This document shows, in pieces, positions 1 to 64,000 of a stretch of 64,000 nucleotides of DNA. Under the pieces are notes generated by a model that searched no databases, was not told where the DNA came from, and saw only the letters and a program-made list of their open reading frames with translations. Positions within the stretch are counted from its first letter, which is position 1. The number at the start of each line of letters is the position of its first letter. Made by a program: the position numbers and the translations under genes. This stretch comes from Nitrospirota bacterium (lineage in GTDB: Bacteria > Nitrospirota > Nitrospiria > Nitrospirales > Nitrospiraceae), in contig JAUXQT010000053.1 of assembly GCA_030682135.1 (NCBI GenBank), positions 108,832 to 172,831 of the forward strand, written 5' to 3'.

Positions 1-2
1 TG

Positions 3-239
3 TTGATCGCCCGCGAAGTGGGCTCGACCTATATTCAAGCCTACACCTCTTGCAACATCGAGTATGCGATTCCGACTGATAAGGTGATGGAAGACGCGAA
101 GACCGTTGAGAACGATCGGTATCAGTTCACGGAGTACGTGAGCGAAGAGGCCAAGCAGTATCTGACCGAGCGATATGGCTACAAAGATTATCTTCCGAAG
201 CCGGCTGCTCCTGCCGCCGCAATTCCAAACAAGGCTTAA
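3..239 (+). CDS. 2-oxoacid:ferredoxin oxidoreductase beta subunit, C-terminal fragment (truncated by window start)
   Basis: Partial ORF directly upstream of gamma, delta, epsilon and alpha subunit genes; C-terminal part resembles OFOR beta subunits. Confidence 0.65.
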   Translation: MIAREVGSTYIQAYTSCNIEYAIPTDKVMEDAKTVENDRYQFTEYVSEEAKQYLTERYGYKDYLPKPAAPAAAIPNKA

Positions 240-262
240 GCGATCAGGAGGGAGGCTCGGAC

Positions 263-976
263 ATGGCAAAGCGCTTCAACATTCGGATGGCAGGGGTCGG
301 TGGTCAAGGTGTCGTGACAGGGTCGCACATTCTGAGTACTGCGGTGATTCATGCCGGCGGCGAAAGCACGATCGTCCCATTTTATGGGTCGGAAAAACGG
401 ATGGCACCGGTCGAGAGTTACGTCCGTGTGTCGGATGAGCCGATCTATGAGATCGGGGAAATCACGTTCCCGCACATCATTATTATTTTCCATCCCCAGG
501 TTATTACGCACGGCAAGTCGTACACGATGCCGTTTTACTTCGGATTGAAGGAAGACGGGATTGCGTTGATCAACAACGACGGCCCAATGTCTCTTCACCG
601 AGACCAGCAGCGTGAGTTGGAAGAGCGCCGCGCGAAGCTCTATTATTTTCCGGCCACCAAGCTGTCGCTCGAAGTCGCGGGAATGGACCTCTGTACGAAT
701 ATGGCGTTGATGGGCTGCATCGGCGCGATCACGGGGCTGACCTCGGTTGAAGCCTTGGAGCAGTCGGTGAAGGACCGGTTCCTCGGTAAAGGATTTGTCG
801 TCTCCGGCGGCACCGCGGCCTTGGATAGCGTGGTCGAGCGGAAATTCAAAAAGAAGCAGGAATTGATCGACAAGAACGTGGCGGTGATTCAGGCCGGTTG
901 GAACTACGCAGTCGATCACGGTTGGGCTGCGCCGACGGTGAAGCGGTCGGAAGTCCGTGCGACGGTCAGCGCCTAA
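263..976 (+). CDS. 2-oxoacid:ferredoxin oxidoreductase gamma subunit
   Basis: RMAGVGGQGVVTGSHILSTAVIHAG...FYGSEKRMAPVESYVRVSD, typical POR/KOR gamma motif; RBS ggagg upstream. Confidence 0.9.
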   Translation: MAKRFNIRMAGVGGQGVVTGSHILSTAVIHAGGESTIVPFYGSEKRMAPVESYVRVSDEPIYEIGEITFPHIIIIFHPQVITHGKSYTMPFYFGLKEDGIALINNDGPMSLHRDQQRELEERRAKLYYFPATKLSLEVAGMDLCTNMALMGCIGAITGLTSVEALEQSVKDRFLGKGFVVSGGTAALDSVVERKFKKKQELIDKNVAVIQAGWNYAVDHGWAAPTVKRSEVRATVSA

Positions 977-1002
977 TCTGGATGTAGTACGAAGGAGTCA
1001 CC

Positions 1003-1335
1003 ATGTATCTGGTCGCCGATATCAATGTTGAAATCTGTGCCGCGAAGAGCTGCAAGCTCTGCACGCAATATTGCCCTGAAGCGAACACCATTCAGTACAG
1101 TGAGGACATGGGCAAGGAGAAGGGCTTTAAGTACGGTTCTGCCTATGTGGCCGTGGACCGCTGCAAGGGTTGCGCGCAGTGTGTGTGGGTTTGTGACAAT
1201 ATGGCAAAAAATAATGCGATCAAGATGATCATGATCGATCAATTGCCGCTGGCCGCCGTCACCGACAACATTCGCTACGAAGAGAAGTCGACTGTTGTGG
1301 CCCTGTCCAATCCGATGATTGTTATAGGTAATTAG
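1003..1335 (+). CDS. 2-oxoacid:ferredoxin oxidoreductase delta (ferredoxin-like) subunit
   Basis: Two Cys clusters: CAAKSCKLCTQYCPE and CKGCAQCVWVCDN; operon position. Confidence 0.85.
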   Translation: MYLVADINVEICAAKSCKLCTQYCPEANTIQYSEDMGKEKGFKYGSAYVAVDRCKGCAQCVWVCDNMAKNNAIKMIMIDQLPLAAVTDNIRYEEKSTVVALSNPMIVIGN

Positions 1336-1347
1336 GGAGGTACGGGA

Positions 1348-2112
1348 GTGGCAACGACGCCTGATACAAGAGAGCGCATCATTGTTCCGGGTCCGGCCGG
1401 ATTCCATCCGCCGTCGGCGGCTCAGTTGGGAGTCGCGCTGCCAGACCCAGGGGAGGGGCTGTATTACGGATTGCTGGAGCCCAATGAGGACAAGGTCATC
1501 GAAGAGATGGCCCGTAAAATGCTGACGAGCCCCAATGCGACGATTTTCCCGGGACCGCTGGTTCTTTGGGCGTGGAACGAGCATGCGATTGAAAAAGCGA
1601 AGGCCGTGCTGGAGATTGCCGCTCAGATTCCCAATGTCATGATCATCCCCATGCCGGACTATCGGCCGAAGTATCCCAAAATCGATCCGGAAGAGGTCAT
1701 CAATCCGAATCACCCGAACCTCACGATTTGGGGCAACAAGATTGAAGCCTGTATTTTCATCGGTGTGCATTGCCACTACGCTAACCTGACCTTGAAAATG
1801 ATTCGCGCGGGCACGAACTGCTTGACGATGGCGATCTGTGCGGAGCAGGGCCATGAAGACGCGATGCTGACGATTCGGGATTCGGATATCGTCAAGTTGA
1901 AGAAGACGGCTCAGGTCTTCAAGCGGGTACGCGAAGAGATGGGCATCAAGCTGCCGGAGAACGGCGAAAACGTGCGGTTTACCGGGACGCAAGCAAGAGT
2001 CCATGGTGGAAAAACTCACACGAACCCCCTCACCTTTGCCCCCGTGACGGTGGGCGTTGCCGGTGCGGCCGCCTTCGGCCATTCCGCCGAGCAGATGAAG
2101 CGTGAAGGCTAA
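1348..2112 (+). CDS. 2-oxoacid:ferredoxin oxidoreductase fifth (epsilon-type) subunit
   Basis: GTG start after gaggtacgg; 254 aa; sits between delta and alpha genes as in five-subunit OFORs. Confidence 0.65.
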   Translation: MATTPDTRERIIVPGPAGFHPPSAAQLGVALPDPGEGLYYGLLEPNEDKVIEEMARKMLTSPNATIFPGPLVLWAWNEHAIEKAKAVLEIAAQIPNVMIIPMPDYRPKYPKIDPEEVINPNHPNLTIWGNKIEACIFIGVHCHYANLTLKMIRAGTNCLTMAICAEQGHEDAMLTIRDSDIVKLKKTAQVFKRVREEMGIKLPENGENVRFTGTQARVHGGKTHTNPLTFAPVTVGVAGAAAFGHSAEQMKREG

Positions 2113-2156
2113 GCAAGGTCGATATAGTACAGGCGATATAGCCGAGAGGTGTCACA

Positions 2157-3464
2157 ATGAGCGAAACAGTCAAAGCAGCAGAAGCGCCAAGCCAGCCGGT
2201 TGCCAGGAAAGATCCCCATGCCGAAGCCAAGCGGCAGAGGGTGGTGACGCCGGAATATATGTTCCTCGAAGCCCCGCGAACGAAAGAGTTCATCACGGGC
2301 AGCGAAGCGGCGAAAGAAGCCATTCGGCGATCCAATGTGGATTTGGCCATCGCCTACCCCATCACTCCGCAGAGCGAAACGATGCAGCTCGTCGGTGTGT
2401 TGTATGGCGAGGGGTATGTTAAAGAGTACTACCGCGGTGAAGAAGAAGTCGGTGTGATGGCAGCCATTGCCGGTGGGTCACGAGCCGGCGTTCGTTGTTA
2501 TACAGCGACCGCTGGTCCTGGTACGTTGCGTGGTCTTGAAGGCATTGCATCATGGCCCGGGCATCGGTTGCCCGTTGTCGCGATGTTCACCTGCCGCGTC
2601 GTTAATGCTCCATTGGCCATTCAGCCTGACAATATCGAAGTTGCGTACTTATTGAACTGCGGCATGATTGTGTTCCATGCCGAGAATCAACAGGATATGT
2701 ACGATTTTACGCTGGCGGGTTTTACGATCAGCGAGAAAAACGATGTGACGCTTCCCGTCGGTGTCTGCTGTGACGGATTCTTTGTCACGCATGCCCGTGG
2801 CTACGTTCGCATGCAGGACCGCAGCATGAAGCTGCCTCCTCGTGAGGCCTGGCGCGGTGCGGTTCCGGTGCTCGATGCGGAGAATCCTCCCGCCCGTTTG
2901 TCCCGCGATGCCCCGGTGCAGAAGTCGAACTTCATGGCCTATAATATCCATGCGGTGTGGCAGCAGGAAGTGTGGGCGGCGGTCGAACGGTCCCGCAAGT
3001 ACATCAATCAGTATATGGGTGGCTTGCTGACGGCGGAAAATGTCGAGGGTGCCGAGGCGGTGATCATCGCTTCAGGCAGTGCCGCGGCTCAATCGCGTGA
3101 AGCGGTCCGTATTTGCGCAGAGAAGGGTATCAAGATCGGCTTGATCAAGATCCGGTCGCTTCGCCCCTTCCCGACGAAAGAGTTGCGGGAGCTCTGCGGC
3201 AAAGCGAAGCTCATTGTTGTCCCGGAGTTCAACTATCCCGGATGGCTGGCGAAAGAAGTGGCCACGGCGATTTACGGATTCTCCAATGCCAAGATCATCG
3301 GCGGACCAAGAGTTTATGGCGGTCAGTCGATGCCGGTGGAGTTGATCGTGGACGAAGTCGAGTCCGGTCTGACCGGAAAGAAGTCCACCAACGTCGCCCA
3401 GTCTTCCATCATGGGTGGAGCCGTCAATCAGGATGACGTCGCGCACTTCATGCGCAGCATCTAG
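2157..3464 (+). CDS. 2-oxoacid:ferredoxin oxidoreductase alpha subunit
   Basis: AIAYPITPQSETMQLVGVLYGEG...YTATAGPGTLRGLEGIASWPGHRLPVV. Confidence 0.92.
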   Translation: MSETVKAAEAPSQPVARKDPHAEAKRQRVVTPEYMFLEAPRTKEFITGSEAAKEAIRRSNVDLAIAYPITPQSETMQLVGVLYGEGYVKEYYRGEEEVGVMAAIAGGSRAGVRCYTATAGPGTLRGLEGIASWPGHRLPVVAMFTCRVVNAPLAIQPDNIEVAYLLNCGMIVFHAENQQDMYDFTLAGFTISEKNDVTLPVGVCCDGFFVTHARGYVRMQDRSMKLPPREAWRGAVPVLDAENPPARLSRDAPVQKSNFMAYNIHAVWQQEVWAAVERSRKYINQYMGGLLTAENVEGAEAVIIASGSAAAQSREAVRICAEKGIKIGLIKIRSLRPFPTKELRELCGKAKLIVVPEFNYPGWLAKEVATAIYGFSNAKIIGGPRVYGGQSMPVELIVDEVESGLTGKKSTNVAQSSIMGGAVNQDDVAHFMRSI

Positions 3465-3481
3465 AACGGTTGTAGAAGCAG

Positions 3482-3527
3482 AAACACCACGGGCCCATCC
3501 GGATGACCGGATGGGCCCGTGGTGTTT
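3482..3527 (+). terminator. Perfect 21-bp stem terminator-like hairpin after the oxidoreductase operon
   Basis: AAACACCACGGGCCCATCCGG-ATGA-CCGGATGGGCCCGTGGTGTTT, followed by T-rich tttagtttgttttgttt. Confidence 0.85.
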
Positions 3528-3539
3528 TAGTTTGTTTTG

Positions 3540-3582
3540 TTTATCTGGTCTGTTTGGTTGAACCAGATAAACCAAACAGACC
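3540..3582. repeat. Interleaved inverted repeats (A-B-A'-B' order)
   Basis: TTTATCTGGT (3540-3549) pairs with ACCAGATAAA (3562-3571); GGTCTGTTTGGT (3547-3558) pairs with ACCAAACAGACC (3571-3582). Confidence 0.8.
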
Positions 3583-3605
3583 AAATGAACGACTCAACCG
3601 TTTTG

Positions 3606-3854
3606 TTAGCCCTGCAGTTCGTCCTGGACCAGGTCTTCAGTCTCCGGCATGCCATAGGCCACATACTTGGCATAGGAGAGATAGATCATGGCGCTGTCTC
3701 TCATGGCTTTGGAGCCTTGTGACAGGCGGAAGACCTGATCTGGGTTATGAGATGGAGCCGCCCCCATCGTTTCCACGTGGCCTTGGAGGAGCAGGGTGAA
3801 TCGCTCCATCGAATTCTCTACATCTTTGTAGGCTAATAAAATTGCATCTGTCAT
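3606..3854 (-). CDS. Hypothetical small protein
   Basis: MTDAILLAYKDVENSMERFTLLLQG...; aggagg RBS 5' of the internal ATG at 3854. Confidence 0.6.
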   Translation of the reverse strand: MTDAILLAYKDVENSMERFTLLLQGHVETMGAAPSHNPDQVFRLSQGSKAMRDSAMIYLSYAKYVAYGMPETEDLVQDELQG

Positions 3855-3886
3855 AGTTGTCCTCCTAATCGACATCAGCTTACACT

Positions 3887-5098
3887 ATGCCCATGCAACC
3901 CTTCAACGAGAAGACATCCTCCAGCCTGTCAGCTGAAATTCTCAGAGCTCTGGCACGGATGTCGTCCGAGCAAAGTCTCCAGGGTAATGCCTTGGCGCAG
4001 GCGGTCGTCAACCTTTCGCGTCTCTTTACTGCCGAACGTGCAGCATTGCCGCCGAGGTACTTGGATGATGCTGCCCATGCGGCTGCCTATGCATCGTATT
4101 TTCTTCCCGTGAACCTCTCCAAAGTTCAAGTCTTGTTAGATGAGCTGCCAAACGGCAGCGAAGGGGAAGCTTTGGATCGTCCGATGGCGGTGCTTGACCT
4201 CGGCTGTGGTCCAGGAACTGGTTCCGTCGCCCTCTTGGACTGGCTGTGGCACCGCAGCCCTGAGCGTGCGAAGGCTGTGTCGGTTCTGGCGACGGATGGT
4301 TCTCTGGCGCCGTTGCAAGATACGAAGAGACTGTGGGATGCCTATTGCCGGGAGGTCGGGATACCCAGCGACGGTCTCCGATGTGTCGTGGGCAATCTCG
4401 AGCATCCGCTCAAAGGCGATCTGGGTAAGCAGATTGTGCGAGGCGGGCCGTATGACCTGATTATCATGGCGAACTGTTTAAACGAAATGTTTCCGGTATC
4501 GGTCGACCCTCCTGCCGAACGTGCCACGGTTATTGCGCAGCTTCTCCCATTTCTCGCACCGCACGGAACGATCATGATCGTTGAGCCGGCATTACGGCAA
4601 ACGGCTCGTGCTTTACATCTCGTGCGTAATCATCTGCTCAAACAGGGCGTCTGTACGGTATATAGTCCCTGCCTGCATGAGGGGGCCTGTCCTGCGTTAG
4701 ACCGTCCAGACGATTGGTGCCATGAGGAGCGACCCTGGCAGACGCCCCCTGCTATAGCCGAGATCGACTGGGAGGTGGGGTTTATTAAAGACGCGCTGAA
4801 GTTTTCCTATTTGCTGTTACGCACAGACGGTCGTGCCATTGTACCGCGGAGCCCGCAGACGTTCCGGGTCGTGAGCGAATTACGAGAGTTGAAAGGCGAT
4901 ACGCGAGCGTGGCTTTGCAACGAACTGGGCCGGTCGGAGGTTGGGCGACTCGACCGCGCCGCGTCTTCGACCAATGCAGGATTGGAAGCTTGTCATCGAG
5001 GGGCGATTATTCGGCTTGAAGGGGTACAGCGGAAAGAAGGGGCAAGCTTGGGACGGATTCCGGTAGATGGAACGATTGAAATGATACGGCCAGCCTAA
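3887..5098 (+). CDS. Rsm22-like small ribosomal subunit methyltransferase family protein
   Basis: AAYASYFLPVNLSKVQVLLDEL...VLDLGCGPGTGSVALLDW (SAM motif), Rsm22-like layout. Confidence 0.7.
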   Translation: MPMQPFNEKTSSSLSAEILRALARMSSEQSLQGNALAQAVVNLSRLFTAERAALPPRYLDDAAHAAAYASYFLPVNLSKVQVLLDELPNGSEGEALDRPMAVLDLGCGPGTGSVALLDWLWHRSPERAKAVSVLATDGSLAPLQDTKRLWDAYCREVGIPSDGLRCVVGNLEHPLKGDLGKQIVRGGPYDLIIMANCLNEMFPVSVDPPAERATVIAQLLPFLAPHGTIMIVEPALRQTARALHLVRNHLLKQGVCTVYSPCLHEGACPALDRPDDWCHEERPWQTPPAIAEIDWEVGFIKDALKFSYLLLRTDGRAIVPRSPQTFRVVSELRELKGDTRAWLCNELGRSEVGRLDRAASSTNAGLEACHRGAIIRLEGVQRKEGASLGRIPVDGTIEMIRPA

Positions 5099-5104
5099 GT
5101 TGGA

Positions 5105-5299
5105 CTAGTCGGCTTCCGGTTCAGAGTTCCCGTGCTGGTGACTCACTCTGTCCTCGTCGAACAGTGCGGCCATTTCTTCGGCGATCATGTCGCGATCGTT
5201 CGGCACTGACACGAGCGGAATTTCTTTTCTGACTCTGGCCACGGGCTCAGGGGCAGGACTATCAGAAACTTTCGCTGGGTCTTTGGGTGTGTCAGACAT
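5105..5299 (-). CDS. Hypothetical small protein
   Basis: Short ORF MSDTPKDPAKVSDSPAPEP...; intergenic position. Confidence 0.4.
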   Translation of the reverse strand: MSDTPKDPAKVSDSPAPEPVARVRKEIPLVSVPNDRDMIAEEMAALFDEDRVSHQHGNSEPEAD

Positions 5300-5337
5300 A
5301 ACTAAAGTATACACGATGCTGACGGTGAAAAGGGGAT

Positions 5338-5697
5338 CTATTCAAAAGCTTCCAGGGAGGACCGTTCCGGGAAGGTCTTGTGGCATGAGGTGCAGGTCAG
5401 GAAATAGATAGATTCCCTGACGGACATGGTAATGCGAAAGTTGAGACTTACGCCTCGCTGATTGCAGGTCGGACAGGACATCTCCTTGAGCCGGTAGGGG
5501 ATATCCGGTTGCGTGCGCTGGTAGAATTCCATATCCGTATAGATCGGAAAGCTGTAGTAGCACTTCTTGCAGACGCCTCGCCATTCTCCATCCGCCTGCA
5601 TAAAACGTTGATCGACTCCGAAGCGTGACTCCTTACAGATCGCGCATTGAACGGTCTCGAGTCTGGTTTCAACTTCTTTGACGGTGAGGCTGGGCAT
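5338..5697 (-). CDS. Zinc-ribbon-type protein with three CxxC pairs
   Basis: CAICKES...CKKCYYSF...CPTCNQRG...CTSCHKTF; aggagcttgtg upstream. Confidence 0.65.
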   Translation of the reverse strand: MPSLTVKEVETRLETVQCAICKESRFGVDQRFMQADGEWRGVCKKCYYSFPIYTDMEFYQRTQPDIPYRLKEMSCPTCNQRGVSLNFRITMSVRESIYFLTCTSCHKTFPERSSLEAFE

Positions 5698-5828
5698 TCA
5701 CAAGCTCCTTGCGCAGAAGTGCGCGATATTGTGCGGATAGTATAACGTTCGCGGCGAAGCGAGCGCAACGGGATCTGTCAGGGATTTTTTCTTGACCTGA
5801 TCACGGCGCCGCCTATACTGAGAGGGCG

Positions 5829-6284
5829 ATGCACTATATTACCGAGACACTCCTCGTTGGCAATATCAACGACGCGAGCGAGCCGCCGGCACAGGTCAGT
5901 GCGGTCCTCCTGGTCGCGGCTGAATTCACCGCACAACCTCCCACATGGCTCTCCTCTGGCAGGATTCCGTTTTCAGAATATGCTGAAGCCGAACCACTTC
6001 TATTGGACCGGGCCGTGAGCTGGGTCGAACAGCATGCTTCTGACAATCGGGTGATGGTCTGCTGCCGTGCCGGGATGAGCCGGTCTGTATCGGTGGTCAT
6101 GGCCTATCTCTGTTGTGTCCAGGGGATGACCTATGCGGAGGTTTTGAAGTTGGTCACGACTCGCCGGCCTGGCGCCATGCCCCTTCCCAATCTGGAGAAA
6201 GCCATCATGCAGGTTCGGCGCCTTCGCCAAACTCGCACGATGAACAAGCCTGGTCTCGCGTCGCGCCGAGCCTCTGGCTCGTAG
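5829..6284 (+). CDS. Dual-specificity protein phosphatase family protein
   Basis: P-loop VMVCCRAGMSRSVSVVMAYL (CX5R). Confidence 0.8.
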   Translation: MHYITETLLVGNINDASEPPAQVSAVLLVAAEFTAQPPTWLSSGRIPFSEYAEAEPLLLDRAVSWVEQHASDNRVMVCCRAGMSRSVSVVMAYLCCVQGMTYAEVLKLVTTRRPGAMPLPNLEKAIMQVRRLRQTRTMNKPGLASRRASGS

Positions 6285-6405
6285 CGCTGGTACCGAGTAC
6301 GATCTTTCCCTCAGCCGCTCTTCTTCCACATTGCCTTTCACGTGTGGCTCATGGCCTAATCCCCCTGATTAGAGTAAGCGCGTCACTTGAGCAGGATCTT
6401 TTTCG

Positions 6406-7242
6406 ATGCCGGAATTACCAGAAGCAGAGGCCGTTGCCCGTCAGATACGGGATCGTTTACTTGGCGCGCAACTCAGCGAGTGCCAGGTGGGCCGTGAAGA
6501 TATTGTTCGTGAAGGGTTATCCACGCTCTCGTGGTATCGCGGTGCGCGGCTGGAAGATGTGGCGCGATATGGAAAGAGTGTGGCGCTGGGGTTCAGGAAC
6601 GAGAGTGAACTGCGATACATCGTTGCAGAGCTCGGCATGACCGGCCTCCTGCTCTTTCACGCGACGCAGACGAAACATCCGCAGCATGTGCATGTTCGCC
6701 TGTCGTTCACGGGAGGCCGTGAATCGGAGCTGCGCTATTGGAATCCCAGACGGTTCGGACGGATGTCCTTGCTGGATCAGGCGGGGCTTGATGCCTATCG
6801 CGCCCGTCGTTTCGGGGTCGATCCTCTGGTGGTATCGCGCGAGGAGTTCATCAGTCTGATGGAAGCCAAACGCGGCAGGCTCAAGCCGCTGTTGATGCAT
6901 CAGCAAGTCATCGCGGGGATCGGGAATATCTATGCGAACGAAATTCTCTTCCGCGCCAGGCTCCATCCGAACCGCGAGGTGCATCGGCTGCGCAAGGCGG
7001 CGATCGTCACGCTCCATGAGACCATGCAATCGGTGCTGCGCGAGGCGATTTCTTGCGGCGGATCGAGCGTCAAGGATTTCTTCGCGCCGGATGGCACAGA
7101 AGGCCAATATAAGCGACGTCACCTCGTCTATGGCAAGGAAGGGCAGCCCTGCCCCAACCACTGCGGACGGACAATTATCCGTCTGCAAAGTGAACGAAGC
7201 TCGTTTTTTTGCCCAGCCTGCCAATCAAATCGATTCCGGTGA
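6406..7242 (+). CDS. mutM: Formamidopyrimidine-DNA glycosylase
   Basis: MPELPEAEAVARQIRDRLLG start; GIGNIYANEILFRARLHP; C-terminal zinc finger CPNHCGRTI...CPACQ. Confidence 0.92.
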   Translation: MPELPEAEAVARQIRDRLLGAQLSECQVGREDIVREGLSTLSWYRGARLEDVARYGKSVALGFRNESELRYIVAELGMTGLLLFHATQTKHPQHVHVRLSFTGGRESELRYWNPRRFGRMSLLDQAGLDAYRARRFGVDPLVVSREEFISLMEAKRGRLKPLLMHQQVIAGIGNIYANEILFRARLHPNREVHRLRKAAIVTLHETMQSVLREAISCGGSSVKDFFAPDGTEGQYKRRHLVYGKEGQPCPNHCGRTIIRLQSERSSFFCPACQSNRFR

Positions 7243-7458
7243 TAATTCTTGCCAGGGCCATGTAGGAGGCTTCGGGTCGTACGGCATATTTTCTCCCATG
7301 CTTTCATTGGCTTATGAGCGATATGCGCCAGGAGTTCTTGTCGATAGGCCTTTTGAGCCGATGGTCTTAGTTCCTCTGGTGTATTGAGTCGTCCAACCGA
7401 TTTCGTTAGAATCCTCCTCCTTTACAATTGTTTCTCACCATTCTGAAGGAGTGACGTC

Positions 7459-8658
7459 ATGGCAAAGGTGCTCGAAGGTCCCGGGATGGGGCTGATGAAG
7501 AAGTGGGGTATCACGGTCCCCAACTATGTCGTCGTCACTTCGGTTGACGAATTGACGAAGCTCGGCCAAGCCAATGAATGGCTGAAGAAATCCAAGTTGG
7601 TGGTGAAGGCGCATGAAGCGCTCGGCTCCCGGTTCAAGCTCGGATTGGTGAAGGTCGATCTTGACTTCAAGGCGGCGGAAGCCGCGGCGAAGGAGATGAT
7701 CGGTCGTCAGGTCGGCAGCATCACCGTCTCCCAGGTGATCGTGTCCGAAATGATTCCGCACAAAGAAGAGTATTATTGTGCGGTGAAGTCCACCCGCGAA
7801 GGGACGGATATTCTGGTCGCCAACTGCGGCGGCATTGAAGTCGAATCGAATTGGGAGCGCGTGAAGCGCTTGGCTTTGGAAGTCGGGCAGCAGCCTTCGG
7901 CGGAAGCGCTCGAGAAGGTGGCGAAGGATGCGGGGTTCACCGGTCCGCTCGTGAAGAAGATGGCCGATTTTGCCGGGAAGATGTTCGCCTGTTTCGACAG
8001 TGAAGATGCGCAGTATTTGGAAGTGAATCCCGTGGTTCTGCGCGAACAAGACAGTGAGCTCATCGCGTTGGATGCGGTGACGCTGCTCGACGGCGACGCC
8101 AAGTTCCGGCATCCCGATTGGAACTTTGCCTTTGCCGCAGAATTCGGTCGTGCCTATTCCAAACATGAGATGGAAGTGATGGCGGTCGACTCCAAGATCA
8201 AGGGGTCAGTCAAATTTATCGAGATTCCCGGCGGCGATACGGCGATGCTGCCGGCAGGCGGTGGCGCCAGCGTCTATTATTCCGACGCCGTCGTGGCGCG
8301 CGGTGGCAAACTCGCAAACTACGCGGAGTATTCGGGTGATCCGCCAGATTGGGCGGTTGAAGTCTTGACCGACAAGGTTTGCTCATTGCCCGGGATCAAG
8401 AACATCATCGTCGGCGGGGCGATTGCCAATTTCACCGACGTGGTGAAGACCTTCGGCGGCATCATCAACGGATTCCGCAAGGCAAAGTCGGAAGGGAAGC
8501 TCAAGGGCGTGAAGATCTGGGTGCGTCGCGGAGGCCCGCGGGAGAAGGAAGGGCTCGACGCGATGCGCGCGCTCAAGGACGAAGGATTCGACATCAACGT
8601 CTTCGATCGTAATACGCCGCTCACCGACATCGTTGATAAGGCGCTACAAAAACAGTAA
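7459..8658 (+). CDS. aclB: ATP-citrate lyase, small (beta) subunit
   Basis: ATP-grasp-like MAKVLEGPGMGLMKKWGI...SKLVVKAHEALGSRFKLGLVKVDLDF; upstream of large subunit. Confidence 0.9.
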   Translation: MAKVLEGPGMGLMKKWGITVPNYVVVTSVDELTKLGQANEWLKKSKLVVKAHEALGSRFKLGLVKVDLDFKAAEAAAKEMIGRQVGSITVSQVIVSEMIPHKEEYYCAVKSTREGTDILVANCGGIEVESNWERVKRLALEVGQQPSAEALEKVAKDAGFTGPLVKKMADFAGKMFACFDSEDAQYLEVNPVVLREQDSELIALDAVTLLDGDAKFRHPDWNFAFAAEFGRAYSKHEMEVMAVDSKIKGSVKFIEIPGGDTAMLPAGGGASVYYSDAVVARGGKLANYAEYSGDPPDWAVEVLTDKVCSLPGIKNIIVGGAIANFTDVVKTFGGIINGFRKAKSEGKLKGVKIWVRRGGPREKEGLDAMRALKDEGFDINVFDRNTPLTDIVDKALQKQ

Positions 8659-8660
8659 CG

Positions 8661-8733
8661 AGTGCTGAGGCCTGAGTGCTGAGCGGTAAGAGCTGCTCTT
8701 CAACTCAGCACGCAGCACTTAGCACTCAGCACT
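8661..8733. repeat. Intergenic hairpin with tandem AGTGCTGAG arms
   Basis: AGTGCTGAG x2 then CTCAGCA/CTTAGCACTCAGCACT on the other arm. Confidence 0.85.
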
Positions 8734-8753
8734 GAAAGAAGAGGGAGATCCCG

Positions 8754-10574
8754 ATGAGTATCCTGGCAAATAAAGATACCTATGTGGTCATTCAGGGCGG
8801 TGTCGCCGGTGTGAACGCCGCGCGCCGGATGGCCGAGTTTTGCTACCTGATCAAACGCTCGCTGAACGTGTTGGCCTTTGTCTATCCGCCCGATGCCGGC
8901 AAGACCCACGAAATTCCGTACGGCAGCGGTCTGGTGACCGTCCCCATCTATAAGACTGTCGCGGAAGCCACCAAGCACCATTCCCAGATCAACACCAGTC
9001 TCGTCTACATCGGTGCGGATCGTGCGCTGAAGGGCGGAATGGAAGCCTTGGACGACTCGCACATCAAGGTGGTCTCCATGATCACCGAGGGTGTGCCTGA
9101 AAAGGATGCCAAGATCCTGGGCCGCCATGCGACCAAGCTCGGGAAGGTGTTCAACGGCCCTTCGTCGATCGGCATTGTCTCAGCCGGTTCCTGCCGCCTT
9201 GGCGTGATCGGCGGCGCCTTCGACAACCTGGTGCTGTCGAAGCTCTACCGTGAAGGTTCTTTTGGCGTCATCACCAAGTCTGGCGGTCTCTCCAACGAAA
9301 TTATCTGGATCTGTTCGCAGTTTGCCGACGGTATTACGACAGCCATTGGAATCGGCGGCGATGCCTATCCGGGAACCGACTATGTGAGTTATCTCGAGAT
9401 GTTCGAGAACGATCCCCAGACGAAGGCGGTCATCATTGTCGGCGAAATGGGTGGCGATCTCGAAGAACGGGCCGCCGAGTGGTACGGCGCGAAGAAGCGG
9501 CGCGTCAAGTTGATGGCCGTGGTCTCCGGCTTCTGCCAGGAGAGCCTGCCGAAGGGCATGAAGTTCGGTCACGCCGGCGCGAAGGAAGGCTTGAAGGGCG
9601 AAGGGTCGGCCCGTGCCAAATCCGATGCTCTGAAAAATGCCGGTGCGACTGTCCCGGCGACATTCGGGGCCTTGGGCCCGGCGATCAAGGAAGCCTATCA
9701 GGAGATGTTGAAGTCCGGTCAGGTGAAGGAGCCGGTCGAGCCGGCCTCACTGCCGAAATTGCCCAAGAGCATTGAAGCGGCGATGAAGGCCGATGAAGTG
9801 ATGGTGGCCCCGCTGATCCGTACCACTATCAGCGATGACCGCGGCGACGAACCCTGCTACGACGGATACCCGGCTTCCGAGCTCATCAATAAAGGCTACG
9901 AAATCCCCCACGTCGTGGGACTGTTGTGGGACAAGCGGCTGATTTCCAAACAAGAAGCTGAAATCATCAAGCGTATCATGATGCTCTCGGCCGATCATGG
10001 ACCCTGCGTCAGCGGGGCCTTGGGGACGATCATCGCGGCCTGCGCCGGGATCGGACTGTCCCAGTCGGTGGCGGCAGGCTTGATCATGATCGGCCCCCGC
10101 TTCGGCGGCGCCGTGACCGATGCCGGACGCTTCTTCAAACATGCGGTCGACAATAAAATGACGGTGGACGAGTTCCTGGTCTATATGAAGAAGAACCATG
10201 GCCCTGTCCCAGGGATCGGCCATCGCGTGAAGAGCTTGCGCAATCCTGACAAGCGGGTGAAAGAGCTGGTCGGATACGTCAAGAGTTTGAACATGAAGAC
10301 GCCGTGCCTCGATTTTGCGCTCGAAGTGGAAAAGATCACGTCGGTGAAGAAGGACAACCTGATCCTCAACGTGGACGGCACGATGGCAGCGGTGCTCGTC
10401 GATATCGGCTTCCCGGTCGACAGTTTGAACGGCTTCTTCATCCTCTCGCGCACGATCGGGTTGATCGGGCATTGGGTGGATCAGAAGCGTCAGGACAGCC
10501 GCTTGATCAGGCTGTTCGATTATTTGGTGAATTACGCGGCTCCCAAGCGCCGCGAAGTGCCGCCGCTGAAATAA
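8754..10574 (+). CDS. aclA: ATP-citrate lyase, large (alpha) subunit
   Basis: CoA-ligase-like half GKVFNGPSSIGIVSAGSCRLGVIGG...GHAGAKEG and citrate-synthase-like half HGPCVSGALGTIIAACAG...GIGHRVKSLRNPDKRV. Confidence 0.93.
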   Translation: MSILANKDTYVVIQGGVAGVNAARRMAEFCYLIKRSLNVLAFVYPPDAGKTHEIPYGSGLVTVPIYKTVAEATKHHSQINTSLVYIGADRALKGGMEALDDSHIKVVSMITEGVPEKDAKILGRHATKLGKVFNGPSSIGIVSAGSCRLGVIGGAFDNLVLSKLYREGSFGVITKSGGLSNEIIWICSQFADGITTAIGIGGDAYPGTDYVSYLEMFENDPQTKAVIIVGEMGGDLEERAAEWYGAKKRRVKLMAVVSGFCQESLPKGMKFGHAGAKEGLKGEGSARAKSDALKNAGATVPATFGALGPAIKEAYQEMLKSGQVKEPVEPASLPKLPKSIEAAMKADEVMVAPLIRTTISDDRGDEPCYDGYPASELINKGYEIPHVVGLLWDKRLISKQEAEIIKRIMMLSADHGPCVSGALGTIIAACAGIGLSQSVAAGLIMIGPRFGGAVTDAGRFFKHAVDNKMTVDEFLVYMKKNHGPVPGIGHRVKSLRNPDKRVKELVGYVKSLNMKTPCLDFALEVEKITSVKKDNLILNVDGTMAAVLVDIGFPVDSLNGFFILSRTIGLIGHWVDQKRQDSRLIRLFDYLVNYAAPKRREVPPLK

Positions 10575-10645
10575 GTGCTGAGTAGCGAGTGCTGAGTGCT
10601 GAGCAGCGGATCTGTTATCCGCACTCAGCACTCAGGACTCAGAAC
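10574..10645. repeat. Intergenic hairpin with tandem AGTGCTGAG arms
   Basis: AGTGCTGAGTAGCGAGTGCTGAGTGCTGAG...CACTCAGCACTCAGGACTCAG. Confidence 0.85.
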
Positions 10646-10664
10646 CTCTAAGGAGCGAACTGTC

Positions 10665-12911
10665 ATGTCGATCGATCTGGCTAAAAATCTCTATGCGAAG
10701 ATGCCCGATGTGTTTGCCAAAGCCCGGAAGAAGTTCGGGCGTGGTTTGACGCTGGCGGAGAAGATCCTCGTTTCACATGCCGACAATTTCGATACCCAGA
10801 CGTGGGAGCGCGGCAAGGCGATGTTGGCCTTGCGCCCCGATCGTGTGGCGATGCAGGATGCGACGGCCCAGATGGCCATGCTGCAATTCATGCAGGCCAA
10901 CAAGAAGCAAGCGGCCGTCCCGAGCACTATCCATTGCGATCACTTGATCCGTGCCGAAATGGGCTCCGAGAAGGATCTGCTTCGTGCGGTGGACGAGAAC
11001 AAGGAAGTCTATAATTTTCTCGCCTCGGCGGCGAAGAAATACGGCATCGGTTTCTGGAAGCCTGGCGCTGGGATCATTCACCAGGTCGTGCTGGAGAACT
11101 ATGCGTTCCCCGGCAGCTTGATCATCGGTACCGATTCTCATACCCCCAACGGCGGCGGACTTGGTGGCTTAGCCATCGGTGTCGGCGGTGCGGATGCCGG
11201 CGAAGTCATGGCCGGTCTGCCATGGGAAGTGCTTCATCCGAAGCTGATCGGTATCCGCCTGACCGGCAAGTTGAGCGGCTGGACCTCGGCTAAGGACGTC
11301 ATCCTGTATCTTTGCGGCCTGCTCACGGTGAAGGGCGGAACGAACAAGATCGTCGAGTACTTCGGCCCAGGAGCCGAGACCATCAGTGCAACCGGTAAGG
11401 GCACGATCTGCAACATGGGCGCGGAGTTGGGCGCGACGACCTCCGTGTTCCCCTTCGACCAGAAGATGGTCGCCTATCTGAATATCACAGACCGGGCAGA
11501 GTTGGCCAATCTTGCCATTGCAAACAAGGCCTTGCTGGTGGCGGATCCAGAGGTCTATCAGACGCCTGAGAAATATTACGACCAGATCGTGGAAGTCGAC
11601 CTGTCGACGCTTGAGCCCCATGTGGTCGGGCCCCATACGCCAGACCTTGCGCGACCCATCTCCAAGATGGCGGCGGAAGCGAAGGAGAAGGGCTATCCGG
11701 TTGAGCTCAAGGCGGCCCTCATCGGCAGCTGCACCAATTCCTCCTATGAAGACATCAGCCGTTCGGCCCACATCGCTCAGCAGGGGTTGAGGGCCGGGCT
11801 CAAAGCGAAGGCCTCGTTTCTGGTGTCGCCAGGTTCCGAGCGCATTTATCACACGATGAAGCGCGACGGGTTCTTGGACACGTTTGAAAAGTTGGGTGGC
11901 ACGGTGTTGTCGAATTCCTGTGGCCCCTGTATCGGACAGTGGAAGCGGGCCGATGGCGTGAAGGGGAAAGCGGATTCGATCGTCAGTTCGTTCAACCGCA
12001 ATTTCCCTGGCCGCAACGACGGCATCAGTGAGACCTTGTCATTCCTTGCAAGCCCGGAAATTGTGACCGCTTATGCCATCTCGGGCGACTTGAATTTTGA
12101 TCCCGTCAATCAGACGCTTAAGGGCGCAGACGGCAAGCAGTTTAAGTTTGAGCCGCCGCAGGGTGAAGAACTTCCAGCCAAGGGCTTCGCGAAGGCTGAC
12201 GAAGGTTTTGTGGCGCCGGCCGCCAACGGAGATGGTTTGACCGTCGACATTCCGCCGACGAGCGAGCGGTTGCAATTGCTGCAGCCCTTCCCGCGCTGGG
12301 ACGGCAAAGATTTCGAAAAGCTCCCGTTGTTGATCAAGACCAAGGGCAAGACCACGACCGATCATATCTCTCCAGCCGGTCCCTGGCTCAAGTATCGAGG
12401 TCATCTCGACAAGATCAGCGACAACATGTTCCTGGGCGCGAACAATGCGTTCTTCCCGGAGCCCGGCAAGGGCACGGATGTGTTAACGGGGGAGACCGGC
12501 TTGACCATGGCGCAGATCGCCCGCCGCTATAAGGCGAAGGGGATCGGTTCGGTTGTGGTCGGAGATGAGAATTACGGCGAGGGCAGCAGCCGGGAACATG
12601 CCGCGATGTCTCCGCGATTCCTCAACGTGCGCGTGGTTATCACGAAGGGTTTTGCCCGCATTCACGAGACGAACTTGAAGAAACAGGGGATCTTGGCGTT
12701 GACCTTCGCTGACCCGAAGGATTACGAGAAGATTGAGCAACAGGACCGCATCAGCGTGACGGGGCTTAGCAGCCTGGCTCCCGGCAAACCGGTGCAGGTG
12801 ACGATACACAAGACGGATGGCACTTCGCTCACCATCCAGGCGAACCATAGCATCACCGATCAGCAGATTGCGTGGTTCAAGGCTGGTTCAGCGTTGAATG
12901 CGCTGAACTGA
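10665..12911 (+). CDS. acn: Aconitate hydratase
   Basis: MSIDLAKNLYAKMPDVFAKARKKFG...IIGTDSHTPNGGGLGGLAIGVGG; ALIGSCTNSSYEDISR; start placed after aaggagcg RBS (track ORF starts inside the repeat). Confidence 0.92.
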   Translation: MSIDLAKNLYAKMPDVFAKARKKFGRGLTLAEKILVSHADNFDTQTWERGKAMLALRPDRVAMQDATAQMAMLQFMQANKKQAAVPSTIHCDHLIRAEMGSEKDLLRAVDENKEVYNFLASAAKKYGIGFWKPGAGIIHQVVLENYAFPGSLIIGTDSHTPNGGGLGGLAIGVGGADAGEVMAGLPWEVLHPKLIGIRLTGKLSGWTSAKDVILYLCGLLTVKGGTNKIVEYFGPGAETISATGKGTICNMGAELGATTSVFPFDQKMVAYLNITDRAELANLAIANKALLVADPEVYQTPEKYYDQIVEVDLSTLEPHVVGPHTPDLARPISKMAAEAKEKGYPVELKAALIGSCTNSSYEDISRSAHIAQQGLRAGLKAKASFLVSPGSERIYHTMKRDGFLDTFEKLGGTVLSNSCGPCIGQWKRADGVKGKADSIVSSFNRNFPGRNDGISETLSFLASPEIVTAYAISGDLNFDPVNQTLKGADGKQFKFEPPQGEELPAKGFAKADEGFVAPAANGDGLTVDIPPTSERLQLLQPFPRWDGKDFEKLPLLIKTKGKTTTDHISPAGPWLKYRGHLDKISDNMFLGANNAFFPEPGKGTDVLTGETGLTMAQIARRYKAKGIGSVVVGDENYGEGSSREHAAMSPRFLNVRVVITKGFARIHETNLKKQGILALTFADPKDYEKIEQQDRISVTGLSSLAPGKPVQVTIHKTDGTSLTIQANHSITDQQIAWFKAGSALNALN

Positions 12912-15167
<2,256 letters not shown>

Positions 15168-15170
15168 AAA

Positions 15171-15248
15171 AGCCGTCAGTGGTCAGCTGTCAGCGGTCAG
15201 CCGGCGGGAAATCCGAAGGCTGAACGCTGATGGCTGAGAGCTGATAGC
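15171..15248. repeat. Intergenic hairpin with GTCAGC / GCTGA arms
   Basis: GTCAGTGGTCAGCTGTCAGCGGTCAGC...GCTGAACGCTGATGGCTGAGAGCTGATAGC. Confidence 0.8.
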
Positions 15249-15262
15249 GGATTTTGGAGACC

Positions 15263-15973
15263 ATGGCACAAGAAGACAGCAACGTTATCGATCAGCCGGA
15301 AGTCATCCGGCACAAGATGGTCACGGTTGAGATCGCCGGCAAAAAGTACGACGTGCCGGAGGGGATCACGATTATTAAGGCCCTCTGGTACTCCGGCCAG
15401 GAAGTCGTCCGAGGGGCCGGCTGTCTTGGTGGGTTCTGTGGCGCCTGCGCTGCCTACTATCGGACCAAGGACGACCCGAAAGTGCGAACCTGCCTGGCTT
15501 GCCAGATGGCGGTGCAGGACGGGATGTCGATCACGATGATGCCGCCGTTTCCTGCCCGCAAGGCGACCTACGACATTCAGGCGCTCAAAGATCCGAAACA
15601 AGATCTCTTCAATCTCTATCCCGAAGCGCCGCTCTGCCGGAACTGCAACGCCTGCACTGAAGCCTGCCCGCAGAAGATCGACGTGCGAGAGGGAGTCTGG
15701 AAAGCGGTCTTCGGCGATTTCAAAAGTGTGTCCGAGATGTTCATGGATTGCGTGATGTGCGGCATGTGCACGCCGGTTTGTATCGCGGACATCGCCCCCA
15801 ATCTGGTGGCCCTGTACGTGAGCCGGGCGCAGGGGGCTCATTTCACCGAGAAGCCTGCGGGCCTGGATACGCGCATCAAGGAAATTCAGGACGGCCGTTT
15901 TACGGATGAATGGGCCAAGATCCTCAAGATGACTGAGAAAGAACTGGCCGATCACTGCGCGACGGTCAAGTAG
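15263..15973 (+). CDS. Fumarate reductase/succinate dehydrogenase-type iron-sulfur protein
   Basis: GAGCLGGFCGACAAYY...CLAC (2Fe-2S), CRNCNACTEACPQ and CVMCGMCTPVC; adjacent to flavoprotein gene. Confidence 0.85.
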   Translation: MAQEDSNVIDQPEVIRHKMVTVEIAGKKYDVPEGITIIKALWYSGQEVVRGAGCLGGFCGACAAYYRTKDDPKVRTCLACQMAVQDGMSITMMPPFPARKATYDIQALKDPKQDLFNLYPEAPLCRNCNACTEACPQKIDVREGVWKAVFGDFKSVSEMFMDCVMCGMCTPVCIADIAPNLVALYVSRAQGAHFTEKPAGLDTRIKEIQDGRFTDEWAKILKMTEKELADHCATVK

Positions 15974-15980
15974 CCTAACG

Positions 15981-16053
15981 AGCCATCAGCCGTCAGCTCT
16001 CAGCTTCTGAAAATGAGGCAAAAGCTGAAGGCTGATCGCTGAACGCTGAAAGC
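15981..16053. repeat. Intergenic hairpin with CATCAGC/GTCAGC and GCTGA arms
   Basis: GCCATCAGCCGTCAGCTCTCAGCTTC...AAGCTGAAGGCTGATCGCTGAACGCTGAAAGC. Confidence 0.75.
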
Positions 16054-16059
16054 ACATTC

Positions 16060-17643
16060 ATGGACATTCATGCCCTTCAACAGATCGTACATCAGACGCG
16101 GGATGCTCGACGCAAACAGACCCTTCCTAAGCTCTCACCGGCCGATCGCGATCAACTGATCCATAAGTACCATCCGGACTTTCGGGCAAGCGCCTTCCGT
16201 CCGATCCGTTTCGGTCCCAATGTGGGGGACAAGACGGCGATTGAGCTGGCGACCTTGCTGGAGGGCGATAGCTCTATTGCCGACGGATTCGATCTGACGC
16301 CCCACTACACGACCGATGTGTTGGTGGTGGGCGGCGGTGGGGCTGGTTGTGCCGCAGCGCTTCATGCCCATGGAGCCGGCGCCAAGGTCATGCTGGCGAC
16401 GAAGCTTCGTCTCGGCGACTCCAACAGCGTCATGGCCCAGGGGGGCATGCAGATTTCGGTGGCGCCTGAAGACTCACCCGTGACGCACTTCGTGGATACG
16501 CTGAAGGGCGGCCACATGCAGAACGACCATCAGCTGCTCAAGGTGATGGTCGAAGAAGGTCCATCGATTGCGAAATGGCTCTTGAGCCTGGGTGTGTTGT
16601 TCGATCGTGACGGAGACGGCAACCTCCATGTCAAAAAAGGCGGCGGGAGCTCAAAGCCTCGCCTCCTGACCTGCTCCGACTACACCGGCCTTGAAATTAT
16701 GCGGGTGCTCAAGGACGAGGTCCTGAATCAAAAGATTCAGCTGCTCGAATTCTGCGCCGCGGTCGAGCTGACGAGCGACGAGAAGGGCCACTGCACCGGC
16801 GCCATTTTCAAAGACCTCGACAACCAGCGCCACGTCGTCGTGGCAGCCAAGTCGGTCATTCTAGCGACGGGCGGGATCGGCCGGCTCCATATCCAGGGGT
16901 TCCCGACCAGCAACCATTACGGCGCGACAGGCGACGGACTCTGCTTATCCTATCGGCTTGGCGCGAAACTCATGCATGTCGATACGTTCCAGTATCACCC
17001 CTCAGGCGCCGTCTATCCCGAACAGCTCATTGGGGCCTTGGTGACAGAAGGCATCCGGTCCGAAGGCGGACATTTGGTCAATGCGAAGGGCGAACGGTTC
17101 GTCAATGAACTGGATACCCGCGATGTCGTCTCGGCGTCGATTATTCGGGAATGCGAAGAGGGCAGGGGGATTCGAACCATGTCCGGGCGTATCGGTGTCT
17201 GGCTCGACACCCCGCTGCTCGATGCCGCAAGCGGCCCCGGTACGATGGAGAAGCATTTCCCCGCGATGATGCTGCAGTTCGAGCGGTTCGGCATCGATAT
17301 CAGCAAAGATCCTGTGTTGATCTACCCGACGCTGCATTACCAGAACGGCGGAGTGAAGATCGACACGAATTCAGAGACCGATGTGAAGAATCTCTTCGTG
17401 GCGGGAGAAGCATCCGGCGGATTGCATGGACGCAATCGTTTGATGGGCAACTCCCTGCTCGACTTGATGGTCTTTGGCAAACGGTCGGGATTGACGGCCG
17501 CGGCTCGTGCGGCTGCCATGCCACAGGGAAAATTAACGGTCGAGCATCTGAAAGGCTTCCGCGCCGAAGCGAAGAAGCATGGCAATGCGAGCGGTGTCGT
17601 CTCGCCTATGGTCCTGCCGGCATACACAAGAAAAGAGAGTTAG
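16060..17643 (+). CDS. Fumarate reductase/succinate dehydrogenase-type flavoprotein
   Basis: TDVLVVGGGGAGCAAALHAHGAGAKVMLATK; HPSGAVYPEQLIGALVTEGIRSEGGHLVNAKGERF; GEASGGLHGRNRLMGNSLLDLMVFG. Confidence 0.88.
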   Translation: MDIHALQQIVHQTRDARRKQTLPKLSPADRDQLIHKYHPDFRASAFRPIRFGPNVGDKTAIELATLLEGDSSIADGFDLTPHYTTDVLVVGGGGAGCAAALHAHGAGAKVMLATKLRLGDSNSVMAQGGMQISVAPEDSPVTHFVDTLKGGHMQNDHQLLKVMVEEGPSIAKWLLSLGVLFDRDGDGNLHVKKGGGSSKPRLLTCSDYTGLEIMRVLKDEVLNQKIQLLEFCAAVELTSDEKGHCTGAIFKDLDNQRHVVVAAKSVILATGGIGRLHIQGFPTSNHYGATGDGLCLSYRLGAKLMHVDTFQYHPSGAVYPEQLIGALVTEGIRSEGGHLVNAKGERFVNELDTRDVVSASIIRECEEGRGIRTMSGRIGVWLDTPLLDAASGPGTMEKHFPAMMLQFERFGIDISKDPVLIYPTLHYQNGGVKIDTNSETDVKNLFVAGEASGGLHGRNRLMGNSLLDLMVFGKRSGLTAAARAAAMPQGKLTVEHLKGFRAEAKKHGNASGVVSPMVLPAYTRKES

Positions 17644-17724
17644 TGCTGAGAGTTGAGTGCTGTGTGCTGAGAGGGGATACGTCTTTCCGTACTCAGGACT
17701 CAGCACGCAGGACTTAGGACTGAC
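17642..17724. repeat. Intergenic hairpin with AGTGCTGAG-type arms
   Basis: AGTGCTGAGAGTTGAGTGCTGTGTGCTGAG...ACTCAGGACTCAGCACGCAGGACTTAGGACT. Confidence 0.8.
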
Positions 17725-17742
17725 GCGACAAGAAGGAGCGAT

Positions 17743-18921
17743 ATGGACGTTCATGAGTTCCAGGCCAAGCAATTGTTCGGGCAATTCGGGATTACGGTTC
17801 CGCGCGGGAAAGAGATCACCTCACCCGAGGCGGGCGCCGCATGGGTGGCAGAGCTCAACACCCCGGTGTTTGTCGTCAAGGCGCAGATCCATGCAGGCGG
17901 CCGCGGTAAAGCCGGCGGTGTGAAGATTACGAAAGATAAGGCGGCTGTTCCAGGCTTGGTCAAGGAGCTCATCGGCAAGACGCTCGTCACCCACCAAACC
18001 GGTCCCAAGGGGCGGGAAGTGCGGCGATTGCTGATCGAAGAAGGCGCGGCGATTGCCAAGGAATTGTATGTGAGCATCGTCGTCGATCGGGATAGCGGAT
18101 GGCCTGTGTTTATCGCGAGCACAGAAGGCGGGATGGAGATCGAAGAGGTCGCCGCGCATACGCCGGAAAAGATCATTCGCGAAGCGATCGACCCGGCAGT
18201 CGGGTTCCAGGGCTACAACGGGCGGAACATCGCATTTGCGCTCGGGCTTCCCGCTATGGAACCAGCCGTGGTGAATCCCTTCATCCAGATGCTGGGGAAT
18301 CTCTATCGCATGTTCATGGAGAAGAATGCGGCGATGGTGGAGATCAATCCGTTGGTCATCACCAGCGACAAGAAACTCATTGCGCTGGACGGCAAGGTGT
18401 CGTTCGACGATAGCGCATTGTTCCGGCATGCCGATGTGCAGCAGATGCGAGACCTCCATGAAGAAGACCCGCTTGAAGTCGAAGCGGGCCAAAATAACTT
18501 GAACTACGTGAAGCTGGACGGCAACATTGGCTGTATGGTGAACGGCGCGGGCTTGGCCATGGCGACAATGGACGTGATCAAGCTGGCTGGGAGCGAACCG
18601 GCAAACTTCCTGGATGTCGGCGGCGGCGCCACCAAGGAAACCGTGGCGGCTGGATTCCGGATCTTGCTCAAGGACCCGAACGTCAAGGGCATTTTCATCA
18701 ACATCTTCGGCGGGATCGTGCGCTGCGAGCGGATCGCCAACGGAGTGATCGAAGCGGCCAAGGAAGTGAAGATCAATGTGCCGTTGGTCGTCCGACTCCA
18801 AGGGACGAACGCAGAAGAAGGCCGTAAGTTGCTGGCCGAGTCCGGCCTCAAGGTGGAGGTGGCGGACGATTTGTGGGAGGCGGCGCAAAAAATTGTGAAG
18901 TTGACGGGAAAAGCGGCGTGA
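17743..18921 (+). CDS. sucC: Succinyl-CoA synthetase beta subunit
   Basis: MDVHEFQAKQLFGQFGITVPRGKE...; GNIGCMVNGAGLAMATMDVIKLAG; NIFGGIVRCERIANGVIEA. Confidence 0.95.
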   Translation: MDVHEFQAKQLFGQFGITVPRGKEITSPEAGAAWVAELNTPVFVVKAQIHAGGRGKAGGVKITKDKAAVPGLVKELIGKTLVTHQTGPKGREVRRLLIEEGAAIAKELYVSIVVDRDSGWPVFIASTEGGMEIEEVAAHTPEKIIREAIDPAVGFQGYNGRNIAFALGLPAMEPAVVNPFIQMLGNLYRMFMEKNAAMVEINPLVITSDKKLIALDGKVSFDDSALFRHADVQQMRDLHEEDPLEVEAGQNNLNYVKLDGNIGCMVNGAGLAMATMDVIKLAGSEPANFLDVGGGATKETVAAGFRILLKDPNVKGIFINIFGGIVRCERIANGVIEAAKEVKINVPLVVRLQGTNAEEGRKLLAESGLKVEVADDLWEAAQKIVKLTGKAA

Positions 18922-18926
18922 TGAGT

Positions 18927-19025
18927 GGGGAGCGACAGGGTTAGGCCCTTTTGCTCCCGGAGCGCGCACGATCGGAATGTGCTCGCTCGACGGCCGCAGT
19001 CAGGGCCTTAACCCTGTCGCTCCCC
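18927..19025. repeat. Structured intergenic element with conserved core (family I, copy 1, inverted)
   Basis: Outer arms GGGGAGCGACAGGGTTAGGCCCT / AGGGCCTTAACCCTGTCGCTCCCC; core CGCGCACGATCGGAATGTGCTCG at 18963-18985. Confidence 0.85.
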
Positions 19026-19077
19026 TGGGGATGTTTTCCAGGCATAAGGGGACGAGTGGAAGAAAGAAGAGGACATT

Positions 19078-19950
19078 GTGAGCATTCTCGTTAATAAGCA
19101 TACGCGGGTGGTGGTGCAGGGGATTACGGGCAAGGAAGGCTCGTTCCATGCGACCCAGTGCAAGGCCTACGGGACGTTGGTGGTCGCGGGTGTCACGCCT
19201 GGCAAGGCCGGACAAGAGGTCGAGGGCATTCCGGTGTTCAATACGGTTCGCGATGCCGTGAAGAAATCGCAGTGCGATACCTCGCTGATTTTCGTGCCTC
19301 CGCCATTTTGCGCCGATGCGATTCTCGAAGCCGCCGATGCCGGCGTGAAGCTGATTATCTGTATTACCGAAGGCATCCCGGTAAACGATATGGTCAAGGT
19401 GAAGCGCGCCCTCTATGGCCGCGACGTCCGTTTGATCGGACCGAACTGCCCTGGCGTGATTACGGTCGATGAAGCGAAGATCGGCATCATGCCAGGTTTC
19501 ATCCATAAGAAGGGGATTGTCGGCGTCGTCTCCCGTAGCGGGACCCTTACCTATGAAGCGGTACATCAACTCTCGACGCTTGGCTTAGGTGAAACGACTT
19601 GCGTCGGTATCGGCGGCGATCCGGTCAATGGAACGGGTTTCGTCGATGTGCTGGCCCTCTTCGAGAAAGATCCCGAGACTCAGGGGATCGTCATGATCGG
19701 TGAAATCGGCGGCGACGCGGAAGAAAAAGCCGCTGCGTTCATCAAGAAGAACGTGAAGAAGCCGGTCGTGAGTTTCATCGCCGGAATCACGGCGCCTCCA
19801 GGCCGCCGTATGGGCCATGCCGGCGCGATTGTGTCAGGCGGAAAAGGCACGGCAGCTGAGAAAATGAAGACGCTCGAAGCGGCCGGTGTCCGGGTGGTGA
19901 AGAACCCGGCTGAAATCGGTCATGCGATCAAGCTGGCGCTCGGGCGGTAA
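19078..19950 (+). CDS. sucD: Succinyl-CoA synthetase alpha subunit
   Basis: GTG start; [56 protein letters not shown]. Confidence 0.95.
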
Positions 19951-20118
19951 GTCAGTTCTCGTCTCGTCGTCCATAAGATATTCAGTGAAGTGGGGATGGG
20001 TGAATGATCACTGCATCCCCACTTCTTATTTCAATCATTCTCTCCCCACTCATTCTCACTTCATCAGAGCCCAGTTATTTCCCTTCTACTGCCCTGCTAT
20101 TCGTGTTAGGTTAGCCAC

Positions 20119-21753
20119 ATGCGTGTATTTCTGATTCATGTGCGCGATCCGCAGTTCTACGCCCTCCCGGCGAAAACCAGAGCGAAAAACGGCCGTATCA
20201 GAGTCATGGGTTTTCCGCCCATCGGCATCATGTCGCTTTCGTCGGTGCTCAAACAGGCAGGCCACGAATGTGTGATGTTCGATCAGGCGAATCCCGATAC
20301 GCCGAACGAGGTCATCCTCGAAGAAATCAACCGGCAGCAGCCTGATCTGGTCGGCCTCAGTTTTCTCAGTACCACCAGTTATCCCTACGCGAAGATCTTA
20401 GCCCGTCAGATTCGTGCCACCAACCAGAAGGTCAAGCTGGCCTTCGGTGGAGTCTTTGCGAGCTTGAATGCCTCATTGGTCAAATTACAGTGCCCTGAAG
20501 TGGATTTTGTCTGTCGAGGCGACGGTGAACAGTTGCTCCTCGACCTCCTTGAAAAGTTCGATGATCCCGCTTCGGTCGCCGGGTTGACCTGGGCTAAGGA
20601 TGGCCAGGTCGTGCAGAACCCAGGACGACCGATGGAGCGCCATCTCGATCAATGGCCTTTCCCGGACCGCGAAGGCCTTCCGCTCGACTTTGTGGAATCG
20701 ATGCCGCTCGATGTGCCGGCGGTGCTGTCGATGGAGCGCTTTACGACGATGCAAACGTCGCGCGGTTGCCCCTGGCCCTGCGTGTTCTGTGACATTCCAA
20801 TTTTTAACGAAGGCAAGTGGCGCGCGAGGACAGCCGCTCATGTGGTGCGCGAGCTGAAGTACCTCGAAGAATGCGGCTACGGGTCCGTCTATTTCGTCGA
20901 CGACCATTTCCTTCTGCAGCCCAAGCGCATCGAGGCGATTTGCCAAGGCGTGATGGACGAGAAGCTCACGATTCAGTGGGGCATCGAAGGACGGGTGGAC
21001 TCCGTCGCGCAGCATTTGTTCCCCGCCATGGCCAAGGCCCATTGCCGGACGGTGATGTTCGGGATTGAAAGCGGGAGCCAAAAGATCCTCGATCGTCTGA
21101 AGAAAGAACAGACGTTGGAGGAAGTGGCGACTGCGGTGAAGAATGCCAAGCAGGCCGGCATTGAAATCGTACATGGTTTTTTCACCGTGGGTAATCCCGA
21201 TGAAACGGTTGAAGATATGAACGCCACGTTCGATCTGGCGTCCAAGCTGCCGCTCGACACCTTCGGCTTCAATCGGCTCTGTGTGTACCGCGGGACTCCG
21301 CTCTGGCAGGAATATGTGAAGCGCGGCTTGGTCAGCGAAACCACCGATTGGTACAAGTATTTCAAGTGCTCGGAGATCGATCCGACCTGCTTGCCTGGCG
21401 AAGTGATCAACGAGGTCCGTCGTCAGGGACTCAAGCGGCTCTTCATCTATAAGCTTCTGCACTATCCTCTGCAGACCGCCAGATTGCTGCGGCGGTTCCT
21501 TCGCTTCATGCCGGCGCGCGATGTAGGCTACCTGATCATCAAGCCGTTCCTAGGCCAGAAGAAGGGCGCCACGAAGGCGGAGGTGCTTTCTCGGGCGGTC
21601 GAGCATGGCGAGATGAAGGATGCGGCGGCACAGATGACTCAGATGACGGACGAAGTGCTTCAGCATGTAATGGAAGAGTCCCGGCTGGAGCGGCTACGCA
21701 TTCAGCAGGAAGCGGAAGGGTCGCGAGAGTTGCCGATGGTCCACAGCCGCTAA
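20119..21753 (+). CDS. B12-binding-domain radical SAM protein
   Basis: N-terminal B12-binding-like fold; SRGCPWPCVFCDIPIF (CX3CX2C); FGIESGSQKILDRLKK. Confidence 0.88.
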   Translation: MRVFLIHVRDPQFYALPAKTRAKNGRIRVMGFPPIGIMSLSSVLKQAGHECVMFDQANPDTPNEVILEEINRQQPDLVGLSFLSTTSYPYAKILARQIRATNQKVKLAFGGVFASLNASLVKLQCPEVDFVCRGDGEQLLLDLLEKFDDPASVAGLTWAKDGQVVQNPGRPMERHLDQWPFPDREGLPLDFVESMPLDVPAVLSMERFTTMQTSRGCPWPCVFCDIPIFNEGKWRARTAAHVVRELKYLEECGYGSVYFVDDHFLLQPKRIEAICQGVMDEKLTIQWGIEGRVDSVAQHLFPAMAKAHCRTVMFGIESGSQKILDRLKKEQTLEEVATAVKNAKQAGIEIVHGFFTVGNPDETVEDMNATFDLASKLPLDTFGFNRLCVYRGTPLWQEYVKRGLVSETTDWYKYFKCSEIDPTCLPGEVINEVRRQGLKRLFIYKLLHYPLQTARLLRRFLRFMPARDVGYLIIKPFLGQKKGATKAEVLSRAVEHGEMKDAAAQMTQMTDEVLQHVMEESRLERLRIQQEAEGSRELPMVHSR

Positions 21754-21756
21754 CGC

Positions 21757-21880
21757 AGGATGCTGAACACGTCCGCCAGCATCGTTCTCGGCTCGCAAGA
21801 ATCCTCAACGTACCCCTGAGGGTACGCCTCCGGTTCTTGCTCTGCCTGCGGCCTTGCTGGACGAACGTGTTGAGCATCCT
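21757..21880. repeat. ~120-bp palindromic intergenic element (family II, copy 1)
   Basis: AGGATGCTGAACACGTCCGCCAGCATCGTTCTCG...CAACGTACC..GGGTACGCCTC...GCGGCCTTGCTGGACG..TTGAGCATCCT; shared with 41524-41643. Confidence 0.85.
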
Positions 21881-21897
21881 GGAAGTCAGTTCTCTTG

Positions 21898-22866
21898 CTA
21901 GACTGCAATTCCCCAGATCTGTTTCGCCGCCAACCCAATCGCATAACTGACGCTCACCGCGACGGTGATGATCACGAGGTTCAGCAGGATCCGGCGTTTC
22001 ATCTCCATCCCAGACAAGAACGCGAGAATCGACGACACGAGGATGACCATGGTTCCCGCCGTCAAGACGGACACCAGTGCGTCCTTCGCGCCGAAGAGTA
22101 CGGGGAGCACCGGAACCAAGGCGCCGATGACATAGGCTCCGCCGACAAATAGGGCCGACTTCAACGGCTGTTCCTGCATCTCCGCCGAGCCGTTCTCTTC
22201 TCCAAGAAATCGCTTTTTTGCCGCTTCCATCGCCCGCACTTCTTTTTCGGAGTTCAGCGCGAGAAACGCCCCGGCTCCCATCGACAATGCGCCGGCCACT
22301 GCGGTGGTCGAGGCGGCGATCAAGACGGTGACGGCGTCGCCAAAGGCGCCGAAGAACCCGCTCACGGCTCCAAGAATTTCCACCAGCCCGTCATTGAGGC
22401 CCAGGAAGATATTGCGAATCTTTTCTGGATTGATTTTTCGCTCGGTCAGTTTCGTGACGAGCACATCTTCATGTTTGAACTCATCTTGCAGGATCCCCTT
22501 GAGGGCTTCGCCCAGTGGTTGATCCTGATAGGAATTCCAGAGGGCGAGATATTTTCTGACTCCGTAGACTTCGATGGCTTCCAAAACAAGATGGACCGCG
22601 GTGGGCCCGAACAGGCGGCAGAGCCATATATAGCACCACAGCTTCAGCCTGCGTCCCAGGTTGAGGCGTTCCAACTTCATGTCGAAGAATTTTTGCCAGA
22701 AGGCCAGGTGCCTGGTTTCGATCAGCACTAATTCATCCAATGTATTTCTGGCATCTGCCTCCGTCGAAATATCCCGCAGTGCTTTGTAGAGCGAAAGGTC
22801 GAAGAGCTCATCCAGGATGAGCAGCCGTGCGAGCCTGGGGTCGTCGCGGTGAGCGGTAGGGATCAT
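21898..22866 (-). CDS. Ferritin-like / VIT1 (CCC1) fusion membrane protein (MbfA-like)
   Basis: N-terminal helical region with E...ETRH and DEFKHED; C-terminal IFLGLNDGLVEILGAVSGFFGAF...GALSMGAGAFLALNSEKEV VIT1-like. Confidence 0.8.
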   Translation of the reverse strand: MIPTAHRDDPRLARLLILDELFDLSLYKALRDISTEADARNTLDELVLIETRHLAFWQKFFDMKLERLNLGRRLKLWCYIWLCRLFGPTAVHLVLEAIEVYGVRKYLALWNSYQDQPLGEALKGILQDEFKHEDVLVTKLTERKINPEKIRNIFLGLNDGLVEILGAVSGFFGAFGDAVTVLIAASTTAVAGALSMGAGAFLALNSEKEVRAMEAAKKRFLGEENGSAEMQEQPLKSALFVGGAYVIGALVPVLPVLFGAKDALVSVLTAGTMVILVSSILAFLSGMEMKRRILLNLVIITVAVSVSYAIGLAAKQIWGIAV

Positions 22867-23096
22867 GCCATTCCAACGGCTTGGATTCGTTGAAAGATCT
22901 GCTGATGGTCGGGCCGATTATAGCAGAGATCCATCTGGTTCTCCCCCTTAAACTCCAGCCGCCTGGCGTTGTTTAGGGCCGATGTCCTGAGAGCGATCGA
23001 GGGCCTGCTATACTTCGGAAGGACTCGTTCCTCCTCATTCCTCTCGGTCGTACATGGATAGATCATGAGCCGGACGTATGAAAGGTCACTGACGAC

Positions 23097-23420
23097 ATGA
23101 CGCAGAAGCGTGAATTCTTCAGAGTTGCGATCGAACGGAATGGCCAGATCAGTCGAGGGTCCGAGGTTGTTCCATGCGAAGTGCTCGACCTGACGGAAAA
23201 GGGATTTCAGATCCGCACGGACCTCGCTAGTGTAATTGGAGACAGGCTTGAACTTGAGTTCCAGCTGACCAAGGGAGCTCCGGTCCACTGCACGGTCGAG
23301 ATTACGTACGCGGCGGCGCCTCAATTCGGCGCCCGCATCACCGGCATTTCTCCCGCGCACCAACTTTGCCTCACTCAGTTCATCGAGCAATTGAACGTGC
23401 TTAACCTCACTGGGTTCTAA
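23097..23420 (+). CDS. PilZ domain protein
   Basis: KREFFRVAIERNGQISRG...VLDLTEKGFQIRTD, PilZ-like RxxxR and D/NxSxxG-type region. Confidence 0.75.
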   Translation: MTQKREFFRVAIERNGQISRGSEVVPCEVLDLTEKGFQIRTDLASVIGDRLELEFQLTKGAPVHCTVEITYAAAPQFGARITGISPAHQLCLTQFIEQLNVLNLTGF

Positions 23421-23423
23421 TTC

Positions 23424-24416
23424 ATGACGACACGTTCCGAGGAATCGAACGGTTCGTCAGGGGAGTCGCCGAGCCTTCAACCATTCTTCTATCTTCTCAG
23501 TGCCGTCCTTCTCCTCAGCACGGTACCGACCGTCACGAAGTTTGTCTTCACACATAGTACGGTGGATCCGCTGGGCATGGCCCTGATTAGAGTGATGATC
23601 GGCTTCGCCTTTTTACTCGCGATTACCCTCGCGCAAGACCGGAGAGGGCTGAGTGGGTTGACCGCGGGGGATCTGTTCAAATTGACGCTCTTGGGAGCGC
23701 TCGGGGTTGGGTCCTACGTGATTGCGGCCTGGGGCCTACGCCTCACCAGCGTCACCCATTACATTGTGATCTACAGTCTGCTCTCACCGATCACGGCGCT
23801 TTTCAGCGTGGTCCTGCAAAAGAGCCAGAGCAGCCCGCTCAAGATTGCCGGTATTGTGACGTCTCTGGTTGGTGGCGGGATTGCGATGTCTGAGAAATTG
23901 TCAAACTTTCAAACCAATTTTGGATTTGGCGATTTCTTGATTCTTATCTTCACGATCATGATGGCCGCGCACCTGGTGGGGAGTGCCGACATCGTGAAAC
24001 GCTTCGGGGCGATGACCGCCAATACGGTCATGTTCGGCAGCAGTGCGTTGCTGCTGGCGGTCGCGGCGTTGGTTTGGGGGCATCTGCCGACCGACGATCT
24101 GTCGATGCCGATCGCTTCCTCCGTGCTGTATATCGGAGTGGCTACGGCCTCCGTCTTCCTCTTGCGCTATCGCGCGCTCCAAACCATTTCCCCTGCGACA
24201 GTTGCGGTGTACCAGAACCTGACCCCTGTCTGTGCGATTCTGTTTGCCTGCTTCTTTTTGGGCGAACCGTTCCAGCTTCATGCGGTGGTGGGTGGTGCGA
24301 TCATTCTCTTCGGCGCCGAATTGGTTCGCCAGGCCAGTCAACCTCAATTGGGCACCAGCTATCTCTGGGCGAAGCGTCGCTTCGGCAGCTTGGCTGGTTA
24401 CCGCATGTCCGCTTAA
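23424..24416 (+). CDS. EamA/DMT-family transporter
   Basis: Multi-TM protein; repeated EamA-like halves, C-terminal AVYQNLTPVCAILFACFFLGEPFQLHAVVGGAIILFGAEL. Confidence 0.85.
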   Translation: MTTRSEESNGSSGESPSLQPFFYLLSAVLLLSTVPTVTKFVFTHSTVDPLGMALIRVMIGFAFLLAITLAQDRRGLSGLTAGDLFKLTLLGALGVGSYVIAAWGLRLTSVTHYIVIYSLLSPITALFSVVLQKSQSSPLKIAGIVTSLVGGGIAMSEKLSNFQTNFGFGDFLILIFTIMMAAHLVGSADIVKRFGAMTANTVMFGSSALLLAVAALVWGHLPTDDLSMPIASSVLYIGVATASVFLLRYRALQTISPATVAVYQNLTPVCAILFACFFLGEPFQLHAVVGGAIILFGAELVRQASQPQLGTSYLWAKRRFGSLAGYRMSA

Positions 24417-24474
24417 TCAGGTTCGCCTCTACGCCTCCAGACACGCGTCTTCCCATCCTTGCGGCCGGCAGCGA

Positions 24475-25152
24475 TCACAGCGCCTTGGTTGGACGCTCCA
24501 GATGATGCCGTTGCTCGGCAGAACGAAGTCGAATCTTGAAAATCACCCGGCGGCTTTTCTCGCGATTGACGATTGCCGTCGCATCATAGATCAGATCTTG
24601 TCTGCCGCGTCCGGTCGCCGACGTGATTTCTTGAAAACATTGATAGGCTGATGGCTCTTTGGTCTGAATGATCTCCATCCCCTTCACCATGACAGCCAGC
24701 GAGCGCTCCTGACTCAACTTGAGATTCAAGGCATCGCTGCCGTGATCATCGGTATGGCCTTCGATGGCAAGCGAGTCGATCTTGTCGCGCAGCGGCCCGC
24801 ACAAGGCTCCGACATAGAAGGGGAGGGCCTCTGCGAGAAACTCATCCGCAGTCGGGGACAACGCGCTTTTTCCAAACTCAAACGTCAGCTTGTTTTCCGG
24901 GACGACAATCAGGAGCGCGAGCGGGTCGCGGGGGTCCGCATCGAGCGAGAGCCCCAAGCGCTGGATATGGTCTTGTAGCGCCGTCTGCACGTCCTCTCTA
25001 TTGCCTTGGAGTTCAGACTGCGCGGCGGAGGAGGTCTTGGTCATCTGTGCCGCGAAGAGCAGGATGAACACGACTGCGAGCGAGGTCATGAGATCGGTGA
25101 TGCCGATGGTGGTGTGAGAGGCGCCGGCTCCCTGTGCGGTTGTGCGCATCAT
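24475..25152 (-). CDS. MotB/OmpA-like membrane protein (ZorB-like)
   Basis: N-terminal TM with Asp GITDLMTSLAVVFILLFAAQM; OmpA region FEFGKSALSP...LAIEGHTDDHGSDALNLKLSQERS. Confidence 0.78.
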   Translation of the reverse strand: MMRTTAQGAGASHTTIGITDLMTSLAVVFILLFAAQMTKTSSAAQSELQGNREDVQTALQDHIQRLGLSLDADPRDPLALLIVVPENKLTFEFGKSALSPTADEFLAEALPFYVGALCGPLRDKIDSLAIEGHTDDHGSDALNLKLSQERSLAVMVKGMEIIQTKEPSAYQCFQEITSATGRGRQDLIYDATAIVNREKSRRVIFKIRLRSAEQRHHLERPTKAL

Positions 25153-26369
25153 TCGGCAGGCCCTTGCGTGGACACCAGCGTTCGTTTCGGCCAGAACCGG
25201 CTGCCTTCGGAGCGTCCGCTGCCGGACGCGGTTCGCTGCTCGGCAAGCTGGTCTGTCAGGCGGCTCATGAGATCGTCAAGGGTTATGGTTGCCTGCGCCT
25301 GCTGGTTGTGCATCGTCTTGAGAAGCGTCGTGAGCTCATGAATCGAGTCGTTCAGGGTGCTCATGGGCGCCGTGAATTCTTCACGGATTACGCGTGGGAG
25401 TTCGGTCGTCATGCGGCGTCCGGTTGCCTGCTCCTCTTGTTTCAATTTCGTAAAGGATCGAACTGCCGATGTCAGCTCGGCAAGAGGAGCCGTCAGGCTG
25501 TCTGTGGCCATCCCTCCGATACGTTCCCTCGGTTCTCCTCCGGCAGTCTGCAGGCCTTTCCCCTGCGCCTGATGCGTCGGGGTGAGTTGTTCAAGCATCT
25601 GCTCCATGGTTTTTCGGGGAAAGAGTTTGTCGATGAGGCTGAGGAACGAATGATGTGCGTTCATCAGCCGGAAGACCATCGGTTTTTCGATGAGCGTGAA
25701 GAGATTGGCGGCGATGAGTCCGACGATGGACGTGAGGAATTTTCCAGCCAATCCGTTGATGAGCCCTTGAATGCCGACAATCTCTTGCCCCTCCGCGTGA
25801 AGTTTGCTGAGACCGATAAATAAGGCGAGGAACGTCAGCAGCAAGCCGATTCCCGTCACCAGGGAAGGCAGTTGGCTGTAGAAGGCCAGATTGACGCGAT
25901 GGCTCAGTAGCGTGTCCTGCGTGAAGATATCTTCCGCGCGGCGGGTGCTGAAAATGCGCGGTTCCACGAACCAGGGGACATGCTCCAGGATCAGCGTTTT
26001 TCGGAATTGCGCCCAGGGCTGCCGAAACATGGGCTCTTGCTGCATGGCCGTTTCGAGGGTGCTCAGGTCATCGCAGTCAATCCGTTTGGGCGCCGATGTG
26101 GGTTGTCCGGCTGGGGCCGTGAGTCCCACCAGCGCACGACTCGTGAAGCGCTCACGATCCACGTCTCCACGCTCATTTGCCAGGGTTGTCAGCATCGGCC
26201 GTACTCGATCAAACGGCCGCTGTGCGCCGGATACTTCCCTGTGTAGCCGCAGGACCTGCCAAAGGAAGAAGAGCACGATCCCGAACGACCCAAGCCAGCT
26301 CAACATCGGGCTTTGGGGCCCTCCGAAGAAGGAGGCATCACGACACAAAAACTCCCACAGACTAGTCAT
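25149..26369 (-). CDS. MotA/TolQ/ExbB-like proton-channel protein (ZorA-like)
   Basis: LPSLVTGIGLLLTFLALFIGLSKL...GIQGLINGLAGKFLTSIVGLIAANLFTLIEK; long coiled C-terminal tail; start placed at MTSLWEF; ATGA overlap with 24475-25152. Confidence 0.75.
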   Translation of the reverse strand: MTSLWEFLCRDASFFGGPQSPMLSWLGSFGIVLFFLWQVLRLHREVSGAQRPFDRVRPMLTTLANERGDVDRERFTSRALVGLTAPAGQPTSAPKRIDCDDLSTLETAMQQEPMFRQPWAQFRKTLILEHVPWFVEPRIFSTRRAEDIFTQDTLLSHRVNLAFYSQLPSLVTGIGLLLTFLALFIGLSKLHAEGQEIVGIQGLINGLAGKFLTSIVGLIAANLFTLIEKPMVFRLMNAHHSFLSLIDKLFPRKTMEQMLEQLTPTHQAQGKGLQTAGGEPRERIGGMATDSLTAPLAELTSAVRSFTKLKQEEQATGRRMTTELPRVIREEFTAPMSTLNDSIHELTTLLKTMHNQQAQATITLDDLMSRLTDQLAEQRTASGSGRSEGSRFWPKRTLVSTQGPAE

Positions 26370-26743
26370 GCTGATTATTGCATCCTTAGTTCGTGCACGA
26401 TGGAATCCTGTACGATTGAATCTCAGGCAAAGGCTTCTCAATTTCCGTGCCGCGCACCAGAGAGGAAGAATCTCTCGAATTTCCCTCAATTTGTTTGCTG
26501 CGTGGAATCTGAATATCGGTTGCCGGGCAAAGAATGCCGGTGATGCCGGCACATTTCGCCTCTAGGAGCCAGAATGACCCGGCTGGTTATTTGTCATAAT
26601 ATGGAGAACGGGGGGACCTTGACAAAATACCTGTATTGACGTACTCCCACTCTCTAGTCAGTAACTTACGATCCGCAATGCTCCGGACCTGAGCGGGGAA
26701 GGATCTCATCCGCGAGGGGAAAACTGCGTCCGGCTCGCTCATC

Positions 26744-29700
26744 GTGTCTTTTCCTCTTTTCGGGACAGACGCCTCTCATTTTTTGCGGGGCTGCCGGGCT
26801 ATGGCAGGGCATGTTCTTATGTCCATGACACAGATACCGATGAACCAGCGTCGATCGATCTCCCTCGCCATTGCCCTTGGAGCGGCGGCGGCCTATGAGC
26901 TGGCATTCGCGCCTCTGTACCAGATAGCGGGCGACGTCGTGGCCGCATTCACCGTGATACCGGTGGCCGTGGTCGGATGGCTGTTGGGGGCTCGTGCTGG
27001 CCTTATTGCCGGACTGCTCGGGAGTTCGCTGAATATCCTGAACTTCACTCTGGTGGGGCAGATCGGGTGGGAGGTTGTGATTGGACGGTGGCCGGCCGTT
27101 CTTGTGAGCCTCGCGGTTGGGGGGATGGCTGGCTGGGCAGGTAAACGTGCCGCCCGTGCCACACGAGAGTTTCGTGAGGCGAATCAAGAGCGGGACAAGT
27201 TTTTCGACCTCTCCATGGACCTTCTTTGCATCGCGGGAACCAACGGCTATTTCAAACGGCTCAATCCAGCATGGGAACGAGCGCTGGGGTTCAGTCGAGA
27301 AGAATTGTGTTCTAAACCCTTTATCGAGTTCATTCATCCCGATGACCGTTCTCGCACGCAAGAGGTCATGGAGAAGCTGTCGCGCGGGGAGCCGGCCATC
27401 AACTTCGAAAATCGATATCGGTGCCATGACGGATCCTATCGATGGCTGACCTGGAATACTCCGGCTCCGGAACAGGAGCCGCCGATGTTTTATGCGGCAG
27501 CACGCGACATTACAGAGCGCAAACTGGTAGAGGAGGCTCTGCGCGAGAGCGAGGAGCGTTACCGGCTCCTCACTGACGCCACGTTCGATGGCATCGCCAT
27601 CCACGATCAAGGGATCATGATCGAAGCCAGTTCAGGTTTGGAACGGATGTTCGGGTATGGTCCGGGAGAACTCATTGGGAAGCATGTGCTGGACCTTGTA
27701 GCCGACGAATCCCGCGAGATGGTCATCGCCAATATGAAGCAGGGAGGGCAAGGTCCGTACGAATCCGTGGGACGGCGTAAAGACGGCTCGATATTCTATG
27801 GAGAAGTCGTCGTCAAACCCTACCGGTATAAGGGGCGGGATCTCCGCCTCGTGGCGGGCCGCGACATTACAGAGCGCAAGCAGATGGAACAGGCGCTGCG
27901 GCAGGCGAACGATGAGTTGGAAGAGCGGGTGGCTCAGCGAACGAAAGAACTCCTGGCGGCGAATGACGCCCTTTGCCACGCTCGGGCATGGCAGCGCGAC
28001 TTGATCGAAGCGATTCCGGGGATTGTGTGGGAGTGCAATGCGCGAACCTGGCGGTTTTCGTTCGTCAACCACCAGGCCGAACTGGTGCTCGGCTATCCCG
28101 TGCAGCGCTGGCTCGATGAGCCGGGCTTTTGGCAAACTCACATACACCGGGACGATCGAGACTGGGTCATCGGGTATTGCCTCGCATCTTTACGGGACAC
28201 ACGCAAATACTCGTTCGAATACCGGATGATTGCAGCCGATGGACGAACCGTGTGGCTCCAGGACATTGTGACGGTAGAGAACGCCGAGCAGGGCCCGGCA
28301 ATTCTGCGGGGCATCATGTTGGACATCACCGAGCGTAAGCGGGCGGAGGAGGCATTGCGGGAAAGCGAAGCGCGCTTCCGGAGTCTGTTCGAGGAGGTGC
28401 CGATCGCGTATCAATCGCTGGACATCGAGGGGCGGTACCTCGATGCCAACAAGGGGCTGTGCACATTGCTCGGATACTCCTCTGCTGAGCTTCTGGGTAA
28501 GCCGTTCGATGACTTTTGGCCCACTGACGCGCGGCAGTTCTTTCCTGATGAACTCAGTCGCTTCATGCGGAACGGCGGCGAGACGAAGCATATCAGGCTC
28601 AGGAGAAAGGACGGGAAGGAAATCGCCGTCATCCTGAACGGCCGTGTCCAGCGCGACCTGAAGGGGAACTTTGTGAGGGCGCACTGTATCCTGACCGATA
28701 TCACAGATCAAAAATTGATCGAGGAGAACTTGCGCCGCTCGAAGATCTTCATCGACTCCGTGCTTGAAAATCTCCCCAGCATGATTTTCGTGAAGGATGC
28801 GAAGGACCTTCGTTTTTTTCGCTTCAATAAGGCGGGGGAGGAGTTGTTGGGGTACCGACGGGATGAACTCTTGGGCAAGAACGACTACGACATCTTTCCG
28901 AAAGAGGAAGCCGACTTTTTCATAACCAAGGATCGGGAAGTCCTGCGAAGCGGCTGTCTGTTGGATATTGCTGAAGAGCCCATTCAGACCAGAGGAAACG
29001 GACTGCGGTTTCTCCACACGAAGAAGATTCCAATATGCGGCACCGATGGCGCGCCGCAATATCTATTGGGCATCTCGGAGGATATCACCGATCGCAAGCA
29101 GGCGGAGGAAGCTCTTCAGCAGAACGAAGCTCGACTAAATGTCGCCCAGCGCATCGCGCATATTGGAAGCTGGGATCTGGACTTGGTCGAGAATGTACTC
29201 ACGTGGTCCGATGAAAATTATCGTATCTTCGAGATCGACCCCGTGCATTTTAGAGCTTCCTATGCGGCTTTCCTTGAGCTGGTGCACCCTGCTGACCGCC
29301 AATTTGTCAACGAGTCGTATACTGAATCGGTCGCCAACAGGACTTGTTATAATATCGAGCACCGGCTGCTTATGTCCGACGGGCGGGTTAAGTTCATTCA
29401 CGAGCAATGCGAGACGTTTTACGCGCCGGATGGCCGCCCAACTCGCTCGATCGGTACGACTCAAGACATCACCGATCGCAAACAGGCGGAGGAGGCCTTG
29501 CGAAAGAGCGAAGAGCAGCTTCGCAAGGTGCTCGAAGAGCGGGAGCAGCTTTCCCAGGACCTCCACGATAATATCATTCAATCCATCTATGCGATTGGCA
29601 TGAGTCTTGAGGAATGTCGCTATCTCTTTCAGGAAGACTATCAGGCAGCTGACAAGAAGCTGGAGCATGCGGTCGCCAGCTTAAACAGGGTCATTTCAGA

Positions 29701-30160
29701 TGTGCGAATCTATATCGTGTGGGATAAACATGACGAGATCAATGGACAACAGTTCTGTGCAAAGCTGGCTGAGCTGGCGGTAACCATGGAGAGTATGCAG
29801 GGGATTCATTTTTCGCTCGATCTTGCTGTGGGCGCCGCGCAGCGGTTGGCTCCCCTGGGAACGTTTCATATCCTTCACATTGTGCAAGAGGCGATGAGCA
29901 ACAGCCTTCGCCACTCAAAGAGCCGAAGCGGTCACGTCTCCCTGCAGATAAAAAATGGGCGCATCTGCCTTGAGATCACCGACGAGGGTGTCGGGTTCGA
30001 TCTTGAGGGCGCTGTCGGATTGGGGCACGGGTTACAGAATATGGCTGCGCGAGCGCACAAGCTTGGCGCGAATTTTCAGATCATCTCACAGCCTGGGTCG
30101 GGAGCCAGGATTCTCGTTGAACTCCCGTTGGAGGATCAGCATGCTCGCGCAAGCAGTTAA
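26744..30160 (+). CDS. Multi-PAS sensor histidine kinase (HisKA_3/HATPase, NarL-type); true start may be 26801 or 26840
   Basis: N-terminal TM region; repeated PAS/PAC (DITERK, DITDQK, DITDRKQAEEAL); DLHDNIIQSIYAIGMSLEE phosphoacceptor; DEGVGFDLEGAVGLGHGLQNMAARA. Confidence 0.9.
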   Translation: MSFPLFGTDASHFLRGCRAMAGHVLMSMTQIPMNQRRSISLAIALGAAAAYELAFAPLYQIAGDVVAAFTVIPVAVVGWLLGARAGLIAGLLGSSLNILNFTLVGQIGWEVVIGRWPAVLVSLAVGGMAGWAGKRAARATREFREANQERDKFFDLSMDLLCIAGTNGYFKRLNPAWERALGFSREELCSKPFIEFIHPDDRSRTQEVMEKLSRGEPAINFENRYRCHDGSYRWLTWNTPAPEQEPPMFYAAARDITERKLVEEALRESEERYRLLTDATFDGIAIHDQGIMIEASSGLERMFGYGPGELIGKHVLDLVADESREMVIANMKQGGQGPYESVGRRKDGSIFYGEVVVKPYRYKGRDLRLVAGRDITERKQMEQALRQANDELEERVAQRTKELLAANDALCHARAWQRDLIEAIPGIVWECNARTWRFSFVNHQAELVLGYPVQRWLDEPGFWQTHIHRDDRDWVIGYCLASLRDTRKYSFEYRMIAADGRTVWLQDIVTVENAEQGPAILRGIMLDITERKRAEEALRESEARFRSLFEEVPIAYQSLDIEGRYLDANKGLCTLLGYSSAELLGKPFDDFWPTDARQFFPDELSRFMRNGGETKHIRLRRKDGKEIAVILNGRVQRDLKGNFVRAHCILTDITDQKLIEENLRRSKIFIDSVLENLPSMIFVKDAKDLRFFRFNKAGEELLGYRRDELLGKNDYDIFPKEEADFFITKDREVLRSGCLLDIAEEPIQTRGNGLRFLHTKKIPICGTDGAPQYLLGISEDITDRKQAEEALQQNEARLNVAQRIAHIGSWDLDLVENVLTWSDENYRIFEIDPVHFRASYAAFLELVHPADRQFVNESYTESVANRTCYNIEHRLLMSDGRVKFIHEQCETFYAPDGRPTRSIGTTQDITDRKQAEEALRKSEEQLRKVLEEREQLSQDLHDNIIQSIYAIGMSLEECRYLFQEDYQAADKKLEHAVASLNRVISDVRIYIVWDKHDEINGQQFCAKLAELAVTMESMQGIHFSLDLAVGAAQRLAPLGTFHILHIVQEAMSNSLRHSKSRSGHVSLQIKNGRICLEITDEGVGFDLEGAVGLGHGLQNMAARAHKLGANFQIISQPGSGARILVELPLEDQHARASS

Positions 30161-30800
30161 GCCGGTTCGTTTGCTCCTCGTGGACGACCACGAGGTGGTC
30201 CGTATGGGCCTGGACACGTTGTTCCGCAGAGCCGGGACGATTCAAGTTGTGGGCGAAGCTGACTCCGTCGCCTCCGCCGTGACCGAGGCGATCCGGCTTC
30301 GCCCCGACATTGTCCTGCTGGACCTCCGCCTGCCTGATGGCAGCGGCATTGAAGCCTGCCGGGAGATTTTGGGGGCCTGCCCCGATACTCATGTCGTCTT
30401 TCTCACGTCGTTTGCGGATGAGGATGCGGTGCTGTCGACCACGTTTGCCGGTGCGAAGGGGTATCTCTTGAAAACGATCGGGGGGAAGGCCTTGGTTCAG
30501 GCCATTCACGCCATAGCCGGAGGGCAGTCCATTCTCGATCCCGCCGTGACGGAGTCTGTCCTCGCTCGGATGCGATCCCTCTCGACGATGGACGCCAACG
30601 GTTACAGTATCACGTTGTCTCCCCAGGAGCGGCGGATCTTGCCCTTGGTCGCCGACGGGAAGACCAACAAGGAAATTGCCGCTGTCCTCGGCTTGAGCGA
30701 TAAGACGATCAAAAGCTATCTGTCCAATATCTTCGAGAAGCTTCAAGTCACTAGCCGCACGCAAGTCGCCGCCATGTTTATCAAGCAGCACCCCAACTAG
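30141..30800 (+). CDS. LuxR/NarL-family response regulator
   Basis: LLLVDDHEVVRMGL...DIVLLDLRLPDGSG; HTH LSPQERRILPLVADGKTNKEIAAVLGLSDKTIKSYLSNIFEKL; start set at ATG 30141, overlapping kinase end. Confidence 0.93.
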   Translation: MLAQAVKPVRLLLVDDHEVVRMGLDTLFRRAGTIQVVGEADSVASAVTEAIRLRPDIVLLDLRLPDGSGIEACREILGACPDTHVVFLTSFADEDAVLSTTFAGAKGYLLKTIGGKALVQAIHAIAGGQSILDPAVTESVLARMRSLSTMDANGYSITLSPQERRILPLVADGKTNKEIAAVLGLSDKTIKSYLSNIFEKLQVTSRTQVAAMFIKQHPN

Positions 30801-30971
30801 CTCCATTCGGCGGTAGCTGAGTACCGCCGAAAAATCTTCGCGCCCACCGTCTCCAGCCGATACCGCGCTCCCTATTTTTCGTCCATAGTGCCGGGACGTG
30901 GGGGTCTGATCTATGGCAGTGGCAGCAAAAGCCATCTGTGGCGAAATCAACCAGCGAGCCGCCATCGGCTG

Positions 30972-31760
30972 ATGGCGACGATTCTTGTGATTGCCGAAGG
31001 AGGGATACTGCTTGAGCAGCTCGATGCCGCGTTACGGCAGTTGGGGCATACGGTCACCCTCGCGACCGAGTGGCAGGCCGGGTGGATGTTGTTCGAGTCA
31101 ACGCATCCAAACATCACTATTCTGAGCCTCGACTTTGCAGATGGTGCTGGAATTGAGCTGCTCTGGAAGCTGCGGGCCGCAGATCCCGAAGCGGTTGTCA
31201 TCGGGTTAACAGGGGATGAAACTGGTGGGCAGTATCGTGGAGCCCGTGAGCTGGGCGCCAGCGTGGTACTGCAGAAGCCGTTCATGCCGGCGGATCTGGA
31301 CCAAGCCCTTCGCCAGGCGGCACCATCGGCTGACTCTGCTGGTCCAAGTGGCGGCCCACTGGCCTCTGTCCTTGTCGTCGATGATGAGGTGCCGATCCTG
31401 CAACTCCTTCGTAAGACGCTCGAAGGGGCTGGCTATCAGGTCTGGGAGGCATTGACCGGGCATGAAGGCCTGCGACAGGTCTGTGCACAGTCGATTGATG
31501 TGGTGATCACCGATATCTTGATGTCAGATATGGATGGCCTGGAGATGATCGGGGAGCTGCATCGGAACTTTCCAACAATCCGAATCATCGCGATCTCCGG
31601 CGGAAGCAAATATTTGGATTACTGTTCCGTAGCCAAGATGCTGGGGGCTCACGAAACACTGAACAAGCCGTTTGAGCTGCAAGAGCTTCTGGATGCAGTT
31701 GCTCGCCAGGTCGGTGAAATATCATATACGGATATGAAGACGACCGACCCTTCCTCGTAG
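30972..31760 (+). CDS. Tandem-receiver response regulator (first receiver degenerate)
   Basis: MATILVIAEGGILLEQ... and SVLVVDDEVPILQLLRKTL...DVVITDILMSDMDGLEM; LNKPFELQELLDAV. Confidence 0.85.
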   Translation: MATILVIAEGGILLEQLDAALRQLGHTVTLATEWQAGWMLFESTHPNITILSLDFADGAGIELLWKLRAADPEAVVIGLTGDETGGQYRGARELGASVVLQKPFMPADLDQALRQAAPSADSAGPSGGPLASVLVVDDEVPILQLLRKTLEGAGYQVWEALTGHEGLRQVCAQSIDVVITDILMSDMDGLEMIGELHRNFPTIRIIAISGGSKYLDYCSVAKMLGAHETLNKPFELQELLDAVARQVGEISYTDMKTTDPSS

Positions 31761-31902
31761 ACGCTCACACCACAGGACGAATCTTCTCCAGGGGCATCAA
31801 GAAATGGGGCGTGCCGAGCGCACGACTGGGTGAGGACGGGCGTGGGATTCAACAACCCTATGGGGGATAGCTCGGACCAAAACGGATCCGTAGAACGATC
31901 GC

Positions 31903-32355
31903 TTACCGCAATGAGATGACCAGGACCGTGAGCCACACGAGGGCGAAGATGAATGGCGAGAACAGCAAGTACCACTTCGATGGAACCGCCCCAAATGCTC
32001 TTGAAAGAGGCGAGACACGTTCCCGATAGGGCTTGGTTTGGAGGATCGAAAATCTGGAGTCGTTCGGGTACCGTGTTTGAAGTTCTTGCAGCTTATGTTG
32101 CCAAATGTCTTGAAATAAGACCGTCCTCCCGATCGAGAACATCCAGATCAGGCAGAAGACCGCCGCAGCCAAGTAGACATACCACTTTGACCCGCTCACG
32201 CCCCCGCTGATGTTGACCGCAGAGGCCAACAGGCCGTTGACCGCCAGCAGCATTTGCAGCTTGGTCGTCTTGATCGGATTTTCCTTCGACCATAAATCGA
32301 GGAGCACCTTGTAGTTCAGGTAATCCTGCTCGACTTGGCTCCCCTGATCACTCAT
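31903..32355 (-). CDS. Small multi-TM membrane protein, function unknown
   Basis: Hydrophobic segments LQMLLAVNGLLASAVNI, WYVYLAAAVFCLIWMFSI, WYLLFSPFIFALVWLTVLVISL; start likely MSDQGSQ. Confidence 0.6.
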   Translation of the reverse strand: MSDQGSQVEQDYLNYKVLLDLWSKENPIKTTKLQMLLAVNGLLASAVNISGGVSGSKWYVYLAAAVFCLIWMFSIGRTVLFQDIWQHKLQELQTRYPNDSRFSILQTKPYRERVSPLSRAFGAVPSKWYLLFSPFIFALVWLTVLVISLR

Positions 32356-32447
32356 CGTGCAATCTCCAAGATCGACCGGCGTAGAACTTGCGCAACGATA
32401 AGCAAATAGGACCATTCAGTCAATAGCGTATCCGCACGGGATGACAG

Positions 32448-32567
32448 ATGGCTGATAGCCGATGGCGTATGGTTCGGAACGATGGAGGTGGAGAGCAGGG
32501 AAGAGGCAGTCCATTGTTATCGATAGGTCGTCAGGATTCAGCGTAAGTGAGGCGTCTGATACCATTT
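32448..32567 (+). repeat. Direct repeat copy 1 flanking the MNT/HEPN module
   Basis: ATGGCTGATAGCCGATGGCGTATGGTTCGGAA...GTTATCGATAGGTCGTCAGGATTCAGCG; second copy at 33562-33678. Confidence 0.9.
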
Positions 32568-32655
32568 CAGCTCCTCTAACATTCTCCCTGCGGCGTGACT
32601 TTAGATTTGCTCGGTGCTACCATTCTTTCGTGCTTCGGCGGGGTAATCATCCGGA

Positions 32656-32973
32656 GTGAATCGTATGACAGTGGAAGAAAAGCTACACGTTTCCAAAGAA
32701 ACGATTGCGGAGTTCTGTCGGAAGTGGAAGATCGCTGAGTTTGCGCTCTTTGGCTCCGTCTTGCGCGATGACTTCCGACCGGACAGCGATGTGGATGTGC
32801 TGGTGGATTTTGATGCTCAGGCGACTCCCTCGCTGTTTGATTTTGTTGAAATCGAGGAGGAGCTGAGCCGACTGGTTGGACGGTCGATTGATCTTGTCGG
32901 AAAATCAGGGTTGAGAAACCCTTTCCGACGCCATGAGATCCTTCGTACGCGGCAGGTGATCTTTGCTGCCTGA
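32656..32973 (+). CDS. MNT-type minimal nucleotidyltransferase (antitoxin/AMP-transferase of MNT-HEPN system)
   Basis: FALFGSVLRDDFRPDSDVDVLVDFD, GSX10DXD motif; overlaps downstream HEPN gene. Confidence 0.88.
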   Translation: MNRMTVEEKLHVSKETIAEFCRKWKIAEFALFGSVLRDDFRPDSDVDVLVDFDAQATPSLFDFVEIEEELSRLVGRSIDLVGKSGLRNPFRRHEILRTRQVIFAA

Positions 32974-33322
32974 GGCGCGTGATGCCGCCCATTTATGGGA
33001 CATGATAGAAGCGGCACGCCGTATCCAGAAATATACAGAGGGACTGACGCTCGATCGGTATCTCAAGGACGATATGGTGCAGTCGGCTGTAGAGAGACGC
33101 CTTGAAATTCTCGGTGAAGCGGCCCGTCGTGTCTCGGATCCGTTCAAGCAGTCCCACCAGGAAATCCCTTGGCAGAAGATCATCGCACAACGGAATGTCT
33201 TGGCTCATGAGTATGGTGACATCGTTCCCATGCTTGTCTGGAAAACGGTCATCACCCATATCCCAATCCTGATTGCCCAACTAGAGCCGCTCATTCCTCC
33301 GGTCCCTCCAGTCACTCCCTGA
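32963..33322 (+). CDS. HEPN-domain (DUF86-like) toxin RNase
   Basis: QRNVLAHEYG matches RX4-6H; LKDDMVQSAVERRLEILGEAARRVS; TTG start in the overlap. Confidence 0.88.
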   Translation: MLPEARDAAHLWDMIEAARRIQKYTEGLTLDRYLKDDMVQSAVERRLEILGEAARRVSDPFKQSHQEIPWQKIIAQRNVLAHEYGDIVPMLVWKTVITHIPILIAQLEPLIPPVPPVTP

Positions 33323-33561
33323 ATCGTGTTGATGAAGAGTTGAACGATTCGCTGATACGCCAGAGCGCTCGCTTCAGTGCCTCCGCGCAACCCTCACGGC
33401 TCGGCCAGGCGGAATGCCTTCGGAAATTCCCTCGCAGACCCGGTCAGTTTCTGCTTTCTGATCCTCGGCGTGGTCCCACGCCTCCGGTGACCTCCGCTCC
33501 CGCCAGGCCCCACCACCAGCGACAACAGGAAACTCAGAATGCCACGGTTTTCATCGAGCGT

Positions 33562-33678
33562 ATGGCTGATAGCCGATGGCGTATGGTTCGGAAGATGGAG
33601 GTAGGGAGCAGGGAAGAGGTCGCCCGTTGTTATCGATAGGTCGTCAGGATTCAGCGGAAGTAAGGTGTCTGACACCAG
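33562..33678 (+). repeat. Direct repeat copy 2 flanking the MNT/HEPN module
   Basis: ATGGCTGATAGCCGATGGCGTATGGTTCGGAA...GTTATCGATAGGTCGTCAGGATTCAGCGGAAG; roughly 90% identical to 32448-32567 by hand alignment. Confidence 0.9.
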
Positions 33679-33769
33679 TTTTTCCCTTGATGTCATGTCT
33701 GTTTTCCGAAGCTAGCCGCATGTGCTACGGTCATAGCAGTTAAGAAAGGCCTATCAGGAGGTTAATCCA

Positions 33770-34732
33770 ATGAATGACTCAGTCGAGTGCCCAATCTGTC
33801 GGATGCGATGTAATGACGCGCGGCATCTTGGCGCTAAAGATGTTACAGAGTACGACTGTCCTCGATGTGGAAACTATTCGATCACTCACCAGGCCGTACT
33901 TAATATCGAGAATTCAGAAATGAGCAAGCAGGATAGAGCTAAGGTGGCTGCATATCTGAGAGAAAGGACTTTGCGGGGCGACTTACGCATTAGAATATTA
34001 AGTCAGCAGTTCCCCGACATGGAATTCGACACACCTGTAGCTACGATAAGTGAGATCATTAAAGATCATTTCCCTCGTACCGTCAGCGAGAGGCTTGATC
34101 GTGCTTTGAAAAACATTCACAGACTTTCTGAGCATTTAGGGGACGGAATTGATTTAGATCTGGAAATTGATGGTCCGGTGTTGTTTGCAGAGCATAAGGA
34201 TTCTTTCGATTTCATTGCGGACACATTGCAAGAGGCTGGATGGGTGAAGCTCAATCCCGTATTTGGCACACACGGAATTGTGCTGACCGCCCGTGGGCTC
34301 GAACGAATTGCAGAGTTGGAGCGGAATATCGTCGGCAAAGAATCCAAGCAAGCATTTGTGGCGATGTGGTTTGATAGTAGCCTTGCTAAGGTCTGGGAGG
34401 ACGGGTTTGAAAAATCCTGTGATGCTGCTGGCGGGTACAAGGCATTGCGCATGGATTTGACGGAACACAACCAAAAGATTTGCGATGCCATAATCGCAGA
34501 AATAAGAAAAAGCCGCTTTGTCGTAGCAGATTTCACTGGCCATCGGGGAGGAGTCTATTTCGAGGCGGGATATGCTCTGGGGTTAGGTATCCCTGTTATC
34601 TGGACGTGTCGAGAAGACGAGTTGGAGAAGACCCATTTTGATACGCGGCAGTACAACCACGTTGTTTGGAAGGATGAAAAAGATTTATTTGTGAAGCTCA
34701 AACGACGAATCGAAGCAACTATTTCAGCTTAG
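33770..34732 (+). CDS. Zinc-ribbon protein with C-terminal nucleoside 2-deoxyribosyltransferase/TIR-like domain
   Basis: CPICRMRC...YDCPRCGNYSIT; C-terminal FVAMWFDSSLAKVWEDGFEKSCD...EIRKSRFVVADFTGHRGGVYFEAGYALGLGIPVIWTC; aggaggt RBS. Confidence 0.72.
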   Translation: MNDSVECPICRMRCNDARHLGAKDVTEYDCPRCGNYSITHQAVLNIENSEMSKQDRAKVAAYLRERTLRGDLRIRILSQQFPDMEFDTPVATISEIIKDHFPRTVSERLDRALKNIHRLSEHLGDGIDLDLEIDGPVLFAEHKDSFDFIADTLQEAGWVKLNPVFGTHGIVLTARGLERIAELERNIVGKESKQAFVAMWFDSSLAKVWEDGFEKSCDAAGGYKALRMDLTEHNQKICDAIIAEIRKSRFVVADFTGHRGGVYFEAGYALGLGIPVIWTCREDELEKTHFDTRQYNHVVWKDEKDLFVKLKRRIEATISA

Positions 34733-34792
34733 GTTGTTCCTTCACCGAAAATTCTGTCGTTGGCGGTCTTTACTGTTCACTCTCTATCACGG

Positions 34793-34888
34793 CGGAGCGG
34801 GTGCAGGTGCTCCCTACTGTGCGCATTGACCGAGCACATTCTGATCGTGCGCGGTCAGCGAGCAAGGGGAGCATCTGCCCCGCTCCCT
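34793..34888. repeat. Structured intergenic element with conserved core (family I, copy 2)
   Basis: Outer arms GGAGCGGGTGCAGGTGCTCCCT / AGGGGAGCATCTGCCCCGCTCC; core CGAGCACATTCTGATCGTGCGCG at 34831-34853. Confidence 0.85.
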
Positions 34889-34900
34889 TGACTCCAAACA

Positions 34901-34928
34901 AAAAGGCCACCGTTTCCGGTGGCCTTTT
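34901..34928. terminator. Bidirectional terminator-like hairpin
   Basis: AAAAGGCCACCG-TTTC-CGGTGGCCTTTT. Confidence 0.85.
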
Positions 34929-34953
34929 CATTACTTCCTCTTCCTGATCTGGT

Positions 34954-35049
34954 AGGAGTGGTACGCGGGTGGTTCCTATTGCGCGCATCGAACGAGCACA
35001 GTTTTATCGTGCGCGTTCTGCGAGCACGGGAACCACCCCGCGCTGCTCC
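34954..35049. repeat. Structured intergenic element with conserved core (family I, copy 3)
   Basis: Outer arms GGAGTGGTACGCGGGTGGTTCC / GGAACCACCCCGCGCTGCTCC; core CGAGCACAGTTTTATCGTGCGCG at 34993-35015. Confidence 0.85.
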
Positions 35050-35053
35050 GTTC

Positions 35054-37569
<2,516 letters not shown>

Positions 37570-37692
37570 TGGCTCCTCAATGGTCGGTTGGCGATAGCCC
37601 ACGTATTGCCATGGAATACTAGTATGAGCGCGCCTCCTTTGTCTATTTCTTTCATGCCCTGGAATGCCGGGAGCGGCATCGCACAGGCTTGC

Positions 37693-37722
37693 TTGACACC
37701 CCTTTTCTGGCACTTGTAAGAT
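37693..37722 (+). promoter_or_regulatory. Candidate sigma70-type promoter upstream of resB
   Basis: TTGACA (37693-37698), 18-nt spacer, TAAGAT (37717-37722). Confidence 0.35.
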
Positions 37723-37885
37723 CACCGCGCTTTGCCATTCTCGCCTCTTTTCTCTGCGATGCCATTAGGGCGCGTCTGGGATTGGCCTTCTCTCCCCGGG
37801 CCACGATCGTTCTTCCGTGCAAGGCCGCGTATCCAACGAGCGGTGACAGGCTGTGCCTCGTGATGAGAAAGGGATTGTCAATACG

Positions 37886-39328
37886 ATGAATGGTCAGTCG
37901 GACGCGATTCCCGAACGACAGAGTCCCCGATCCCCCGCTCCAAGGTTGGGATGGGAGGAGTTCTCTCGCGAGCTCGTCGAGTTCTTCGCCTCGATCAAGC
38001 TGGCGATGTTCCTCTTTCTGTTCATCGCCATCACCGCCACGATCGGGACGGTCATTCAACAGAACGAACGGCCGGAATCCTATATTCAAGAGTACGGAGA
38101 GAATACCTATCGGTGGTTTCTCCGGCTGGGCTTTATCGATGTCTACCACACCTGGTGGTTTACCAGTCTCCTCGGGCTCCTCTGCGTCAACTCGCTCACC
38201 TGTTTCTATAAGCGGTTTCCCGGTGTCTGGCGGTCGATGAAACAAGACCGGGTCAGCGTGTCGCTGGATTTTGTGAAGGGGATGAAGCAGCAGGCCGAGG
38301 TCTCGATCGCAAGCAACAAGGAAGTCGTGTCCCAGCAGTTGGCGCAACATTTTATCGAAAAGGGCTATAAGGTCCTGGCGAAGAATGACCCAGGTGAGGT
38401 GACGATCTATGCGACCAAGGGAGTCCTGGGACGCGTCGGCGCACATATGGCGCATTTGAGTGCGACCGTGATTATCGTTGGCGGCTTGATCGGCACCTAT
38501 TATGGGTTCCAGGAATTCGGGGTCTGTCTCGAAGGGCAGACCTACCATATCCCACGGGGCAACTTCGACATCAAGGTCGATAAGTTCTGGATCGACTATC
38601 ACGAGAACGGGTCTGTGAAGTCCTACAACAGTACCCTGACTGTTATTGACGGGGGCAAGTCGGCTGTCACCAAGACCATCTCAGTCAACGATCCCCTGGT
38701 CTACAAAGGTATTTGGTTCTATCAGTCCAGTTACGGGGATTCCTGGGATCAGGTCGAGGTGGCGCGGGTCAACATCAAGGATAAAGCGACGGACAAGGTC
38801 CTCAAGACCGTCGATCTGGAGTGGCATAAGGAGCAGACGGTTGCCGATCTCGATCTGAAACTATCGATCACCGATTTCGTGGCAGACTTTGCCTTCAACT
38901 CGACGGAGAAGAAGGTATTTTCCAAGACTGTGGAACATGCGAACCCTGCGATCAGATTGGCGGTGAATGAGCGGAACTCGGTCCAGTCGACGCCCTGGGT
39001 GTTCTATCAGTTTCCGGACCTCTTCGATATTAAAGAGTCGAAATACCAGTTCGAATTGGTGGCGTACAAGCCGAAGAAGTTTACCGGTCTTCAGATCGCC
39101 AAGAATCCCGGGATCAATATCGTCTGGACCGGCTCGACCATGATCGTGGTGGGGATTACCCTTTCGTCCTTTATCTTCCACCGCCGGATCTGGATGAAGA
39201 TCGTTCCGGCCCCGGAGGGGGTGACGGTCTATGTCGGCGGCACGACGCATAAGAGCCAGATCGACTTTCAGCGGGAGTTTCGAAAGTTGACGGACAAGCT
39301 CCGCACCTTCTCGGCCTCTCCGGTATGA
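37886..39328 (+). CDS. resB: ResB-like cytochrome c biogenesis protein
   Basis: SIKLAMFLFLFIAITATIGTVIQQN...WWFTSLLGLLCVNSLTCFYKR, System II ResB. Confidence 0.9.
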   Translation: MNGQSDAIPERQSPRSPAPRLGWEEFSRELVEFFASIKLAMFLFLFIAITATIGTVIQQNERPESYIQEYGENTYRWFLRLGFIDVYHTWWFTSLLGLLCVNSLTCFYKRFPGVWRSMKQDRVSVSLDFVKGMKQQAEVSIASNKEVVSQQLAQHFIEKGYKVLAKNDPGEVTIYATKGVLGRVGAHMAHLSATVIIVGGLIGTYYGFQEFGVCLEGQTYHIPRGNFDIKVDKFWIDYHENGSVKSYNSTLTVIDGGKSAVTKTISVNDPLVYKGIWFYQSSYGDSWDQVEVARVNIKDKATDKVLKTVDLEWHKEQTVADLDLKLSITDFVADFAFNSTEKKVFSKTVEHANPAIRLAVNERNSVQSTPWVFYQFPDLFDIKESKYQFELVAYKPKKFTGLQIAKNPGINIVWTGSTMIVVGITLSSFIFHRRIWMKIVPAPEGVTVYVGGTTHKSQIDFQREFRKLTDKLRTFSASPV

Positions 39329-39427
39329 GCCGTGACACGATGAGGGTTTGGTTGAGTAGTCAAACTGCCGCTGTATTGAGTATGATGACGATTGGTATGT
39401 TGGCCTGAATCGATCGCGGAGGACACG

Positions 39428-40342
39428 ATGGTCCGATCCCTGTTTCTGTTCGACATGACGTTTTGGCTCTATCTCGCCGCTCTGACCCTCTATATCGCCT
39501 ATCTCTTTGCGCGCCGTCCGGCGATGGCCTTAGCTCCTGCCGGCCATTCAACGGATAACTTCGATGAACGAGATGGAGCCTGGGCTACCCAATTGGGTCA
39601 GATCGCCACGTTGATTACGGTGTTTGGATGGATCGTGAATACCGGCGCCCTGTTCACGCGGGCCTTCGAGCGGATGCAGACGTCGGGGACCTTTGCGCCC
39701 TGGTCCAATCAGTTCGAGGCGATGGCCTATGTGTCCTGGGCGATTATTCTGGGTTATGTGCTGCTGGAGTTGCGCTACAAGATTAAAGCTATCGGCGCCT
39801 TCGTGGTGGGCATCGGGTTTATTGCGATGGGTGCGGCTTCGCTGTTGCCCTATCGATACCAGACGGCAGAACCGCTCGTGCCAGCGTTGAATAGCTATTG
39901 GATTTATATCCATGTGTCGATCACGCTGACCAGCTATGCGGCATTTGCGATGGCCGGTGGTTTGGGTGTGATGTACCTCTTCAAGGAACGGGCGGAACGA
40001 CGGGGGAGCACCTCCCGCTTCTACGCCGCCTTTCCGGATCTCGAGACCATCGATGAGTTAGGCTACAAAGCCATTACGGTCGGCTTTCCCTTGCTGGCCT
40101 TCGGCATTATCCTTGGGGCGATGTGGGCCAACTATGCCTGGGGCGGTTATTGGAGTTGGGATCCGAAAGAGACCTGGTCGCTGATCGTCTGGCTGATCTA
40201 CGGAGCCTACATTCATGCCAGAATGACGCGCGGGTGGGAGGGGCACCGCGCCGCCGTCTATGCGATCTTCGGCTTCTTGATGGTCGTGTTCTGTTTCTGG
40301 GGCGTGAACTTCCTGCTCTCAGGCCTCCATGCCTATGCATAA
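39428..40342 (+). CDS. ccsB: Cytochrome c biogenesis protein CcsB/ResC
   Basis: CcsA family WANYAWGGYWSWDPKETWSLIVWLIYGAYIHARMTRGW. Confidence 0.93.
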   Translation: MVRSLFLFDMTFWLYLAALTLYIAYLFARRPAMALAPAGHSTDNFDERDGAWATQLGQIATLITVFGWIVNTGALFTRAFERMQTSGTFAPWSNQFEAMAYVSWAIILGYVLLELRYKIKAIGAFVVGIGFIAMGAASLLPYRYQTAEPLVPALNSYWIYIHVSITLTSYAAFAMAGGLGVMYLFKERAERRGSTSRFYAAFPDLETIDELGYKAITVGFPLLAFGIILGAMWANYAWGGYWSWDPKETWSLIVWLIYGAYIHARMTRGWEGHRAAVYAIFGFLMVVFCFWGVNFLLSGLHAYA

Positions 40343-40985
40343 GCCCGAGCACAGCGGGAAAGGCGAGACAGGCGAGACGCGCAATCTTGGCGTTTCGCGC
40401 GAGTCCCGCTCGTCGCGCATGGGAATCGTCTTGGTCGGCGCCGCCATTCTCGCGGTGGTGTTCGGCATCGTCTGGATGCAGAGCGCGCAGTATGAGCTGC
40501 TGACGGTGGGGAAGCCGGCGCCTGACTTTGCCCTGACCGATCTGAACGACAAGCCCCAGCGGCTCTCGGATTTTCGAGGCAAGGTGGTGTTTCTGAATTT
40601 TTGGGCGACCTGGTGCAAACCCTGCCGTGAAGAAATGCCTTCGATGGAAGTGCTCCATAAGAATTTCGAGAAGGACGGCTTGGTGGTTCTGGCTGTCAGC
40701 ATCGATCGCGTAACGACGACCAAAGACATCCCTCCGTTTATCAAGGGTATGAATCTGACCTTCCCTGTTTTGATCGATTCCTGGGGAAAGACCGACAAGC
40801 CGTATAAACGTATGGGCGTCCCGGAAACGTTTATCATCGACCAGCAGGGCGTCATTCGAGAGATTGTGATCGGGCCGCGGGATTGGACAAGACTCGATAG
40901 CTTGCAAGTGTTGACCAAGTTGCTCAACGTGACTCCCAAAGCCGCAGATGTTCAATCATTGGACGGTGGAGCGAGGAAGGGATGA
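40329..40985 (+). CDS. TlpA/ResA-like thioredoxin-fold protein
   Basis: GKVVFLNFWATWCKPCREEMPSMEVL; N-terminal signal anchor. Confidence 0.92.
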   Translation: MPMHKPEHSGKGETGETRNLGVSRESRSSRMGIVLVGAAILAVVFGIVWMQSAQYELLTVGKPAPDFALTDLNDKPQRLSDFRGKVVFLNFWATWCKPCREEMPSMEVLHKNFEKDGLVVLAVSIDRVTTTKDIPPFIKGMNLTFPVLIDSWGKTDKPYKRMGVPETFIIDQQGVIREIVIGPRDWTRLDSLQVLTKLLNVTPKAADVQSLDGGARKG

Positions 40986-41521
40986 TGAGGCTGGTCATTG
41001 TTGGAATCGTGGCCGTGCTGATGGTCACGCTGGTCGGGATCGGTGGGGCTGCAGCGCCGGACATTCTTCCGGTTGCTGAGCGCAACGTCGTGAAACTGGG
41101 TGAGCCTGCCCCGAACTTCCGCCTTCGAGACTTGAACGGCCAGATGGTTTCATTGTCTGACTTGCGTGGCAAAGTGGTGTTGCTGAATTTTTGGGCGACC
41201 TGGTGTGGCCCTTGCCGGGTGGAGATGCCGGCGATGGAAGAGCTCTACCGGACATTTTCACGGAATGATTTTGAAATTCTCGCTGTGTCCACCGATGCGC
41301 AAGGCGCGTCGATCACCAGGCCGTTTCAGCAAGAGAACCACCTCACGTTTCCCATCCTCCACGATGCCGATTATCGTGTCGGATTGACCTATGGGGCCAG
41401 GAGTCTTCCTATGACTTTTATGGTGGACCGGCAAGGAATTGTCCGGCACCAAATTTTCGGCGCGCGCGACTGGGCAGCGGCTGAGGCACATCAGCTGGTG
41501 CAGATGTTGATGAAGTCGTAA
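40982..41521 (+). CDS. TlpA/ResA-like thioredoxin-fold protein (second copy)
   Basis: GKVVLLNFWATWCGPCRVEMPAMEEL; ATGA overlap with previous CDS. Confidence 0.92.
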   Translation: MMRLVIVGIVAVLMVTLVGIGGAAAPDILPVAERNVVKLGEPAPNFRLRDLNGQMVSLSDLRGKVVLLNFWATWCGPCRVEMPAMEELYRTFSRNDFEILAVSTDAQGASITRPFQQENHLTFPILHDADYRVGLTYGARSLPMTFMVDRQGIVRHQIFGARDWAAAEAHQLVQMLMKS

Positions 41522-41523
41522 CA

Positions 41524-41643
41524 GGATGCTGAAACAGTCCGTCAGCATCGTTCTCGCATCGCTCAGAGGCTCAACGTACCACAAGGGTACGCCTCGCCTC
41601 TTCGCTCGCTGCGGCCTTGCTGAGCGGACCGTTTGAGCATCCT
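41524..41643. repeat. ~120-bp palindromic intergenic element (family II, copy 2)
   Basis: AGGATGCTGAAACAGTCCGTCAGCATCGTTCTCG...CAACGTACC..GGGTACGCCTC...GCGGCCTTGCTGAGCG..TTTGAGCATCCT. Confidence 0.85.
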
Positions 41644-41738
41644 GCGTGGATTTCGCCTGTTGTTTCAAATAGGCAGATCAGTAAATTTTCGGCGCACTCA
41701 CAGAGTATTTTCGTAGTCTGCTAGGAGCCTGTCAGACC

Positions 41739-42485
41739 TTGTCGCAATCGATCACGAATATTTCTCTTGTGGCGGCCTTTTCGGCCGGCTTGCTGTCGTT
41801 TGTGTCGCCCTGCGTGCTGCCACTGGTTCCCTCGTATATTTCCTACATTACCGGGCTCTCCATCGAACAACTCACCGATTCGACAGTGCGATCGAAGTTT
41901 AAGAAATCCATCGTTATCAACGCTCTGTTATTTATCGCCGGCTTTACCACCGTCTTCGTGTCTTTTGGCGCCTCTGCCAGCTTCATCGGACAGGCCTTGA
42001 TTACCTATCAAGATCACATTCGGCGGATCGGCGGGATCCTGATCATCATCTTCGGTCTCTACTTATTGGGGATCTTGAATATCAGTTTTCTGAAGATGGA
42101 ACATCGTTTCCAATTCAGAAGCCGGCCGGTCGGGTATGTGGGGTCGTTCTTGATTGGCATCGCGTTTGCCGCAGGCTGGACGCCCTGCGTCGGGCCGGTG
42201 CTCGGGACCATCTTGCTCTATGCCAGCACCACCGATTCGTTGTTGAACGGGGTGTTATTGCTGACGAGTTATTCGATGGGATTGGGATTGCCGTTATTTC
42301 TTACGGCCCTGGGAGTCGATCGATTCCTTGCCTACTTCAAGCAGGCGCGCCTGTATTTGTGGGGCGTTTCGACCGTGAGCGGGGTGTTGCTGATCATCGT
42401 GGGTATCATGATTTATGCCAATACCCTCACGATGATTACCGGATTTCTCGAACGACAGGGGATTGGGTGGTACCTCGGGCAGTGA
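41739..42485 (+). CDS. ccdA: CcdA-like cytochrome c biogenesis thiol transporter
   Basis: AAFSAGLLSFVSPCVLPLVPSYISYITG; GIAFAAGWTPCVGPVLGTIL; TTG start. Confidence 0.93.
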   Translation: MSQSITNISLVAAFSAGLLSFVSPCVLPLVPSYISYITGLSIEQLTDSTVRSKFKKSIVINALLFIAGFTTVFVSFGASASFIGQALITYQDHIRRIGGILIIIFGLYLLGILNISFLKMEHRFQFRSRPVGYVGSFLIGIAFAAGWTPCVGPVLGTILLYASTTDSLLNGVLLLTSYSMGLGLPLFLTALGVDRFLAYFKQARLYLWGVSTVSGVLLIIVGIMIYANTLTMITGFLERQGIGWYLGQ

Positions 42486-42523
42486 CCGAAGGCTGGACCT
42501 CAGCACGAGAACCGCTTCTCCCC

Positions 42524-43726
42524 ATGTCCACATTACCCAACGTCAAAGTCTACGATGCCCTGGTTGTCGGTATGGGGCCGGCTGGCGCTACCGCTGCGTA
42601 TCAGTTGAGTCGAGCTGGGCTGTCTGTCCTCGGGCTCGATAAGGCGGCGCATCCACGATACAAGGTTTGCGGCGGCGGGTTGTCGGCCAGGATCGACGGC
42701 ATCCTGGAAGACGATTACAAGTCGGTCGTCGAGCAGACGATCTACGGCATACAATTTTCTTACCGAGGCGCGGATCCCTTCTTCCTCGATTCCTCCAGCC
42801 CGATCGCCTACATGGTCATGCGCGATCGGTTTGACCATCTTCTTGTGGAGAAGGCGAGGCGGGCGGGCACCGAGGTGCACGAAGACGAGCTGGTGACGTC
42901 TTGTCGGCAGCTTCCAGACGGCATTGAAGTGACGACGGATCGCGGCCGGTATGTGGCGAAGGTTCTGATCGGGGCGGATGGGGCGAATAGCCTGGTGGCG
43001 CAGCAGTTATTCCCGGGCCGCCGGAGCCGCCGGCTGGCGGCCTTGGAGAGTGAAGTGCCGATCGGGACCGCACCGCAGTATCCCGGCACTGGGCGTGCGC
43101 TCATCGATATCGGCGCGACGCCCGCAGGGTATGCCTGGATATTCCCGAAGCAGGAACGGCTCTCCATCGGTGTGGGGGATCTTCGTGGAGGGCTCGCGAG
43201 TCCGAAGAAGGTGTTCGATCGGTTTGTAGAGCATGAGCAGGGATTGGCTCCGTGGAAGGTCCCGCATCCGACCGGCCATCCACTCCCGGTCTTCAGTGAG
43301 TATGGCGAGGCCGATCGGGAGTCAGCCGGACTAGTGCGAGGCCGCGCCTTGCTGGTGGGAGATGCGGGGCATCTGGTCGATCCCTTATTCGGCGAAGGCA
43401 TTTATTACGCGGTGCGGTCGGGGCAGTTGGCTGCAGAATCGATTCTGAACCAGGTCAAGGATCCGCGATGTTCGCTGGCCGAGTATGAAGATGCCGTCAG
43501 GCGGGAGATTTACGAGGAGTTTCTGGTGGCGGCTCGTGTGGCGAGTATTGTTTATTCGTATCCGCGTTTCTGCCACCACCACCTGCCCCGCTATCGACAC
43601 ATCGTCATGCTCTATTACGACGTGCTCCGCGGGCGTGAAACATATCGAACGTTTTATGCCAAGGCGAAGAGCCTGATCAAATTATCCCTCAAGGACTTGC
43701 TCCTCGAAGCCGTTTCGTTCCGTTGA
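42524..43726 (+). CDS. Geranylgeranyl reductase family FAD-dependent oxidoreductase
   Basis: YDALVVGMGPAGATAAYQLSRAGLSVLGLDKAAHPRYKVCGGGLS; LLVGDAGHLVDPLFGEGIYYAVRSG. Confidence 0.88.
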   Translation: MSTLPNVKVYDALVVGMGPAGATAAYQLSRAGLSVLGLDKAAHPRYKVCGGGLSARIDGILEDDYKSVVEQTIYGIQFSYRGADPFFLDSSSPIAYMVMRDRFDHLLVEKARRAGTEVHEDELVTSCRQLPDGIEVTTDRGRYVAKVLIGADGANSLVAQQLFPGRRSRRLAALESEVPIGTAPQYPGTGRALIDIGATPAGYAWIFPKQERLSIGVGDLRGGLASPKKVFDRFVEHEQGLAPWKVPHPTGHPLPVFSEYGEADRESAGLVRGRALLVGDAGHLVDPLFGEGIYYAVRSGQLAAESILNQVKDPRCSLAEYEDAVRREIYEEFLVAARVASIVYSYPRFCHHHLPRYRHIVMLYYDVLRGRETYRTFYAKAKSLIKLSLKDLLLEAVSFR

Positions 43727-43830
43727 GTTCATCGGAGCCCACCGCATTCGCTGGTGGATCACGAACGAGAATCAAAAGAGTTGGAAGTCTGCTGATAGCG
43801 GAACGTGGACTGCTTCGGTGCTGCTCGGAA

Positions 43831-44769
43831 TCAGCACCACGCGCCGAGGCGGCAGGATACAAACGATTGGCCTAACCCCAATGCTGAGGCAGAAGGCAGG
43901 CGGAAGGATCCGGTCGGGACAGAGGGGAGGAGTCCCGCCGCGAGGCTAAGCTGGTTTCCCGATGGAGCGGCGGTCGGTGAATTCGCAGATGACGCGGGCT
44001 CGGTCTGTTTCGCCAACAGTGGAGCAGACTTTCCGCTGCCAATTTTTGCGAGCAAGCTCTTGCCCTCGCCTGCATGCGCATTGCTCGGATATTTCTCTGC
44101 CAAGAGGGTCAGTTGTTCACTGGCCCAATCGTCCGCGCCCAAGTCATGGTAGCTGAGCGCCAAGAAGTACAAGGCGTCTGGTGCGACCGACTTGTCGGGG
44201 TAGAGCTTCATGATTTGTTCGAAGCGATGTGCGGCGGCCAGATAGGAGCCCCGCCGATAATAGAATTGCCCTACGAAGAGATGCATCTGCGCGAGGAGAT
44301 CGTGGCATTCCTGGATCTTCTGGAGCGCTTGCCCGTCGTATCGGCTGCCTTGAAAGTCTTTACGCAGCCGCTCAAAGGAATCGATGGCTTTTTGAACGGG
44401 CTCCGGATCGCGATCGATGCCCTTAGCCCGTTTCATCTGGCTTTCTCCGATCCGGAAGGCGGCATAGGAGGCGAGGGTATGGGTGCGATGGAGATCGAGG
44501 AAGTGATTATATTCCACGATGGCTTCCGTGTATTCCTCTTTTTCGAAGAACGCTTCGCCTCGCTTCATGATGACGTTGGGGTCGTAATTTTTCTCGATCG
44601 TGTCGCCTAGGAAGATCTGCTCGTCGGTGCCGCTCAGGGCTTTCTTGGCCGTGTCTTGGGGCTTGGGTGTACTGGAGCAGGCCGTGGTGACGCAGAAGAC
44701 GGCCATGCAGAGGCCAAGAGCCGTTGCTCGTCGTGGGGCATCTGTGAAGCTGGGGAATGCACGTATCAT
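43831..44769 (-). CDS. bamD: Outer membrane assembly lipoprotein BamD (TPR)
   Basis: Lipobox VTTACSS; YTEAIVEYNHFLDLHRTHTLASYAAFRIGESQMKRA. Confidence 0.85.
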   Translation of the reverse strand: MIRAFPSFTDAPRRATALGLCMAVFCVTTACSSTPKPQDTAKKALSGTDEQIFLGDTIEKNYDPNVIMKRGEAFFEKEEYTEAIVEYNHFLDLHRTHTLASYAAFRIGESQMKRAKGIDRDPEPVQKAIDSFERLRKDFQGSRYDGQALQKIQECHDLLAQMHLFVGQFYYRRGSYLAAAHRFEQIMKLYPDKSVAPDALYFLALSYHDLGADDWASEQLTLLAEKYPSNAHAGEGKSLLAKIGSGKSAPLLAKQTEPASSANSPTAAPSGNQLSLAAGLLPSVPTGSFRLPSASALGLGQSFVSCRLGAWC

Positions 44770-44894
44770 AACTGCCTCGAAATCTAGCAGGAGTGCGGTC
44801 TGAATGCAACGATTCGCGCATGCGAGTTGACCCCTGTGGTACCGAGACCTATAATCCCGCCATTCTTGCAGTGACCAGCACAGTACAGAGACCT

Positions 44895-45887
44895 ATGATA
44901 CGGACAAGGATTATTGGGACGGGCTCGTACCTCCCTGAACGGGTGGTGACGAATCGCGAGGTGGGGGCATCGTTGGGTATTGAACCTGACGCGGTCTTTC
45001 GCCTGACAGGGATTCAGGAACGTCGGTGGGCATCGGCATCCCAAGCCTCTTCCGATCTTGCCGTGGAAGCCGCCAGGCAGGCGCTTGAGGCCGCAGGACT
45101 CCCGGCTTCTGACGTAGGGGCGATCGTGCTGTCGACGACCTCTCCCGACTCGGTCTTTCCCTCGACGGCGTGCCATGTTCAGCGGATGCTGGGTTGTCCC
45201 GCGATTCCGGCATTCGATGTGGCGGCTTCCTGCTCAGGTTTTCTGTATGGACTCTCGATGGCCGATGCGATGATCCGGAGCGGGCAAATCAAGACCTGCT
45301 TGGTGGTCGCCGCCGAGGTGAAGTCTCGTTCCCTCGATCCTGCTGACGGCGATACGGTGCTGTTATTCGGCGATGGCGCCGGCGCGGTGGTCCTGAAGGG
45401 TGAACCCGATGCAGGCCCGCTCGGACGAGGGCTCTTGGGCATCCGCCTCCATGCGGACGGTGCGCAACATGGTTTGATTTCGATTCCCGCAGGCGGATCG
45501 CGCCTGCCGACGACATCGGAAACGGTCGAGGCGAAGCGTCATACGTTGCTGATGCAAGGGGCGCCGCTCTTTCGTTTGGCAGTCAAGCGACTGGAAGAGG
45601 CCATTCGCGAGGTCGTGAAAGAGTTCGATGTCGATGTTCACGATCTCGCGCAGCTGGTCTTGCACCAAGCCAACGGGCGAATTATCAGCCAGCTGACGAA
45701 GCGGCTGGGAGTTTCGCCGGAACGGGTTTGTTCCGTGATCGGGCGTTATGGTAATACCTCGTCGGCGTCAGTGCCGGTTGCGCTCGACTACGCAGTCCGC
45801 TCTGGGAAGATTGTGCCCCACGACCTTGTCCTACTGGGCAGTTTTGGCGGTGGTGTGACGTGGGCGGCCGGGTTAGTTCGCTGGTAA
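44895..45887 (+). CDS. fabH: 3-oxoacyl-ACP synthase III
   Basis: IRTRIIGTGSYLPERVVTN; DVAASCSGFLYGL; VLHQANGRI; GRYGNTSSASVP (Cys-His-Asn triad). Confidence 0.92.
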   Translation: MIRTRIIGTGSYLPERVVTNREVGASLGIEPDAVFRLTGIQERRWASASQASSDLAVEAARQALEAAGLPASDVGAIVLSTTSPDSVFPSTACHVQRMLGCPAIPAFDVAASCSGFLYGLSMADAMIRSGQIKTCLVVAAEVKSRSLDPADGDTVLLFGDGAGAVVLKGEPDAGPLGRGLLGIRLHADGAQHGLISIPAGGSRLPTTSETVEAKRHTLLMQGAPLFRLAVKRLEEAIREVVKEFDVDVHDLAQLVLHQANGRIISQLTKRLGVSPERVCSVIGRYGNTSSASVPVALDYAVRSGKIVPHDLVLLGSFGGGVTWAAGLVRW

Positions 45888-45965
45888 GGGCTGTCGATGT
45901 CCGGCGTGACGGCGCTATCTGTGCCGTGAGAAACGCCGATTGTATCTGAACTGAGGAGCGTCGCG

Positions 45966-46586
45966 ATGTTATTTGGATTGATCCCTCGAGAAGAAGCGTT
46001 CTTTGAGCTGTTCAAGAAGGCCGCACATAATATGATCGAGGGGAGCCGTCTCTTGAAGGTCATGATGGAAGATTTCCGGTCTCCCATCGAACAAGCCCGG
46101 GGGATTAAAGACGTCGAACATGTTGGAGATAGCATTACGCACGATATTGCGTTTCGATTGAACAAAACCTTTATTACGCCGATCGATCGGGAGGATATCC
46201 ATGACCTCGCGAGCGCGCTCGACGATATCCTGGATGTGACGGAGGCGATCGCCGACCGCTTCGTGTTATACAAGGTTACGAAGCCGACCCCGATGGCAAT
46301 CAAGTTGGCGGATATTCTGTATCAGGCCTCTGTGGCCGTGGGGAGTGGCGTGGATCGCCTGGGGCTCGCGCATCCGGAGCTGAAGGAATGCAGCGTGCGG
46401 GTGAACAGCCTGGAAAACGAAGCGGACCGAGTGTCCCGCGACGCGATATCCGCACTCTTTGAAAAAGAAACCGATCCGATTGCCGTGATCAAGTGGAAAG
46501 AGATTTACGAGAACTTCGAAGCGGGAACCGACCGCTGCGAAGACGTCGCAAATATTCTTGAGCGGATCGCGCTCAAACATCACTAA
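45966..46586 (+). CDS. DUF47/PhoU-like phosphate transport regulator
   Basis: LIPREEAFFELFKKAAHNMIEGSRLL; directly upstream of PiT transporter. Confidence 0.9.
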   Translation: MLFGLIPREEAFFELFKKAAHNMIEGSRLLKVMMEDFRSPIEQARGIKDVEHVGDSITHDIAFRLNKTFITPIDREDIHDLASALDDILDVTEAIADRFVLYKVTKPTPMAIKLADILYQASVAVGSGVDRLGLAHPELKECSVRVNSLENEADRVSRDAISALFEKETDPIAVIKWKEIYENFEAGTDRCEDVANILERIALKHH

Positions 46587-46590
46587 AGGA

Positions 46591-46684
46591 CGTGATGTGT
46601 GATCCGTGATGAGTGAAGGGCCTGACCTCGTCCTGCCATTTGTCCCGGGTTCACTCGTCACTCATCACTCATGACGCATCACGG
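46591..46684. repeat. Intergenic hairpin with GTGATGAGTGA-type arms
   Basis: CGTGATGTGTGATCCGTGATGAGTGAA...TTCACTCGTCACTCATCACTCATGACGCATCACG. Confidence 0.8.
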
Positions 46685-46690
46685 TGCTGA

Positions 46691-47683
46691 ATGCCTGAAT
46701 TGACCGGAATGTTGCTTCTTGTCGTGTTGTTGGCGCTCCTGTTCGATTTTTCGAACGGGTGGCATGACAGTGCCAATGCCATTGCGACGGTCGTCTCGAC
46801 GAGAGTGGTGAGTCCGCTCGTGGCGGTCATGGCAGCTGGCGTTCTCAATGTCGCCGGGGCCTTCATGTCCACAGCGGTCGCCAAGATGGTGGGGTCGGGG
46901 ATTGTGAACCCGACCATGGTCACTCAAGAAATGGTGGCGGCGGCGTTGGCCGGTGCGATCTTGTGGAATCTCTTCACGCTGTTGCTGGGATTGCCGACGA
47001 GCTCGTCTCATGCCTTGATCGGCGGACTGGTCGGGGCTGCAGTGACCCATGGCGGATGGGATATGGTGAAGTGGTCCGGGCTTCGTCCGGTGATGGAAGC
47101 CATGGTGCTTGCGCCGTTCTTCGGTTTTGCCATTGGATTTATGCTGATGGTGCTCATCAGCTGGGTCTGTTTTCGTGTGACGCGAAGTGTGGCCACTCGA
47201 CTATTCAAACGGCTGCAGCTCGTGTCCGCCTGTTTCATGGCATTCAGTCACGGGGCCAATGATGCGCAGAAGGCCATGGGCATCATTACCTTGGCCTTGC
47301 TCTCTGCCGGGCAGATTCCTTCCGGCGAGGTGCCTGGTTGGGTGATCGGCGCCTGTGCGGTGGCGATGGGATTGGGGACTGCGGTGGGCGGCTGGCAGAT
47401 CGTCCGTACGTTGGGAATGGGAATCGTGAAGCTGGAGCCGGTGCATGGATTTGCGGCAGAGACCGGTGCCGCGGCGGTGTTGCTCGTGACCGCGCACATC
47501 GGCTTACCGGTGAGCACCACGCAGACCATCACGACGTCGGTCATGGGGGTCGGCGCGATCAAGCGGCTTTCGGCGGTGCGCTGGGGCGTCACGACAAGAA
47601 TTCTCTACGCCTGGGTGTTCACGCTCCCTGGCGCCGCGCTTCTCGCATCGCTCATTTATCTTCTCATGGTCAGGCTTCACTAA
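46691..47683 (+). CDS. pit: PiT-family inorganic phosphate transporter
   Basis: FDFSNGWHDSANAIATVVSTRVVSP; FSHGANDAQKAMGIITLAL. Confidence 0.93.
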   Translation: MPELTGMLLLVVLLALLFDFSNGWHDSANAIATVVSTRVVSPLVAVMAAGVLNVAGAFMSTAVAKMVGSGIVNPTMVTQEMVAAALAGAILWNLFTLLLGLPTSSSHALIGGLVGAAVTHGGWDMVKWSGLRPVMEAMVLAPFFGFAIGFMLMVLISWVCFRVTRSVATRLFKRLQLVSACFMAFSHGANDAQKAMGIITLALLSAGQIPSGEVPGWVIGACAVAMGLGTAVGGWQIVRTLGMGIVKLEPVHGFAAETGAAAVLLVTAHIGLPVSTTQTITTSVMGVGAIKRLSAVRWGVTTRILYAWVFTLPGAALLASLIYLLMVRLH

Positions 47684-49515
47684 GCCGGCTGATTGATGTG
47701 CTGGACTGGCAGCCTGACAACAAAACGGCTGCCGGTCGGGGCATTGGCTTCGACCCATACCCGCCCTCCCAACCCCTCGACGATATGTTTCACGATTGCC
47801 AGGCCAAGGCCCGTGCCTCCCATTTCGCGCGAGCGCGCTTTATCCACTCGGTAGAATCGTTCGAAGACGCGGGGGCGATCCTGTTCAGGAATGCCGAGTC
47901 CTGTATCGGTCACGCTCAGCTCCAGGGCTGTGACAATCGTGGGCCGTTCGAGATCGTCAGCAACCGGGTGAGCCGCCACGGTAATGGTCCCGTTCCCGGG
48001 GGTATATTTGACCGCGTTATCGAGCAAGTTCGACAGGACTTGCATCAGCCGGTCTTCATCGCCGAGCACAGCTGGCAGATCCCGGGCGACGAAGGAGAGG
48101 AGCCGGTGCCCCTTCTTGTCCGCTAACGGCTTGATCATGGCCAGCGTCCGTTCAATGACCCGCTGGACCTGTAATGGTTCTCGTTTGAAGAGAATCTGTC
48201 CCGATTCGATCTTCGAGAGCTGGAGGAGGTCTTCCAGGATCAGGTTCAGCCGGTCGCTTTGTTTGAGAATAATCTCGAGAAATTTCGTGCTGGTCCCAGG
48301 ATCGTCTTTGGCCCCGTCGAGTAAGGCTTCGATATAGCCCTTGATCGACGTGAGCGGAGTCCGTAACTCGTGGGACACGTTTGCGACGAAATCTTTTCGG
48401 ATATTCTCCAGGCGCCGCAATTCGGTAATGTCGTGAAAGACCAGCACGGCGCAGGCTTCGTTTTCACGGTCGCAGGCCGTGACCGAGGCCTCGATATGGA
48501 GACAGCGGCCGATGGGCTGTAACAGGATTTCATCTTCCTCGTTGACGCGATTCGTCAAGACCGTTGAGACGAGTGTGTCCAATTGCGGATGGCGGAAGAC
48601 CTCGGAGCAATGGTGCCCCCGTGCATCCATTCGACTGACGTCGAACATCCTCTCCAGCGCCGGATTGACTTGCAGGACGCGGCCTCGGCAGTCCAGCACC
48701 ATGACTCCTTCGACCATCGAGGTCAGCATGGCTAAGAGCTGGGCCCGGTCTTCGGACAGCTCGTCGATCTTGCCTCGCAGTTGGTCCGTCATCTGGTTGA
48801 GCGTGTCGGCGAGGAGGCCGACTTCATCCCGTGATCCCGTCCTGATGCGGACGGTGTGGTCACCATTGGCGAGCCGCCGCGCGGCGATCGCAATATCGGA
48901 CAGGGGTTTTGTGATGCTGCGCGCAAGCCATACACTCAGCGCGACGGCAACTAAGAAGGCTATGCCAAAGGCCAGGGCCAAGTTCCGGTGTAACTTGGCC
49001 ACCTCATGATCGAAGGTGGTCATTGGTAGGCCCAGCCGTAAGAATCCGGAAGGTTTCGTCCGGTTTGCGTTGCCGATGCCGACGGCCAGGTACAGGGTGC
49101 GTTCACCGGTGGTGTGACTTGTGCGCAGATCCGTTCCCCGTCCGGTGGCCACAGCTTGCTGAATTTCAGGGCGCGCGAGATGGTTTTCCACCGTCGAGAG
49201 GTTATTGTCCGATACGGCGCTGTCGGCCAGCACCAGGCCATCCAGCGCGACGACGGTTACGCGGGCGAAGGCCCGTGCACCGAGATCCCGAACGGCTGTC
49301 TGTAATTGAGGGGTTGATGCCAGCGTCCCTGATTGTGTCAGGAACGGCTGCAGGCCATAGGCGACGAGGCCGGTTCGCGTTTCCAATATCTGGCCCGAGC
49401 GCGTGATCTCTTCTTGTTCAAGGGATCGAATCGCCAAGGTTCTGGCGATGAGCAGACCACAGATAAGGACCAGGAGCGTGCCGATCGTGACTTTCCAGCG
49501 GATAGAGAAGGTCAT
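47680..49515 (-). CDS. phoR: Phosphate regulon-type sensor histidine kinase
   Basis: HAMP+PAS+HisKA FVANVSHELRTPLTSIKGYIEAL; DTGLGIPEQDRPRVFERFYRVDKARSREMGGTGLGLAIVKHIVEG; adjacent phoB-like. Confidence 0.88.
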   Translation of the reverse strand: MTFSIRWKVTIGTLLVLICGLLIARTLAIRSLEQEEITRSGQILETRTGLVAYGLQPFLTQSGTLASTPQLQTAVRDLGARAFARVTVVALDGLVLADSAVSDNNLSTVENHLARPEIQQAVATGRGTDLRTSHTTGERTLYLAVGIGNANRTKPSGFLRLGLPMTTFDHEVAKLHRNLALAFGIAFLVAVALSVWLARSITKPLSDIAIAARRLANGDHTVRIRTGSRDEVGLLADTLNQMTDQLRGKIDELSEDRAQLLAMLTSMVEGVMVLDCRGRVLQVNPALERMFDVSRMDARGHHCSEVFRHPQLDTLVSTVLTNRVNEEDEILLQPIGRCLHIEASVTACDRENEACAVLVFHDITELRRLENIRKDFVANVSHELRTPLTSIKGYIEALLDGAKDDPGTSTKFLEIILKQSDRLNLILEDLLQLSKIESGQILFKREPLQVQRVIERTLAMIKPLADKKGHRLLSFVARDLPAVLGDEDRLMQVLSNLLDNAVKYTPGNGTITVAAHPVADDLERPTIVTALELSVTDTGLGIPEQDRPRVFERFYRVDKARSREMGGTGLGLAIVKHIVEGLGGRVWVEANAPTGSRFVVRLPVQHINQPA

Positions 49516-49520
49516 GGGGA

Positions 49521-49546
49521 CAGTGATGAGTGATGACTCATCACTG
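49521..49546. repeat. Short hairpin CAGTGATGAGT/ACTCATCACTG overlapping the phoB stop
   Basis: CAGTGATGAGT-GATG-ACTCATCACTG. Confidence 0.75.
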
Positions 49547-50239
49547 CTCCTTTAGTTTGTAGCCCAGGGACTTGACCGACATAATCGCCTCGTTGAGCGA
49601 GGGGAGTTTTTGTTTGAGCCGCCGAATATGGACGTCGACCGTTCGTGTTGTGCCGTAGTAATCGTAGCCCCAGACGGTATTGAGCAGGATGTCTCGGGTC
49701 AGGACTCTGCCGGGATTGCGCAGGAGATGTTCGAGCAGGCCGAATTCTTTCGCCGTGAGCGGAACTTCTGTCTTGTTTACGGTGACTTCGTGTCGCGCGA
49801 GGTCCATCACCAGATCGCCGTACTGGTATCTGGCCGGGCTCTCGTCCGGTTTCCGGTCGAGCCGGCGAAGGAGGGCCTTGATACGGGCGACGAGGGTCTT
49901 CGGGCTGAAGGGTTTGGTCACGTAGTCGTCGGCCCCCAGCTCCAGCCCGACGACGGTATCCGATTCTTCGGCTTTGGCGGTCAACATGATGATGGGGAGC
50001 ATGGCGGTTTCCGGAGCCGACCGCAGCCGCTTGCAGACTTCAAGGCCGTCGATTTCAGGCAGCATCAAGTCGAGGACGACCAGGTCGGGCTTCTCTTGCT
50101 TCGCGTACTGAAGACCTTCCGTCCCGGTTGTGGCCGCAACCGTTCGAAAGCCCTCTTTCTCCAAATAGAGTTTGACCAGTTGGAGAATGTCGTGCTCATC
50201 TTCAACGATGAGTATTTTTTTGCTGGCAAGATTGGACAT
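49541..50239 (-). CDS. phoB: OmpR/PhoB-family response regulator
   Basis: KKILIVEDEHDILQLVKLYLEKEGF; winged-helix LLRNPGRVLTRDILLNTVWGYDYYGTTRTVDVHIRRLKQKL; start set at MSNLAS. Confidence 0.92.
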   Translation of the reverse strand: MSNLASKKILIVEDEHDILQLVKLYLEKEGFRTVAATTGTEGLQYAKQEKPDLVVLDLMLPEIDGLEVCKRLRSAPETAMLPIIMLTAKAEESDTVVGLELGADDYVTKPFSPKTLVARIKALLRRLDRKPDESPARYQYGDLVMDLARHEVTVNKTEVPLTAKEFGLLEHLLRNPGRVLTRDILLNTVWGYDYYGTTRTVDVHIRRLKQKLPSLNEAIMSVKSLGYKLKEQ

Positions 50240-50411
50240 CGTGACTCGCGTGAGCCTACGGGGGAGAAGGCATCGTGTCAAGCCGGGAGGAGAAGAGGGA
50301 GCGGGCCATTGGGTTGACGGAACCCGCTGTGCTGACGTAATGTGGACGGCATTCGTCCTCAAGTATATGGGCACGAATGTGGTCATGTACGTATGAAGGA
50401 AAGGTAGCCGT

Positions 50412-51365
50412 ATGAAGATCTATCTCACGAATCCACGAGGGTTTTGCGCCGGAGTCGACCGGGCGATCGATATCGTCGATCTCTCGCTCAAGAAGTATGG
50501 GGCGCCGATCTACGTGCGGCACGAAATCGTCCATAGCCGGCATGTCGTGAACTCGCTTCGCGACAAGGGCGCCGTGTTCGTGGAGGAATTGGGGGAAGTG
50601 CCGGAAGGTTCGGTGGTGATTTTCAGTGCCCACGGGGTTGCCAAGTCGGTCTGGGACGAAGCGAATCGGCGGGGATTGCATGTGATTGATGCGACCTGTC
50701 CGCTGGTCATCAAAGTGCATAACGAGGTCAATCGCGACTATACGCAGGGGTACGATCTCATTCTGATCGGCCATGCCGGCCACCCCGAAGTGATCGGGAC
50801 GCTCGGGCAGATTCCGGACAAGTTCCATCTGGTCTCCTCGGTAGAAGATGTCAAAAATCTGCAGGTCGATCAAGCGCACGATCTTTCGTACGTGACACAA
50901 ACGACGTTGAGCGTCGATGAATGCCGGGATATCGTCGGGGCGCTTCATGAGCGGTTCCCGCATATCAAGGGGCCTCACCAGGAAGATATCTGTTATGCGA
51001 CACAGAATCGGCAGAATGCGGTGAAGGAGCTGTCCTTGCTGGTGGATGTCATCCTGGTCATCGGTTCTCCCAATAGTTCGAATTCCAACCGGTTGCGAGA
51101 GCTGGGGGAGCGGTGCGGGATTGCGTCCTACCTGATCGATGCCGCCTCCGACATCAACCCTGAATGGCTGGCCAATGTGAAGGCGATCGGGATTACGGCT
51201 GGCGCCTCGGCTCCGGAGGTTCTGGTTGAAGAGGTCGTGACCTACCTCAAGACCTTTGGGCCTGCCGAAGTCGAAGATCTGACGGTGATCGAAGAGGACG
51301 TTGAGTTTCTCCTCCCTAAGGAACTGATTACCATCGAGTCTTCCAACAGATCTGTCGAGGCGTAG
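50412..51365 (+). CDS. ispH: 4-hydroxy-3-methylbut-2-enyl diphosphate reductase
   Basis: [52 protein letters not shown]. Confidence 0.96.
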
Positions 51366-51539
51366 GCGGGGTAATCGTTCTGCGGTCTTGTCGCGCCACT
51401 CCCTAAATATTGTAGGTCTCTCCAGTCAGTCCTACCACGGGCGGTGTTTCCCTTTGATTTTATCCGTTGGCCTGTGTTACAAATCCGGGCATTCTTTCCC
51501 TGTGAGTTTTCTCGATACACGCTAGCGAAGGAGTCGCCG

Positions 51540-54500
51540 ATGTATTTGAAATCCCTTGAAATGGCGGGGTTTAAGTCGTTCGCGGAGGCCCGGATCGAAT
51601 TTCCCGATGGCGTCACGGCCATTGTGGGGCCCAACGGAAGCGGAAAGAGTAATGTCGTCGATGCGATTCTCTGGGTACTCGGGGAACAGAGCACGAAGGC
51701 TCTGCGCAGCGAGAAGATGGAAGATGTGATTTTTAACGGGACCGAGATGCGCAAGCCTCTTGGCCTGGCCGAAGTATCGCTCGTCATCAGTGGCCTGGAT
51801 CGGATCAATGTGGATCCCTTGTCCGGGCTTTCCAGCCAGCTATCTGAATATCAGGAACTCATGATCACGCGCCGCCTGTACCGCAATGGCGACAGTGAAT
51901 ATCTCATCAATAAAACCGTCTGCCGGTTGAAGGATGTTCGGAGCATTCTGCTTGATACCAGGGCCGGAACCAAAGGTCACACGGTGATCGCCCAGGGGCA
52001 GATCGATCAGATTCTCAACGCCTCACCGCAAGATCGGCGCGAGTTGATCGAGGAAACCGCCGGGATCGTTCGGTATAAAAAACAGAAGGCCGAAGCGTTA
52101 CGCAAGTTGGATGCGACACAGCAGAATCTCTTGCGCGTGCGGGACATTATTGCCGAAGTGAAGAAACAGTTGAACTCGCTCGAGCGTCAAGCCCGGCAGG
52201 CACGGTCCTATCAGACGCTGCATCAGGAGGCAAAATCGCTGGAGATTCAGCTGCTTACGAATGAGTATCGCGTGCTTCGAACGACCATCGCGGAAGTCGA
52301 GGCGGAGCTGCAACAGCTGGGGGATCGCGAGTCCGAACAGGCTGCAGGCTTGGCACGTTTGAGCACAGAGCTTGAGCAGATCAAATTTGCGATGGCCACG
52401 GCGAGCGAGGCGATCGGGCAGCGGCGCGAGGAACTGTCGAAAGTTGAGCAGCAACAGGCGCAGGCCTTGACGGCCGCAGAAGTCGAGCGTAATCGCGGTG
52501 AGCTCTATGTGCAGCAGCAGAGCCAGGGAGGGCAGGAGCTCGAGCGCCTTACCCAGGAGCAAGCGCAGGGGACGGCGGAAATTGCGGCTCTGGAGGGTAT
52601 GCTGGTCGCGCTCGAACGTGAATGTACGGAGCGTGAGCAGGCCTTCGCGGCACTTGAGCAGGAGATGAAGGAGCTGGTCCATCAGCGCACTGCGGCCCTG
52701 GCAGAGGAAGAGCGAGGGCGCCGGGACGTCCTGAACCTGGCGGTATTGGTCGCCAATACCGAGCAGACACTGGTTCAATTGGCTGCTCGCATTCAAGAGG
52801 CGACGGATCGTGAGGTCCGTTTGGCCCGCGAGCGGGAAGATTTTCAACTGCAGCATGTCACGACAACGGACAAGCGTGAGGCGCTCAAGCAGGCCTGCCA
52901 GGAAGCAGAGCAGTTGGTGGCCGATCTGCGTAGGCAGAAGCAGGGTGTCGAAGCGGAAAGCGAGCGTGTCGCAGCCGAATTGGTCGAGGTCGATCAGTTG
53001 GTCCTTCGTCAGTCGGAAGAGTTGGCGGCGGTGGATTCTCATCTCCGGGCGTTGGAAGGTGTGCTGCAGGAAGATATGGGTTATGGGCGGCGCGGCGATG
53101 AAGAATCGACGGCGCTCAAAGCTTGCAGCGGAGTCCGCGATGCCATTGCCGAGTGGTTGGCTGTGCCTGCCGGATGGGATCGGGCTGTGGAAGCGATTTT
53201 AGGCGAGCGGGTCAGGGGCTGGTTCGTCGATAGTCCCGCCGCCGCTTGTGACGCGATCGAATTTCTCAAGGGGAAAGATCTCGGGCGGGGCACATTCATT
53301 CCTCAGCATCCTCGATGGACAGCTCGGGAAGCAGGGGCTCAAGAATGGTGGGCCGCGGTGCAGGGTCAGCCCGGTGTGGTGGGCCGTGCAGTCGATTTAA
53401 TCCCTGTCCAGGGCGAGCGTGAAGCGGCTCGCAACTATCTCTTCGACCGGATCGTATTTATCGAAACCCTCCAGGATGCGACGTCATTGTGGTCTCAGTT
53501 ATCCATCGGGGCTCCCGATGGACCGGTTCTCGTTACCCGTGCCGGGGAAATTTTGGATGCGGCCGGGACGATCACCGGTGGACAGGTCAGTGCGACGGGC
53601 GGTGTGCTGCAACGGCGGCGAGAGGTCTTGCAGCTGGATGCGCAGCGTCTGTCGCTGACGGGCTCTGTCGACGAGGGCAAGCAGCGGCGGGAGCGATTGC
53701 TGGCGCAGGGGCAGGAGTTGCGCGAACAGGGCCGGCAACTCGTCGAGTCGCTTCGCGATGCAGAAATGCGCGGGCTCTCCTTGCAAAAAGATGAAGCAGG
53801 GCTTCAGCACGTGTTGGGCAATCTCTCCCAGCGAATCGATACGCTGATGAGTGATGCACAGCGCGGTTCGGCGGAGGTGGAGCGGCTCATGCATGACACG
53901 CGTTCCACCGAAGCACAACTCGCACAGTGGGTGGCAGAGAAGGCCGGCCAGGAAGTCGGACTCAGTCGCGTGCGTGAACGGGTGGGACAGATCGATCAGG
54001 ACAAGCAGGGGCTTCAGGAGCGATTCACCGAGGCGCAGTTGGTTGCGCAGGATCTGAGGACGACTCGCGAGCACCATCGGCGCGATCTCCTACGGATCGA
54101 GCAGGAGCAACAGGCCGCGATCGCACGGATCGAGATCGTGACGCGCCATGTCGAAGGGCTGACGGTCTCGATCGAGCAGAGCCGGGCTGAACGGGAACAT
54201 CAAGAAACACGTTGTCGTGAGTTCGGCGAATTGGCCGCCCAGGTGAAGGCCCAGTTGGTCGAATTGCAAGAATCTCAGGCGCAGGATATGGCGGCGGCCC
54301 AGCAGCTCGATGCCGGGTTGGAGGAGGTTCGCCGTGCGGTGTCGTCTCTTCGTGAGTCCCGTTTGGCGGTGGAGGTCAAGAAAGCAGAAGTCCGGATGCA
54401 ATTGGGGACGGTCGAGTCTACGCTCGCTGGTACGTACCAGGTCGATCTCGCGACGCTGCTCGATGCGCCGGTTGGGGAGATGACGGCCGAACAGCTGTCG

Positions 54501-55226
54501 CTTGGCGAGGCGCCGATTCCGGAAGACCGTTCAGCCGTGAATGAGATGGCGATGAGGGAGCAACTGCAGAAACTTCGCGAGAAACTCGATCGCCTGGGGC
54601 CGATTAATCTGGCCGCGATTCAGGAGCATCAAGAATTGGATCAGCGGTATCAATTTCTCACGACGCAGGAACAAGATCTCTCCACCTCCATCGGCTCGCT
54701 CAAGGAAATCATTCAGCGGATCAACCTCACCACGAAGGATATGTTTGCCAGCACCTTTGCCGAGCTCCAGCAGAAATTCAGCGAAGTGTTCGTGAAGTTC
54801 TTTCCCGGGGGCCGGGCCGAGCTGCAATTGGTCGAGGTCCCGGCGGATGAGACGACAGAGAACCGTGGGCAACAGGATCCCGGCGTCGACATCGTGGTGC
54901 AACCGCCGGGAAAACGCCTGAAGAGTATGACCATGCTCTCGGGTGGTGAGAAGACCTTGACGGCGATGGCTTTGCTCTTCGCAAGTTTTCTGATCAGACC
55001 GACGCCGTTCTGTATTCTGGACGAAATCGACGCACCGCTGGACGAAGAGAACATCGGGCGCTTTACCAGCGTCTTGCGGGAACTCTCCGCGAGTGCACAG
55101 TTCATGGTCATCACGCACAACAAGCGGACGATGGCCATTGCAGACTCCTTGTTTGGAGTCACGATGGAAGAACCGGGCATTTCGAAAATCGTGTCGGTGA
55201 GACTGGGGAACTTGCAGCCGGTCTAA
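51540..55226 (+). CDS. smc: Chromosome segregation protein SMC
   Basis: MYLKSLEMAGFKSFAEARIEFPDGVTAIVGPNGSGKSNVVDAILWVLGEQS; coiled coil; LSGGEKTLTAMALLFASF; start at ATG 51540. Confidence 0.95.
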   Translation: MYLKSLEMAGFKSFAEARIEFPDGVTAIVGPNGSGKSNVVDAILWVLGEQSTKALRSEKMEDVIFNGTEMRKPLGLAEVSLVISGLDRINVDPLSGLSSQLSEYQELMITRRLYRNGDSEYLINKTVCRLKDVRSILLDTRAGTKGHTVIAQGQIDQILNASPQDRRELIEETAGIVRYKKQKAEALRKLDATQQNLLRVRDIIAEVKKQLNSLERQARQARSYQTLHQEAKSLEIQLLTNEYRVLRTTIAEVEAELQQLGDRESEQAAGLARLSTELEQIKFAMATASEAIGQRREELSKVEQQQAQALTAAEVERNRGELYVQQQSQGGQELERLTQEQAQGTAEIAALEGMLVALERECTEREQAFAALEQEMKELVHQRTAALAEEERGRRDVLNLAVLVANTEQTLVQLAARIQEATDREVRLAREREDFQLQHVTTTDKREALKQACQEAEQLVADLRRQKQGVEAESERVAAELVEVDQLVLRQSEELAAVDSHLRALEGVLQEDMGYGRRGDEESTALKACSGVRDAIAEWLAVPAGWDRAVEAILGERVRGWFVDSPAAACDAIEFLKGKDLGRGTFIPQHPRWTAREAGAQEWWAAVQGQPGVVGRAVDLIPVQGEREAARNYLFDRIVFIETLQDATSLWSQLSIGAPDGPVLVTRAGEILDAAGTITGGQVSATGGVLQRRREVLQLDAQRLSLTGSVDEGKQRRERLLAQGQELREQGRQLVESLRDAEMRGLSLQKDEAGLQHVLGNLSQRIDTLMSDAQRGSAEVERLMHDTRSTEAQLAQWVAEKAGQEVGLSRVRERVGQIDQDKQGLQERFTEAQLVAQDLRTTREHHRRDLLRIEQEQQAAIARIEIVTRHVEGLTVSIEQSRAEREHQETRCREFGELAAQVKAQLVELQESQAQDMAAAQQLDAGLEEVRRAVSSLRESRLAVEVKKAEVRMQLGTVESTLAGTYQVDLATLLDAPVGEMTAEQLSLGEAPIPEDRSAVNEMAMREQLQKLREKLDRLGPINLAAIQEHQELDQRYQFLTTQEQDLSTSIGSLKEIIQRINLTTKDMFASTFAELQQKFSEVFVKFFPGGRAELQLVEVPADETTENRGQQDPGVDIVVQPPGKRLKSMTMLSGGEKTLTAMALLFASFLIRPTPFCILDEIDAPLDEENIGRFTSVLRELSASAQFMVITHNKRTMAIADSLFGVTMEEPGISKIVSVRLGNLQPV

Positions 55227-55425
55227 GCAGAACGAAGTAGCTAAAACATGCGTACTTCAGAGGACTTCCGCCTCTCTGTTTCTTGACTCGGGGTAGGGTG
55301 TCTGTTATATACCCACAACGGGTAGTACTACGGGCATACGGCTCGTAGTTCGAGCTCATACGGGGACGACGCGAGTCATTCGTCTAGTCCCATCCACCCG
55401 CAGCTTTCCACAGAACAATATTATA

Positions 55426-57606
55426 ATGAATCTGATTCGAGCGTTTCTGGATCGTCTATCGGATAGTCTCTTCGTCTCCGTGCCGGAGAAGTTGGGGTTG
55501 GCGACTGAGTTGTCCAAGGCTCCACCGCTGCGTCTGGTGTCGGATAAGCCCATGATTTCCACAGCAATCGATCCTGCGATGCGGCGCCCACCCAGCCATT
55601 CCGTAAGCCCAGTGGATGCGCTTGACGACGCGGTTCGGCGTAGTCAAGCCTGGTTTTTATCCAAACAAGATGCGTCAGAGGGATACTGGGTTGCGGAGCT
55701 TGAAGCCGATACGACCTTGACCTCTGAGTACATCATGTTGCGGCGGTTTCTTGATCGGGTCGATCCGGAACGCGAGCGCAAGGCGGTGCGTTACCTCCGC
55801 TCCATGCAATTGCCCGATGGCGGCTGGCCGATTTTCTACGGTGGCCCTTCGGAGATCAGCGCCTCGGTCAAAGCCTATTTCGCCTTGAAGTTGAGCGGTA
55901 TTTCAGCCGACGAGCCCTACATGCTCCGCGCCCGCGACTGTATTCATGCCAAGGGCGGTGTGGTCTGTGCGAATGTCTTCACGAAAATCACTCTGGCTTT
56001 GTTCGAGCAGTACGATTGGGAAGGCCTTCCGAGTATGCCGCCGGAGATCATGCTCCTGCCGAAGCGGTTCTACTTCAGCATTTATGCGATTTCCTATTGG
56101 TCGCGTGCCGTCCTGATTCCCCTGTTGGTGGTGTTTGCGAATCAGCCTGTTTGCCGTATTCCCAAAGAGCAGGGGATCGACGAACTCTATGTTTTCCCGA
56201 GGGCGGAGATTCGCTATCGCGACGTCCCACCGTTCAACAAGGATCAACGGTGGTTCACTCCGCATAATTTCTTCGTCCAATTGGACGGGGTGCTTAAGCT
56301 CTACGACCGGATGCCGCTGAGTTGGTTGCGCGAGAAGGCGTTGCATAAGGCGGCCACTTGGATGTTGGACCATATCAAGGGCAGTGGCGGGTTAGGGGCC
56401 ATCTATCCGGCCATGGCGAACTCGATCGTGGCGCTTCGCTGCCTCGGGTATCAGGTCGACGATCCTTTGGTCCGGAAGGCATTCCAGGAAATTGAATCGC
56501 TGGAAGTCTATAGCATCGTGTCGATCGGCGATCAGCGCGTCGAAGCCCTCCACCTCCAGCCTTGCCACTCTCCCATCTGGGACACGGCATTACTGATGAA
56601 TGCTTTTATTGAAACTGGCATGCCACAGGACCATCCCTCGCTCCAGAAAGCGGCTGCGTACTTGGCCTCCCGCCAGACAAAAACGGTTGGAGATTGGAAG
56701 TTCTCTGCCCCCAATGCAGAACCGGGAGGCTGGTATTTCCAGTTTGAAAACGAGCTCTATCCCGATGTGGATGATTCGGCCGTCGTGTTGATGGCGTTGT
56801 CGAAAGTTCGAATGGCTCAGACGTCTGAACTGCAAGAATCGATTCAGCGGGGAACGAATTGGGTGCTCGCCATGCAAGGGTCCGATGGCGGTTGGGGCGC
56901 ATACGACAAGGATAACAATCGTATCGTGTTCAACTATATCCCCTTTGCCGATCACCATGCCCTGCTCGATCCGAGCACGTCAGACCTGACGGGACGTTGC
57001 CTCGAGATGCTTGCCGCGCTGGGCTACGATCAGACACATCCAGCTGTGGGTCCGGCTCTCCGGTTTCTGAAGCGAGAGCAGGAAGCCGATGGCAGTTGGT
57101 ATGGCCGGTGGGGCGTCAATTACATCTATGGCACCTGGTCCGTTCTAGCAGGTCTGCGAGCGATCGGGGTGGATCTTTCGGAGCCCTATATTCAGCGTGC
57201 AGTGACCTGGCTTGAGTCGAAACAGAATCCAGATGGCGGCTGGGGTGAGTCTTGTCATTCGTATGGCGACGACCCTGCGTGGAGCGGGAAGGGAGACAGC
57301 ACCCCGTCTCAAACGGCTTGGGCCATCATGGGTCTGATGTCGGCCGGGATGACCGATGCCTTCAGCGTCGCTCGCGGCATCCAGTATTTGCTCCGCCATC
57401 AACTCAAGGATGGTTCATGGGAAGAGGTTCGCCATACAGGTACCGGTTTCCCCCGGGTGTTTTATCTCCGCTACCATTGGTACTGCCAATATTTCCCGCT
57501 GTGGGCCTTGGCCATGTACCGGAACTTACGGACGCGCGGACACATGCGGGCCGATGAAGTGCGCGAGCAGGTCTTGGCATCCGGGTGTCATCGAGCCGAC
57601 CGTTGA
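55426..57606 (+). CDS. shc: Squalene-hopene cyclase
   Basis: QW repeats (PDGGWGESC, SDGGWGAYD); DXDD motif LYPDVDDSAVVLMAL. Confidence 0.95.
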   Translation: MNLIRAFLDRLSDSLFVSVPEKLGLATELSKAPPLRLVSDKPMISTAIDPAMRRPPSHSVSPVDALDDAVRRSQAWFLSKQDASEGYWVAELEADTTLTSEYIMLRRFLDRVDPERERKAVRYLRSMQLPDGGWPIFYGGPSEISASVKAYFALKLSGISADEPYMLRARDCIHAKGGVVCANVFTKITLALFEQYDWEGLPSMPPEIMLLPKRFYFSIYAISYWSRAVLIPLLVVFANQPVCRIPKEQGIDELYVFPRAEIRYRDVPPFNKDQRWFTPHNFFVQLDGVLKLYDRMPLSWLREKALHKAATWMLDHIKGSGGLGAIYPAMANSIVALRCLGYQVDDPLVRKAFQEIESLEVYSIVSIGDQRVEALHLQPCHSPIWDTALLMNAFIETGMPQDHPSLQKAAAYLASRQTKTVGDWKFSAPNAEPGGWYFQFENELYPDVDDSAVVLMALSKVRMAQTSELQESIQRGTNWVLAMQGSDGGWGAYDKDNNRIVFNYIPFADHHALLDPSTSDLTGRCLEMLAALGYDQTHPAVGPALRFLKREQEADGSWYGRWGVNYIYGTWSVLAGLRAIGVDLSEPYIQRAVTWLESKQNPDGGWGESCHSYGDDPAWSGKGDSTPSQTAWAIMGLMSAGMTDAFSVARGIQYLLRHQLKDGSWEEVRHTGTGFPRVFYLRYHWYCQYFPLWALAMYRNLRTRGHMRADEVREQVLASGCHRADR

Positions 57607-57655
57607 TCGCTCCGCTGGCCTCCGCCCTGTCGCGGGGTCGCCTCGCTGAGGATCG

Positions 57656-58432
57656 TTGATGCATCCCATCGCCATCTTTGTTGCGACTCGCTGGGAACTC
57701 CAGGCCGTTCAGCGTGCAATCGTCACGGATCGTGTGACGACCGTTTCCGGAGTTCGCTGTCACATTGGGCAGCATGGGCAGCGTGACTACTGGCTCATTC
57801 AAACCGGCGTCGGGCCTACCGCGGCCAGCGCGGTTGCTGAAAAGGTGTTGAAGGCGCAGCCGATGTCCTTGGTCTTATCCACGGGTTTTGCCTGCGCGCT
57901 GATACCGGCTGAAGTGGGTGACCTCATCGTGGGAACCGCCGTGTCGTCCGTGCCGAGTGACGGAGCGCGGGCGACGAGGCACGACTCGATATTATGTGAC
58001 GAGGCGGTTCGCTCGGATCTTCTCAGCGTGGCACAGGATGCCGGGATGGTCGTGCGAGTAGGAGCCATCGTGTCCGGGCCGACTGTGGTATGGCAGGCTG
58101 AAGGCAAGCGCCGCCTGCGTCGTTTGACTGATGCGACGGGGCTCGATATGGAAAGTGCCGCGCTGGCATCGGTGGCTCGTGACCGTGGCGTACCGATGGC
58201 CATTGTGCGGACGGTTTCCGATCTCGTGGATGAAGATCTCCCTCTTGACTTCAACCTCTTTCTCAGGCCCACTGGCTGGATAAAAGGTCTGTGGGCGCTC
58301 ATCCGCCACCCCGCTGGCTTCGCAGGGCTGAATCGACTGCGAAGGCAGAGCCGAGTGGCAGCGGATCGATTGACCGAATGGTTTCAACTTTATGCAAAGT
58401 CCGACATCGAGTCTTCTCGCTTGTCCAGGTAA
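57656..58432 (+). CDS. Hopanoid-associated phosphorylase/nucleosidase (HpnG-like)
   Basis: ATRWELQAVQRAI; ATGLDMESAALASVARDRGVPMAIVRTVSD; immediately downstream of shc. Confidence 0.78.
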   Translation: MMHPIAIFVATRWELQAVQRAIVTDRVTTVSGVRCHIGQHGQRDYWLIQTGVGPTAASAVAEKVLKAQPMSLVLSTGFACALIPAEVGDLIVGTAVSSVPSDGARATRHDSILCDEAVRSDLLSVAQDAGMVVRVGAIVSGPTVVWQAEGKRRLRRLTDATGLDMESAALASVARDRGVPMAIVRTVSDLVDEDLPLDFNLFLRPTGWIKGLWALIRHPAGFAGLNRLRRQSRVAADRLTEWFQLYAKSDIESSRLSR

Positions 58433-58435
58433 CTG

Positions 58436-59206
58436 ATGACGAATGTGATTGAACAGCTGGGTGTGCGGGCCATCCTCCGTATACAGGAGATGGGTCGCAT
58501 GTTGTTGTTTGTGCTGTCGGCCTGTGCCTGGCTGGTGCGGCCTCCCTTTCGATTCCATCAAATCATGAAACAGCTCCACTTCATCGGGTATAAATCCGTG
58601 TTTGTCGTCGTGCTCACGGCGGGTTTTACGGGGATGGTGCTGGCGCTTCAAGGCTATTACAGCTTGCGGAAGTTCGGCTCCGAGGGGTTGCTGGGTTCTG
58701 CGGTGGCGTTGAGCATGATCCGGGAGTTGGGACCGGTGCTGGCGGCGTTGATGGTGACGGCGCGGGCTGGGTCAGCCATGACTGCTGAGATCGGCATCAT
58801 GCGGATTACGGAGCAGATCGATGCGCTCGATACGATGGCGATCAACCCGATGCAATATCTGATCGCACCGAAATTGGTGGCGGGCGTGATCGGGGTGCCG
58901 TTGCTCGTGGCGATCTTCGATGTGGTCGGTATCTATGGCGGATCCCTCGTCGGAGTGGATTTGTTGGGCGTGAGCGAAGGGGCCTACTGGAACTCGATCG
59001 AGTCGGCCGTGGAATGGAAAGATATCTACGGCGGCATCCTCAAGTCGATCAGCTTCGGGCTGATCATCAGTTGGATCTGTTGTTATAAAGGGTTCTACAC
59101 GAGACAGAGTGCCGAGGGATTGGGGAGTGCCACGACGGAGGCCGTGGTCTTGTCGTCGGTGCTCATCCTCGTCTGGGATTATTTTCTGACCTCAGTCTTG
59201 CTCTAA
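58436..59206 (+). CDS. mlaE: MlaE-family ABC transporter permease
   Basis: VVLTAGFTGMVLALQGYYSLRKFGSEGLLGSAVALSMIRELGPVLAALMVTARAGSAMTAEIG. Confidence 0.93.
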   Translation: MTNVIEQLGVRAILRIQEMGRMLLFVLSACAWLVRPPFRFHQIMKQLHFIGYKSVFVVVLTAGFTGMVLALQGYYSLRKFGSEGLLGSAVALSMIRELGPVLAALMVTARAGSAMTAEIGIMRITEQIDALDTMAINPMQYLIAPKLVAGVIGVPLLVAIFDVVGIYGGSLVGVDLLGVSEGAYWNSIESAVEWKDIYGGILKSISFGLIISWICCYKGFYTRQSAEGLGSATTEAVVLSSVLILVWDYFLTSVLL

Positions 59207-59210
59207 TTTC

Positions 59211-59966
59211 ATGATCAAGCTCGTTGGCGTCGAAAAAAAGCTGGGTGGACAACCGGTGTTGCAGGGCGTCGACCTCTCGATCCCCGTCGGCAAGCTGACG
59301 ACCATTATCGGCCGCAGTGGAGAGGGAAAGAGTGTGCTCCTCAAGCACATGATCGGGCTGATGCAGCCCGATCGCGGTGAGGTGTGGGTCGGCGATGTGG
59401 AGATTTCACGGTTGTCGGGCACACGGTTGAACGACGTGCGGAAACGTTTTGCCATGCTGTTTCAGGGGGCCGCACTGTTCGATTCTCTTTCGGTTTTCGA
59501 GAACGTGGCCTTCCCGTTGCGCGAGAAATTGCGCATGAAGGGCTCGGCGGTGACCAAACGGGTTGAGGAAAAGCTCGGGGAAGTCGGGCTGGCGGGCATG
59601 GGACACAAGTTTCCTGCCGAGTTGAGCGGGGGGATGCGAAAACGGGCAGGATTGGCACGGGCGTTGGTCATGGAGCCGGAAATCATTCTCTTCGATGAGC
59701 CCACGACCGGGCTGGATCCGTTGATGGCGAAATCGATTCACGATTTAATCGTCACGATGCAGCGGCGGTTCGGTTTTACGGCGGTGATGGTCAGCCATGA
59801 AATTCCGGAGATCTTCGGGATTTCCGACTGGGTGGCAATACTTCGGAAAGGCAAGATTGCGTTGATGGCCCCGGCCGCTGAGTTCCAGCGGACTACCGAT
59901 CCGGAGATTCACGAATTTATTTCAGTCGGTGGGACTGTGGCGTTGCCTGGATCGCTCGTTGGGTGA
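59211..59966 (+). CDS. mlaF: MlaF-family ABC transporter ATPase
   Basis: Walker A IGRSGEGKSVLLKHMIGL; signature LSGGMRKRAGLARALVMEPEIILFDEPTTGLDP. Confidence 0.94.
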   Translation: MIKLVGVEKKLGGQPVLQGVDLSIPVGKLTTIIGRSGEGKSVLLKHMIGLMQPDRGEVWVGDVEISRLSGTRLNDVRKRFAMLFQGAALFDSLSVFENVAFPLREKLRMKGSAVTKRVEEKLGEVGLAGMGHKFPAELSGGMRKRAGLARALVMEPEIILFDEPTTGLDPLMAKSIHDLIVTMQRRFGFTAVMVSHEIPEIFGISDWVAILRKGKIALMAPAAEFQRTTDPEIHEFISVGGTVALPGSLVG

Positions 59967-59983
59967 GAGGGGGAGTACTTAGG

Positions 59984-60427
59984 ATGGAAAAAGCCAAGTT
60001 GGAGATGGTGGTCGGTGTATTCGTGCTCGTCGGTATCTTGTGCCTCGGGTATCTGGCGGTCAAGCTCGGAAAGCTTGAGCTGGTCGGCGGAAACGTCTAT
60101 GAAGTCGAGGCGCAGTTCAATACGGCTTCGGGGCTCAAGTCCGGTTCGACGGTCGAAATCGCCGGTGTCGAAGTCGGTCGGGTTCGAGGCATCGTGCTTA
60201 AAGAGGATCGCGCGATGGTCAAACTGGCGGTCAATAACACCGTCAAGCTCTATACGGACACGATTGCGTCGATCAAGACCCGAGGCATCATTGGAGAAAA
60301 ATTCTTGAATTTATCTCCGGGAGGGGGTGGCGATCCGCTCAAGCCGGGGGATACGATACGCGATACTGAATCGGGCCTCGATCTTGAGGAGTTGGTGAGT
60401 CAGTATGTGCATGGCAAAGTGAACTGA
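59984..60427 (+). CDS. mlaD: MlaD-family MCE-domain protein
   Basis: MCE domain VEAQFNTASGLKSGSTVEIAGVEVGRV; N-terminal TM. Confidence 0.92.
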   Translation: MEKAKLEMVVGVFVLVGILCLGYLAVKLGKLELVGGNVYEVEAQFNTASGLKSGSTVEIAGVEVGRVRGIVLKEDRAMVKLAVNNTVKLYTDTIASIKTRGIIGEKFLNLSPGGGGDPLKPGDTIRDTESGLDLEELVSQYVHGKVN

Positions 60428-60473
60428 CCGTCCGATCGTAGAGAACGGGCGGGCATTTAGCAGGGGGGTATCC

Positions 60474-61127
60474 ATGGAGATCAAGGGGTCTGCCGGTCGA
60501 TCAGCGCAGAGATGTAGTTGGGCTAGGGCCGCGAGCGGGATGGCCTGTCTCCTGTTGTTGCTCGGCGTCGTGGCGGTCCAGCCGGCAGTCGCGGGCGGCG
60601 CGACCGAGGCCATGAAGAGCACCATCGACGAGGTGCTCAGGGTCATCCAGGACAAAGAACTGAAGCAGCCGGCACGAGCTGAAGAGCGTCGGAAGAGATT
60701 GGAGCAGGTTGTCGGGGACCGGTTCGATTATCCTGAAATGTCGAGACGGGCGCTCGGAGCTCCCTGGAATACGCTCGCCGATAAAGACAAACAAGAGTTC
60801 GTTGCCCTGTTCCAGACGCTTTTGACGAATTCCTATGCCGATAAAGTCGAGACCTATTCCGGTGAGGGGGTGCAGTACCTCAATGAACGGGTCGATAAGG
60901 AGTTTGCCGAGGTGCGGACGAAGGTACTGACCGGCAAGACTGAAATTCCTCTCGATTACCGCCTGCTCAACAAGGGTGTGGAGTGGCGAGTCTACGATGT
61001 GGTGGTGGACGGCGTGAGTTTGGTGAGTAACTACCGTGGACAGTTCACGAAAATTCTCCGCTCCTCAAGTTATGCCGACTTGGTCGATCAGCTCCGCAAG
61101 AAGTCCGATAAGATTAAAGCCCCGTAG
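60474..61127 (+). CDS. mlaC: MlaC-family lipid-binding periplasmic protein
   Basis: DYPEMSRRALGAPWNTLADKDKQEFVALFQTLLTNSYADKVETYSGE. Confidence 0.9.
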   Translation: MEIKGSAGRSAQRCSWARAASGMACLLLLLGVVAVQPAVAGGATEAMKSTIDEVLRVIQDKELKQPARAEERRKRLEQVVGDRFDYPEMSRRALGAPWNTLADKDKQEFVALFQTLLTNSYADKVETYSGEGVQYLNERVDKEFAEVRTKVLTGKTEIPLDYRLLNKGVEWRVYDVVVDGVSLVSNYRGQFTKILRSSSYADLVDQLRKKSDKIKAP

Positions 61128-61144
61128 AGATTTCCAGGAACTCC

Positions 61145-62347
61145 ATGACCAGCTTGCGCGGCTGTATCGCCGTTGCCCTCCTGTTTCTTGCGGCGAATGT
61201 CGTCTCGTTGCCTGAGGCCGTACGAGCCGACGTGCAATACTTCCCGGTTCCGTCCGTGTCGACCAGCAAGAACGATGGGAACGATGTCGGGCTGATCACG
61301 CCGATATTGATTACAGATCCCGATGGGGAGCTGAAATACATCGTCGCGCCGATGGTTGTTCGCAATTCCATCGTGGGGACGCGCGGGGCGCTCAATCTGT
61401 TTCGCTACGAACCGGGGGGGCGTGAAATACGGTTCATCGGCTCCTTCACGGAGCGGATCGAGCGGAAACTGGTCTTCAGTTATGCCGACCCAGCCTTCAG
61501 CCAGGGACGCTACTCCCTGAATTTCGGCGCCTCGTTTTTCAAGAATGCCACCTCTCGTTTTTTCGGGTTAGGCGAAGCGACCTCTGAGCCGCAACAGACG
61601 AACTATACGGCGCGTGAGGGGCGAGCGAATTGGCGATTCGGGGTCTATGCCAACGAAGTGACCCAGATTTCCGTCGGCCAGCGTGTCCGCGACGTGCGTC
61701 TGCAGAAGGGCGCCACCGATCTTCCCTTTACCGGTGACCGATTTTCGACGGTGGATGGCGTGCAGGGCGAGTCGATCATTCTCGGCCACCGGGCGACGTT
61801 CTATTACGATACGCGTAATAATTTGGTCACGCCTACCGATGGGATGGCCGTGACGGCGTATGCCGAGGTCAATCAGAATATTCGCAACGGCGATCATCCC
61901 GTCTATTCCCGCTACGAAGTCGAGGTGAAGAAACTGTTCCCAAGCGAGTCGAAGCGCGCAATTCTCGTCGTGCGTGCGGACCTCCAGGCAACCATCGGGA
62001 CACAGGTTCCTTTCTTCGAGCAAAGTTCATTGGGCGGGCAAAACAATTTGCGTGGATTCGGCGTCGACCGCTTTATCGACAAGCATCTCGTGTCGCTCAG
62101 TATCGAGGAGCGGATTCATTTGGCGAGGACGAGGGTTGCGGGCGTCATCGCGGATTTCGAAGTCGCGCCGTTCCTGGATACCGGTCAGGTCTTCAATGAC
62201 TATAAGGACGTCAGCTTTAAGAGTTATCGCATGACTCCTGGTGTCGGATTTCGCGGCATCGTGCGACCCAATGTCGTCGGACGTGTCGATTACGGCTACA
62301 GCCGGGAAGGCGGCGCGATCTATGCCGGGTTAGACTTTCCCTACTAA
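61145..62347 (+). CDS. Omp85/D15-like outer membrane beta-barrel protein
   Basis: GHRATFYYDTRNNLVTPTDGMAVTAYAEVNQ...SSLGGQNNLRGFGVDRFIDK...VGRVDYGYSREGGAIYAGLDFPY; signal peptide. Confidence 0.82.
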   Translation: MTSLRGCIAVALLFLAANVVSLPEAVRADVQYFPVPSVSTSKNDGNDVGLITPILITDPDGELKYIVAPMVVRNSIVGTRGALNLFRYEPGGREIRFIGSFTERIERKLVFSYADPAFSQGRYSLNFGASFFKNATSRFFGLGEATSEPQQTNYTAREGRANWRFGVYANEVTQISVGQRVRDVRLQKGATDLPFTGDRFSTVDGVQGESIILGHRATFYYDTRNNLVTPTDGMAVTAYAEVNQNIRNGDHPVYSRYEVEVKKLFPSESKRAILVVRADLQATIGTQVPFFEQSSLGGQNNLRGFGVDRFIDKHLVSLSIEERIHLARTRVAGVIADFEVAPFLDTGQVFNDYKDVSFKSYRMTPGVGFRGIVRPNVVGRVDYGYSREGGAIYAGLDFPY

Positions 62348-62645
62348 CCTTGACAGCCGTTGCGCAGGAGTTCGACTGCAATGGCCGGTCTCAGTCGTCG
62401 AGAATGTGGTCTTCATCACTGGTGGGTCGGAAGGCTGTATGGTCTCGAGGGTCTTTACTCATCGATTCGAGTCATGAGTGAGAGGGGACGTGCGGAATGT
62501 CGGTTGGCTAACCGCTTGACAACATGGGGGTTCCATGTGAAAATCCAGACTGTTAACCTGTAAGCTGCTACATTGCTTCGCCAGTACGCATCTGAACCCA
62601 GCTCGTTATTACAGACCAGTGTATTCATGCAAAGGAGCATTTGCT

Positions 62646-64000
62646 ATGTCGATCTTGAAGACCATTCACAGCCCGGCTGATCTGAAACGGCTCTCACCGG
62701 CGCAGTTTCCTGTTTTGTGCCAGGAGTTGCGGGAGCAGATTATCGGCGTGGTCTCTAATGTCGGAGGGCACCTGGCCTCGAACCTCGGAGTCATTGAACT
62801 GACGGTTGCATTGCACTATCTGCTCGATACGCCACAAGATAAAATCGTCTGGGACACCAGCAATCAAGCCTACGCGCATAAGCTCCTCACCGGGCGCCGG
62901 GAGCAATTCCATACGCTCCGTCAATACGGGGGGATGAGCGGCTTCACCAAGCGCGAGGAGAGTGTCTACGATACGTTCAATGCAGGCCATGCTGGTACCG
63001 GCGTGTCCGCCGCCTTTGGGCTGGTCGCTGCCCGTGAGCAATTGGCGCAGCATCACAAGGTCGTCTGTGTCGTCGGAGATGGCGCCATGACCGCCGGTAT
63101 GACGCTGGAAGGCCTGCACCATGCCGGAGGGTTGGGGAAAGACTTCCTGGTCATTCTGAACGACAATCAAATGTCCATTTCGAAGAATGTCGGAGCCATT
63201 TCCTCATATTTGAACCGGACCTTCACCGGAGAGTTTTATACCAAGATGCGAGAGGAAACGGGGCAACTGTTGGGGAAGATTCCCCATATCGGGCAGGACA
63301 TGCAGAAGTGGGCTCGCCGGGCAGAAGAGTTGGCCAAGGGTGCGATCCTTCCCGGGCTGCTTTTTGAAGAGTTGGGGTTCAGGTATGCCGGACCGATCGA
63401 TGGCCATAACTTTGAGCATCTGCTTCCGACCTTGGATAATGTGTTGAAGATGAGGGGGCCTGTGTTGCTCCATGTCATCACGAAAAAAGGACTGGGCTAT
63501 GAGCCTGCCGTGAATAATCCGGTATGGTTCCATGCCTGTCCGCCTTTTGTGCGGGAAACCGGGGCGCCGGCTAAAAAAGCAGCTCGACCGTCCTATACGC
63601 AGATCGCTATTGAATCATTGGTGAAGCTGGCCCGCAAAGATAAGCGCATCGTCGCGATTACGGCTGCGATGTGTGAAGGGACCGGCCTGAATATTTTCGA
63701 GAAGGAATTCCCGGACCGGATCTATGATGTAGGCATTGCCGAACAGCATGCGGTGACGTTTGCAGCTGGTCTTGCGACACAGGGTCTCCGCCCGGTGGTG
63801 GCCATGTATTCCACCTTCTTGCAGCGGGCGTACGACCAGGTGGTGCACGACGTGGCGACGCAAAACCTTCCGGTGACCTTCTGCATCGATCGCGGCGGGT
63901 TAGTGGCGGAAGACGGGACGACGCACCATGGGGCGTTCGATTATGCGTTCCTGCGCCACATGCCGAATATGGTGGTCATGGCGCCGAAGGATGAAAATGA
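62646..64000 (+). CDS. dxs: 1-deoxy-D-xylulose-5-phosphate synthase (truncated by window end)
   Basis: Open to window end, so absent from ORF track; NVGGHLASNLGVIELTVALHYLLDTPQDKIVWDTSNQAYAHKLLTGR; VVGDGAMTAGMTLEGLHHAG; DVGIAEQHAVTFAAGLATQG. Confidence 0.95.
   Translation, partial: MSILKTIHSPADLKRLSPAQFPVLCQELREQIIGVVSNVGGHLASNLGVIELTVALHYLLDTPQDKIVWDTSNQAYAHKLLTGRREQFHTLRQYGGMSGFTKREESVYDTFNAGHAGTGVSAAFGLVAAREQLAQHHKVVCVVGDGAMTAGMTLEGLHHAGGLGKDFLVILNDNQMSISKNVGAISSYLNRTFTGEFYTKMREETGQLLGKIPHIGQDMQKWARRAEELAKGAILPGLLFEELGFRYAGPIDGHNFEHLLPTLDNVLKMRGPVLLHVITKKGLGYEPAVNNPVWFHACPPFVRETGAPAKKAARPSYTQIAIESLVKLARKDKRIVAITAAMCEGTGLNIFEKEFPDRIYDVGIAEQHAVTFAAGLATQGLRPVVAMYSTFLQRAYDQVVHDVATQNLPVTFCIDRGGLVAEDGTTHHGAFDYAFLRHMPNMVVMAPKDEN

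Follow-up and report, generated by a model that had tools for sequence, protein, structure and literature searches.

The nearest worked-out analogue of the protein described herein is, judged by its overall design, Swarozyc, a one-gene TIR-like NADase (DUF4062) whose winged sensor binds the phage portal (PMC13174449). In deoxyribosyltransferases (NDT) and in DNPH1, a tyrosine is bonded to the glutamate and the enzymes are specific for 2′-deoxy substrates, whereas NADase TIR domains usually carry Phe or Ala (Thoeris TIR study, PMC11204291). Based on the architecture, predicted active site and genomic surroundings of a gene from a Nitrospirota bacterium, we propose that its product is an uncharacterised single-gene abortive-infection (anti-phage) effector, a reading to which we assign a probability of roughly 0.57.

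The gene and the features discussed below lie within the window, which is the whole stretch of 64,000 nucleotides that was analysed:

32656-33322: MntA/HepT-like (type VII) toxin-antitoxin pair (profile matches, motifs)
33770..34732, + strand: zinc ribbon-winged helix-TIR/NDT-like protein, 320 aa (ORF translation and AlphaFold)
33788..33871, + strand: zinc ribbon, residues 7-34, with C7, C10, C30 and C33 (Cys conservation, weak profile similarity)
34082..34333, + strand: winged-helix domain, residues 105-188 (AlphaFold of residues 1-190, Foldseek)
34349..34720, + strand: TIR/NDT-class (TIR-DRHyd) domain, residues 194-317 (AlphaFold, Foldseek, Pfam/PADLOC/profile matches)
34355..34357, + strand: codon of the beta-1 residue Phe196, which takes the position of the tyrosine in NDT (98% of family members have Phe)
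34562..34564, + strand: codon of Glu265, the predicted catalytic glutamate (YFEAG; invariant, aligned with the DNPH1/NDT Glu)
34900..34929, no strand assigned: terminator-like hairpin with T runs, between the gene and the convergent ahcY (read from sequence)

The open reading frame and the C-terminal motif quoted in a first-pass annotation are both present as described. The sequence AGGAGG occurs at 33756-33761, 8 nt 5′ of the ATG. Because a homologue that is 74% identical, the closest among the matches listed, shares both ends of the gene, we do not regard this as a chance open reading frame. The AT-rich codon use noticed earlier is also apparent in numbers: the GC content is 47.0% compared to 57.0 ± 2.0% for the 41 other genes of the window, and GC3 is 48.3% compared to 69.7 ± 5.2% (z = -4.1), the lowest value of all 42. 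The second and third lowest GC3 values belong to the MntA and HepT genes, which flank the gene upstream, while the convergent ahcY-metK genes lie on its other side. The adjacent cassette, previously described as a toxin-antitoxin system, is a real MntA/HepT pair, with motifs that look intact (GSxxxxxxxxSDxD and RNVLAHEY) and a GC3 that marks it as foreign as well. MNT-HEPN was considered as an obligate partner and rejected, given that it lies near just 3-4 of about 110 loci.

Several other elements were observed in this region. A small membrane protein encoded at window positions 31903-32415 matches the octameric 8xMP family below threshold, and two more 8xMP matches are present in the cargo of the ahcY site described below. 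Between the gene and ahcY (window 34790-35050) there are two copies of a REP-like repeat, palindromic in appearance when read from the sequence, the first of which has 36 matches genome-wide.

An AlphaFold model of the full 320-aa protein, built with 93 family sequences, has a mean pLDDT of 94.4 and places a zinc ribbon, a helical linker, a winged helix and a parallel alpha/beta domain of the TIR/NDT class in this order. The four-Cys N-terminus of the first-pass annotation corresponds to the zinc ribbon, whose residues C7, C10, C30 and C33 are kept in 79-89% of 101 family sequences and whose profile similarity to the zinc ribbons of solved proteins is weak. These cysteines are lost in one Nitrospirota sub-lineage (L009-L011), and thus the zinc ribbon is not essential. 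What had been called a helical middle is accurate for the linker, but the rest of that region is a winged-helix domain. Specifically, residues 1-190 modelled separately (pLDDT 95.1) yield top Foldseek matches that are nearly all winged-helix proteins (probability ~0.99, with a modest E of ~0.04).

For the C-terminal half, structure prediction and Foldseek agree with the proposed NDT/TIR-class fold, and the conserved Glu is in place. The best matches of the full model in the PDB are TIR-APAZ (SPARTA), DNPH1, NDT and SARM1-TIR, with a probability of 1.00 and modest E-values (best 8e-4); a TIR domain ranks first among them. In sequence profile comparisons with solved structures, the domain matches DNPH1 and NDT (E = 2e-4 to 6e-4) and not TIR, and the window protein has no sequence match to Pfam TIR families. 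The Pfam family Nuc_deoxyrib_tr (PF05014) covers residues 229-283 at E = 1e-5 with 25.9 bits, just below the 28.8-bit cut-off, and it is also under the curated cut-off in the whole-genome search; at E<0.01 it matches 86 of 93 family members. Comparison with an NDT profile by hhalign is significant at low probability, with beta-1 outside the alignment. The PADLOC 'Effector TIR' model, which we take to be a CBASS effector model, matches 92 of the 93.

Asp254, Glu265 and Asp291 are invariant across 101 family sequences, in part by selection, because the relatives were retrieved with search patterns containing the Glu and HFD motifs; all three residues are also kept in 11 sequences that were not selected by pattern. 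Glu265 aligns with the nucleophile of DNPH1 and NDT, with the ExG motif present. In the HMMER alignment, Ile241 occupies the position of rat DNPH1 Asp69. The DNPH1 chains in this alignment are presumably D69 variants. Phe196 occupies the position of the tyrosine in NDT, an equivalence drawn from motif and secondary structure rather than from superposition, and true NDTs of the same phylum carry IYLAGP with Tyr at the beta-1 place. Thus, the protein departs from NDT enzymes at the beta-1 Tyr (PMC11204291), and it combines the features of TIR NADases, namely a TIR-like fold, the Glu, and Phe or Ala at the beta-1 position. Taken together, Phe196, Ile241 and Glu265 suggest a pocket for NAD(P)+ or another ribonucleotide. 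Judged from these residues, the pocket looks more like that of an NAD-cleaving TIR than that of a deoxyribosyltransferase. Because the two pocket positions are unlike deoxyribosyltransferases and resemble TIR NADases, NAD(P)+ appears to be a better guess than dNTPs as the substrate.

A scan of genome contigs revealed at least 546 relatives, of which the best 80, from many phyla, were kept; the neighbour counts reported here rest on these loci. The distribution within the phylum is patchy (28 of 396 Nitrospirota genomes). The family gene is carried by 31 viral contigs, many of which are probably prophages, and by five plasmids, where it is located near SEFIR, ThiF, TIR and NACHT genes. PHROG 16139, whose function is listed as unknown, spans nearly the full length of the window protein (E = 8e-67). 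Among phage records the window protein has no match and a Bacillota relative gives just weak C-terminal matches, and E. coli, tried as a source of annotated context, gave no match. NCBIfam has no name for the family, whose members have so far been annotated as hypothetical proteins or as deoxyribosyltransferases.

The two halves of the protein differ in conservation. Mean identity of the family to the window protein is 56% in the catalytic half and about 24% in the sensor half (zinc ribbon 27%, middle 24%). Stops have been reported within some homologues, yet one of these relatives (G414, L169) has an open frame of 321 aa, and therefore we do not take the stops as decay. A homologue at G253:C1:1198411-1199113 is left as fragments in several frames and has apparently decayed.

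The surroundings of the family gene, in which genes were called mechanically, are enriched in known defence genes, as the first-pass annotation anticipated. For 27 loci with long flanks outside Nitrospira, the genes within 2.5 kb (122 proteins) matched 203 PADLOC models at 1e-15, compared to 60 for genes more than 6.5 kb away (133 proteins), a rough measure because these models are redundant. Type I R-M genes lie less than 7 kb away on the same strand at 8 of 75 loci among the best 80 relatives, and the other 67 have no complete type I R-M system nearby. At five loci (L038, L039, L046, L068 and L111) the family gene has hsd genes on both sides, often at a distance of 10-30 bp, and there is precedent for defence genes that sit between an hsdS and an hsdR gene (PMC12255303). 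HsdR occurs 8 times in 1.05 Mb of flanking sequence compared to 46 times in 100 Nitrospirota genomes (~260 Mb), which is an enrichment of about 40-fold between sets that differ in taxa. The genome containing the window was searched for HsdR and has none; the R-M link therefore has no bearing on this genome. In addition, the type I R-M operons at L038 and L039 hold an Abi_2/AbiD gene, and their hsdM starts with an HTH-like sequence.

No recurrent partner is present at more than five of the 75 loci, and therefore the family gene behaves as a one-gene module. Neither a cyclase nor a reverse transcriptase is among the top 25 neighbour families listed. The lack of a constant partner and of an NCBIfam name both agree with the earlier suggestion of an undescribed single-gene effector; the effector role itself is what we consider probable.

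Strong homologues exist in only 6 of 175 Nitrospiraceae genomes. All six copies are convergent with ahcY and adjoin its stop, or lie one gene away in the case of G151. The site is the hypervariable interval from ahcY to a B12-binding radical-SAM gene (window 21753-35054, loci L157-L196). In several relatives it is empty, with 269-397 bp between the two genes, compared to 13 kb in the window, and in other genomes it is filled with as much as 13 kb of genes, most of them unique. Three MNT-HEPN pairs, four PIN domains and methyltransferases are found among this cargo together with metabolic genes; indoleamine 2,3-dioxygenase and VIT-family genes recur. We rejected the idea of a pure defence island based on this mixed cargo, and that of a tRNA as the integration site because the window contains none. 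Likewise, ahcY/metK was rejected as a functional partner and is treated as a site rather than an operon, because the association is seen in Nitrospira alone and the genes are convergent.

The six genes at this site form one clade (97/97). Within it, the window copy groups with copies from two other genera (74-78% identical) and not with the copy from its own genus (54%), whereas the ahcY identities are the opposite, with the same-genus gene being closer (94.5% compared to 85%). This conflict between the trees suggests that the family gene has been exchanged between genera at a fixed ahcY site. Two copies differ from the others in form: the one in G251 (L183, about 9593-11928) is split by an insertion of 1.4 kb that carries a Mutator-family transposase, and for the one in G151 just residues 142-320 align.

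Given the NDT and DNPH1 profile matches and the wide reach of Nuc_deoxyrib_tr in the family, these proteins might instead be nucleotide-pool enzymes, such as deoxynucleoside or dNMP N-hydrolases, that are regulated or tethered by the winged helix and zinc ribbon. As effectors, such enzymes could deplete deoxynucleotides rather than NAD+. We regard this as unlikely, because both pocket residues examined differ (NDT Tyr to Phe, DNPH1 Asp69 to Ile), a TIR domain is the best fold match, and patchy, horizontally moving, defence-linked genes are unlike housekeeping genes. It seems more doubtful still that the protein is a ligand-sensing transcription regulator, in which the winged helix and zinc ribbon would sit on DNA and the C-terminal domain would be a non-enzymatic nucleotide sensor. 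The winged helix does resemble MarR-type regulators, and inactive TIR-DRHyd-SLOG members are known as sensors (PMC9503650). However, it is the catalytic half that is conserved, with an invariant Glu, conservation is lowest in the half that would bind DNA, and no conserved target gene lies alongside.

Membership of a multi-gene system, as a CBASS-type effector, a retron type II effector or a type I R-M component, would fit the PADLOC label, the five members within type I R-M operons, and the joining of NDT-like and winged-helix domains in retron II effectors (PMC12548924). No partner is shared by more than five of the 75 loci, and the top 25 neighbour families include neither a cyclase nor a reverse transcriptase, which makes this improbable. 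We also give little credence to the view that the gene is variable-region cargo without any part in defence, such as a phage moron or a gene that serves against some other stress. The metabolic genes at the ahcY site would be in line with such a role, but the links to defence genes in other phyla and to type I R-M operons argue against it. Several points count against the abortive-infection effector that we favour: the Foldseek E-values are modest, the cargo of the ahcY site is mixed, HsdR is missing from the genome of the window, most loci are without a complete type I R-M system nearby, and one lineage has lost the zinc cysteines.

If the protein is an abortive-infection effector, the most likely mechanism is that its N-terminal half, which evolves fast and comprises the zinc ribbon, the helical linker and the winged helix, holds it inactive until this half recognises a phage-made or phage-induced trigger, which could be a protein or a nucleic acid. 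Trigger binding would then gather several copies, completing the active site of the TIR-like domain. NAD(P)+ or some related ribonucleotide would be cleaved by Glu265 at its N-glycosidic bond, and this would stop the cell before phage maturation.

A broader and more tentative picture, possible rather than probable, is that of an unnamed, widespread family of immune NADases, each encoded by one gene and equipped with a zinc ribbon and winged-helix sensor. Its members would often be borne by prophages and sometimes reside in type I R-M operons as a possible back-up when restriction is disabled, with one Nitrospiraceae lineage tied to the ahcY site and exchanged between genera. If this is true, a broadly distributed one-gene immune effector from many phyla would be added to the TIR/DRHyd class, and the family would offer a test of how NAD+ and deoxynucleotide substrates are split within that class (Phe versus Tyr). 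It would also define an exchange site in Nitrospira. These bacteria are environmentally important nitrifiers, and to our knowledge their phage defences have been little studied.

Compared to known systems, the family shares with NDT and DNPH1 (PF05014) a flavodoxin-like fold, a nucleophilic Glu in ExG and profile matches of E ~1e-4 to 1e-5, but the window protein falls below the curated Pfam cut-off and has Phe for the NDT Tyr and Ile for DNPH1 Asp69. DRHyd conflict-system effectors (PMC9503650, PMC7159879) and AbiJ-NTD1-NDT fusions (PMC3710099) are similar in that a predicted NAD- or nucleotide-cleaving effector is fused to a sensing domain; the combination of zinc ribbon and winged helix was not found in the open-access portion of this literature. 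The TIR domains of SPARTA (TIR-APAZ) and SARM1 are the top fold matches and share the beta-1 Phe and catalytic Glu, but the window protein has no Pfam TIR sequence match and no Argonaute or APAZ partner was seen. In retron Ec86, the order of the NDT-like and winged-helix domains is reversed. Retron type II effectors otherwise have the same two domains (PMC12548924), whereas no reverse transcriptase recurs among the top 25 neighbour families here. CBASS effectors differ in that this family has no recurrent partner, and the neighbours in the window are MntA/HepT, 8xMP and ahcY, with no CD-NTase cyclase. We do not file the protein as a member of the NDT, DUF4062, CBASS or retron systems. The window protein is unmatched by Pfam DUF4062 at E<0.01, and 1 of 93 family members matches (E = 0.003). 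Swarozyc differs in that its auxiliary domain is C-terminal, whereas the winged helix of the present protein lies on the N-terminal side of the enzyme domain and is accompanied by a zinc ribbon. Nevertheless, both are encoded by one gene, combine a winged-helix auxiliary domain with a TIR-like domain that is distantly related to TIR/NDT and has one conserved Glu, and are distributed patchily across phyla near defence genes. Thus, the protein is analogous to Swarozyc (DUF4062) rather than a member of that family.
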